In this document: in pieces, positions 1-40,812 of the stretch
Numbering within the stretch: the first letter of the stretch is position 1
How the letters are laid out: each line of letters begins with the position of its first letter
Source: Rhodocyclaceae bacterium
GTDB lineage: Bacteria; Pseudomonadota; Gammaproteobacteria; Burkholderiales; Rhodocyclaceae
Direction of reading: 5' to 3'
NCBI GenBank assembly: GCA_028687645.1
Contig: JAQTZQ010000014.1
Location: forward strand, 1 to 40,812
Length of the DNA stretch: 40,812 nucleotides
Made by a program: the position numbers and the translations under genes
The notes under the pieces: model-generated
Databases searched by the model: none
The model's input: only the letters and a program-made list of their open reading frames with translations
Told to the model about the DNA's origin: nothing

Positions 1-267
1 GTCAGTATTCCGCTCATTGTTTGGTCGAGCCAGTTGATTCTGCATTGGATGGAGCGCTGGCCAGTGATTATTCTGTTGGGTGCTGGCCTGCTTGGCTATG
101 TCGCTGGGCAGATGATTTTCACCGATCCCGGCGTGCTTGGTTTGTTGCCGGAGTTGCCGAAATGGATCGACAAGGCGGCGGGGGCTGTCGGCGCAATTCT
201 GGTGGTGGCGGTTGGCCGCTGGCTGGAACAGCGGATGTTGGCTAAGCAGGATGTCACTATCGTTTAG
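1..267 (+). CDS. TerC/YjbE-family integral membrane protein, C-terminal part
   Basis: The reading frame is open from the first base of the window and stops with TAG, giving the last 88 residues of a protein whose start lies outside. The visible part has a hydrophobic helix after a short loop (VIILLGAGLLGYVAGQM), then a 'TDPG' loop and a second hydrophobic stretch (AAGAVGAILVVAVGRWL). This layout matches the end of TerC/YjbE-type membrane proteins, which are linked to metal-ion (manganese/tellurite) export or resistance. The family call rests on pattern memory from the C-terminus alone, so the substrate cannot be stated. The next gene starts 12 bases after its stop, so the two may be co-transcribed. 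Confidence 0.6.
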   Translation, partial: VSIPLIVWSSQLILHWMERWPVIILLGAGLLGYVAGQMIFTDPGVLGLLPELPKWIDKAAGAVGAILVVAVGRWLEQRMLAKQDVTIV

Positions 268-279
268 GAGGCTAAGGGC

Positions 280-1236
280 ATGGCGATTTTTCTCTCAGAA
301 AATGACGTAAAACAGCTGTTGACCGTAACAATTGCCCTGGAGGCAGTTGAATCGGCGCATCGCGACCTCGCCAACGGCCTGGCGCAGGATACGCCACGGG
401 CACGCACCCGTTTGCCGCAAACGGTATTGCACATGTTGCAGGGCGCTCTGCCGGCGCAAGGGGTGATTGGCTACAAGGCCTACACCACTAACCGTAGTGG
501 TAACCGCTTTCTGGTGCATGTGTTCGATTCGGCGAGCGGCGTGCTGCAAGGCATCATTGAGGCGGATTATCTCGGCATGATTAGAACCGGCGCGGCCAGC
601 GGTGTGGCCGCCAAATATCTGGCGCGTCCGGATAGCAAGGTGGGGGGAGTTTTTGGTTCAGGTTGGCAGGCCGAGGGGCATGTGCGTGCCATTTGCGCGG
701 CTTTGCCTTTGCAGCAGGTCAAAGTTTGTGGACGTCAGCCGGAAAAGCTGGCTGCTTTTTGCCAGCGCATGCAGGCCGAGACCGGGGTCGAAATGGTGCC
801 CAATGCTTCGCCCGAAGCAACAGTGCGCGGCAGTGATTTGATCGGTACGGTGACGACCGCGACGCAGCCTCTATTTGACGCCGAATGGCTGGAGCCTGGC
901 GCGCATATCAATGCGGCGGGCTCCAACGCATTGATTCGGCAAGAGTTATCAGAAGCTGCGGTACGACGTTGTGCGACGGTATACGTCGATTCCATACCCA
1001 CTGCTTTGGCTGAGGCCGGCGATCTTTTGCCATTGCTGGAAAAAGGTCGGCTGCACGCGCGCCAGTTGGTGGAGTTGGGTGATGTGATGGTCGGGCGCCA
1101 GCCGGGGCGTAAAAATACCAGTGAAATCACGCTTTTTGAATCGCAAGGGATGGCCATTCAGGATCTCGCAGTGGCGGTTCGACTATTAGCGGCGGCCAAG
1201 GAAAAAGGCCTGGGTGTCACTTTGCCGATGCCATGA
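280..1236 (+). CDS. Ornithine cyclodeaminase / mu-crystallin family protein
   Basis: This 318-residue protein has the usual length and layout of the ornithine cyclodeaminase/mu-crystallin family. The N-terminal substrate domain contains GYKAY (K66) and the conserved R-T-G-A-A-S-G segment at 102-108. It is followed by a Rossmann NAD(P)-binding domain with the glycine motif GVFGSGWQA near residues 123-131. The C-terminus (ALAEAGDLLPLL, then ELGDVMVGRQPGR) is also typical. Members include ornithine cyclodeaminase (ornithine to proline plus ammonia), alanine dehydrogenases and delta-1-pyrroline-2-carboxylate reductases. Sequence alone does not choose among them. The ATG follows a strong ribosome site (AGGAGG) that begins at the stop of the upstream gene. 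An 88-base gap separates it from the signalling cluster, so a shared function is not implied. Confidence 0.85.
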   Translation: MAIFLSENDVKQLLTVTIALEAVESAHRDLANGLAQDTPRARTRLPQTVLHMLQGALPAQGVIGYKAYTTNRSGNRFLVHVFDSASGVLQGIIEADYLGMIRTGAASGVAAKYLARPDSKVGGVFGSGWQAEGHVRAICAALPLQQVKVCGRQPEKLAAFCQRMQAETGVEMVPNASPEATVRGSDLIGTVTTATQPLFDAEWLEPGAHINAAGSNALIRQELSEAAVRRCATVYVDSIPTALAEAGDLLPLLEKGRLHARQLVELGDVMVGRQPGRKNTSEITLFESQGMAIQDLAVAVRLLAAAKEKGLGVTLPMP

Positions 1237-1239
1237 AAT

Positions 1240-1268
1240 TTGACGCCGCAACGTTGGCGCGCAAGAAT
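1240..1268 (+). promoter_or_regulatory. Candidate sigma70 promoter of the signalling cluster
   Basis: The 88-base gap before the kinase gene contains TTGACG (1240-1245), a 17-base spacer and AAGAAT (1263-1268). These match the sigma70 -35 and -10 consensus at five and four of six positions. Transcription would begin near 1275, leaving a leader of about 50 bases. This is the only sizeable gap before the eight-gene run, which makes it the likeliest place for the cluster's promoter. It is a match to consensus only. Confidence 0.4.
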
Positions 1269-1324
1269 GCAGCAATGCAATAAATCCACGGCGTCCAAGG
1301 ACGTCGACATGAGAAGGCGGGGAC

Positions 1325-3832
1325 ATGGCGAAAGCGGGATTTTGGAAGTCTGACTGGTTTCTCGGCGTAATGGTTACCCTGTTGATGCTGATCGCCAGCG
1401 GTTCGAGCCTGATTCAGAGTCTTGAGCGGAAGGCTTACGATATGGGGGTTCAAGCATCGAGCCGAACGCCATCGGAGCGTATTGCGGTGATTGCTATCGA
1501 CGATCAGAGCATCGCCAATTTGGGGCGCTGGCCATGGTCGCGCGAACGTCATGCTCGGTTGACCGATTTGCTGGCGGCGTCCAAGGTCAAGGTGATCGGC
1601 AACACCATATTTTTTTCCGAGCCACAACTGGACCCCGGCTATACCTATGTGACCAAACTGATTGAGATTATTAATCAGTCGGTGGTGGAGGGCGGCGAAC
1701 CTTCTCCGGAAGTGGAAAAAATGGCAGCAGTGTTGGCTGAAGCGGAAGTGGCGCTGAATACCGACCGCACGCTGGCCGACAGCTATGGCAAGGCGGGTAA
1801 CGTGGTGTTGCCGCTGATTTTTGAATTGGGCGAAGCACGCGGCAGGCCGGATCAGGCGCTGCCCGCTTTTGTCTCTAAAAATAGTTTGCCGAAAGTGGGT
1901 GAGGGCGATGGTGTTGTTCTGCCCGCCATGCAAGTGCAAATTCCGGTTGAGGTGCTGGGTAGCAAGGCGCTGGCGCTCGGCCATTTGAATTCCAGTCTTG
2001 ATGTCGACGGCGCGGTACGCAGCGAGCCGTTGGTGATTCAGTATTTCGACCAGTATTACCCCTCTCTGGCTTTGATGATCGCTGCGCAGAGTCTCAATTT
2101 GGGGCCAGCAGATACCAAAGTTCGCCTTGGTAGCGAGGTTCGGCTTGGGAAATTGCGTATTCCAACCGATTCAGCCACACGGATGAATACCTTTTTCTAC
2201 AAAGACAGCGAGGCTCGCCCGGCGTTTCAGGTGGATTCGTTTTATGACGTCCTGAGTGGCAAAATTCCGGCCAGTAAATACGCTGGCAAGGTTGTCTTGA
2301 TTGGTGCAACCGCCGCTGGCGTTGGCGCGCCGCAAGTGACGCCAATTTCTCCCTCGATGGCGCCGGTGCTGACACTGGCGCATACGGTGTCCAGTATTTT
2401 GCAAGAGCATTTTTTTGTGACGCCAGGCTGGGGTCTTTGGGCTAGCCTGGGTGCGCTTTTGCTGGTCGGCCTCTACCTGATTCTGCTCTTGCCGCGTTTG
2501 AGTGCCGGCCTTGGTGCCGGCCTCACCTTGCTGCTGCTGGTCATCCTGCTAGGCGCGCATTTTGGTTTGATGGTCGGTATCGGTATGTGGATACAGTTGA
2601 TGGGGGCGGCGAGTTTGCTCGTTGTCGGTCATTTGATGCTGACCACCAAGCGCTTTCTGGTGACCGAGCGCGGCAAGGAGAAGTCAGATCTGGAGTCAGC
2701 TGAATCCAACCGCATGCTGGGTTTGGCGTTTCAGGGGCAAGGCCAGTTGGACATGGCTTTTGACAAGTTCCGCAAATGCCCGCCGGATGAGGGCTTGATG
2801 GAGAATCTCTACAATCTGGCGCTGGATTACGAGCGTAAGCGTCAATTCAACAAGGCTGAGGCGGTTTTTCGTTATGTCGCTGACTTCAATCCGGATTTTC
2901 GTGATGTGCTGAAGCGTGTCAGCCGCGCCAAGCAAATGTCGGAAACGGTGATGCTGGGTGGTAACGCTCATCCGGGGGGCGGCACCATGATCATGGGCGA
3001 TGGTGACATTGAAAAGCCAATGCTGGGCCGCTATCAGCTTGAAAAGGAACTGGGCAAGGGCGCGATGGGGGTGGTTTACCTGGGTCGTGACCCCAAAATC
3101 AATCGCGTGGTAGCGATCAAGACGATGGCGCTGTCGCAGGAGTTTGATGCGGATGAGTTGGTCGACGTCAAAGCGCGTTTCTTCCGCGAGGCAGAGACCG
3201 CCGGGCGACTCAATCATCCCAACATTGTCACTATGTACGATGCCGGTGAGGAGCATGATCTGGCCTACATCGCCATGGAGTTCCTCAAGGGGCGCGATTT
3301 GGTACCGCAGACTAAACCGGGCGGGCTGTTGCCGTTGGCGCAGGTGGTTTCGATCATTGCCAGAGTGGCCGATGCGCTGGATTATGCGCACCAGAACAAT
3401 GTGGTTCACCGCGATATCAAGCCGGCCAACATCATGTATGAACCAACTCAGGATCAGGTCAAGGTAACGGATTTTGGCATTGCTCGGATTACTGATTCCT
3501 CCAAAACCAAAACCGGAATGGTGCTTGGCACGCCCTCCTACATGTCGCCGGAGCAATTGGCGGGCAAGAAAATTGACGGGCGATCTGATTTGTTCTCGTT
3601 GGGTGTGATGCTGTATCAAATGTGTTGCGGTCAACTGCCTTTTACCGGCGAATCCATGGCGCAATTGATGTTCAAGATCGCCAATGAATCGCCGCTCGAT
3701 ATTCATACCATTAACCCTGAGGTGCCGGATAAACTGGTCGCAATCATTAACAAGTTGCTGGTCAAGAATGTGGCCCAGCGTTATCAGCGCGGTTCGGCAT
3801 TAGCTGCCGACTTGCGTGCTACTCTGGTTTAA
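1325..3832 (+). CDS. CHASE2-domain transmembrane Ser/Thr protein kinase
   Basis: This 835-residue membrane-bound kinase is the likely phosphorylation writer of the cluster. An N-terminal transmembrane helix (about 7-25) is followed by a CHASE2 extracytoplasmic sensor domain (about 30-365, with the GRWPW motif). Next come three hydrophobic segments (about 368-440) and a TPR-like helical stretch (about 460-540). A Hanks-type kinase domain fills residues 570-835. All key residues are present: the glycine loop GKGAMGVV, ATP lysine K599 in VAIK, catalytic HRDIKPAN (D697, N702), DFG (D716) and GTPSYMSPEQ in the activation segment. The linker just before the kinase domain carries two TMI/TVM-type threonines that are plausible autophosphorylation sites. 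The ATG has AAGGCGGGG upstream. The PP2C phosphatase gene starts 9 bases downstream. Confidence 0.93.
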   Translation: MAKAGFWKSDWFLGVMVTLLMLIASGSSLIQSLERKAYDMGVQASSRTPSERIAVIAIDDQSIANLGRWPWSRERHARLTDLLAASKVKVIGNTIFFSEPQLDPGYTYVTKLIEIINQSVVEGGEPSPEVEKMAAVLAEAEVALNTDRTLADSYGKAGNVVLPLIFELGEARGRPDQALPAFVSKNSLPKVGEGDGVVLPAMQVQIPVEVLGSKALALGHLNSSLDVDGAVRSEPLVIQYFDQYYPSLALMIAAQSLNLGPADTKVRLGSEVRLGKLRIPTDSATRMNTFFYKDSEARPAFQVDSFYDVLSGKIPASKYAGKVVLIGATAAGVGAPQVTPISPSMAPVLTLAHTVSSILQEHFFVTPGWGLWASLGALLLVGLYLILLLPRLSAGLGAGLTLLLLVILLGAHFGLMVGIGMWIQLMGAASLLVVGHLMLTTKRFLVTERGKEKSDLESAESNRMLGLAFQGQGQLDMAFDKFRKCPPDEGLMENLYNLALDYERKRQFNKAEAVFRYVADFNPDFRDVLKRVSRAKQMSETVMLGGNAHPGGGTMIMGDGDIEKPMLGRYQLEKELGKGAMGVVYLGRDPKINRVVAIKTMALSQEFDADELVDVKARFFREAETAGRLNHPNIVTMYDAGEEHDLAYIAMEFLKGRDLVPQTKPGGLLPLAQVVSIIARVADALDYAHQNNVVHRDIKPANIMYEPTQDQVKVTDFGIARITDSSKTKTGMVLGTPSYMSPEQLAGKKIDGRSDLFSLGVMLYQMCCGQLPFTGESMAQLMFKIANESPLDIHTINPEVPDKLVAIINKLLVKNVAQRYQRGSALAADLRATLV

Positions 3833-3841
3833 GGAAATGGA

Positions 3842-4663
3842 ATGAAGCTCTCGGATGTACTGGAAGTGGTCACCTGCACCGATCCAGGGATGCTACGTTC
3901 GCATAATGAAGATGCGGTTTTTGGCGAGGCGGATCTCGGTCTGGTTATTTTGGCCGATGGCATGGGTGGCTACAACGCGGGAGAGGTTGCAAGCGGTATG
4001 GCCACCACCTTGCTGGCTACCAATTTTTCACAGCTCATCCCGCTAAGTGAGCCCTCGCAACCAGCGCTTTACGGCGGTTTTCAGGCGCATCGGATTATTG
4101 TCGATCAGATTACTGATGCCAATTCGGCTATTTTCAACGCGGCGCAAAGCCAGCCCCAATATGCCGGTATGGGAACGACGTTGGTGCTCGGCTGGTTCTA
4201 TGATAACCGTCTGACCGTAGCGCATATCGGGGATTCGCGCTTGTATCGATTGCGTGACGATCGCTTCGAACAACTAACTAAAGACCATTCACTTTTACAA
4301 GAACAGCTGGATAGTGGCATGATTAGCGCTGAGGATGCTCGTTACTCGCAAAACAAGAATCTGGTAACGAGAGCGCTGGGGGTTGAGTCTGAAGTTGAGC
4401 CGGAAATAAATGATTTTGAGGTGCTCCCGGGCGATCTGTTTTTGCTCTGTTCGGATGGATTGAATGACATGGTCGACCATGAAGAAATCGGCATGACCTT
4501 GCAGGCACTAGGCTCAAATCTTGGCTTGGCGGCGGATCAGTTGGTGCAAATGGCGAACGATAATGGTGGACGGGATAACATCTCGGTGATTTTGGTCAAG
4601 GTCAAGGGCGATTACGCCGCCCCCAAGGGGTGGTGGCGAAAGCTGCTATCGGGGCTCAAGTAA
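3842..4663 (+). CDS. PP2C-family Ser/Thr protein phosphatase
   Basis: This is a soluble 273-residue PPM/PP2C phosphatase, the predicted eraser for the adjacent kinase. The metal-binding aspartates of the family are in their usual motifs: RSHNED (D24), ADGMGG (D39), CSDGL (D205) and GRDN (D245). GMGTT and the HIGDSR strand are also present. The length fits the minimal bacterial class (Stp1/PppA type), with only a short basic tail beyond the catalytic core. It is preceded by an AGGA site overlapping the kinase stop region, so the two are almost certainly co-translated. Kinase/PP2C/FHA triplets also occur in type VI secretion loci, but none of that machinery is visible here. Confidence 0.93.
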   Translation: MKLSDVLEVVTCTDPGMLRSHNEDAVFGEADLGLVILADGMGGYNAGEVASGMATTLLATNFSQLIPLSEPSQPALYGGFQAHRIIVDQITDANSAIFNAAQSQPQYAGMGTTLVLGWFYDNRLTVAHIGDSRLYRLRDDRFEQLTKDHSLLQEQLDSGMISAEDARYSQNKNLVTRALGVESEVEPEINDFEVLPGDLFLLCSDGLNDMVDHEEIGMTLQALGSNLGLAADQLVQMANDNGGRDNISVILVKVKGDYAAPKGWWRKLLSGLK

Positions 4664-4687
4664 GGCAAGGTATTTAGGAAAGTTAAT

Positions 4688-5380
4688 ATGGCAAAACTGA
4701 TACTTTCAATGGATGGGCTGGTGCTCAAGGAGATTCCGCTCAACAAGGAGCGCATCACCATTGGGCGCAAGCCGCATAATGATATTCAAATAGATAATCT
4801 TGCGATTTCCGGCGAACACGCGGCGATAGTGACGATCCTCAACGATTCTTTTCTTGAGGATATGAACAGCACAAATGGCACCCTCGTGAATGGACAGGCC
4901 GTAAAAAAGCATTTTTTGCGTAATCTCGATGTGGTTGAGCTGGGCAAGTACAAGCTCAAATACATGAGCGATATCCCCAGTACAGGTGCGTCACAGGCTG
5001 ATTTCGAAAAAACCATGATTTTGCGCCCGGGGGTCAACAAGGCGCCGGAGCAGATGCGCAGCTTTACCGACACACAGACAGGATTATCCAAAGCAGCCCC
5101 AGCCCCAGCGGCTTCTCTTTCTGCGGCGATTCAATTACTGAATGGTGGCAATGTTGGCAAAGAGCTTGAACTCACCAAAACCTTGACCACGCTTGGCAAG
5201 CCGGGGGTTCAGGTCGCTGTTATTGCCCGGCGCCCGCATGGCTTCTTTATTACCCATGTTGAGGGAACCCAATTCCCGGTGGTGAACGGTGAGGTGTTGG
5301 ATGCTCAGGCACATCAACTCAAGGATCACGATGTCATTGAGATTGCCGGTATCAAAATGGAATTTTTCCTCAAGGCCTGA
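4688..5380 (+). CDS. FHA-domain protein with a second, degenerate FHA-like half
   Basis: This 230-residue protein is a predicted phosphothreonine reader. The N-terminal FHA domain (about 1-95) keeps the core binding residues: GR at 26-27, S41, H44, NSTNGT at 60-65 and N68. A linker contains EKTMIL with T109, a good candidate target for the neighbouring kinase. The C-terminal half (about 140-230) repeats the FHA strand pattern, ending in VNGEVLDAQ and HDVIEIAG. It lacks the GR...S..H signature, having LGKPG in place of IGR, so it probably no longer binds phosphothreonine. The gene sits 24 bases after the phosphatase and 18 before the cyclase, with AGGAAA as ribosome site. It is likely an adaptor that carries the phosphorylation signal to a target. 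Confidence 0.9.
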   Translation: MAKLILSMDGLVLKEIPLNKERITIGRKPHNDIQIDNLAISGEHAAIVTILNDSFLEDMNSTNGTLVNGQAVKKHFLRNLDVVELGKYKLKYMSDIPSTGASQADFEKTMILRPGVNKAPEQMRSFTDTQTGLSKAAPAPAASLSAAIQLLNGGNVGKELELTKTLTTLGKPGVQVAVIARRPHGFFITHVEGTQFPVVNGEVLDAQAHQLKDHDVIEIAGIKMEFFLKA

Positions 5381-5398
5381 CGGCCTGCCAAGGATGCC

Positions 5399-7612
5399 GT
5401 GAAAAAAAACTTTACTCGCTTTCTGCTCGGCGTATTTTGTGTCCTTGCTTTTGTCGGCCATGCCGGGCGTGTCTGGGAAATCCCTTTTGTATCCGTACTT
5501 GATGCCTATCTTTATGATGCCCGCTTGCGTCTGACAATGCCGGGCACGGTCGATGACCGTGTCGTGATCGTCGATCTGGATGAAAAAAGCCTGGCCGAGG
5601 TTGGACGCTGGCCTTGGGGCCGGAATGTGCTGGCCGAGTTGGTTACGCGCCTGGTTGATGACTACAAGGTGGCGATCGTCGGTTTCGACGTGGTTTTTGC
5701 CGAGCCGGATGAAAGCTCTGGTTTGCGGGTGCTGGAGGATATTGGTCAGCGGCAGCTCAAGGGTGAGCCGGCATATCAAAAAGCCTTGCAGGGCTTACGC
5801 AGTAGCTTGAATTATGATCAGTTGTTCGCTGACACCTTGCGTGGTCGACCGGTAGTTTTGGGCTATTATTTTTCCAACCTGACGAATGCAGCGAAAAGTG
5901 GTGCCTTGCCGCAACCGGTTTTTGCCCCCGGCAGCTTTCAGGGGCGTCCGGAGCAGGTGGTCAGCTGGAAGGGATTTGGCGGCAATCTGCCTGTATTGCA
6001 AAATGCCGCACAGAGTGCCGGACATTTCAATCCACTGGTTGATTTCGACGGCAACTCCCGCCGTGTGCCGATGATTGTGTCTTACGGCGGCGCATATTAC
6101 GAGTCGCTCTCACTGGCGGTGGTACGTACACTGATCGGCAACACGCAGTTGCAGCCCGGCTATCCCGATCAATCCGGCGGCATGGAGTGGTTGGCAGTAA
6201 TCGGAGGTGATCGTGAAATAAAAATTCCGGTCGATGATTCGGTCGCTGCCTTGATTCCTTATCGTGGACGGGAGCGCAGCTTTCCATATATTTCTGCAGT
6301 TGATGTCCTGAAAGGCCGTGCCGACAAGGCGCAACTCGATGGTCGTATCGTCCTGGTCGGAACCACCGCTCCCGGCCTGATGGACTTGCGGGCGACGCCG
6401 GTTGGTTCAACTTACCCAGGGGTGGAGGTTCATGCCAATCTGGTTGCGGGCATCCTTGATGGGAGTATCAAGGAAAGGCCGGGTTACATTGTCGGGATTG
6501 AAGCGCTCAAACTGATCCTGCTTGGTGGATTGCTGGCCTTTATTTTGCCGCAACTTTCACCTATCCGCGCCTCACTACTTACTGCAGTAGTGTTAATCAC
6601 CATTGTCGGATTGAACTTTAGTTTGTGGTCCTCGGCCAATCTGTCCTTGCCGCTGGCTTCCGGGATATTGCTGACATTGCTGCTCTTTGCGCTCAACATG
6701 TCTTGGGGCTATTTTGTCGAATCGCGTACCAAACGTCAGTTCACTGAACTGTTTGGACAATACGTGCCGCCTGAGCTGGTTGATGAAATGGCGCGCGACC
6801 CACAGGCGTACAGCATGGCGGGGCGCAATGTCGAATTGACTGTCCTGTTTTCTGATGTGCGCGGTTTTACCAATATTTCCGAGGGATTGGATCCGCAGGA
6901 ATTATCACAGTTGATGAATGAGTACCTGGGGGCGATGACTGCAGTGATCCGTAAAAATCGCGGCACGCTGGACAAGTATATGGGCGATGCAATCATGGCA
7001 TTCTGGGGCGCACCGGTGGCCGATTCCGATCATGCACAGCACGCGGTGTTAACCGCCATTGCCATGCAGAAAGAGCTAAAAATGCTGGCTGAGCCTTTCC
7101 GTGTCAGAGGTTGGCCAGAATTGCATATCGGTGTCGGTGTCAATACCGGCATGATGACCGTAGGCGATATGGGCTCGCCGGTGCGCAAGGCCTATACGGT
7201 GATGGGTGATGCGGTCAACCTGGGTTCGCGACTTGAAAGTATTACCAAGCAATATGGAGTTGGAATTATTGTCGGGCCGCAAACGCGTGATTTGCTGAAG
7301 GATCAGGTAGTGTTCCGCGAACTGGACAAGGTTCGGGTGAAAGGTAAAGATGAGCCAGTGGCGATTTATGAGCCTTTGGGGCTGGTTGATGATGTGTCGG
7401 TGGATGCTTTGGCTCATCTCAAAACATGGCAGCACGCCTTGCGACTTTACCGTGCACAGGATTGGGAGCAGGCTGAATTGCAGTTCTACAATCTGAGTCG
7501 ACTGGCGCCTGAATCCAAGCTTTTCCAACTGTATCTGGCGCGTGTGGCGCACTGGCAAAAAGAACCGCCCGGCGCTGACTGGGATGGCGTAACCACCTTC
7601 GAGACCAAGTAA
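5399..7612 (+). CDS. CHASE2-domain transmembrane class III adenylate cyclase
   Basis: This 737-residue membrane cyclase begins with a signal-anchor helix, then a CHASE2 sensor domain (about 25-350, again with GRWPW). Hydrophobic segments at about 368-440 precede a class III cyclase catalytic domain at about 477-655. The metal aspartates are D486 (FSDVRGFT) and D530 (KYMGDA). The transition-state pair is N607 and R611 (AVNLGSRLE). The purine-selecting positions are K526 and T600 (YTVMGD); the Lys/Thr pair is found in many bacterial adenylate cyclases, so cAMP is the predicted product. A TPR-like tail closes the protein. The start is GTG with AAGGA upstream. Its sensor is paralogous in layout to that of the kinase in the same operon, so both enzymes may read related periplasmic signals. 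Confidence 0.92.
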   Translation: MKKNFTRFLLGVFCVLAFVGHAGRVWEIPFVSVLDAYLYDARLRLTMPGTVDDRVVIVDLDEKSLAEVGRWPWGRNVLAELVTRLVDDYKVAIVGFDVVFAEPDESSGLRVLEDIGQRQLKGEPAYQKALQGLRSSLNYDQLFADTLRGRPVVLGYYFSNLTNAAKSGALPQPVFAPGSFQGRPEQVVSWKGFGGNLPVLQNAAQSAGHFNPLVDFDGNSRRVPMIVSYGGAYYESLSLAVVRTLIGNTQLQPGYPDQSGGMEWLAVIGGDREIKIPVDDSVAALIPYRGRERSFPYISAVDVLKGRADKAQLDGRIVLVGTTAPGLMDLRATPVGSTYPGVEVHANLVAGILDGSIKERPGYIVGIEALKLILLGGLLAFILPQLSPIRASLLTAVVLITIVGLNFSLWSSANLSLPLASGILLTLLLFALNMSWGYFVESRTKRQFTELFGQYVPPELVDEMARDPQAYSMAGRNVELTVLFSDVRGFTNISEGLDPQELSQLMNEYLGAMTAVIRKNRGTLDKYMGDAIMAFWGAPVADSDHAQHAVLTAIAMQKELKMLAEPFRVRGWPELHIGVGVNTGMMTVGDMGSPVRKAYTVMGDAVNLGSRLESITKQYGVGIIVGPQTRDLLKDQVVFRELDKVRVKGKDEPVAIYEPLGLVDDVSVDALAHLKTWQHALRLYRAQDWEQAELQFYNLSRLAPESKLFQLYLARVAHWQKEPPGADWDGVTTFETK

Positions 7613-7614
7613 GC

Positions 7615-8382
7615 ATGAAACTCAGAATTCTCGGTTGTAGCGGCGGTATCGGCGGCATGCATTTACGTACGACCTCGATGCTGATTGATCACGATATTCT
7701 GATCGATGCGGGTACCGGGGTCGGTGATTTGTCTATTGCCGAGTTGGCGGTCATTGACCATGTGTTCATCAGTCATACCCACCTCGATCACATCGCTTCG
7801 CTGCCTTTGATGCTCGACACAGTTGCTGATCGGCGCAACAAGCCCTTGGTGGTTTATGGCACCGAGGCGGTGATTACGATCCTGAAAAATCACATTTTCA
7901 ACTGGTCAATTTGGCCGGATTTCTCTGAAGTGCCTAGTATCGACAAGCCTTTTTTGCGCTACCAAGCCATTGCGGTACAGCAGCCGGTGTCGCTCGGAAC
8001 GCGAACCATCACTGCGCTACCTGTTGAGCACACTGTGCCGGCGGTTGGTTATTGCATTGACTCTGGTACTGCCAGCCTGGTTTTTTCTGGCGACACCGGG
8101 TGTTGCAATGCCTTCTGGCGCGCGGTCAATCGTATTCCCAATCTGCAACACTTGATCATCGAATGTGCCTTCTCAAATCTTGAGGAACGCCTGGCCGTGG
8201 TTTCTAAACATTTGTGTCCCCGCATGCTGGCATCCGAGTTGCAAAAGCTGGAGCAGGACTGTGAAATTCACATTACTCACCTTAAACCAGGGCAAATCGA
8301 GCTGACCATGGAAGAAATTGCCAGCTGCCTGGGTGAATTCAAGCCCAAAATGTTACAAAACAATCAGGTTTTTGAGTTTTAA
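7615..8382 (+). CDS. MBL-fold class II cyclic-nucleotide phosphodiesterase-like hydrolase
   Basis: This 255-residue metallo-beta-lactamase-fold protein starts 2 bases after the cyclase stop. The metal motif HTHLDH is at residues 54-59, with further ligands H139 (VEHTVP), D160 (SGDTG) and H222 (ITHLKPG). The arrangement of motifs, including IIECAF and the late ITHLKP, resembles class II 3',5'-cyclic-nucleotide phosphodiesterases (CpdP/PDE1 type) rather than lactamases or tRNase Z. Placement directly behind an adenylate cyclase supports cAMP hydrolysis. Substrate identity is inference, since related MBL proteins of unknown substrate exist. There is no signal peptide, so it should act in the cytoplasm. 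The ribosome site is weak, which suggests translational coupling to the cyclase. Confidence 0.8.
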   Translation: MKLRILGCSGGIGGMHLRTTSMLIDHDILIDAGTGVGDLSIAELAVIDHVFISHTHLDHIASLPLMLDTVADRRNKPLVVYGTEAVITILKNHIFNWSIWPDFSEVPSIDKPFLRYQAIAVQQPVSLGTRTITALPVEHTVPAVGYCIDSGTASLVFSGDTGCCNAFWRAVNRIPNLQHLIIECAFSNLEERLAVVSKHLCPRMLASELQKLEQDCEIHITHLKPGQIELTMEEIASCLGEFKPKMLQNNQVFEF

Positions 8383-8383
8383 A

Positions 8384-9436
8384 ATGACCCTCGTTGACAA
8401 TGTTTTCAACCGCCTGGAACCCATTCGCGGGCTTTCCGAAAGCCGCCTGCGTGAGTTGGCCAGCTTGTGCCGCCCGGAAAAATTTGCAATTGGTAGCGAT
8501 CCCTTACGGTCGACCTCCCCGAGTGGCCAATTTTTTTACCTGATCGCAGGTGAACTCAGCACCTTGCTTAGCGATGGCAGTCGTCGTGTCATGGTCGGTG
8601 GGTGCGATATGGCCAATTGGCCAATCGGTTACCAGACCGTATTGCCGGTGAGTAGCAAGGCAATTACCGAGGTTGAAATCCTGAAGGTGGATTTTGACCT
8701 GCTTGACATCATGATGACCTGGGATGAGCTCGCTTCTGCTGCCACTACCAAGCCAGTCTCTGAAAAAGCGGCCGATTGGAGCACGATGACCGGGGCTTTC
8801 AATGCGCAGGCGCTGACTTCAGGTTGCCTTGCCCGGTTGCCGCCGGCACACATTCATGAATTGCTTGCGCGTTTTGAGCGTATCAAGACCAAAAAAGGTC
8901 AGGTCATCATTCGCGATGGCGAAATTGGCGACTCCTATTATCTCATTGAGTCAGGGCGCTGCGAAGTCAGCAAATCGCTCGGCGGGGCGCAGATTGTGTT
9001 GGCGCAATTGCGTGCTGGCGATGGTTTTGGTGAGGAGGCCCTGGTTGCGGAGGTGCCGAGAAATGCCACGATTACCATGAAGACCGATGGTGTCGTCTTG
9101 CGTCTAACCAAGCCAGATTTCATTGAACTTTTACGTGCCCCTTTGTTGCATGCTATCGAGTTCGACGAAGCGGCACTCAAGGTGGCTCGCGGCGAGGCTT
9201 TATGGCTCGATATCCGTTACGCCGCCGAGTTTGCGCAGGATGGCTTGCCGGGCGCGCTTAATATTCCGCTCAACGAGATCCGCAGCGCTTTCAATCTGCT
9301 CGATAAAGACAAGGAATACATCGTCTATTGCCATAGTGGTCGGCGCAGCTCGGCGGCGGCATTTTTGTTGGCACAGTATGGACTCAAGGCTGTCTGGCTC
9401 AATGGCGGTCTTGTCGCATCACTCAAGCCGCTATGA
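8384..9436 (+). CDS. Cyclic-nucleotide-binding protein with C-terminal rhodanese domain
   Basis: This 350-residue protein is a predicted cAMP reader. Two cNMP-binding folds lie at about 15-105 and 145-255, followed by a rhodanese domain at about 265-350. The second fold has an intact phosphate-binding cassette (FGEEAL with E217, then PRNAT with R226). The first lacks both the Glu and the Arg, so it is probably structural. The rhodanese loop CHSGRRS keeps the sulfur-carrying cysteine C316. I chose the ATG one base after the phosphodiesterase stop; a longer frame exists upstream but would lie inside that gene. There is no DNA-binding domain, so this is not a CRP-type transcription factor. The stop overlaps the next start by four bases. 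Confidence 0.88.
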   Translation: MTLVDNVFNRLEPIRGLSESRLRELASLCRPEKFAIGSDPLRSTSPSGQFFYLIAGELSTLLSDGSRRVMVGGCDMANWPIGYQTVLPVSSKAITEVEILKVDFDLLDIMMTWDELASAATTKPVSEKAADWSTMTGAFNAQALTSGCLARLPPAHIHELLARFERIKTKKGQVIIRDGEIGDSYYLIESGRCEVSKSLGGAQIVLAQLRAGDGFGEEALVAEVPRNATITMKTDGVVLRLTKPDFIELLRAPLLHAIEFDEAALKVARGEALWLDIRYAAEFAQDGLPGALNIPLNEIRSAFNLLDKDKEYIVYCHSGRRSSAAAFLLAQYGLKAVWLNGGLVASLKPL

Positions 9437-11757
9437 GTGATGTCGCCAGCCGTCTGGTCTTTCTGAAGAATCTTCAGGATGTCACCAATAAGATTCATGC
9501 GACCCATAACATCGACGAAATCATGCTCGCCTTGTCGCAGGATATCTGCAACCTGTTCAATGCGGATCGCCTGACCATTTACGTCATGGGCGAAGATGGG
9601 CAGTCGGTTGTTTCCAAGGTCAAGACCGGGCTCAATTCGTTCAAGGATATCCGACTGCCGATTTCGGAACACAGTATTGCTGGCTATGTAGCGGCAAGTA
9701 AATCGGTCGTCAATGTGAGCGACGTCTACGACGAGATTGAGCTTAAGCAATACAGTCCCAACATGCGTTTTTTACGCGAGGTGGACAAGCGTACCGGATA
9801 TCGTTCCAAGCAGATGCTGGTAACGCCTGTGCTCAATGCCGAGGGTGAATTGCTGGGCGTGCTTCAACTGATTAATCACAAAACTGGCGCCCCTTTTTCT
9901 GAATATCAAATCGAGGGTGCGGGTGAGTTGGCCAAAACCTTGGCGATTGCCTTTGCCCAACGCCAGAAGGCACCGTTTGTCGTGCGCTCCAAATACGACT
10001 ATCTGATTGCCGACGGTGTGCTGGCGAGCGGTGAAATGGATCTTGCAATTCGCGCTGCGCGGCAAAAAGGTCTGGATCTCGAAGTGGTGTTGGTCAATGA
10101 ATTTTCGCTTAAGCCAGCCACCATTGGCGCTGCACTAAGCCGCTTTTTTGCTGTGCCCTATGAGCCTTTTCGCGCCGAGCGACTGAAGCCGGTGGAGCTT
10201 TTGCGTAATATCAAGCGGGAATATGTGGATGAAAGTTCATGGCTCCCGCTTGAGGAAACGCAAGAAGGTTTGGTACTGATGACGCCTGACCCGGAACGAC
10301 TGCGCAATTCGCGCATCGTCAATAATATTTTTCCCAAGGCAAAAATCACCTACCGGGTCACGACCCTGCGCGAATTCACTGCTACGGTCGACCAGTTTTT
10401 TGGTGCCATTTCTGACCTTGGTTCGGTCAACGATTTGTTGTCGGACATGAAGGAAAGCGAGGATGGCGCCGAGGTTACTGACGAAGTCAGCGCTGAGTCG
10501 GATAACGAGTTGGTGCGCTTGGTCAATAAAATTATTGTCGAGGCTTACCAGCAAGGCGCTTCGGATATTCATATCGAGCCGCGTCCGGGCAAGGACAAAA
10601 CCATCATCCGCTTTCGCAAGGACGGTTCGCTGGTTAATTACATTGAGATTCCTGCCGCTTATCGCTCATCGCTGATCACCCGAATCAAGATCATGTGCGA
10701 TCTCGATATTTCGGAAAAGCGCCGTCCGCAGGATGGCAAGATCAAGTTCAAGAAATACGGCCCGCTGGATATTGAATTGCGCGTCGCCACCATTCCGACG
10801 GCTGGCGGTGTTGAAGATGTGGTGATGCGGATTTTGGCGGCTGGAGAGCCGATCAAGCTTGATCAGCTCGGCTTGGCGCCACGTAACCATGAAAACCTGA
10901 TTAAGTGCGTTGAAAAGCCCTACGGCCTGTTCTTCGTGTGCGGCCCGACCGGTTCAGGAAAAACCACCACGCTGCACTCGGTGCTTGGTTACTTGAATCG
11001 TCCAGAGACCAAAATCTGGACCGCTGAAGATCCGGTTGAGATCACCCAAAAAGGCTTGCGCCAGGTGCAGGTTAACAAAAAGGCTGGCCTCGATTTTGCG
11101 ACAGTGATGAAGGCCTTTTTGCGCGCCGATCCTGACATCATCATGGTTGGCGAAATGCGCGACCCGGAAACGACGGGTATCGGTATCGAAGCCTCGCTCA
11201 CCGGCCACCTGGTTTTTGCGACGCTGCACACCAATTCAGCGACTGAATCCATCATCCGTCTGCTCGACATGGGCATGGACCCCTTCAATTTTGCTGATGC
11301 GCTGTTGGGGATTCTGGCGCAGCGCCTGGGCAAGCGCCTGTGTAAGGAATGCAAGGTTGCCTATGAGCCCAGCGCTGATGAAATCAAGCAACTACTCCAC
11401 GAATACAGCGAAGAGCTGACCAATACAAATGCCTGGAAAAATAACCCGCAAGGGTCTCTGGAGGCGATTCAGCAGGAATGGCTGAGTCGCTACGCCAAAA
11501 ACGGAAAATTTACCCTCTATCGCGCCAAAGGCTGCCCGACTTGCAGCGATAGCGGTTACAAAGGCCGGGTCGGTCTGCATGAATTGCTGGTTGGTACAGA
11601 TCCGGTCAAAAAGCTGATTCAGGAGAAAGCGCGGGTGGCGGAAATTCTCGCCTGCGCCCTCAATGAAGGGATGCGTACCCTGAAAATGGATGGCATCGAG
11701 AAAGTGATGCAAGGCATTACCGATATCAAACAAGTGCGTGCAGTTTGCATTAAATAG
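9433..11757 (+). CDS. GAF-domain GspE/PulE-type secretion or pilus ATPase
   Basis: This 774-residue ATPase is related to the type II secretion and type IV pilus assembly motors. It has an N-terminal GAF sensor domain (about 15-180), then a T2SSE_N/MshEN-like domain (about 190-340) and the catalytic region (about 360-774). The Walker A motif GPTGSGKT has K510. The Walker B region DPDIIMVGEMRD spans D566 to E574. The zinc-binding pairs are C637/C640 and C701/C704. The GAF domain has a TGYRS...GVLQLIN stretch of the type seen in cyclic-nucleotide-binding GAF domains. The two RLG-type c-di-GMP contact motifs of MshEN domains are not recognisable. No secretin, pseudopilin or inner-membrane platform gene lies nearby, so its partner machine is encoded elsewhere or it has a regulatory role. 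Confidence 0.9.
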   Translation: MSDVASRLVFLKNLQDVTNKIHATHNIDEIMLALSQDICNLFNADRLTIYVMGEDGQSVVSKVKTGLNSFKDIRLPISEHSIAGYVAASKSVVNVSDVYDEIELKQYSPNMRFLREVDKRTGYRSKQMLVTPVLNAEGELLGVLQLINHKTGAPFSEYQIEGAGELAKTLAIAFAQRQKAPFVVRSKYDYLIADGVLASGEMDLAIRAARQKGLDLEVVLVNEFSLKPATIGAALSRFFAVPYEPFRAERLKPVELLRNIKREYVDESSWLPLEETQEGLVLMTPDPERLRNSRIVNNIFPKAKITYRVTTLREFTATVDQFFGAISDLGSVNDLLSDMKESEDGAEVTDEVSAESDNELVRLVNKIIVEAYQQGASDIHIEPRPGKDKTIIRFRKDGSLVNYIEIPAAYRSSLITRIKIMCDLDISEKRRPQDGKIKFKKYGPLDIELRVATIPTAGGVEDVVMRILAAGEPIKLDQLGLAPRNHENLIKCVEKPYGLFFVCGPTGSGKTTTLHSVLGYLNRPETKIWTAEDPVEITQKGLRQVQVNKKAGLDFATVMKAFLRADPDIIMVGEMRDPETTGIGIEASLTGHLVFATLHTNSATESIIRLLDMGMDPFNFADALLGILAQRLGKRLCKECKVAYEPSADEIKQLLHEYSEELTNTNAWKNNPQGSLEAIQQEWLSRYAKNGKFTLYRAKGCPTCSDSGYKGRVGLHELLVGTDPVKKLIQEKARVAEILACALNEGMRTLKMDGIEKVMQGITDIKQVRAVCIK

Positions 11758-11765
11758 GAGTGACC

Positions 11766-13349
11766 ATGGAAACGCCGGACGATCTTTTTCAGCGCCTCGA
11801 ACAACTCAACGATATCGGTGCGTCGCTATCCAATGAGCGCAATCTGGACCGCCTGCTGGAAAAAATTCTTATGGCCGCCAAAACGATTACGCGGGCTGAT
11901 GGCGGGACGCTCTATCTGGTTTCCGATGACCGGCAGCGCTTGCATTTTCAGATTGTGCGCACCGATTCGCTCAATATTGCCTTTGGCGGTACCAGCGGCC
12001 AGCCGGTTTCTGGCAAGTTTCCGGATCTGCTGCTATTCAAACCCGATGGCGAACCTAACACCACCATGGTTGCGGTCGACGCCGTTATTGGCAAGAAAAC
12101 CATCAACATTGCCGACGCCTACTGCGCCGAAGGCTTTGACTTTTCCGGTACGCGCAAATTTGATGAGCGCACCGGTTATCGCTCGCAGTCCTTTCTTACC
12201 GTGCCGATGCAAAATCACGAAGGCGAAATTATCGGCGTTCTGCAACTGATCAACGCGCAGGCGGGCGATGGACAGGTTGAGGCATTCACCCGGGCTGACC
12301 AGCAGCTTGCCGAATCGCTCGCCTCGCAAGCCGCCATTGCCTTGACCAACCGTCAACTGGTGGCGCAGCTTGAGGAACTGTTCGAGTCCTTCATTAAAAT
12401 GATCAACTCGGCAATTGACGAAAAATCCCCTTATACCGGCGGCCATTGCCAGCGCGTGCCTGAACTGACGATGATGTTGGCTGAGGCGGTGAACGCCACC
12501 ACGGAAGGGCCGCTCGCTGACTTTCAGCTGACGGAAAAAGATCGTTACGAATTACGTATTGCGTCATTGATGCACGACTGCGGCAAAGTCACGACGCCGG
12601 TTCATGTGGTCGATAAGGCAACCAAGCTGCAAACGATTTACGATCGGATTCACATTGTTGATACCCGTTTCGAGGTACTCAAGCGGGATGCAGAAGTGCG
12701 CTTGTGGCAGAAAATTGCGCAAGGTGCCGAACGGGTGGTGGCTGAAAATGAATTTGCCACCTTCTGTCAGCAATGTGATGCTGATCGGGATTTTCTGCGT
12801 AAAGCCAATGTCGGTGGCGAACGGATGCGCGACGAAGATATTGAGCGCGTCAAACAGATCGGCCAGCAATACCGTTGGCGTAATGTGGACGGTGAGGATG
12901 CGCCGTTCCTGACCGAGAATGAACTTGAAAACCTGACTATTCGCGCTGGCACGCTGACTGGCCCGGAGCGCCAGATTATCAATCACCACATCGTGGCGAC
13001 GATCAAAATGCTGGAACAACTACCGTGGCCCAAACATCTCAAAAATGTCCCTGAATACGCGGGCGGACATCACGAGCGCATGGACGGCAAGGGCTACCCG
13101 AAAGGGCTGAAACGCGAAGAGATGAGCTGGCAGGCGCGGATGATGGGCATTTCTGATATTTTTGAGGCGCTGACGGCGAAAGATCGTCCCTATAAAGATG
13201 GGATGAAGTTATCGCAAGCGCTCGGCATTCTTGAAAATTTCAAAAAAAACGGCCACATCGATCCGGATTTGCATGCGATTTTTGTCAAATCAGAGGTTTA
13301 CCGCGACTACGCGGCCCAATTCCTCGGGCCGCAGCAAATCGATTGTTGA
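11766..13349 (+). CDS. GAF-HD-GYP domain protein, predicted c-di-GMP phosphodiesterase
   Basis: This 527-residue soluble protein has an N-terminal GAF domain (about 10-200) and an HD-GYP domain (about 210-510). Catalytic motifs are present: HDCGK (H270, D271), NHH, and HHERMDGKGYPKGL (H435, H436, GYP at 443-445). HD-GYP proteins hydrolyse c-di-GMP, usually to GMP. About 100 extra residues lie between HDCGK and HHE compared with the compact HD-GYP core. The GAF domain shares the TGYRS...GVLQLIN signature with the GAF of the preceding ATPase, which suggests a common ligand. A GTG two codons upstream is possible, but the ATG at 11766 is preferred because AGGAG ends five bases before it. It ends the cluster, three bases from the convergent pgm gene. 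Confidence 0.9.
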   Translation: METPDDLFQRLEQLNDIGASLSNERNLDRLLEKILMAAKTITRADGGTLYLVSDDRQRLHFQIVRTDSLNIAFGGTSGQPVSGKFPDLLLFKPDGEPNTTMVAVDAVIGKKTINIADAYCAEGFDFSGTRKFDERTGYRSQSFLTVPMQNHEGEIIGVLQLINAQAGDGQVEAFTRADQQLAESLASQAAIALTNRQLVAQLEELFESFIKMINSAIDEKSPYTGGHCQRVPELTMMLAEAVNATTEGPLADFQLTEKDRYELRIASLMHDCGKVTTPVHVVDKATKLQTIYDRIHIVDTRFEVLKRDAEVRLWQKIAQGAERVVAENEFATFCQQCDADRDFLRKANVGGERMRDEDIERVKQIGQQYRWRNVDGEDAPFLTENELENLTIRAGTLTGPERQIINHHIVATIKMLEQLPWPKHLKNVPEYAGGHHERMDGKGYPKGLKREEMSWQARMMGISDIFEALTAKDRPYKDGMKLSQALGILENFKKNGHIDPDLHAIFVKSEVYRDYAAQFLGPQQIDC

Positions 13350-13352
13350 AGA

Positions 13353-14987
13353 TTATTCCAGCGCTTTGCTAACCATTGCCTGCGCCTCTTCAAGCAGCGT
13401 TTGCAGGTGCTCGGCGCTGACCAAGCTTTCGCCGTAGAGTTTGTACACCGCCTCCGTGCCCGATGGGCGGGCGGCGAACCAGCCGTTTTCACTGACGATT
13501 TTGAGCCCGCCAATATCGGCATTGTTGCCGGGGGCGCGGGTCAGGGCGGCGAGGATTTTGGCGCCGGCGAGATGGGTGGTGGTGATTTTGTCGGGCGACA
13601 ATTTTTTGAATGCGGCTTTTTGCTCGGCGCTGAGGGCTGAGTCGATCCGGCGGTAGTAGGAAACGCCGTGCCGGGCGGTGATTTCGTTGTAGTAATGGCC
13701 GGGCTCGCGTCCGGTGATGGCGGTGATTTCAGCGGCGAGCAGGCCGAGGATGATGCCGTCCTTGTCGGTTGTCCAACTTTGGCCGTTACGTTGCAGGAAG
13801 CTGGCGCCGGCGCTTTCTTCACCACCAAAACAGAGATCGCCGCTGAGCAGGCCGTCGGCAAACCATTTGAAACCGACCGGCACTTCATAGACTTCACGGC
13901 CAAGTTCGCCAACAACGGCGTTGATCAGGCTGCTGGAAACCAGCGTTTTGCCGACTTTGGCCTGTTGCGGCCATGCCGGGCGATGGGTGAGTAAATAATG
14001 GATGGCGACGCACAAGTAGTGATTGGGGTTGAGCAGGCCGGCTTGCGGCGTGACTATGCCGTGACGGTCGACGTCGGCATCGTTGCCCCAGGCGATGTCG
14101 AAGCGGTCTTTGAGGCCGACCAGATTGGCCATGGCATTGCGGCTGGAGCAGTCCATGCGAATTTTGCCGTCGTGGTCGAGCGACATGAAGGCAAAACGCG
14201 GGTCGACCGTGGGATTGACGACTTCGAGTTGCAGACCGTAATGAGCGGCGATTTTGTCCCAGTAGGCGACTGCCGCGCCACCCATTGGATCAACGCCAAT
14301 CTTCAAGCCGGCGCGGGCAATGGCGGCCATGTCGATGACTTGGTCAAGCTCGGCGATGTAGGGGGCGGCAAAGTCAATGCGCTGGATGCACTGGTGCTGG
14401 CTGGCTTCTTCAGGCGAGAGCCGGCGGGCGTCACGGTTGCCATCGGCCAGCAGTTGGTTGGCGCGATCTTCGATCCAGCCGGTCACATCGGTGTCCGCCG
14501 GGCCGCCGCCGGGCGGGTTGTATTTGATGCCGCCGTCTTGCGGCGGATTGTGCGACGGGGTGATCAGGATGCCGTCAGCGAGCGCCTGCGGGTGTTGCCG
14601 GTTGTGGCGAATGATGGCGCGCGAAATGACCGGGGTGGGGGTGTAGCCGTCGTTTTCCTGAATCTGGGTGAAGATGCCATTGGCGGCAAGGACTTCGATG
14701 GCATTGAGCTCAGCCGGTGCCGAGAGCGCGTGGGTGTCTTTGCCGAGAAATAAGGGGCCGCTGATGCCGGCTTTTTGACGGTAATCGGCAATGGCCTGGA
14801 CGATGGCGAGGATGTGGGCTTGGTTGAAGCTGCCCTTGAAGGCATTGCCCCGGTGGCCGCTGGTGCCAAAGCTGACTTTTTGGGCAGGATTAGCGGGGTC
14901 GGGCTGGTTTTTGTAAGCCGCCAGCAGTTGCGGGAGATCAATGAGATCGCTGGCTTGAGCCGGCTGGCCGGCGCGGGGATGGGTCAT
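13353..14987 (-). CDS. pgm: Phosphoglucomutase (alpha-D-glucose phosphate-specific)
   Basis: This 544-residue enzyme interconverts glucose 1-phosphate and glucose 6-phosphate, linking glycolysis to glycogen and surface-sugar synthesis. It resembles E. coli Pgm along its whole length: RAGQPAQ near the start, FGTSGHRG at 40-47, the phosphoserine loop TPSHNPP (S145), the metal loop with several aspartates (GNDADVDRHG), sugar-binding GEESAG and phosphate-binding ARPSGTE at the end. The ATG at 14987 is chosen because GGAG lies six bases upstream and it aligns with the E. coli start; a TTG four codons earlier is rejected. It ends three bases from the convergent HD-GYP gene, and mutL lies upstream on the same strand. 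Confidence 0.95.
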   Translation of the reverse strand: MTHPRAGQPAQASDLIDLPQLLAAYKNQPDPANPAQKVSFGTSGHRGNAFKGSFNQAHILAIVQAIADYRQKAGISGPLFLGKDTHALSAPAELNAIEVLAANGIFTQIQENDGYTPTPVISRAIIRHNRQHPQALADGILITPSHNPPQDGGIKYNPPGGGPADTDVTGWIEDRANQLLADGNRDARRLSPEEASQHQCIQRIDFAAPYIAELDQVIDMAAIARAGLKIGVDPMGGAAVAYWDKIAAHYGLQLEVVNPTVDPRFAFMSLDHDGKIRMDCSSRNAMANLVGLKDRFDIAWGNDADVDRHGIVTPQAGLLNPNHYLCVAIHYLLTHRPAWPQQAKVGKTLVSSSLINAVVGELGREVYEVPVGFKWFADGLLSGDLCFGGEESAGASFLQRNGQSWTTDKDGIILGLLAAEITAITGREPGHYYNEITARHGVSYYRRIDSALSAEQKAAFKKLSPDKITTTHLAGAKILAALTRAPGNNADIGGLKIVSENGWFAARPSGTEAVYKLYGESLVSAEHLQTLLEEAQAMVSKALE

Positions 14988-15043
14988 GTGTGGCTCCAAA
15001 AGCTTGAAAGTTAATGAGCACTAATATACGCCGGTGCTGTGAT

Positions 15044-16828
15044 CTATTGTCCGCGCAGAAAGAGTTTGTCCAGTTCGCTGAGCGGCAACTCGGTCCAGGT
15101 TGGGCGGCCGTGGTTGCATTGGCCGGCGCGCTCGGTTTCTTCCATTTGACGCAGCAGGGCGTTCATTTCCGGCAAGCTGAGTTGGCGGCGGGCGCGGACG
15201 GCGCCGTGGCAGGCCATGGTGGCGAGGAGTTCGTTACGGCGGGCGGTGACCAGTTGGGTGATGCCGTGTTCGCGTAATTCAGCGATCAGTGCGCGGGCGA
15301 GGGCGGTCGGGTCGCCGGATTGGAGCAGGGCCGGCAGGCTGCGCACGCCGAGTTGATTGGGGCCGAGCGGGGCGATCTGGAAGCCGAGATCGGCGAGGGC
15401 TTCGCTGTTTTCTTCGACGGCGGCTATATCGAGCGCATCGGCGGCAAAAACGGCGGGAATCAGCAGGGCCTGGGTGGCGATCTGGCATTGGTCGAGGGCG
15501 GTTTTGAGTTTTTCGTAGAGGATGCGCTCATGCGCTGCGTGCATGTCGACGAGCACCAGTCCGCGTGCATTCTGGGCCAGAACGTAGATGCCGTGCAGTT
15601 GGGCGATGGCGTAGCCGAGGGGCGGTGCATCGCTGCTTTCGTGGCTGGTAAATTGGCTGTTGCTTGAGGTGGGAGCGGGGGCATCAAGGTTTTGTGCGGC
15701 GCGGGCGAAGGCCAAATAAGCAGCCGCTGCGGGTTCGGCAACGCCTAGCGAGCTTTGGTGGCGCAGCGTTGGTGCGTAATCAGCGGCGGGATAAAAATTT
15801 GCCGTGTTTTCGCGGTTGACCGTAACACTTTCAAAACTGGACGGCCCACGGTTGTCAGCCAGCGTGCGCTGAAGGGCGTGGAAGATGAATTGGTGCATGG
15901 CGCGCGAATCGCGAAAACGCACCTCGGTTTTGGCCGGGTGCACGTTGACGTCAACCAGCGCCGGATCGATGCTGATGAACAAGCAAACTGCCGGTTGGCG
16001 GCTGCCGTGCAGCACATCACGATAAGCTTCGCGCAGGGCATGGCTGATCACTTTGTCGCGCACGAAGCGGCCATTGACGAAAATATATTGGCCATCCTTA
16101 GCCTCGCTGGCATGCGTCGGGTCGATGGCAAAACCGCCCAGGTTCAAGGGCCCGGCTGTGGTTTCGATGCGCCGGGCGGCAGCGAGAAAATCATCGCCCA
16201 AAATATCGGCAATGCGCCGTGCGCTATCGGCGGGGGCGAGTTGCAGCAGGTTGCGGCCATTGTGTGTCAGGCTGATGGCGACGTCGGGACGCGTCAGCGC
16301 CAGGCGTTTGACGGCATCGGCGCAATGGGCGTATTCAGTGCCTTCGGCCTTGAGAAATTTGCGTCGGGCCGGGGTGTTGTAATACAGGTCGCGCATTTCA
16401 ACCACGCTGCCGGCCATCAGCGCGGCGGGTTCTGGCTCGGCATGGGTTTCGGCTTTGAGCTTCCAGGCCTGACTGGCACCGCGTTCGCGGCTGGCGATGC
16501 TGAGCCGCGCCACCGAGGCCACCGAGGCCAGCGCTTCGCCACGAAAACCCAAAGAGCTGACGTGTTCCAGATCATCCAGCGAGCCGATTTTTGAGGTGGC
16601 GTGGCGGGTCAGCGCGAGCGCCAGTTGCTCTTTGGCGATACCGCAGCCGTCATCGGTGATGCGGATCAGTTTGACGCCGCCCTCTTCGAGATGCACCTGA
16701 ATCGCCTTGCTGCCAGCATCGAGGCTGTTTTCCAGCAATTCCTTGAGCACCGAGGCGGGTCTTTCAACGACTTCGCCAGCGGCAATCTGGCTGATCAACA
16801 GGTCGGGGAGGCGGGCGATGGTCGGCAT
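15044..16828 (-). CDS. mutL: DNA mismatch repair protein MutL (endonuclease type)
   Basis: This 594-residue protein couples mismatch recognition by MutS to strand removal. The N-terminal GHKL ATPase motifs are clear: LLENSLDAGS, DDGCGI and GFRGEAL. The C-terminal domain keeps endonuclease features: DMHAAHERILYE at residues 428-439 fits the DQHAx2Ex4E metal motif with Met in place of Gln, and ACHGA and CNHGRP motifs follow. This implies that the protein nicks DNA itself and that the organism does not rely on MutH. It is transcribed away from dedA. The gap between the two starts is only 43 bases and contains a TTATAA core readable as a -10 box in both directions. Confidence 0.95.
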   Translation of the reverse strand: MPTIARLPDLLISQIAAGEVVERPASVLKELLENSLDAGSKAIQVHLEEGGVKLIRITDDGCGIAKEQLALALTRHATSKIGSLDDLEHVSSLGFRGEALASVASVARLSIASRERGASQAWKLKAETHAEPEPAALMAGSVVEMRDLYYNTPARRKFLKAEGTEYAHCADAVKRLALTRPDVAISLTHNGRNLLQLAPADSARRIADILGDDFLAAARRIETTAGPLNLGGFAIDPTHASEAKDGQYIFVNGRFVRDKVISHALREAYRDVLHGSRQPAVCLFISIDPALVDVNVHPAKTEVRFRDSRAMHQFIFHALQRTLADNRGPSSFESVTVNRENTANFYPAADYAPTLRHQSSLGVAEPAAAAYLAFARAAQNLDAPAPTSSNSQFTSHESSDAPPLGYAIAQLHGIYVLAQNARGLVLVDMHAAHERILYEKLKTALDQCQIATQALLIPAVFAADALDIAAVEENSEALADLGFQIAPLGPNQLGVRSLPALLQSGDPTALARALIAELREHGITQLVTARRNELLATMACHGAVRARRQLSLPEMNALLRQMEETERAGQCNHGRPTWTELPLSELDKLFLRGQ

Positions 16829-16834
16829 GGGCAG

Positions 16835-16842
16835 ATTATAAT
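16835..16842. promoter_or_regulatory. Shared TATAAT core between mutL and dedA
   Basis: The 43-base divergent gap contains ATTATAAT. Read on the plus strand it gives a perfect TATAAT at 16837-16842, about 30 bases before the dedA GTG. Read on the minus strand it gives TATAAT at 16840-16835, only seven bases before the mutL ATG, which would make a nearly leaderless message. No good -35 box is seen at 17 bases in the dedA direction. The assignment is tentative. Confidence 0.35.
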
Positions 16843-16871
16843 GCGGCCTCTCTTAGCGCTCTGGCCGTTCC

Positions 16872-17513
16872 GTGGAACTTCTTGCCCAATTTATCGACAT
16901 CATTCTCCATCTCGACAAGCACCTGGCATTGCTGGTGCAGCAGTACGGGCTGTGGATTTACGGCATCCTGTTTTTCATCATTTTTGCCGAAACCGGTTTT
17001 GTCGTAACGCCCTTCCTGCCGGGCGATTCGCTGTTGTTTGTGGCTGGCGCACTGGCTGCGCTGGGTGAGGGCGGGATGGATATTTTTGTCTTGATGGGCG
17101 TCTTGCTGGCGGCTGCGCTGCTGGGCAATATGGTCAATTACCAAATTGGCCGTTATCTTGGGCCCAAGGTTTTTCAATGGGAAAACTCGCGTTTTTTCAA
17201 CAAGGAAGCCTTGGTCAAGACCCATGCGTTCTATGAAAAACATGGCGGCAAGACGCTGGTGATGTCGCGTTTTCTGCCCCTGTTCCGCACCTTCGCCCCT
17301 TTCGTTGCCGGGATTGGCGCCATGTCTTACGCCAAGTTCACCCTGTTCAACCTGATCGGCGCGCTGGCCTGGGTGGTTTCGCTGTGCCTGGCGGGCTATT
17401 GGCTGGGCAACATGGTCTGGGTCAAACAAAATCTCTCGATCATTATTGTTGGCATTATCGCGATCTCGCTCTTGCCGGTGGCGCTGGGTTACCTGAAGAG
17501 CAGGAATGCCTGA
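16872..17513 (+). CDS. DedA-family membrane protein
   Basis: This 213-residue inner-membrane protein belongs to the DedA/VTT family, whose members act in lipid-carrier recycling and membrane homeostasis. Signature features are ETGFVVTPFLPGDSLLF at about 36-52, a hydrophobic core, the amphipathic loop with FYEKHGGK and RFLPLFRTFAPFVAGI, and several transmembrane helices ending near residue 205. Length matches the family. The start is GTG without a good ribosome site; it is the only initiator that keeps the conserved N-terminus. Its stop overlaps the next start (TGATG), beginning a chain of four overlapping junctions up to the MscS gene. The specific member (YqjA, YghB, DedA) cannot be assigned. 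Confidence 0.9.
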   Translation: MELLAQFIDIILHLDKHLALLVQQYGLWIYGILFFIIFAETGFVVTPFLPGDSLLFVAGALAALGEGGMDIFVLMGVLLAAALLGNMVNYQIGRYLGPKVFQWENSRFFNKEALVKTHAFYEKHGGKTLVMSRFLPLFRTFAPFVAGIGAMSYAKFTLFNLIGALAWVVSLCLAGYWLGNMVWVKQNLSIIIVGIIAISLLPVALGYLKSRNA

Positions 17514-18217
17514 TGCGCTGGCTGCTCGTTCTCCTTGTTCTCTCGTGCGCCGGTTGCGTGACGAAAATGGGTAAGGATGGACGCACGGAGTCGACGGTCG
17601 ACGTCAAATATCTGGCCAAAACTGAGGTTGACCGGATTGCCGACGCCAATCGTAGCGAGGTGATGGACGGTCTTTTGCTGATCGCTGACAAGCTTTACAA
17701 GCGCAATCCGAAAGAATGGAAGAAGGCTGGCCTGGCAAGTCGGGAAGAAGGTCTGGAGCGTCTGAAGCAGCGCTTTTACCGCAGCCTGCCGGAGCTTGGC
17801 GGCTTGCGTGAGGACAAGGCAGCGGCGCTGGCCTTTAGCGAAGCCTACGGCGGAGACCGCGTTGCCGCCCTGATGCTCGGCCTGCTGACCATGGCCGATG
17901 CGGCTTTCGATCACAAGGCGGAGTATTTCATGCTTGATTCGCTGAACGAGCAAAAACTCTACTTTTGCGCGCGCAACATGGAGATTGCCATCTGGAAGCT
18001 GGGTAATGACCGTGACTCTGCCGGCAATCTTTTTCTGCTCTCCAACGAACTTGATTCAGCCAACCGTAATCTTTCTTTCGAGCGCGAGTTCGGGCGCTTA
18101 ATCGGCTTGCTGGACTTTATGGCCAAAGTTGTCGCCGACCGCAACGGTCGAGGTTTGTCGCGTTTGACACAATCTGTGGCCACCACCATTTTCTTTCCGA
18201 TCAGTTTTATCAAATGA
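17513..18217 (+). CDS. Putative lipoprotein of unknown function
   Basis: I do not recognise this 234-residue protein. It begins with a short basic-hydrophobic signal (MRWLLVLLVLSCAGC) with cysteines at positions 12 and 15, either of which could be the lipidated residue. The mature part is charged and mostly helical in appearance, with no obvious catalytic motif. A hydrophobic stretch at residues 220-233 ends the protein. The chosen ATG overlaps the dedA stop by one base, and the stop overlaps purN by four, so it is translationally tied to both. Longer upstream starts would lie inside dedA and would lose the signal peptide. A cell-envelope role is inferred only from the signal peptide. Confidence 0.75.
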   Translation: MRWLLVLLVLSCAGCVTKMGKDGRTESTVDVKYLAKTEVDRIADANRSEVMDGLLLIADKLYKRNPKEWKKAGLASREEGLERLKQRFYRSLPELGGLREDKAAALAFSEAYGGDRVAALMLGLLTMADAAFDHKAEYFMLDSLNEQKLYFCARNMEIAIWKLGNDRDSAGNLFLLSNELDSANRNLSFEREFGRLIGLLDFMAKVVADRNGRGLSRLTQSVATTIFFPISFIK

Positions 18218-18882
18218 AAAATATCGTCATCCTGATTTCCGGGCGCGGCAGCAACATGGAGGCGCTGATCGCCGCCCGTGATGCCGGGAATTTGCCGGTC
18301 AATATCGCCGCCGTGATCAGCAACCGGCCAGATGCCCAAGGGCTGGAAATCGCTGCAAAGGCCGGCATTGCAACGCACTTCATCGACCACAAGGCTTTTG
18401 CTGGCCGCGAAGCCTTTGACGCCGCGCTGGCCGAATGTATTGACCAATTTGCCCCGGATCTGGTGGTCTTGGCTGGTTTCATGCGCATTCTCACTGAGCG
18501 TTTCGTCGGCCACTACGAAGGCCGCCTGATGAATATTCACCCCTCGCTGCTGCCGTCGTTTCCCGGTTTGCATACTCATCAGCGGGCGCTGGAGGAGGGC
18601 GTGCGCATTCATGGCTGTACGGTGCATTTTGTGACGCCAACGCTCGATCATGGCCCGGTGATTATTCAAGCCGCCATTCCGGTGCTTGATGGCGATAGCG
18701 AGGATGATCTGGCGGCGCGCATTTTGCTCCAGGAGCACAAAATTTACCCCCTGGCGGTGCGCTGGTTTGCTGAAGGCCGCTTGCGCCTTGAGCATGGCCG
18801 CGTGCGTCTTGCCGCAGCATTGAATGATCGGGCCGCACTGATTTCGCCCGAGCCCGTTGTCACCGTATTGGAAAACCCATGA
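18214..18882 (+). CDS. purN: Phosphoribosylglycinamide formyltransferase 1
   Basis: This 222-residue enzyme transfers a formyl group from 10-formyl-tetrahydrofolate to GAR in the third step of purine synthesis. Family motifs are present: LISGRGSNMEAL near the N-terminus for phosphate binding, and the catalytic residues N107 and H109 in MNIHPSLLP and D145 in TLDHGP. Length is slightly above E. coli PurN (212). It overlaps the lipoprotein gene and the following RNA methyltransferase gene by four bases each (ATGA). purF, which begins the same pathway, lies at the far end of the window in a separate operon. Confidence 0.96.
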   Translation: MKNIVILISGRGSNMEALIAARDAGNLPVNIAAVISNRPDAQGLEIAAKAGIATHFIDHKAFAGREAFDAALAECIDQFAPDLVVLAGFMRILTERFVGHYEGRLMNIHPSLLPSFPGLHTHQRALEEGVRIHGCTVHFVTPTLDHGPVIIQAAIPVLDGDSEDDLAARILLQEHKIYPLAVRWFAEGRLRLEHGRVRLAAALNDRAALISPEPVVTVLENP

Positions 18883-20141
18883 ACGCTCGCTTTACCCCCG
18901 CACTATTCGCCCATGCCGTGGCAGTTCTCAATGAATTGCTGCGTTTTGAACACCCGGCCGATGCCGTGGTCTCGCGTTATTTCAAATTCAACCGCGAACT
19001 CGGTCATGCTGATCGCGCCTTCGTGGCCGAAAGCGTTTTTGCGGTTTTGCGCCGTGGGCGTAGCCTGGAGGCGCGCTGTGCCGGCAAGTTGTCGGATCGC
19101 AATTTATTGCTGGCCGCACTGACTGTCAGCCGTGGCTGGAGCCAGCGCGAACTCGCCCCGGTGCTTAAAGGCAGCGAGGAGGAATGGCTGGCGGCAGCGA
19201 AAGCGATGCCGGAGTCTGAGTTTTCGCCTGCCGTGCGCTGTGATTTGCCGGATTGGCTCTATAACGCGCTGGAAGCCCAATTGGGTGCTGACGAGGTGGC
19301 CAAACTGGCGCTGGCGCTCAACAACCCGGCGCCGCTTGATTTGCGCGTCAATACGATCAAAACCACCCGCCAGGCGGTGCTGGAGCGCTTTGCCGCTGAA
19401 GGTATCGCCGCCCAGGCTGGCAGCTTGTCGCCCACCGCCGTTCGCCTGCGCGACAAGCCGGCGCTGGCCAAACACCCGCTGTTTCTTGAGGGGGCGTTTG
19501 AGGTGCAGGACGAAGGCAGTCAGTTGTTGGGCTATTTGCTTGATCCCAAGCGCGGCGAGATGGTGGTCGATCTGTGCGCCGGGGCGGGCGGCAAAACCCT
19601 GCTGCTCGGCGCGTTGATGAAAAATACCGGGCGTCTTTACGCCTTTGATGTTTCCGACAAACGCCTGGTAAAACTCAAGCCCCGGCTGGCCCGTTCGGGT
19701 TTGTCGAATGTTCATCCGGCGCGTATTGAGCATGAGCGCGATACCAAGATCAAGCGTCTGGCCGGCAAAATTGATCGGGTACTGGTTGATGCGCCGTGTT
19801 CCGGCCTCGGCACCTTGCGTCGTAATCCTGATCTCAAATGGCGCCAGAGCGAGGCTTCGGTGGCGGAATTGACCGTCAAGCAGGCGGCGATTCTCGATGC
19901 TGCGGCCAAACTGGTACGCCCCGGCGGCCGCGTGGTTTATGCCACCTGCAGCTTGCTGGCCGCCGAGAATGATCAGGTGGTTGAGGCTTTCCTCGCCAGT
20001 CATCCAGGTTTCACGCTAATTCCGGCGTCGACCGTACTAAACAAGCATGGCATTGCCGTTGAAGGCGACATGCTGCGTCTTTTGCCGCATGTTCATCATA
20101 CCGACGGCTTTTTCGCCGCAGTTCTGGATAAGAAGGCATGA
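18879..20141 (+). CDS. RsmB/NOP-family RNA (cytosine-5) methyltransferase
   Basis: This 420-residue protein is a SAM-dependent RNA m5C methyltransferase. An N-terminal helical region (about 1-150) precedes the Rossmann-like domain with SAM motif VVDLCAGAGGKT at about 227-238. It has two catalytic-type cysteines, C307 in DAPCSGLGTLRRNPD and C357 in ATCS. Both cysteines being present is characteristic of the RsmB/Nop2 group. The N-terminal region is not clearly the NusB-like domain of E. coli RsmB, so the 16S C967 target is not certain and I leave the symbol blank. It overlaps purN and the MscS channel gene by four bases each. Confidence 0.88.
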   Translation: MNARFTPALFAHAVAVLNELLRFEHPADAVVSRYFKFNRELGHADRAFVAESVFAVLRRGRSLEARCAGKLSDRNLLLAALTVSRGWSQRELAPVLKGSEEEWLAAAKAMPESEFSPAVRCDLPDWLYNALEAQLGADEVAKLALALNNPAPLDLRVNTIKTTRQAVLERFAAEGIAAQAGSLSPTAVRLRDKPALAKHPLFLEGAFEVQDEGSQLLGYLLDPKRGEMVVDLCAGAGGKTLLLGALMKNTGRLYAFDVSDKRLVKLKPRLARSGLSNVHPARIEHERDTKIKRLAGKIDRVLVDAPCSGLGTLRRNPDLKWRQSEASVAELTVKQAAILDAAAKLVRPGGRVVYATCSLLAAENDQVVEAFLASHPGFTLIPASTVLNKHGIAVEGDMLRLLPHVHHTDGFFAAVLDKKA

Positions 20142-21439
20142 GCAAAAAGTCCCCGATGCTGAGTTTTTTAACTGACCTCTGGGAGGATGTCAGTGATCCA
20201 CATTTTGTTTGGCAAGTGCTTGCGCTGGTGGTGGCGCTGGGGATTGCCTGGCTGATTTCACGTCAATGGCAAAAAAAACATTCGGAAGGCTCGGGGCGCT
20301 TCACGGATGCCGGGTCGCGTCTGGTTTTTCCGCTGACTGGCATGATTCTGGTGGGTATCGCCCACCTGGCGCTCAAATCATTCATCCACGTCAATTTATT
20401 CAAACTGGCCATGCCGCTGCTGGGCTCGCTGGCATTGGTGCGCAGCGTTATTTTCGTCCTGCGTCAGGCCTTCAAGCAGGCCACCTGGCTGACCAGCTGG
20501 GAGCGCATCATCTCGCTGCTGGTTTGGGGCTGGATGGCGCTTTACATCACCGATCTGGCGCCGCATGTGATTGATACGCTGGAGCAGGTTGATTTTTCAT
20601 TGGGCAAACAGCGCTTTGATTTGTGGATGATCATTCATGGTGCTGCTACGGTGTTTTTGACCGTGGTGCTGGCCTTGTGGGTTGCGGGGATCATTGAAAA
20701 CCGGCTGATGGGTTTTGAGGCGCTTGATTCCAGTCTGCGTATCGTCGTCATCCGCGTGGCTAAAGCCGTGCTCACCCTGGTCGCCATCATCGCTAGTCTG
20801 TCGCTGGTGGGCATAGACATGACTGCGCTCTCGGTGTTCACCGGCGCGCTGGGCGTCGGCCTAGGCTTGGGTTTGCAGAAAATTGCCAGCAACTATGTTT
20901 CTGGTTTCATCATTCTGCTCGACCGCTCGATTCGCCTCGGCAATGTGGTTCAGGTGGGTACGGATAGCGGCATGGTGACTCAGATCACGACGCGCTATAC
21001 CGTCTTGCGCCAGTTGGGCGGCACCGAGTTCATCGTGCCGAATGAAACGCTGATCGGCAGCGTGGTGCAAAACCAGACCTACTCGGACAGCCGCTTGCGT
21101 ATCGCGACACAGGTCGGCGTCGCCTACGATTGCGATCTCGACTTGGCGATGCGCCTGCTGGTCGAGGCCGCCTCGGGACAGGCGCGGGTGCTTGCAGAGC
21201 CTGGCCCTTCGGTGCTGATCACGCAATTTGCCGATAGCAGCATCAATCTTGAGCTAGGCTTTTGGATCGCCGACCCGGAAGAGGGGCGTGGTGGCGTTAT
21301 CTCTAATGTCAATCTGGCAATCTGGCGGTTGTTCAAGGAACACGGCATCAACATCCCCTTCCCGCAGCGCGATGTACGGATTGTTCATGAAAATGCAGCA
21401 GATCCCGCACCGCTGGCTACGCTTCCACAAAGTGCCTGA
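20138..21439 (+). CDS. MscS-family mechanosensitive ion channel
   Basis: This 433-residue membrane protein has about six hydrophobic segments before the MscS core (about 230-410). The pore-lining helix is recognisable as a Gly/Ala-rich stretch (GALGVGLGLGLQKIASNYVSG), followed by ILLDRSIRLGN and the beta domain with IVPNETL. Such channels open under membrane tension to release solutes after osmotic downshock. The extra N-terminal helices make it longer than MscS (286 residues) but shorter than MscK. It closes the chain of overlapping genes that began at dedA. Confidence 0.93.
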   Translation: MSKKSPMLSFLTDLWEDVSDPHFVWQVLALVVALGIAWLISRQWQKKHSEGSGRFTDAGSRLVFPLTGMILVGIAHLALKSFIHVNLFKLAMPLLGSLALVRSVIFVLRQAFKQATWLTSWERIISLLVWGWMALYITDLAPHVIDTLEQVDFSLGKQRFDLWMIIHGAATVFLTVVLALWVAGIIENRLMGFEALDSSLRIVVIRVAKAVLTLVAIIASLSLVGIDMTALSVFTGALGVGLGLGLQKIASNYVSGFIILLDRSIRLGNVVQVGTDSGMVTQITTRYTVLRQLGGTEFIVPNETLIGSVVQNQTYSDSRLRIATQVGVAYDCDLDLAMRLLVEAASGQARVLAEPGPSVLITQFADSSINLELGFWIADPEEGRGGVISNVNLAIWRLFKEHGINIPFPQRDVRIVHENAADPAPLATLPQSA

Positions 21440-21480
21440 TTGCACTAACATCGTTCAGATAACGAACTCGGAGAACTAAC

Positions 21481-21927
21481 ATGCAGGTCAGGGAGATCAT
21501 CAATCTTAAAGGCGGCACGCTCTTTACGTCGACGCCGCAGCAGTTGTTGTCAGCGGCGGTCGACACCATGGCCGATCTGGATGTCGGCTCGCTGGTTGTC
21601 ATGGATGCCGGGAAAATGGCCGGCATGCTGACCTTTCGCGAGGTGCTCAAAGCACTGAAAACGCACAACGCCTGCCCGGTTGGCGTCACCGTTGGCGAAG
21701 TGATGGTCACCGATCCGGTGATCGCCGAACCGCAGATGGAAGTGAATGAACTGCGCCAATTGATGCTGGAATCCCATTCGCGCTACATGCCGGTCGTCGA
21801 GGCGGGCACTTTGCTCGGCGTGATCTCGCTGCACGACGTCGCCAAAGCGGTTTTTGAAGAACAGAATTTTGAGAACAAAATGCTGAAAAACTTCATCAAG
21901 AACTGGCCGGAAGATAAGGAGGGCTGA
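21481..21927 (+). CDS. Two-CBS-domain protein
   Basis: This 148-residue protein is made almost entirely of a CBS pair (about 8-65 and 75-135), with typical segments VGSLVVMDAGKMAGMLTFREVL and SRYMPVVEAGTLLGVISLHDV. CBS pairs bind adenosine nucleotides and regulate partner proteins; no catalytic domain is attached, so the partner is unknown. A short charged tail follows. The ATG has GGAG seven bases upstream. It lies 41 bases after the MscS channel gene and is followed by a strong terminator. Confidence 0.9.
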   Translation: MQVREIINLKGGTLFTSTPQQLLSAAVDTMADLDVGSLVVMDAGKMAGMLTFREVLKALKTHNACPVGVTVGEVMVTDPVIAEPQMEVNELRQLMLESHSRYMPVVEAGTLLGVISLHDVAKAVFEEQNFENKMLKNFIKNWPEDKEG

Positions 21928-21942
21928 AACGCCTCTTGCGGT

Positions 21943-21974
21943 GAAAAAAGGCGGCTGCGGCCGCTTTTTGTTTT
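21943..21974. terminator. Bidirectional rho-independent terminator
   Basis: A GC stem (GCGGC/GCCGC) with loop TGCG is flanked by runs of A on the left and T on the right. It can therefore end transcription from the CBS gene on the plus strand and from the small minus-strand gene that stops at 21973. The T-run continues as TTTTTGTTTT. Confidence 0.8.
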
Positions 21975-22131
21975 AACGGCTATCCCAACCATAGCGCTTG
22001 GTGCGCTGCCATTGCTTGTCAGCCTGCTGCTTGCCCTGCGCGGTGGGCGCCGCAGCTTTGCTGCGTGCCGGCGGCTGCGTTGACGACTTTGTTACGGTCG
22101 ACGGCGAAAAAGGGGGCTTTTTTTGCGGCAT
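21973..22131 (-). CDS. Small basic protein, 52 residues, unknown function
   Basis: This is a short, lysine-, proline- and alanine-rich ORF reading [13 protein letters not shown] at its start and ending in [14 protein letters not shown] do not recognise the family. Support for a real gene is an AGGAG ribosome site six bases before the ATG and the terminator directly at its stop codon. The composition suggests a disordered nucleic-acid- or membrane-associated peptide, which is inference. A longer frame to 22236 would overlap aroC and has no better ribosome site. The ORF lies head to head with aroC with 37 bases between the starts, so the aroC promoter may lie inside it. Confidence 0.55.
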
Positions 22132-22168
22132 GGTAGACTCCTGTTTCTCCATTAGAGCGCTGCTACCC

Positions 22169-23269
22169 ATGTCCGGCAATACCTTTGGCACCTTGTTTTC
22201 GGTTTCTTCCTTTGGCGAATCCCATGGCCCGGCCATTGGTTGCGTGGTCGATGGCTGCCCACCCGGGCTGGCGCTGTGCGCCGAGGATATTCAGGCGGAA
22301 CTGGATCGCCGCAAGCCGGGCACCTCGCGCCACGTCACGCAGCGCCGCGAGCCGGATAGCGTCGAAATTCTCTCTGGCGTCTTTGAGGGCAAAACCACCG
22401 GTACACCGATTGGTCTGCTGATCCGCAATCAGGATCAGCGCAGCAAGGATTACGGCAATATCGCCGAAACCTTCCGCCCCGGTCATGCTGATTACACCTA
22501 CACGCAAAAATACGGTTTTCGCGATTATCGCGGCGGTGGCCGTTCTTCGGCGCGCGAGACCGCCGTTCGTGTCGCTGCCGGTGCGATTGCGCGCAAGTGG
22601 TTGCTGGAGCGCTACGGTATCCATATTCGCGGCTGGATGAGCGCGCTTGGCCCAATCGAAATCCCTTTTGTTTGCGCCGAGGATATCGACGACAACGCAT
22701 TTTTTGCACCCAATGCCGCCATCGTGCCGCAGCTGGAAAGCTACATGGACAGCCTGCGCAAATCGCTCGATTCAGTCGGTGCAAAAATCACCGTCTCAGC
22801 CACCGGTGTGCCGCCAGGCTGGGGCGAGCCGGTTTATGATCGCCTGGATGCGGAAATTGCCTACGCGATGATGGGTATCAATGCGGTCAAGGGCGTCGAA
22901 ATTGGTGCTGGATTTGACTCGGTGGCCCAAAAGGGCAGCGAGCACGGCGATGAAATGACGCCGCAGGGGTTTGCCAGTAACCACGCCGGCGGCATTCTGG
23001 GTGGTATTTCGACCGGCCAGGAAATCATCGTCAATATGGCGATCAAGCCAACTTCGTCGATCGCCCAGCCGCGTCGCTCAATCAATACGCAGGGCCAGGC
23101 CATCGAAGTGGCGACAGAAGGCCGCCATGATCCTTGCGTTGGTATCCGCGCGACACCGATCGCCGAAGCCATGCTGGCGCTGGTTTTGATCGATCATGCA
23201 TTGCGTCATCGGGCGCAATGTGGCGATGTGGTCTGCCAAACGCCACGCATTCCGGGAAAAATCGCGTAA
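22169..23269 (+). CDS. aroC: Chorismate synthase
   Basis: This 366-residue enzyme makes chorismate from 5-enolpyruvylshikimate 3-phosphate, the last step of the shikimate pathway, using reduced FMN. The family signatures are plain: [17 protein letters not shown] near the start, RPGHADYTY and [14 protein letters not shown] in the middle, and GGISTGQEI and RATPIAEAM later. The ATG at 22169 gives the normal N-terminus (MSGNTFG). It has no clear ribosome site. Longer upstream starts would run through the divergent small gene and are rejected. Its product feeds the trpFBA branch encoded elsewhere in this window. Confidence 0.96.
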
Positions 23270-23323
23270 AATTTTGGCTTTTTTCCGCTCTGAGAGCGAA
23301 ATAGCCGTTCTAGGGAGAACACC

Positions 23324-23593
23324 ATGCAAGTCGATCACCACGACCTCCATTCCGAATTTCCGGAATTTTCTGAAGCCATCAATGTGCTCAAAGCCGGTAA
23401 CGCTCATTTCGCCAAGCAACTGGCTACTTACCAGCGCCTGACTGGCAAGGTAGAAGACCTCGAAGAGCACGATATGCCGGTGGCTGATTTCACGTTGGAA
23501 GACATGAAGAAACAACGCGTGCATCTCAAAGATGCCCTCTATCACATGTTGTTGGCCTACCGCGCCGGCCAGTTGTCGGTTAAAGCGGCCTGA
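23324..23593 (+). CDS. YdcH-family (DUF465) small protein
   Basis: This 89-residue, highly charged, probably coiled-coil protein has the pattern of the YdcH/DUF465 family, with the end DMKKQRVHLKDALYHMLL. No biochemical role is established for the family. The ATG is preceded by AGGGAGA. It lies 54 bases after aroC and 41 before the MFS transporter. The gap before it contains a weak CGCTC/GAGCG hairpin without a T-run. Confidence 0.8.
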   Translation: MQVDHHDLHSEFPEFSEAINVLKAGNAHFAKQLATYQRLTGKVEDLEEHDMPVADFTLEDMKKQRVHLKDALYHMLLAYRAGQLSVKAA

Positions 23594-23614
23594 TTCGATC
23601 GGCCTCCAGAGGCG

Positions 23615-23638
23615 GCATCCGGTAAACTGTCCGGATGC
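23615..23638 (+). promoter_or_regulatory. Inverted repeat covering the MFS start codon
   Basis: GCATCCGG (23615-23622) and CCGGATGC (23631-23638) form a perfect 8-base-pair stem with an 8-base loop. The ATG of the transporter gene (23635-23637) lies inside the right arm, so the folded mRNA would hide the start codon. No T-run follows, so it is not a terminator. The same DNA could instead be an operator. Confidence 0.5.
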
Positions 23639-24831
23639 ACGCTTTGCCTTATTGGCGCCTTTCTGGCTACTACCTGTTTTACTTCGCCTTCATTGGCGCG
23701 TTTTCGCCCTATTTCGGGCTCTACCTGCAATCCCTGAATTTCTCTGCCTGGGACATCGGTCTGCTGATGTCACAAATGCAGTTGATGCGTCTTTTTGGCC
23801 CCAATTTGTGGGGCTGGCTGGCCGATCATTTCGGTCAACGGATGTTGATCATTCGCCTCGCCGCAGCCATTTCGCTGCTCGGCTTTTGCGCGTTTTTCTG
23901 GTTCGACAAATTACCCAGCATGTTGCTGGCGATGGCAGTACTGGCCTTCTTCTGGAGCGCCGCGCTGCCCTTGGTCGAAACCCTGACCTTCGATCATTTG
24001 CGCGAAGAGCACGGGCGTTACAGCCGCATCCGGGTCTGGGGCTCAATCGGATTTATCGTTGCAGTGATGAGTACCGGGGCATTACTCGATTACTTCCCAA
24101 CGGGCAGTATTCTCTGGGTCTGTTGCTTGATGTTGATGGGCATTTTGCTGGTCGCGCTGACACTGCCGGAAACCACGCCAAGGCCGCACCCGCACGACAC
24201 CCCGGCGATTGGCGAAATCCTGCGTCAGCCGCGCGTCCGTGCCTTCATGCTGGCGTGCCTGGCTATGTCGGCGGCGCATGGCGCTTACTATGTTTTTTAC
24301 TCTATCCATCTGACGGCCAACGGCTACAGCAAAACCGAGGTGGGTATTTTGTGGTCGCTTGGGGTGGTGGCCGAGATTCTGGTGTTTATGGCCATGTCTC
24401 GCCTGGTCCGACAGTTTTCGTTGCGCAGCATTTTGCTGGTCAGCTTTGCCGCCGCCGTATTGCGCTTTTTACTGATGGGTTGGGCGGTGGATTCGCTGGT
24501 TTTGATGATTTTTGTCCAGGTATTGCATGGTCTGACCTTCGGCTCGCATCACGCCGCTTCTATTGCTGTCGTCAATTTGTGGTTCCCCGGCAAGGCGCAG
24601 GGCAGAGGGCAGGCCTTGTACTCCAGTTTGTCCTTTGGTGCTGGTGGCTTGTTGGGCGTTCTGATCGCCGGGCGGACTTGGGATGATTGGGGCGCGGGTT
24701 GGTCATTCACGGTAGGCGCAGCCTTTGCCTTGATGGGTTTTTTGTTGATCTGGCGCTGGGTCCATGACGTCCGCGAATTGCTTACGGTCAACGCGGTTTC
24801 GGGGCCAAAAAACGACGGTTCTATGCCATAA
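23635..24831 (+). CDS. MFS transporter, HcaT-like
   Basis: This 398-residue protein has about twelve hydrophobic segments and the major facilitator layout. It most resembles the HcaT/phenylpropionate permease branch: an aromatic-rich N-terminus ([12 protein letters not shown]), [15 protein letters not shown], loop 2-3 with [10 protein letters not shown], and [11 protein letters not shown] in helix 5. These transporters are proton symporters, but the substrate here cannot be named from sequence. No aromatic-degradation genes accompany it. The start codon sits in an inverted repeat and lacks a clear ribosome site. leuC starts 32 bases downstream. Confidence 0.87.
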
Positions 24832-24863
24832 TTCAAGGCTCTACAGCCTCCAAAACACATGCC

Positions 24864-26270
24864 ATGTCGAAGACACTTTACGACAAACTTTGGGAAAACC
24901 ACGTCGTCCACGTCGAAGCGGACGGCACGGCGCTTCTCTATATTGATCGTCACCTCGTCCACGAAGTGACCAGCCCGCAGGCCTTTGAGGGCCTCAAACT
25001 GGCTGGCCGCAAACCGTGGCGCGTATCGTCCATCGTCGCAACGCCGGATCACAATACGCCGACCGATCATTGGGACGAAGGCATCAAGGATTCGGTTTCC
25101 CGGCAGCAGGTTGAAACGCTGGATGCCAACATCCGCGAAGTCGGCGCACTGGCCTATTTTCCGTTCAAGGATCCGCGCATGGGGATTCTCCATGTCGTCG
25201 GCCCGGAAAACGGCGCAACGCTGCCTGGCATGACTGTTGTGTGCGGTGATTCGCATACCTCGACGCACGGCGCTTTCGCCTGTCTGGCGCACGGTATCGG
25301 CACTTCGGAAGTCGAGCATGTGCTGGCGACCCAATGTCTGTTGCAGAAAAAATCCAAAACCATGCTGATTGCCGTCGAAGGCAAACTCGGCAAGGGCGTC
25401 ACCGGCAAGGATGTGGCGCTGGCGATTATCGGCACCATCGGCACCGCTGGTGGGACCGGTTACGCGATTGAATTCGGTGGTAGCGCGATTCGCGGCCTGA
25501 GCATGGAAGGTCGCATGACCCTGTGCAATATGGCCATCGAAGGCGGCGCCCGCATGGGATTCGTTGCGGTCGACGACAAAACCATCGATTATTTACGTGG
25601 CCGTCCGTTCTCGCCCAAAGGCGAAGTCTGGGATAACGCCGTGGCCTATTGGCGTACCCTGCAAAGCGATGCTGGCGCGCAATTTGACCGCGTTGTTACG
25701 CTCAAGGCGGAAGACATTCGCCCGCAAGTGACCTGGGGTACCTCGCCGGAAATGGTTGTCGCAATCGATGCCAATGTGCCCGATCCGGCCAAGCAGAGCG
25801 ACCCGGTCAAGCGCGAAGGCATGGAGCGGGCCCTGCAATACATGGGTTTGAATCCGAATACGCCGATGAACCAGATCAGCATCGACAAGGTGTTCATTGG
25901 TTCGTGCACTAATTCCCGCATCGAAGATTTGCGCGAAGCGGCGTCCGTTTTGAAGGGGCGCCATATCGCAGCGACTGTCAAATTAGCACTCGCTGTCCCG
26001 GGCTCCGGTCTGGTCAAGCGTCAGGCGGAAGCTGAAGGTTTGGACAAGGTGTTCCTCGCCGCCGGTTTTGAATGGCGTGAACCGGGTTGCTCGATGTGTC
26101 TGGCGATGAATGCCGACCGTCTGGAACCGGGCGAGCGTTGCGCCTCGACCTCCAATCGCAATTTTGAAGGTCGGCAAGGGCCGGGTGGGCGTACCCATCT
26201 GGTCAGCCCGGCGATGGCAGCAGCGGCGTCTATTGCTGGCCATTTTGCCGATGTGCGTGACATCCTCTGA
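24864..26270 (+). CDS. leuC: 3-isopropylmalate dehydratase large subunit
   Basis: This 468-residue aconitase-family subunit isomerises 2- to 3-isopropylmalate in leucine synthesis, together with LeuD. The three cysteines that bind the [4Fe-4S] cluster are C348 (GSCTNSR), C409 and C412 (GCSMCLAMN), close to the E. coli positions. The N-terminus ([13 protein letters not shown]) and [11 protein letters not shown] are also typical. It opens the leuCDB-asd operon; leuD starts 9 bases after its stop. No attenuator-like leader rich in leucine codons was seen in the 32 bases upstream. Confidence 0.97.
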
Positions 26271-26279
26271 GAACAAGTC

Positions 26280-26918
26280 ATGGATAAATTTACCCGTCTC
26301 GAAGGTTTGGTAGCGCCGCTCGACCGCAATAACGTCGATACCGATGCGATCATTCCGAAGCAGTTTCTCAAATCGATCAAGCGTTCCGGTTTCGGCCCGA
26401 ACGCTTTTGACGAGTGGCGTTATATGGATATTGGCGAACCTGGTCAGGATGCGACCAACCGTCCGAAAAATCCGAATTTCGTCCTTAATCAGCCACGCTA
26501 TCAAGGTGCCGAGGTATTGCTAACCCGCGCCAACTTCGGCTGCGGCAGTTCGCGCGAACATGCCCCGTGGGCGCTGCTCGATTTTGGTTTCAAGGCGATC
26601 ATTGCCGAATCCTTTGCCGATATTTTCTTCAACAACTGCTACAAGAACGGTATCGTTCCCATCGTTTTGCCGGCGGTCGAAATTGAGGCTTTGTTCAAGC
26701 AGGTCGAGGCAACGCCGGGTTACAAGCTGGTGGTTGATTTGCAGGCGCAAGCCGTGATTCGCCCGGATGGCTACGGGATTCCCTTCCAGATCGACGCTTT
26801 TCGCAAGGAATGTCTGATCAATGGCTGGGATGATATCGGCCTGACCTTGCGCCACGCCGAGAAAATTCGTGAATTTGAGGAAAAGCGTCGCATCAATCAG
26901 CCCTGGCTGTTTTCGTAA
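26280..26918 (+). CDS. leuD: 3-isopropylmalate dehydratase small subunit
   Basis: This 212-residue swivel-domain subunit partners LeuC. Characteristic segments are [20 protein letters not shown] at the start, the substrate-specificity region [13 protein letters not shown] and [14 protein letters not shown]. Length agrees with bacterial LeuD (about 200-215). It lies between leuC and leuB with gaps of 9 and 12 bases. Confidence 0.97.
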
Positions 26919-26930
26919 CAAGGAAGAATT

Positions 26931-27983
26931 ATGAAAATTTGTGTTCTGCCGGGTGACGGCATCGGTCCTGAAATTACGGCACAAGCCGTGCGTGTACTGA
27001 ATTCTCTCGATCTCAAATTCGAGATGGAAGAGGCTTTACTGGGCGGCGGTGCAGTCGATGCGACTGGCAACCCCTATCCCGAAGCGACGCAAAAGCTGGC
27101 CCGCGAAGCTGACGCCATTCTGCTCGGCGCCGTTGGTGGCCCGCAATGGGATACCCTGCCACGCGAAAAACGCCCGGAACGTGGCCTGCTGGGTATCCGC
27201 AAGGATCTCAACCTGTTCGCCAATTTGCGCCCGGCCATTCTTTACCCCGAGTTGGCCAATGCCTCAACGCTGAAGCCTGAAGTCGTTGCCGGCATGGATC
27301 TGCTGATCATCCGCGAACTGACCGGTGACATTTATTTCGGCCAGCCGCGTGGCATTCGCGAGGAAAACGGCGAGCGCGTCGGTTTCAATACGATGGTTTA
27401 TAGCGAATCTGAAATCCGCCGCATCGGCCGCGTCGCTTTTGAAGCGGCACGCAAGCGCGACAAGCGCCTGTGTTCGGTCGACAAGATGAACGTGCTGGAA
27501 TGTACCCAGCTTTGGCGCGATGTGATGATCGAGGTGTCCAAGGATTACCCGGATGTCGAGTTATCGCACATGTTGGTCGACAATGCAGCGATGCAGTTGC
27601 TCAAGGCACCCAAACAGTTTGACGTGATGGTTACCGGCAACATGTTCGGTGACATTCTTTCCGACGAAGCTTCGATGCTGACCGGCTCAATCGGGATGCT
27701 GCCTTCAGCCTCGCTGGATGAAAACCAGAAAGGTTTGTACGAGCCATCGCATGGTTCGGCCCCAGATATCGCCGGTAAGGGTATTGCGAATCCGCTGGCA
27801 ACCATTTTGTCCGCCGCGATGATGCTGCGCTACACTTTTGGTCTGGAAGAGCAGGCACTGCGTATCGAAAATGCGGTCAAAAAGGTGTTGGCACAGGGTT
27901 ATCGTACTGGCGACATCTACGAGCGCGGTACAAACAAAGTTGGCACCAAGGAAATGGGCGACGCCGTGCTGGCGGCGCTGTAA
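26931..27983 (+). CDS. leuB: 3-isopropylmalate dehydrogenase
   Basis: This 350-residue NAD-dependent enzyme oxidatively decarboxylates 3-isopropylmalate in leucine synthesis. Motifs include PGDGIGPEI at the start, the substrate-binding [11 protein letters not shown] and [14 protein letters not shown], the metal-binding [19 protein letters not shown] and the NAD-binding [14 protein letters not shown]. It has AAGGAAG as ribosome site. asd follows after 27 bases. Confidence 0.97.
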
Positions 27984-28010
27984 AAAAGAATCTGAACGGA
28001 GAGTGATGTT

Positions 28011-29144
28011 ATGAAAAAAGTCGGTCTGGTTGGTTGGCGCGGGATGGTCGGTTCTGTCCTCATGCAACGCATGGTGGAAGAGGGGGATTTTGCCTTTATC
28101 GATCCCGTTTATTTTTCAACGTCCGCTGCCGGCGGCAAGGCGCCGATTCTGGGCGGCAAAGAAGCTTCCCTGCCCTTGCAGGACGCTTCTTCGGTCGACG
28201 CGCTAAAGCAGTGCGAGATCATCATCACCTGTCAGGGTGGTGACTACACCAAGGAAGTCTTTCCCAAGCTGCGTGCGGCGGGCTGGAATGGCCACTGGAT
28301 TGATGCGGCATCTGCATTGCGCATGGCCGATGATGCGGTGATCGTGCTCGACCCGGTCAACATGAACGTGATCAAGGATTCGCTGGCCAAGGGCGGCAAG
28401 AACTGGATCGGCGGCAACTGCACGGTTTCGCTGATGCTGATGGGTCTCGGTGGCTTGTTCCAGAACGACCTGATTGAATGGGCGTCGTCCATGACTTATC
28501 AGGCCGCTTCCGGCGCAGGTGCACAAAATATGCGTGAACTGATTTCGCAGATGGGTGCCATCCACTCCTCCGTTGCTGATCTGCTGGCTGATCCGGCTTC
28601 CGCCATTCTCGACATTGACCGCAAGGTGGCCGAGACGATTCGCTCCGATGCTTTCCCGAAGAAAAATTTCCGCAACACCCCGCTCGCCGGTTCACTGATT
28701 CCGTGGATCGACGTGCCGGTAGAAGGCGGTCAGTCCAAGGAGGAGTGGAAGGGCGGTGCCGAGTGCAACAAGATTCTCGGCCGTCCGGCATTCCGTTCGC
28801 CGGGTTCGATCCCGATTGATGGTCTGTGCGTGCGTATCGGCGCGATGCGTTGCCATAGCCAGGCACTGACTATCAAGTTGAAGAAGGATGTCCCGCTCGA
28901 CGAAATCAGCGACATGCTGGCCAAGGCCAATCCGTGGGCCAAGGTTGTGCCGAATGACCGTGAAATCTCCGAGCGCGAACTGACGCCAGCAGCTGTCACC
29001 GGCACGTTGACCGTCCCGGTTGGTCGTCTGCACAAGATGGCGATGGGCCCGGAATATCTGGCGGCCTTTACCTGCGGTGATCAGTTGTTGTGGGGGGCTG
29101 CCGAGCCCTTGCGTCGTATGTTGCGCATCCTGCTTGACAAATAA
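28011..29144 (+). CDS. asd: Aspartate-semialdehyde dehydrogenase
   Basis: This 377-residue enzyme reduces aspartyl phosphate to aspartate semialdehyde, the branch point to lysine/diaminopimelate, threonine and methionine. It has the N-terminal NADP motif [14 protein letters not shown], the catalytic cysteine C137 in [12 protein letters not shown], and the later [15 protein letters not shown]. Length matches the proteobacterial form (E. coli 367). The ATG has GGAGAG eight to nine bases upstream. A strong terminator directly follows, so it is the last gene of the leuCDB-asd unit. Confidence 0.97.
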
Positions 29145-29160
29145 ATAGGTGTTCTCAGTG

Positions 29161-29187
29161 AAAACGGGGCTTTAGCCCCGTTTTTTA
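29161..29187 (+). terminator. Rho-independent terminator after asd
   Basis: AAAACGGGGC, loop TTTA, GCCCCGTTTTTT forms a perfect GC-rich stem extended by A-T pairs and followed by a T-run. It begins 16 bases after the asd stop and separates the leucine/asd operon from fimV. The flanking A- and T-runs would also allow function in reverse. Confidence 0.9.
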
Positions 29188-29234
29188 TATGTGGGAATTA
29201 TGCCGAATTTTCCCAAATGAGAAGCAGGTTTAGC

Positions 29235-29263
29235 TTGCTTTGCTAAGTCCATGATGTTAATTT
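29235..29263 (+). promoter_or_regulatory. Candidate fimV promoter
   Basis: After the asd terminator, the remaining 108 bases before fimV are AT-rich. TTGCTT (29235-29240) and TAATTT (29258-29263) are spaced by 17 bases and fit a moderate sigma70 promoter, with transcription beginning about 25-30 bases before the GTG start. Short inverted repeats (AAGCA/TGCTT at 29222-29240) overlap the -35 box and could mark regulation. Confidence 0.35.
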
Positions 29264-29295
29264 AAAAGTCCCAAAGTCGACGCTCGGGTGGCGCC

Positions 29296-32200
29296 GTGAA
29301 AAATACGATGAAATCAAATTTTAAAAAATGCACCGTGGCGCTTGCCGTGGCGTCATGTCTTACCTTGACACCATGGATTGCTGAGGCAGCCGGGTTGGGG
29401 AGAATTACCGTGTTGTCCGGGCTTGGGCAGCCGTTGCGTGCGGAGCTTGAGGTCAATGCTTCGAGTGCCGAAACAACAGCGATGACGGCTCGGCTTGCTC
29501 CGCAAGAGGCGTTTCATCAGGCTGGTATCGATTATGCCTCGGCACTTCAGGACTTGCGTTTTTCGGTTGAAAAACGTCGTGGTGGTCAGGTCGTTATCAG
29601 GGTAAGTTCATCCAAGCCGGTGAACGAGCCATTCCTTGATTTTTTGGTCGAACTCAACTGGCCCGCAGGCCGGCTGGTTCGTGAATACACTTTTTTGCTT
29701 GACCCGCCGGAGATTGCCGCCAAGTCGGCGACACGGATGGTCAATACAGCGGATGCCAAAGTGGTTCAAACGATACCTGGAGGTGGCAATGACGCTGCGT
29801 CGCGTCGAGAACCTCCACCCGTGTCAGCACCCCGGCCGCTAGCACAAAATCAGACTAAGTCGTTGTCTGGTGGTGATACTCACTTGGTCCAAAGTGGCGA
29901 GACGCTGCGCAAAATTGCGCTTGAGACCATGCCCGAGGGGGTGTCGCTTGAGCAGATGTTGGTCGGCTTGTACAACAGTAATCCGGAAGCTTTCATTGGC
30001 AAAAATATCAACCGATTGAAAGCCGGTGTAATTCTTGATATCCCTGACCGGGCAACAGTCTCGGCTGTGCCGCAGTCTGAAGCACGCAAGATTTATGTCG
30101 CACAAGCCAACGACTGGAATGCCTATCGTCAGAGACTGGCGAGTGTCGCCGCTCAAGGGCCAGCCAAGCAAGATAGTGGAGGACAGTCCTCTTCTGGCAA
30201 AATTGCGCCCAAGGTTGAGGAGAAGACGACGCCCCTTGATCTGTCCAAGGATCAGGTGAAAGTTTCCCGTACTGAACTGGCTTCCCAGACCAAGACTTCA
30301 GCTGCGGTGGCTGAGAACAACATAGCTAAAGAAAAGGGACTGAAAGACGCGCAGGATCGACTGGCTCAACTGGAAAAAAACGTTAGCGACTTACAAAAAC
30401 TGCTTGAAGCAAAAAATCAAAAGTTGGCTGAGTTACAAAATCAAGCCGATCCGAAGAAGGAAGGCCTTAAGCCGGCCGCAGTGCCTATTGTTGCTTCCAC
30501 GGCAGCGATTGAGGTTGAGAAGCCTGTTGAGGCAACTAAACCACCCGTTGAAGCACCACTTCCAGAGCCAACGAAGGTTGTCGAGCCTCCTCCCAAGCCA
30601 ATAGAAGCGGTCAAGCCGCCGGAGCCACCCAAAAAAGTTGAGCTGCCTCAATCTGAGCCAGAGCCCGAGCCAGGTTTTGTCGACGAATTGCTCGATGATC
30701 CGCTTCCATTGGCAGGCGGTGCTGCGATCCTTGCTTTGTTGGGTGGGTATTTCTTTGCCAAGCGGCGGCGTCAAAATGCGCCAGCGGAGACCACTGCGGC
30801 GCCAGGGCCATCAAGCTTGGGACCGAATTCAGTATTTCGCATGACCGGCGGGCAGAGTGTCGATACTGGCAACACACCGCCGCAAACGGGTGATTTTAGT
30901 CAGACTGGCCCCGGCACCATCGATACCGATGAGGTTGATCCGGTTGCAGAGGCGGATGTTTACATGGCCTATGGTCGTGATGCGCAAGCGGAAGAGATTC
31001 TGATTGAGGCTTTGCAGAAGGATCCGCAAAGAACCGCCATTCACGCCAAGTTGCTGGAGATTTACGCCAACCGCAAGAGCTTGAAGCAATTTGAAACATT
31101 GGCCAGTGAGTTGTACGGACAAACGGGCGGCCATGGTTCCGAATGGGCCAAGGTGGCTGCACTTGGGGCTGGGCTCGATCCTCAAAATCCTTTGTATTCA
31201 TCTGCTCACGGTACGAGCCCGGCGGCCTTTGATGCCGATGCGACAATGATTGTTTCGCCTGATACCGTCAAGTCCACGCTGGCAGTTTCAGCCGGCCTGC
31301 TGGCACAGGCAGCGGTTGCCGAACCCTCGGTTGATGACACTTTTGTCGGACAGGCGCCGGAACCTGATTTGGCGGACGATGCTTTGCTAATGCAGTTTTC
31401 GGGAGAGCCTGATATTCCGCTCGATGTGCCTGTAGAGCCCACGGTTGCGGTCGACGACGTAATGAGCCTGGATTTTGATCTGGGCTCAACCAATGTCGAG
31501 CCTGATCGTCCGCAGGTTCTTGATCCTCAGTCTGAACCCGAGTTCGTCAGAACGATTGCTACCGCTGATTCCAACGCTCTGGATTTCGATCTGGGCATGG
31601 ATTCCGAACCTTCACCAGAAGAAATGGCGAACGAGCCGCTTCCTCAGTCTCTGGATCAACTGGATAGCGAAATTATCGATTTTGATATTGGTGCGGCAAC
31701 CAGCGTGGGTGCTGAATCCTTGGAGCCGGACTCGACCGCTAGCCCTGATTTCTCTCCCGCCGGGACCTTGGTCATGCCAGGTCTGGATAGCTTGACCAGT
31801 ACGTTTGTGGGCAACGAAACGTCGGTGTCCAGTGAGGACATGCTTGATTTTCAGACGCCCTCTGAGCCCGATATGTTGGCTGAGCCTGAAATGGCACCAT
31901 TGGTTGATTTTGATCTGGCGACAGAGGCCGATCCCTCATCCGCCACCGTAGTGAATCCAGATGCATTACGCATGGTGATGGATGAGCCATTTGAGACATC
32001 TGTTCAGCAGCCGCCATCTGAACCGATGGTGGATGAGGATGAATCGCTGGAGTTTGACGTCAGTCTTACTGACTCTGCCGTGCTGGGTGGGCTGATGGCG
32101 ACACCAAGTTACGATATCGGGTCGATCAATCTTGATTTGTCAGCAGATGAGCCGGTAGAGTCGACTGCCACTGAGCCTCCTGCATTTGAAATCAACGAGC

Positions 32201-32421
32201 CAGCCCCTATTTCTGAGGCACTTCCGGATATGGCGCCGCCGGCATCTGAGTTTTCTGATGCTCTGCGTGAGGAGGTCAGCACCAAGTTGGATCTTGCCAA
32301 GGCCTATGAGGAAATGGGCGACCTTGAAGGCGCGCGAGAATTGCTCCTGGAGGTTCAGCACGAAGGTCCGCTGGATCTGGTCGAGCAGGCCCGAGAGATT
32401 TTGGGGCGCATAGGCGAGTAG
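29296..32421 (+). CDS. fimV: FimV/HubP-family polar landmark protein
   Basis: This 1041-residue inner-membrane protein marks cell poles and supports type IV pilus assembly and twitching in relatives. A signal peptide ends near residue 31 (IAEA/AGLG). A FimV N-terminal domain (about 32-140) contains GRITVLSGLGQPLRAEL. A LysM peptidoglycan-binding domain lies at about 195-265, followed by a coiled coil (about 345-385), a proline-rich spacer and one transmembrane helix (about 470-492). The long acidic cytoplasmic part has at least four DFDhG-like motifs and ends in the TPR-like FimV C-terminal domain (DLAKAYEEMGDLEGARELL). The GTG start has GGGTGG upstream; an in-frame ATG at 29308 is an alternative. 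The asd-fimV-truA order is common in proteobacteria. Confidence 0.93.
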   Translation: MKNTMKSNFKKCTVALAVASCLTLTPWIAEAAGLGRITVLSGLGQPLRAELEVNASSAETTAMTARLAPQEAFHQAGIDYASALQDLRFSVEKRRGGQVVIRVSSSKPVNEPFLDFLVELNWPAGRLVREYTFLLDPPEIAAKSATRMVNTADAKVVQTIPGGGNDAASRREPPPVSAPRPLAQNQTKSLSGGDTHLVQSGETLRKIALETMPEGVSLEQMLVGLYNSNPEAFIGKNINRLKAGVILDIPDRATVSAVPQSEARKIYVAQANDWNAYRQRLASVAAQGPAKQDSGGQSSSGKIAPKVEEKTTPLDLSKDQVKVSRTELASQTKTSAAVAENNIAKEKGLKDAQDRLAQLEKNVSDLQKLLEAKNQKLAELQNQADPKKEGLKPAAVPIVASTAAIEVEKPVEATKPPVEAPLPEPTKVVEPPPKPIEAVKPPEPPKKVELPQSEPEPEPGFVDELLDDPLPLAGGAAILALLGGYFFAKRRRQNAPAETTAAPGPSSLGPNSVFRMTGGQSVDTGNTPPQTGDFSQTGPGTIDTDEVDPVAEADVYMAYGRDAQAEEILIEALQKDPQRTAIHAKLLEIYANRKSLKQFETLASELYGQTGGHGSEWAKVAALGAGLDPQNPLYSSAHGTSPAAFDADATMIVSPDTVKSTLAVSAGLLAQAAVAEPSVDDTFVGQAPEPDLADDALLMQFSGEPDIPLDVPVEPTVAVDDVMSLDFDLGSTNVEPDRPQVLDPQSEPEFVRTIATADSNALDFDLGMDSEPSPEEMANEPLPQSLDQLDSEIIDFDIGAATSVGAESLEPDSTASPDFSPAGTLVMPGLDSLTSTFVGNETSVSSEDMLDFQTPSEPDMLAEPEMAPLVDFDLATEADPSSATVVNPDALRMVMDEPFETSVQQPPSEPMVDEDESLEFDVSLTDSAVLGGLMATPSYDIGSINLDLSADEPVESTATEPPAFEINEPAPISEALPDMAPPASEFSDALREEVSTKLDLAKAYEEMGDLEGARELLLEVQHEGPLDLVEQAREILGRIGE

Positions 32422-32443
32422 AATCCGGGTTCGCAAACGCCGC

Positions 32444-32475
32444 ATGGCCCCCAGCGTGGGGCCATGTGCTTTTTC
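32444..32475 (+). terminator. Hairpin after fimV, probable (partial) terminator
   Basis: ATGGCCCC (32444-32451) pairs perfectly with GGGGCCAT (32458-32465) around a 6-base loop. Four bases later comes TTTTT. The offset T-run suggests incomplete termination, or attenuation between fimV and the downstream biosynthetic genes. The hairpin also touches the most upstream possible start (GTG 32466) of the next gene. Confidence 0.6.
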
Positions 32476-33098
32476 AGAGGGGCCAATTCCAATTGCATCC
32501 CACTACCGTTCTGATTGCTTGGTTGTCCGTTGTTGTGGTCGTCCAGTTTGTTGGCTACCCCCTGATTTTTGTTGTTATGTTACTGATTATCCTGTTCGCC
32601 ACGAAGACTTTGCCACACTGGTGGCGGTATGTTCATCGTTCTCGCTGGCTATTGCTCGGTGTGTGGTTGGTTCTGGCTTATGGATTGCCTGGGGATGCTC
32701 TGTTTGACTTGGTGTGGATGCCAACATGGCAAGGTGTCGATGCCGGAAATCTTCAAGCGGTGCGTTTGGTCATCATTCTGGGCTGCCTGGGTTGGCTGTT
32801 TTCGCATCTGGGACGGGATGGTTTAGTCGTTGCTTTATGGGGGCTGTTGCAACCGCTGGCAAGGCTGGGGCTGGATAGGGAGCGCTTGGTAGTTCGCTTG
32901 TCGCTGGTGCTGGATCAACTGAATACGCCCCAGGAAAAAGGCGCCTGGCGGAAGATGCTGGGTGATGTTGCGCCGCATCCTGCGCCGCTTTTGGGGCAGG
33001 AAATGTTAGAGATACGAGTGCCCAAATGGCGGCCTTTTGACACGTTGACCGTAATATTGCTCTGTTTCGCCCTCTTGGCAGCGGGGAGCATGCGATGA
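32466..33098 (+). CDS. Hypothetical inner-membrane protein between fimV and truA
   Basis: This protein of about 210 residues has several hydrophobic segments: about 18-45, 60-75, 100-118 and a final one at 193-208. It resembles membrane proteins of unknown function with a role like the CbiQ/energy-coupling transmembrane type only in hydropathy, so I assign no function. The start is uncertain. GTG at 32466 lies at the edge of the fimV hairpin. TTG at 32493, preceded by AGAGGGG, is a plausible alternative giving 201 residues. The stop overlaps truA by four bases. The position between fimV and truA recurs in my memory of betaproteobacterial genomes, but I cannot confirm it here. Confidence 0.75.
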   Translation: MLFQRGQFQLHPTTVLIAWLSVVVVVQFVGYPLIFVVMLLIILFATKTLPHWWRYVHRSRWLLLGVWLVLAYGLPGDALFDLVWMPTWQGVDAGNLQAVRLVIILGCLGWLFSHLGRDGLVVALWGLLQPLARLGLDRERLVVRLSLVLDQLNTPQEKGAWRKMLGDVAPHPAPLLGQEMLEIRVPKWRPFDTLTVILLCFALLAAGSMR

Positions 33099-33883
33099 GG
33101 TTTGTGCTGGGTCTCGAATATTGCGGTACGGGCTTTCACGGTTGGCAAAGTCAACCGCAAGGTCAAACAGTACAGGACGAACTGGAACTGGCGCTGCAGA
33201 AAATTGCTGGGGAGGCGATCGGCGTTATGTGTGCCGGGCGTACCGATGCCGGCGTCCATGCGACACAGCAGGTGGTGCATTTTGAAACGACCGTTGAGCG
33301 GCCATCGAGCGCTTGGGTGCGTGGGGTCAATGCGCATTTGCCGGAGGGTATTGCGGTGCGCTGGGCGCAGCCGGTGAGCGATGAGTTTCATGCTCGTTTC
33401 AGTGCGCGCGGTCGTCGTTATCGTTATCTGTTGATCAACCGGGCGCAGCGCCCGGGGCTATGGCAGGGGCGAGTGGGCTGGTTTCATTGGCCGCTTGATC
33501 TTGAACTGATGCAGCAGGCGGCTAGCAAGTTGCTCGGCGAGCACGATTTTTCGGCTTTTCGGGCCGCTAACTGTCAGGCCAAATCGCCGATTAAAAACCT
33601 GTGGCGAGCCGATGTCCATCAGCGCGGCAATCTGATTGTTTTTGATTTTGAGGCGGGCGCTTTTTTGCATCACATGGTGCGTAATCTGGTCGGCACGCTG
33701 GTCTATATCGGCAAAGGCACTCAGCCGCCGGAATGGATCGATACCCTGTTGTTGACCAAGGACAGAACGCTGGCGGCGCCCACGTTTTCACCCGATGGCC
33801 TCTACTTTCGTGGGCCGATCTACGAACCGCAGTGGAATTTACCGATGCAAGATGATGATTTTCTGGATGGGGTGTTGGGTTGA
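33095..33883 (+). CDS. truA: tRNA pseudouridine(38-40) synthase
   Basis: This 262-residue enzyme isomerises uridines 38-40 in the tRNA anticodon arm. The N-terminal GTGFHGWQSQP and the catalytic aspartate D51 in AGRTDAGVHA identify TruA. Later conserved segments are RYRYLLINR, HDFSAFRAANCQ and FLHHMVRNLVGTL. Length is normal. It overlaps the upstream membrane-protein gene by four bases (ATGA) and the trpF start by four bases (TTGA). Confidence 0.97.
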   Translation: MRFVLGLEYCGTGFHGWQSQPQGQTVQDELELALQKIAGEAIGVMCAGRTDAGVHATQQVVHFETTVERPSSAWVRGVNAHLPEGIAVRWAQPVSDEFHARFSARGRRYRYLLINRAQRPGLWQGRVGWFHWPLDLELMQQAASKLLGEHDFSAFRAANCQAKSPIKNLWRADVHQRGNLIVFDFEAGAFLHHMVRNLVGTLVYIGKGTQPPEWIDTLLLTKDRTLAAPTFSPDGLYFRGPIYEPQWNLPMQDDDFLDGVLG

Positions 33884-34500
33884 GAATCAAAATTTGTGGC
33901 CTGACCCGCGAAGAGGATGTCGATGCGGCTGTCGCTTCCGGTGCCGATGCGATTGGTTTTGTCTTCTATCCACCGAGCCCGCGTTATGTGACACTGCAAC
34001 GAGCCGCTGAATTGGCCAAGTGCATTCCGCCGTTTGTTGATGTTGTCGGGCTGTTCGTCAATGAATCACCCGAAACGGTGCGGACGATCTGCGCGGAGGT
34101 GCCGATCAACATATTGCAGTTTCATGGCGATGAAGATGCCGCCTATTGCCGTCAGTTTGCTCGCCCCTATCTGCGGGCGGCACGGGTGAGGCCGGAACTC
34201 GATCTGTTAGAATTCGCCCGCTCGTTTCCCGATGCCCGAGGATTGTTGCTCGATGCCTTTGTTGAGGGTTATGGTGGCGGTGGTCATGTCTTTGACTGGA
34301 CGCTGATTCCGCCCAATCTGCCTGGATTTTTGGTGCTTTCCGGCGGGTTGACCGTAACAAATGTGGGTGCAGCCATCGAACGTGTGCGACCGGCGGCGGT
34401 CGACGTCTCTTCCGGTGTCGAAATGAGCAAGGGCATCAAGGATCATTCAAAAATCGCTGCCTTCGTGGCGGCTGTACGGAAAGCGCATGGATCAATATAA
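33880..34500 (+). CDS. trpF: Phosphoribosylanthranilate isomerase
   Basis: This 206-residue TIM-barrel enzyme catalyses the Amadori rearrangement in tryptophan synthesis. The N-terminus [12 protein letters not shown] carries the catalytic cysteine (C6), and [14 protein letters not shown] includes the catalytic aspartate. SGGLTVTNV and DVSSGVE bind the phosphate. The start is TTG within the truA stop (TTGA); no other initiator keeps the family N-terminus. The gene overlaps trpB by 14 bases. The product of trpF needs TrpC, which is not in this window. Confidence 0.95.
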
Positions 34501-35686
34501 CTTCCCCGACGCCAAAGGCCATTTTGGCCCCTACGGTGGTGTCTTTGTCGCCGAAACGCTGTTTGGCGCGCTGGATGAACTCAAGGCAGCCTATGCCGCC
34601 GCGCAGCAGGACAAGGCATTCCGCGCCGAATACGAATACGAACTCAAACATTTCGTCGGTCGCCCGTCGCCGATTTACCACGCCAAACGCTGGTCGGAAA
34701 TGCTCGGCGGGGCGCAGATTTATTTGAAGCGTGAAGACCTGAACCATACCGGCGCCCATAAGGTGAATAACTGCATCGGTCAGGCTATGCTCGCCAAACG
34801 CATGGGCAAGCCGCGCGTCATCGCCGAAACTGGTGCTGGCCAGCACGGCGTTGCGACCGCCACGGTTGCGGCGCGTTACGGTATGGAATGTGTGGTTTAC
34901 ATGGGCAGCGAAGACGTCAAGCGTCAGGCCGCCAATGTTTATCGCATGAAACTGCTGGGTGCCACCGTTGTTCCGGTTGAATCTGGCTCCAAGACGCTCA
35001 AGGACGCGCTCAATGAAGCGATGCGCGACTGGGTGACCAACATTCACAATACTTTTTACATCATCGGCACCGTGGCCGGCCCGCATCCTTATCCGATGAT
35101 GGTGCGTGATTTCCAGAAAATTATCGGCGAAGAATGCCTGGTTCAAATGCCGGAAATGACCGGACGTCAGCCGGATGCGGTGATTGCCTGCGTCGGTGGT
35201 GGCTCCAACGCGATGGGGATTTTTTATCCCTACATCAACATCGAAGGCGTGCGCCTGATTGGTGTTGAAGCAGCTGGTGACGGCATGGAAACCGGTCGCC
35301 ACTCCGCCTCGCTGACCGCTGGCGTGCCGGGCGTTTTGCATGGCAACCGCACTTATCTGCTGCAAGATGAAGACGGCCAAATCATCGAAACCCATTCCAT
35401 TTCTGCTGGCCTTGATTATCCGGGTGTCGGCCCGGAACATGCGTGGCTGAAGGACATTGGCCGTGCCGAATATGCCCCGGTGACGGATAGCGAAGCGCTG
35501 GCGGCCTTCCACACGCTGTGCCGTATAGAAGGCATCATTCCAGCCTTGGAGTCGAGTCATGCCTTGGCTTACGCCGCCAAAATCGCACCGAGTATGGATA
35601 AGGAACAAATCCTGCTGGTTAACCTCTCCGGTCGCGGCGATAAGGACATGCACACCGTTGCCGAAAAATCGGGGATTACCTTCTGA
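34487..35686 (+). CDS. trpB: Tryptophan synthase beta chain
   Basis: This 399-residue PLP enzyme joins indole and serine to form tryptophan. The PLP lysine is K92 in HTGAHKVNN. The phosphate loop GGGSNAMG, the [10 protein letters not shown] segment and the [16 protein letters not shown] region are typical. Its start lies 14 bases inside trpF, and its stop shares one base with the trpA start (TGATG), which suits equal synthesis of the two subunits. Confidence 0.98.
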
Positions 35687-36492
35687 TGTCACGCATTAAA
35701 ACTACGTTTGATCGCCTTGCCAGCGAAGGTCGCAAGGCGCTGATTCCTTTCATTACCGCCGGCGATCCCGATGTTGCGCTGACCTTGCCGTTGATGCACA
35801 CCCTGGTTGAGGCCGGGGCGGACATCATTGAGCTAGGCGTGCCATTTTCTGATCCGATGGCCGATGGCCCGACCATTCAACGCGCTTCCGAGCGCGCTTT
35901 GGCCAAGGGCATGACCTTGCGCAAAGTGCTTGAGCTTGTTGTTGCATTCCGTGCCAGCAATGCTGAAACGCCGATTGTCCTGATGGGCTACGCCAACCCG
36001 ATAGAAGCCATGGGTCTCGAAAAATTTGCCGCTGCTGCGGCCAAGGCCGGGGTTGATGGCGTGCTGGTGGTCGATTATCCGCCCGAAGAAGCGGCGGCTT
36101 TTGGTGCGGCAATGAAATCGCAGGGCATGGATCCAATTTTCCTGCTCGCCCCGACGTCGACCGCAGCACGCATAACTCAGGTTGCAGAGGTCGCCAGCGG
36201 CTATGTCTATTACGTTTCATTGGCGGGGGTGACCGGCTCTGGTGCGCTGAATATCGAGGCGGTAGCCGAGCGTTTGCCGCTTATTCGCGAAAAAACCGGT
36301 TTGCCGGTCGGCGTTGGTTTTGGTATTCGTGATGCGGCGACCGCCGCACGCATCGCCGGCATTGCTGATGCTGTTGTTGTCGGTAGTCGCATTATTGAAG
36401 AAATTGAAAAATCCACGGCTGAGACGGCTTGTGCCAACGTCAAGGTATTGGTGGCAGGTATTCGTCGTGGTGTTGATGAGGTAAAAAGATGA
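35686..36492 (+). CDS. trpA: Tryptophan synthase alpha chain
   Basis: This 268-residue TIM barrel cleaves indole-3-glycerol phosphate and channels indole to TrpB. The catalytic pair lies in [15 protein letters not shown] (Glu of IELG, Asp of MADGP). FITAGDP, LAPTS and VGFGIRD are also present. It overlaps accD by four bases (ATGA), tying tryptophan and fatty-acid genes into one transcript as in many Gram-negative bacteria. Confidence 0.98.
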
Positions 36493-37358
36493 GCTGGCTG
36501 ACCAAGAGTCTTCCCCCCAAAATCAAGCGCGAGGAAGGTGCCACGCGCCGTGCAAGCCTGCCTGAAGGCTTGTGGAGCAAATGCCCTTCTTGCGAAGCGG
36601 TGCTTTACGCGACTGATCTCGAAAATAATATGCAGGTTTGTCCCAAGTGCGGTCATCACAACCGCCTCGGCTCACGCCAGCGCCTTGATCTGTTGCTTGA
36701 TGCCGAGGGGCGTTTTGAAATTGGTGCTGAAGTCGTGGCCACCGATGCGCTCAAGTTCAAAGATAGCAAGTCCTACACAGTGCGTTTGGCTGAAGGCCAG
36801 GCATCAACCGGCGAGAGCGATTCGCTGGTTTGCCTGCAGGGCACGATTAAATCGATTCCCGTGGTAGCGGCAGCCTTTGAGTTTGGTTTCATGGGCGGCT
36901 CGATGGGTTCGGTGCTTGGCGAGCGTTTTGTGCGCGGCGTCCAAACGGCTGTGCAGCAGAAATCGCCCTTTGTTTGTATTTCCGCCTCGGGTGGAGCACG
37001 TATGCAGGAAGGGCTTTTTTCCCTGATGCAGATGGCAAAGACGACGGCTGCATTGACCCGATTATCAGAAATCGGCCAGCCCTTCATTTCGATTTTGACT
37101 GACCCGACAATGGGCGGAGTCTCTGCTTCCTTTGCCTTTGTCGGTGATCTGGTGATTGCTGAGCCGAAAGCGTTGATTGGCTTTGCTGGCCCGCGCGTTA
37201 TTGAACAGACAGTGCGCGAAGTCTTGCCGGAAGGCTTCCAGCGGTCAGAGTTCCTGCTGGAGAAAGGCGCGATTGACATGATCGTCGACCGCCGTGACTT
37301 GCGCGACAAAGTCGCTCAGCAACTGGCGCTGCTGATGAAACTCCCGGCCGCAGCTTGA
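36489..37358 (+). CDS. accD: Acetyl-CoA carboxylase carboxyltransferase subunit beta
   Basis: This 289-residue subunit joins AccA to transfer the carboxyl group from biotin to acetyl-CoA at the start of fatty-acid synthesis. An N-terminal zinc ribbon has C32, C35, C51 and C54 (CPSC and CPKC). The crotonase-like domain follows with [24 protein letters not shown] and [10 protein letters not shown]. Length is normal. It lies between trpA and folC with four-base overlaps on both sides. Confidence 0.97.
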
Positions 37359-38665
37359 AGACGCTGATCGACTGGCTGGCACATCTGGAGGGTTTGCACC
37401 CCCGTGGGCACGCCGGAATTGAGTTGGGGCTTGATCGAATCAACCGGGTTAAGGCCGTCCTTCGGCAATCGCAGCATTGTCCGGTAATCGTGGTCGGTGG
37501 CACCAATGGCAAGGGTTCGACTTGCGCCTATCTGGAAAACATCATTGATCGTGCCGGCTACATGGTCGGTTGCTACACCTCGCCACACCTGCTGGCTTAT
37601 AACGAGCGGGTGCGCCTCAACGGCTTGGCCGTGAGCGATGAAAAGCTGAGTGCGGCTTTTGAGCGGGTGGAAATTGCGCGGCAGCAGGCTGGCAATATTG
37701 CGCTGACTTACTTTGAATTTGGCACCTTGGCAGCTTGGGAGGTGTTTGCCGAAGCTGGGGTTGAGGCTGCCATTCTCGAGGTCGGGCTGGGTGGCCGACT
37801 TGATGCGGTCAATGCCTATGAACCTGATATTTCCATCGTTACGACGGTGGCGCTGGATCATACCGATTGGCTGGGCAATGACCGGGAAAGTATCGGTTTT
37901 GAGAAAGCCGGGATCTATCGCGCTGGCAAGCCCGCCTTTTGTGCCGACCCTAATCCGCCGCAGAGCTTGCTTGATCATGCCACAACCATTGGTGCTGATC
38001 TACGCCTGATAGGCCGGGATTTCGGTTTTGAGCGACCGAGTGCGGAAACTAGCGAGAACCGCCTGCAATGGCGCTGGTGGTGCCGCTCAGGTGGAAAGAT
38101 GATCAAGCGTGCGCTGGCCTATCCCGGCCTGCGCGGACCAACGCAGTTGTTTAACGCCAGCGTGGTTTTGGCAGCACTTGATGCCCTGACCGACAAGTTG
38201 CCGGTAACCATGCAGGCAATTCGCCCCGGCCTGATCGAAACCGAGTTGGCTGGGCGCTTTCAGGTCTTGCCCGGCAAGCCGGCGATTGTTCTGGATGTTG
38301 GGCATAATCCGCAGGCGATCAAGGTGCTGGCTGACAACCTTTCCAGCATGGGGTTTTTTAATTGCACCCATGCCGTGCTGGGCATGTTGAACGACAAGGA
38401 TATTGCTGGCGCCTTGCTGCCGCTCAAGGGAAAAGTCGATATTTGGCATGTCGCCACGCTGACCGGTTTGCGTGGCACCCGTGCCGATGCGCTGAAGGAG
38501 ATCATCGGCGCGACAAATCTTGGTGGCGAGGTGATTTGCTACGAATCTCCAAAGGCGGCGATGCAGGCAGCCAAGGGCAGCGCCGGGGAAAGTGATAGAA
38601 TTCTGGCCTTTGGATCATTCCACACCGTAGCCGGCGCGCTTGAAGCGCTACGGAAAAAGCCTTGA
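37355..38665 (+). CDS. folC: Dihydrofolate synthase / folylpolyglutamate synthase
   Basis: This 436-residue ligase adds glutamate to dihydropteroate and to folates. It has the P-loop GGTNGKGST (K53), the omega-loop segment [17 protein letters not shown], and [12 protein letters not shown] and LDHTDWLG for metal and nucleotide binding. The Mur-ligase-like C-terminal domain has LDVGHNP. The start is TTG overlapping the accD stop (TTGA), the same arrangement as truA/trpF. The SPOR gene begins 3 bases after its stop. Confidence 0.96.
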
Positions 38666-38668
38666 TTT

Positions 38669-39367
38669 ATGGAAGAAACAGACGCTCAGTTGCTCATCAA
38701 GAAACGCGCCCGGCGGCGCTTGGTGGGTGCTGTCGCCTTTGTTTCCGTGGTCGCGCTGGTGCTGCCGATGGTGATGGATCACCAACCGCGTCAGGTAGTA
38801 CAGGATGTGGAAATCCGCATTCCCGGGCAGGATGAAAAGCCCTTTGCGCCCAGATTTGCTGCTGCTCAGCCCGAAATCAGCGATGAGAAGCCGGTGAACA
38901 AAAAAGATACGGAGGCTTTACCAGCCCCTGCGGCGTTGCCGGCGAGCAAACTCACCGAGCTGAATCGTGAGAAGCCGCGTGAGACGGTGGAAGAAAAATC
39001 GCCGCCCAAGACTTTGGAAAAGCTGCCAGCCAAAGTGGAACAGCCACAGAAAATGCTCCAGAAGCCACTGGCTAAAGATGCAGAGGCACAGCGTGTGGAG
39101 GCTATTCTTGCCGGCGCGGGGACGCCACCTGTTAAATCAGGTGAATATCTGGTGTTGATTGGTGCATTTTCCAATGAGTCCAATGTTCGGAACTTGAAAA
39201 AAAAACTGGGAGAGCAAGGAATCAAGACCTTTAGCGAGCCGCTTGATACGCCGCAAGGCAAAAAAACCCGGGTTCGAGCCGGGCCTTTTGCTAGCCGAGA
39301 GGCGGCTGAGAAGGCCTTGCGCAAGATGCAGTCGATTGGCGTTTCCGGTGTAGTGTCCGCGAAGTAA
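38669..39367 (+). CDS. SPOR-domain protein (DedD-like)
   Basis: This 232-residue bitopic inner-membrane protein has a basic cytoplasmic N-terminus (KKRARRR), one transmembrane helix (about 18-36), a Pro/Lys/Glu-rich periplasmic linker (about 50-150) and a C-terminal SPOR domain (about 157-232). The SPOR domain contains LVLIGAFSNESNVRNL and RVRAGPFASREAAEKAL. SPOR domains bind glycan strands without stem peptides at the division site, so a role in septation is expected. The architecture and the position between folC and cvpA match E. coli dedD. The stop shares one base with cvpA (TAATG). Confidence 0.9.
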   Translation: MEETDAQLLIKKRARRRLVGAVAFVSVVALVLPMVMDHQPRQVVQDVEIRIPGQDEKPFAPRFAAAQPEISDEKPVNKKDTEALPAPAALPASKLTELNREKPRETVEEKSPPKTLEKLPAKVEQPQKMLQKPLAKDAEAQRVEAILAGAGTPPVKSGEYLVLIGAFSNESNVRNLKKKLGEQGIKTFSEPLDTPQGKKTRVRAGPFASREAAEKALRKMQSIGVSGVVSAK

Positions 39368-39858
39368 TGGCAAGCTTTGATTATGTGGTGATCGGTATTG
39401 TTGCCGTGTCGCTGTTCTGGGGCTTGTGGCGCGGGGTGGTGAGTGAATTGGTGGCCTTGGCGGCTTGGGGGATCGGGATTTTTGCTGGTATTGAGTATGG
39501 CGCGGTAACGGGGCAGGCGCTGTATGCCGGGGTGAATGACCCGACGCTGCGGATGCTGGCCGGTTGTGCGACTGTTTTTGTCGGCATCTTGTTGGCGATG
39601 GCGCTGATCGGCATGGTGGTGCGCAGTATGGTCAAGGCGCTCGGTTTGTCCTTGTCGGATCGCTTGCTCGGTGCACTGTTCGGACTGGTACGTGGATTGT
39701 TGATGGTGTTGGTGCTGGTTGCAGCGGGGGGAATGACTTCAGCGCCGCAGCAAACTTGGTGGAAGAGTGCGATGTTGGCCGCGCCTCTTGAGACGGCGGT
39801 GATGGGTGTCAAACCCATGTTGCCGGAAGATTTGGCCAAACGAATTCGATTTAGCTAG
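39367..39858 (+). CDS. cvpA: CvpA-family membrane protein
   Basis: This 163-residue protein has four hydrophobic segments and the CvpA pattern: [20 protein letters not shown] at the start and [19 protein letters not shown] in the last third. CvpA was first found through colicin V production in E. coli and sits upstream of purF in many proteobacteria, as here. Its biochemical function is unsettled, with envelope or bile resistance roles reported in enteric bacteria. purF starts 13 bases downstream. Confidence 0.92.
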
Positions 39859-39871
39859 GCAGGAAAAAACT

Positions 39872-40812
39872 ATGTGCGGGATTCTCGGTGTGATGGCGAC
39901 GTCGCCGGTTAATCAGTTGCTTTATGATGGTTTGATGGTGTTGCAGCATCGCGGCCAGGATGCGGCTGGTATTGCGACGGCTGAGGGCAATACCTTTCAT
40001 TTGCACAAGGGGCCGGGGCTGGTGCGCGACGTCTTTCGCACTCGCAACATGCGCGCCTTGCCGGGCAACTGGGGTATTGGTCATGTCCGCTATCCGACAG
40101 CAGGTTCGGCTTACAGCTTTGCCGAATCGCAGCCGTTCTACGTTAATTCACCGTTCGGCATTGTGCTGGGGCACAACGGCAATTTGACCAATGCCGAGCA
40201 GCTCAAGGGGGAGATGTTCCGTCTTGACCGCCGCCACATCAATACCAACTCCGATTCTGAAGTGTTGCTCAATGTGTTGGCGCATGAGCTACAGTCCAGC
40301 TCGCATGGTTATGAGCTCGATGTCGAAAGTATTTTTCAGGCGGTGGCCGGTGTCCATCGTCGCTGCCGTGGTGCTTATGCGGTTGTTGCGTTGATCGCTG
40401 GTTATGGCTTGCTTGCCTTCCGTGATCCTTACGGCATTCGTCCGCTGGTTTATGGCAAAAATGAAACCCCGGAAGGTACCGAGTATCTGGTTGCATCCGA
40501 GTCCGTTGCGCTGGATACCCTGGGTTTTGAAATCATCCGGGATGTTGAACCAGGTGAAGCGGTTTTCATCGATCTGAACCACAAGCTGCACACCATGCAG
40601 TGTGCCCAGCAGGCGGTTTACTCGCCCTGTATTTTTGAATATGTCTATCTGGCACGTCCCGATTCGGTGATTGATGGCGTCTCGGTCTATGAAGCGCGCC
40701 TGGCGATGGGCGAATTTCTTGCCGAGAAGGTGAAAAAACATATTCCGGTCGACGAAATCGATGTGGTGATTCCGATTCCCGATTCCAGCCGCCCGGCGGC
40801 GATGGAATTGGC
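39872..40812 (+). CDS. purF: Amidophosphoribosyltransferase, N-terminal part (cut by window end)
   Basis: The frame is open from ATG at 39872 to the end of the window, giving about 313 residues of a protein that is normally around 500. It starts MCGILGV, so C2 becomes the N-terminal catalytic cysteine of the glutamine amidohydrolase (Ntn) domain without a propeptide. [30 protein letters not shown] and NTNSDSEVL are the family signatures. The enzyme makes phosphoribosylamine from PRPP and glutamine, the first step of purine synthesis. AGGAAA precedes the ATG. The phosphoribosyltransferase domain begins at the end of the visible part ([10 protein letters not shown]). Confidence 0.96.

Follow-up and report, generated by a model that had tools for sequence, protein, structure and literature searches.

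A Conserved Eight-Gene Cluster Combines Phosphothreonine and Cyclic-Nucleotide Signaling Genes with an Orphan Extension-Type ATPase Carrying a Candidate cAMP-Binding GAF Domain

Introduction

Which signals could reach a pilus-type motor ATPase whose gene stands among genes for Ser/Thr phosphorylation, cAMP and c-di-GMP enzymes, and which machine could it serve? The question is raised by eight adjoining genes in the window, i.e., the whole stretch of 40,812 nucleotides of a Rhodocyclaceae bacterium analyzed here. According to the excerpt used of a review (PMC11656802), the known second-messenger inputs to pilus motors are c-di-GMP acting on the motor, or cAMP acting via transcription. No description of the eight-gene cluster was found in open-licence PMC papers.

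We propose, at near-even odds (roughly 45%), that the genes form an inherited sensory operon in which phosphothreonine and cAMP signaling tune an accessory type IV pilus-type extension motor, with cAMP most likely acting on the GAF domain of the motor. If true, three signaling currencies would be seen to meet at one machine, a motor that itself carries a cAMP-type GAF domain, and a widely kept, apparently undescribed operon could be tested in environmental isolates, for example Azospira oryzae or Methyloversatilis universalis.

Gene Organization and Conservation

The cluster comprises the following genes:

1325..3832, + strand, CHASE2 sensor, TPR-like region and Ser/Thr kinase, 835 aa (Pfam CHASE2 5.6e-51, Pkinase 2e-57)
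3842..4663, + strand, PP2C-type phosphatase, 273 aa (Pfam PP2C)
4688..5380, + strand, FHA-domain protein, 230 aa (Pfam FHA 5e-20)
5399..7612, + strand, CHASE2 sensor and class III adenylate cyclase, 737 aa (Pfam CHASE2 2.9e-56, Guanylate_cyc 2.4e-23)
7615..8382, + strand, MBL-fold protein, probable cyclic-nucleotide phosphodiesterase, 255 aa (Pfam Lactamase_B_2/PDEase_II)
8384..9436, + strand, CNB and rhodanese protein (Pfam cNMP_binding 5.5e-22, Rhodanese 4.3e-14)
9433..11757, + strand, GAF, MshEN-like and PulE/PilB-type ATPase protein, 774 aa (T2SSE 2.1e-115)
11760..13349, + strand, GAF and HD-GYP phosphodiesterase, 529 aa (Pfam GAF, HD_5 1.4e-41)

From the kinase to the HD-GYP gene, the intergenic gaps were 9, 24, 18, 2, 1, -4 and 2 bases, confirming a sequence-only reading that had described eight co-directional genes with gaps of at most 24 bases. 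For the CNB gene, the in-frame ATG at 8384 was adopted in place of the TTG at 8318, with which the listed ORF starts. Two CHASE2 sensors, the rhodanese domain and the MshEN domain were missing from the sequence-only reading. Promoter-like matches occurred at chance level (10 vs. 8.9 ± 3.3 in shuffles). Terminator-like sites numbered 31, against 18.6 ± 4.4 for shuffled sequence; none of those listed fell in the stretch from the HD-GYP stop at 13349 to position 13663. A search for fusions joining cluster genes, which would have been direct evidence, found none; the long MBL ORFs overlapping the cyclase gene were rejected as fusions, since their extensions lie in another frame.

Conservation was counted at 113 of 151 distinct loci, i.e., those with at least 8.7 kb upstream and at least 1.9 kb downstream, the window being one of them, and genes were assigned by profile-based mapping, not by BLAST best matches. 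Whichever genes were present, their order was kept in 113/113 loci, and median gaps between usual neighbors ranged from 1 to 56 bases. All eight genes were found in 44 loci and all but the CNB gene in 22 (together 66/113), in a sample skewed to close relatives, as 33 of the 44 complete sets came from the best-scoring scan; in the wider sample, only 3/49 loci were complete. The upstream neighbor of the window (OCD) was present at 16/100 loci and the downstream neighbor (PGM) at 0/105. The kinase occurred with both PP2C and FHA genes in 73/73 loci, the cyclase with the MBL gene in 77/78, and the CNB gene with the cyclase in 47/48. Thus, the eight genes are a conserved unit, and the genome search that had been suggested for the gene order found them not to be scattered.

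It is very improbable that the genes are a loose signaling island, kept by common descent and without a shared output. Reduced sets are indeed common (MBL and ATPase genes only in nine loci, the ATPase gene alone in seven), and the scarcity of complete sets in the wider sample fits such an island. Against it stand the invariable order, the short gaps between usual neighbors while the flanking genes changed, and a rearranged locus from another taxonomic order (L272/L277), where cyclase, HD-GYP, MBL and GAF-ATPase genes still lie within about 13 kb in a different arrangement.

Phosphothreonine and cAMP Enzymes

The kinase residues K599, H695-R-D and D716-F-G were invariant in 80/80 orthologs. 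The phosphatase exceeded the NCBIfam Stp1 cut-off (246.7 vs. 230 bits) and kept D39, D131, D205 and D245 in 109/109 sequences and D14 in 91/109. In the FHA protein, G26, R27, S41, H44, S61, N63 and G64 were present in 111/111 sequences. On the basis of conservation, two threonines may serve as phosphothreonine tags:

2945..2947, + strand, Thr541 in the kinase linker, candidate phosphothreonine tag (E-T-V-x-L)
5012..5014, + strand, Thr109 in the FHA protein, candidate phosphothreonine tag (E-K-T-M-x-L)

The former was Thr in 77/80 orthologs, with Leu at +3 in 79/80, and the latter Thr in 107/111 sequences. Type VI secretion is controlled by a kinase, a PP2C phosphatase and an FHA protein (PpkA/PppA/Fha). 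The cluster has the same set, but the Pfam matches of the 20 window ORFs scanned included no family of type VI secretion, and its FHA protein fell far under the type VI TagH cut-off TIGR03354 (37.1 vs. 120.25 bits). This agrees with the earlier view that the cluster is not the classical control of that system.

The cyclase carried the residue set of class III adenylate cyclases in 101/101 sequences (D486, K526, D530, D604, N607 and R611), which we take to comprise the metal-binding Asp pair, the adenine-specifying Lys/Asp and the Asn/Arg. Its catalytic domain matched PycC models of the Pycsar defense system (best 6.2e-29), which brought up defense as a possible role, and the CNB domain matched TIR-effector models weakly only; neither a TIR nor a membrane effector domain of the Pycsar type was found in the Pfam scan of the cluster proteins. 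In the CNB protein, E239, R248 and C338 (numbered from TTG 8318) were kept in 68/68 sequences. Pfam at E ≤ 0.001 gave only cNMP_binding and Rhodanese and no DNA-binding helix-turn-helix, and a CRP-type transcription factor was rejected for want of a Pfam DNA-binding domain.

The MBL-fold protein kept H54, H56, D58, H59, H139, D160 and H222 in 130/130 sequences, i.e., the metal ligands HxHxDH, His, Asp and His. This ligand set is not specific for phosphodiesterases because RNase Z has the same one, and the protein fell under both the curated phosphodiesterase cut-off NF041851 (45.7 vs. 400 bits) and the RNase Z cut-off TIGR02651 (71.1 vs. 292.95 bits). It might be an RNA or other nucleotide hydrolase working with the ATPase instead of a cAMP phosphodiesterase. 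We consider this rather unlikely, since YhfI and yeast PDE1 were the two best solved-structure sequence matches by E-value, Apyc1 was also listed beside RNase Z, and loci with a cyclase almost always retain the MBL gene. The structure model of the protein had a pLDDT of 89.

Loss of the c-di-GMP Motif and a Cyclic-Nucleotide-Type Pocket in the ATPase

The HD-GYP protein kept H229, H272, D273, K276, H410, H437, H438 and D466 in 115/115 sequences and P447 in 114, including the HD pair and the HHExxDGxGYP motif of the phosphodiesterases. No GGDEF domain was found by Pfam in the eight cluster proteins. Ahead of the motor domain of the ATPase lie two further domains:

9511..9951, + strand, GAF domain, candidate cAMP receptor (profile match and pocket residues)
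9985..10167, + strand, MshEN-like domain without the c-di-GMP motif (residue comparison)

MshEN receptors of c-di-GMP carry two RLGxx...LxxxLxxQ motifs (PMC5013675). None of the 146 ATPase sequences matched. Since the seven paralogs of the same genome also lacked an exact match, the pattern by itself cannot serve as a control, and the domain was rejected as a c-di-GMP reader on its motif residues: [TS]K[YF] stood in place of RLG, the counts listed never had Arg at the first position of motif I, Gln-24 was Ala in 143/146 sequences, and an invariant Glu217 occupied the Gly position of motif II. The statement that each signal has its writer, eraser and reader in one apparent operon is consequently not supported for c-di-GMP, for which the cluster encodes an eraser only.

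For the GAF domain of the ATPase, the best solved-structure profile match was CyaB2 (1ykd, 1.1e-33), followed by PmGH and PDE GAF domains. The ligand contacts given for CyaB2 GAFb in the excerpt of PMC4411481, R291, T293, I308, D356 and N359, aligned with R46, T48, V63, D118 and T121 of the ATPase. R46, D118 and Q145 were present in 146/146 sequences, T48 in 143 and T121 in 144, and position 63 was hydrophobic in most of the 146; the domain thus has contacts of the CyaB2 GAFb type. R46, T48, D118, T/S121 and Q145 were also kept in 8/8 homologs from outside the taxonomic order. Among 12 GAF matches in the same genome, the signature D-x-x-T-G-Y-R ... Q-L-I-N was seen in the two of the cluster only (alignment by eye). 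The likeness to CyaB2 and PDE2/5/10 is limited by the NKFDE motif, of which only N148 (146/146) and F155 (145/146) are kept; its last position is Glu in 108/146 sequences, but not in the window. The effector, a motor ATPase, also differs. Judged from these residues, cAMP probably binds the GAF domain of the motor.

Alternatively, the ATPase could be the motor output without binding cAMP, its GAF domain sensing another ligand or only dimerizing, and the CNB-rhodanese protein alone would read cAMP. We consider this rather unlikely, although the partial NKFDE motif fits it, as does the persistence of the GAF-ATPase in genomes without a CHASE2-cyclase ortholog (17/28). Fold comparison, limited to the GAF region as the motor domain of the full-length model was too poor, likewise suggested the GAF domains of ptsP as closest and favored no cyclic-nucleotide GAF domain. 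On the other side, the pocket is near-invariant in the 146 sequences and kept in the homologs from outside the order, and the CNB gene is absent from 65/113 loci, 31 of which carry the cyclase; if the CNB protein alone read cAMP, the cyclase of these 31 loci would have no reader in the cluster.

Family of the ATPase and Its Probable Link to Pili

The ATPase belongs to the T2SSE superfamily (385.8 bits vs. a cut-off of 24.9), with Walker A, acidic and His boxes and a four-Cys site; K510, E532, E574, H599, C637, C640, C701 and C704 were kept in 146/146 sequences. It fell under the cut-offs of both PilB (TIGR02538, 482.4 vs. 675.65 bits) and GspE (TIGR02533, 443.5 vs. 630.25 bits). Its genome has six platform genes, each adjoining another ATPase gene and none on the contig of the cluster. 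The ATPase is therefore an orphan, as had been claimed, and of the extension type. PilB, a platform-less TfpB and two GspE of this genome scored above their cut-offs.

With the type IV pilus secretin PilQ (E ≤ 1e-100) as a marker of pilus association, PilQ was found in 114/117 genomes with the GAF-ATPase vs. 121/183 without it (Fisher 2e-12, uncorrected for kinship). The ATPase could still serve another pilin-based machine (type II secretion or a minor pilus) or compete for a platform as a regulator, which would suit its scores below both family cut-offs and a genome with several machines. This is unlikely in view of the strong PilQ association and of bit scores nearer to PilB than to GspE. 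We infer a pilus as the machine driven, as well as the direction of the effect.

Proposed Mechanism and Comparison with Known Systems

In the proposed operon, the CHASE2 sensors of kinase and cyclase probably read related envelope signals. Kinase and PP2C phosphatase would set how far the candidate Thr tags, one in the linker of the kinase and one in the FHA protein, are phosphorylated, and the FHA domain would read such tags. The cyclase would make cAMP, and the MBL-fold protein probably degrades it, as its predicted substrate. CNB-rhodanese proteins would read cAMP in the lineages that carry them, and cAMP, the presumed ligand, most likely also binds to the GAF domain of the motor ATPase and would gate the motor directly. 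As it lacks its own platform, the motor probably shares that of the pilus with PilB, like TfpB in Acinetobacter. Levels of c-di-GMP, or else of a related dinucleotide, would be lowered by the GAF-HD-GYP protein, and the cAMP state may in this way alter c-di-GMP as well. The full version of this scheme, in which direct gating by cAMP via a CyaB2/PDE-type GAF domain replaces the lost c-di-GMP input of the MshEN domain and a single operon ties the motor to its own cyclase, phosphodiesterase and phosphothreonine relay, is tentative, with the odds somewhat against it.

According to the excerpt of PMC8213720, TfpB serves A. baylyi as an accessory extension ATPase of type IV pili. Like the cluster ATPase, it is encoded away from a platform gene, in genomes with PilB as well. 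The cluster ATPase belongs to another subfamily, its genome has a separate TfpB above the cut-off, and neither a GAF domain nor a signaling operon is described for TfpB in that excerpt. MshE and PilB with c-di-GMP-binding MshEN domains (PMC5013675) share cyclic-nucleotide control via an N-terminal domain and an MshEN-like segment, whereas the cluster ATPase has lost the motif and has an extra GAF domain in front. The Chp-CyaB-Vfr pathway likewise links cAMP signaling to type IV pili in Pseudomonas; there, according to the excerpt of PMC11656802, cAMP acts via the transcription factor Vfr, whereas the CNB protein of the cluster has a rhodanese domain and no Pfam DNA-binding domain. A plasmid search (at most 5000 records) gave only distant PilB-type matches among the ten listed, of which the best covered 75% of the query at 38% identity.

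Conservation of the cluster

The kinase, PP2C, FHA, cyclase, metallo-beta-lactamase-fold (MBL), CNB-rhodanese (CNB), ATPase and HD-GYP genes follow one another in the window with intergenic gaps of 9, 24, 18, 2, 1, -4 and 2 bases, on one complete contig of 40,812 bases, out of the 310 in the assembly.

1325-13349, + strand: eight genes with Pfam calls, in order, for CHASE2-kinase, PP2C, FHA, CHASE2-cyclase, MBL-fold, CNB-rhodanese, GAF-MshEN-T2SSE and GAF-HD-GYP
9433-11757, + strand: the GAF-MshEN-T2SSE motor gene (GAF-ATPase)

A domain search of the genome found three CHASE2 domains in all, two of which sit in the cluster. The window was compared with 160 fetched loci, i.e., 20 from a first batch, the 80 top scorers among 579 relatives, and 60 from a 300-genome survey, mostly one per genus. 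After omission of one locus without a full ATPase and of nine duplicates, 151 loci were left, 113 of them with enough flank. Gene order was conserved in 113 of 113 loci, and the flanking genes were poorly conserved (upstream neighbour OCD in 16 of 100 loci, downstream neighbour PGM in 0 of 105, a MutL-like gene in 2). The sequence-only reading had described the cluster correctly, and it is a real, inherited module.

Content varied: the kinase was present in 73, PP2C in 93, FHA in 92, cyclase in 78, MBL in 101, CNB in 48 and HD-GYP in 88 of the 113 loci. All eight genes occurred in 44 loci (33 from the best-scoring relatives, 7 from the first batch, 3 of 49 from the mostly one-per-genus sample, and the window), an MBL-ATPase pair in 9 and the ATPase alone in 7. 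By raw counts that ignore kinship, PP2C and FHA accompanied the kinase in 73/73 loci, the cyclase accompanied CNB in 47/48, and MBL accompanied the cyclase in 77/78 and was also present in 24 of 35 cyclase-less loci. The cluster partners depend on each other. At locus L050, the usual CNB position between MBL and ATPase is taken by two ORFs (449 and 544 aa) that match no cluster gene.

Distribution of the GAF-ATPase

Among 300 genomes of the order, the GAF-MshEN part was matched (E <= 1e-25) in 117, own genome counted, spanning 57 of 139 genera and, by manual count of the table, 31 families; two of these matches (G083, G096) were broken or fragmentary. An orthologue (62-84% identity) was carried by 20 of 59 other genomes in the first relatives sample. 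Since only 7 of 35 genomes of the own genus had one, loss of the ATPase is common. Among the matches listed, most named relatives were assemblies of Rhodocyclaceae, Azonexaceae and Burkholderiales; a Dechloromonas bin came closest (81% across the N-terminal part). Of the two copies in genome G331 (L179, L180), one belongs to a cluster that lacks only CNB and the other stands by itself. Loci L128 and L133 are titled Bordetella parapertussis, perhaps in error, as their match scores place them among environmental Burkholderiales bins.

The class sample yielded matches in only 9 of 275 other genomes, with 26-32% identity for the eight longer matches; eight of the nine, from outside the order, were fetched with flanks. 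L272/L277 carried CHASE2-cyclase (820 bits), HD-GYP (798), MBL (308) and GAF-ATPase (759) inside about 13 kb, in a different order and on both strands; kinase, PP2C, FHA and CNB were sought there without matches. This rearranged set indicates that the four genes associate independently of their layout within the window's taxonomic order. The seven other loci showed no cluster partner in the fetched stretch.

The motor as a possible cAMP receptor

The sequence-only reading had placed the motor under three signals, each with a complete writer, eraser and reader set. Control by three signals is plausible; the complete sets did not hold for c-di-GMP. The most interesting point was absent from that reading: the motor itself may be a cAMP receptor. 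The best solved-structure profile matches of its GAF domain were CyaB2 (1.1e-33), the HD-GYP protein PmGH (2.6e-17) and PDE5/10/2, and R46, T48, V63, D118 and T121 align with the CyaB2 GAFb ligand contacts given in PMC4411481. The own genome has 12 GAF matches, of which only the two in the cluster bear a CyaB2-like signature on visual inspection of the alignment; the GAF of the HD-GYP protein lacks the pocket Arg (Gly in 97/115, Ala in 18/115). Counting against a cyclic-nucleotide ligand, the NKFDE motif is kept only in part, and ptsP GAFs rank first in fold comparison. MshEN motif positions were substituted in nearly all 146 ATPase sequences.

Apparent activity of the partner proteins

The checked residues of all eight proteins were invariant or nearly so in the alignments, except PP2C D14 (91/109) and HD-GYP H409 (72/115), the latter not being the aligned metal His; the proteins look active by these residues. 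Relative to PmGH, the HD-GYP protein has an insertion of about 100 residues (about 292-393) that separates its HD and GYP parts. FHA domains favour a Thr followed by Leu at +3, and two candidate tags show this pattern: Glu-Thr-Val-x-Leu in the kinase linker (T541 in 77/80) and Glu-Lys-Thr-Met-x-Leu in the FHA protein (T109 in 107/111). In the scan for such tags, the remaining six families showed none that follows an acidic residue.

Sequence matches of MBL were mixed, comprising the cyclic-nucleotide phosphodiesterases YhfI, PDE1 and Apyc1, and RNase Z. Fold comparison of its model (pLDDT 89.2) tied cyclic-nucleotide phosphodiesterases and RNase Z. MBL is kept at cyclase-less loci; among 28 such genomes, 11 have a CHASE2-cyclase elsewhere with an identity of 43% or more, and the other 17 lack one at that identity. 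Class III cyclase matches were found in 14/14 of these 17 that were searched, one marginal; G014 was the fifteenth genome of this search. MBL is therefore a plausible, putative eraser of the cyclic nucleotide.

Possible link to type IV pili

The ATPase scored under the PilB and GspE cut-offs. Each of the six platform genes in the own genome adjoins another T2SSE gene, and none was found on the contig of the cluster ATPase or of TfpB (C40) in this fragmented assembly. C40 (L004) encodes a second platform-less ATPase, over the TfpB cut-off (896 vs 850 bits); the genome may run PilB, TfpB and GAF-ATPase together. According to PMC8213720 and PMC11656802, TfpB is a second, platform-less extension motor able to serve a pilus. 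The word "GAF" is absent from the text of the latter, a review whose passages on cAMP have it act via Vfr.

The secretin PilQ, scored with TIGR02515 at a threshold chosen here (E <= 1e-100), was present in 114 of 117 ATPase-bearing genomes vs 121 of 183 without the ATPase; the model's own cut-off was passed by 241 of 300. This association agrees with an accessory role on type IV pili, but kinship and genome size confound it. The ATPase-bearing genomes without PilQ at this threshold were G065, G083 and G307. In G083, the GAF-ATPase is a fragment (C28, 27989-28447; 241-aa frame) and PilQ is matched only weakly (8.7e-80 at best); the two may have decayed jointly. About 16 kb downstream of the cluster, on its contig, lies a further gene:

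29296-32421, + strand: FimV-like gene (FimV N-terminal domain, 4.9e-41)

In other bacteria, FimV regulates type IV pili.
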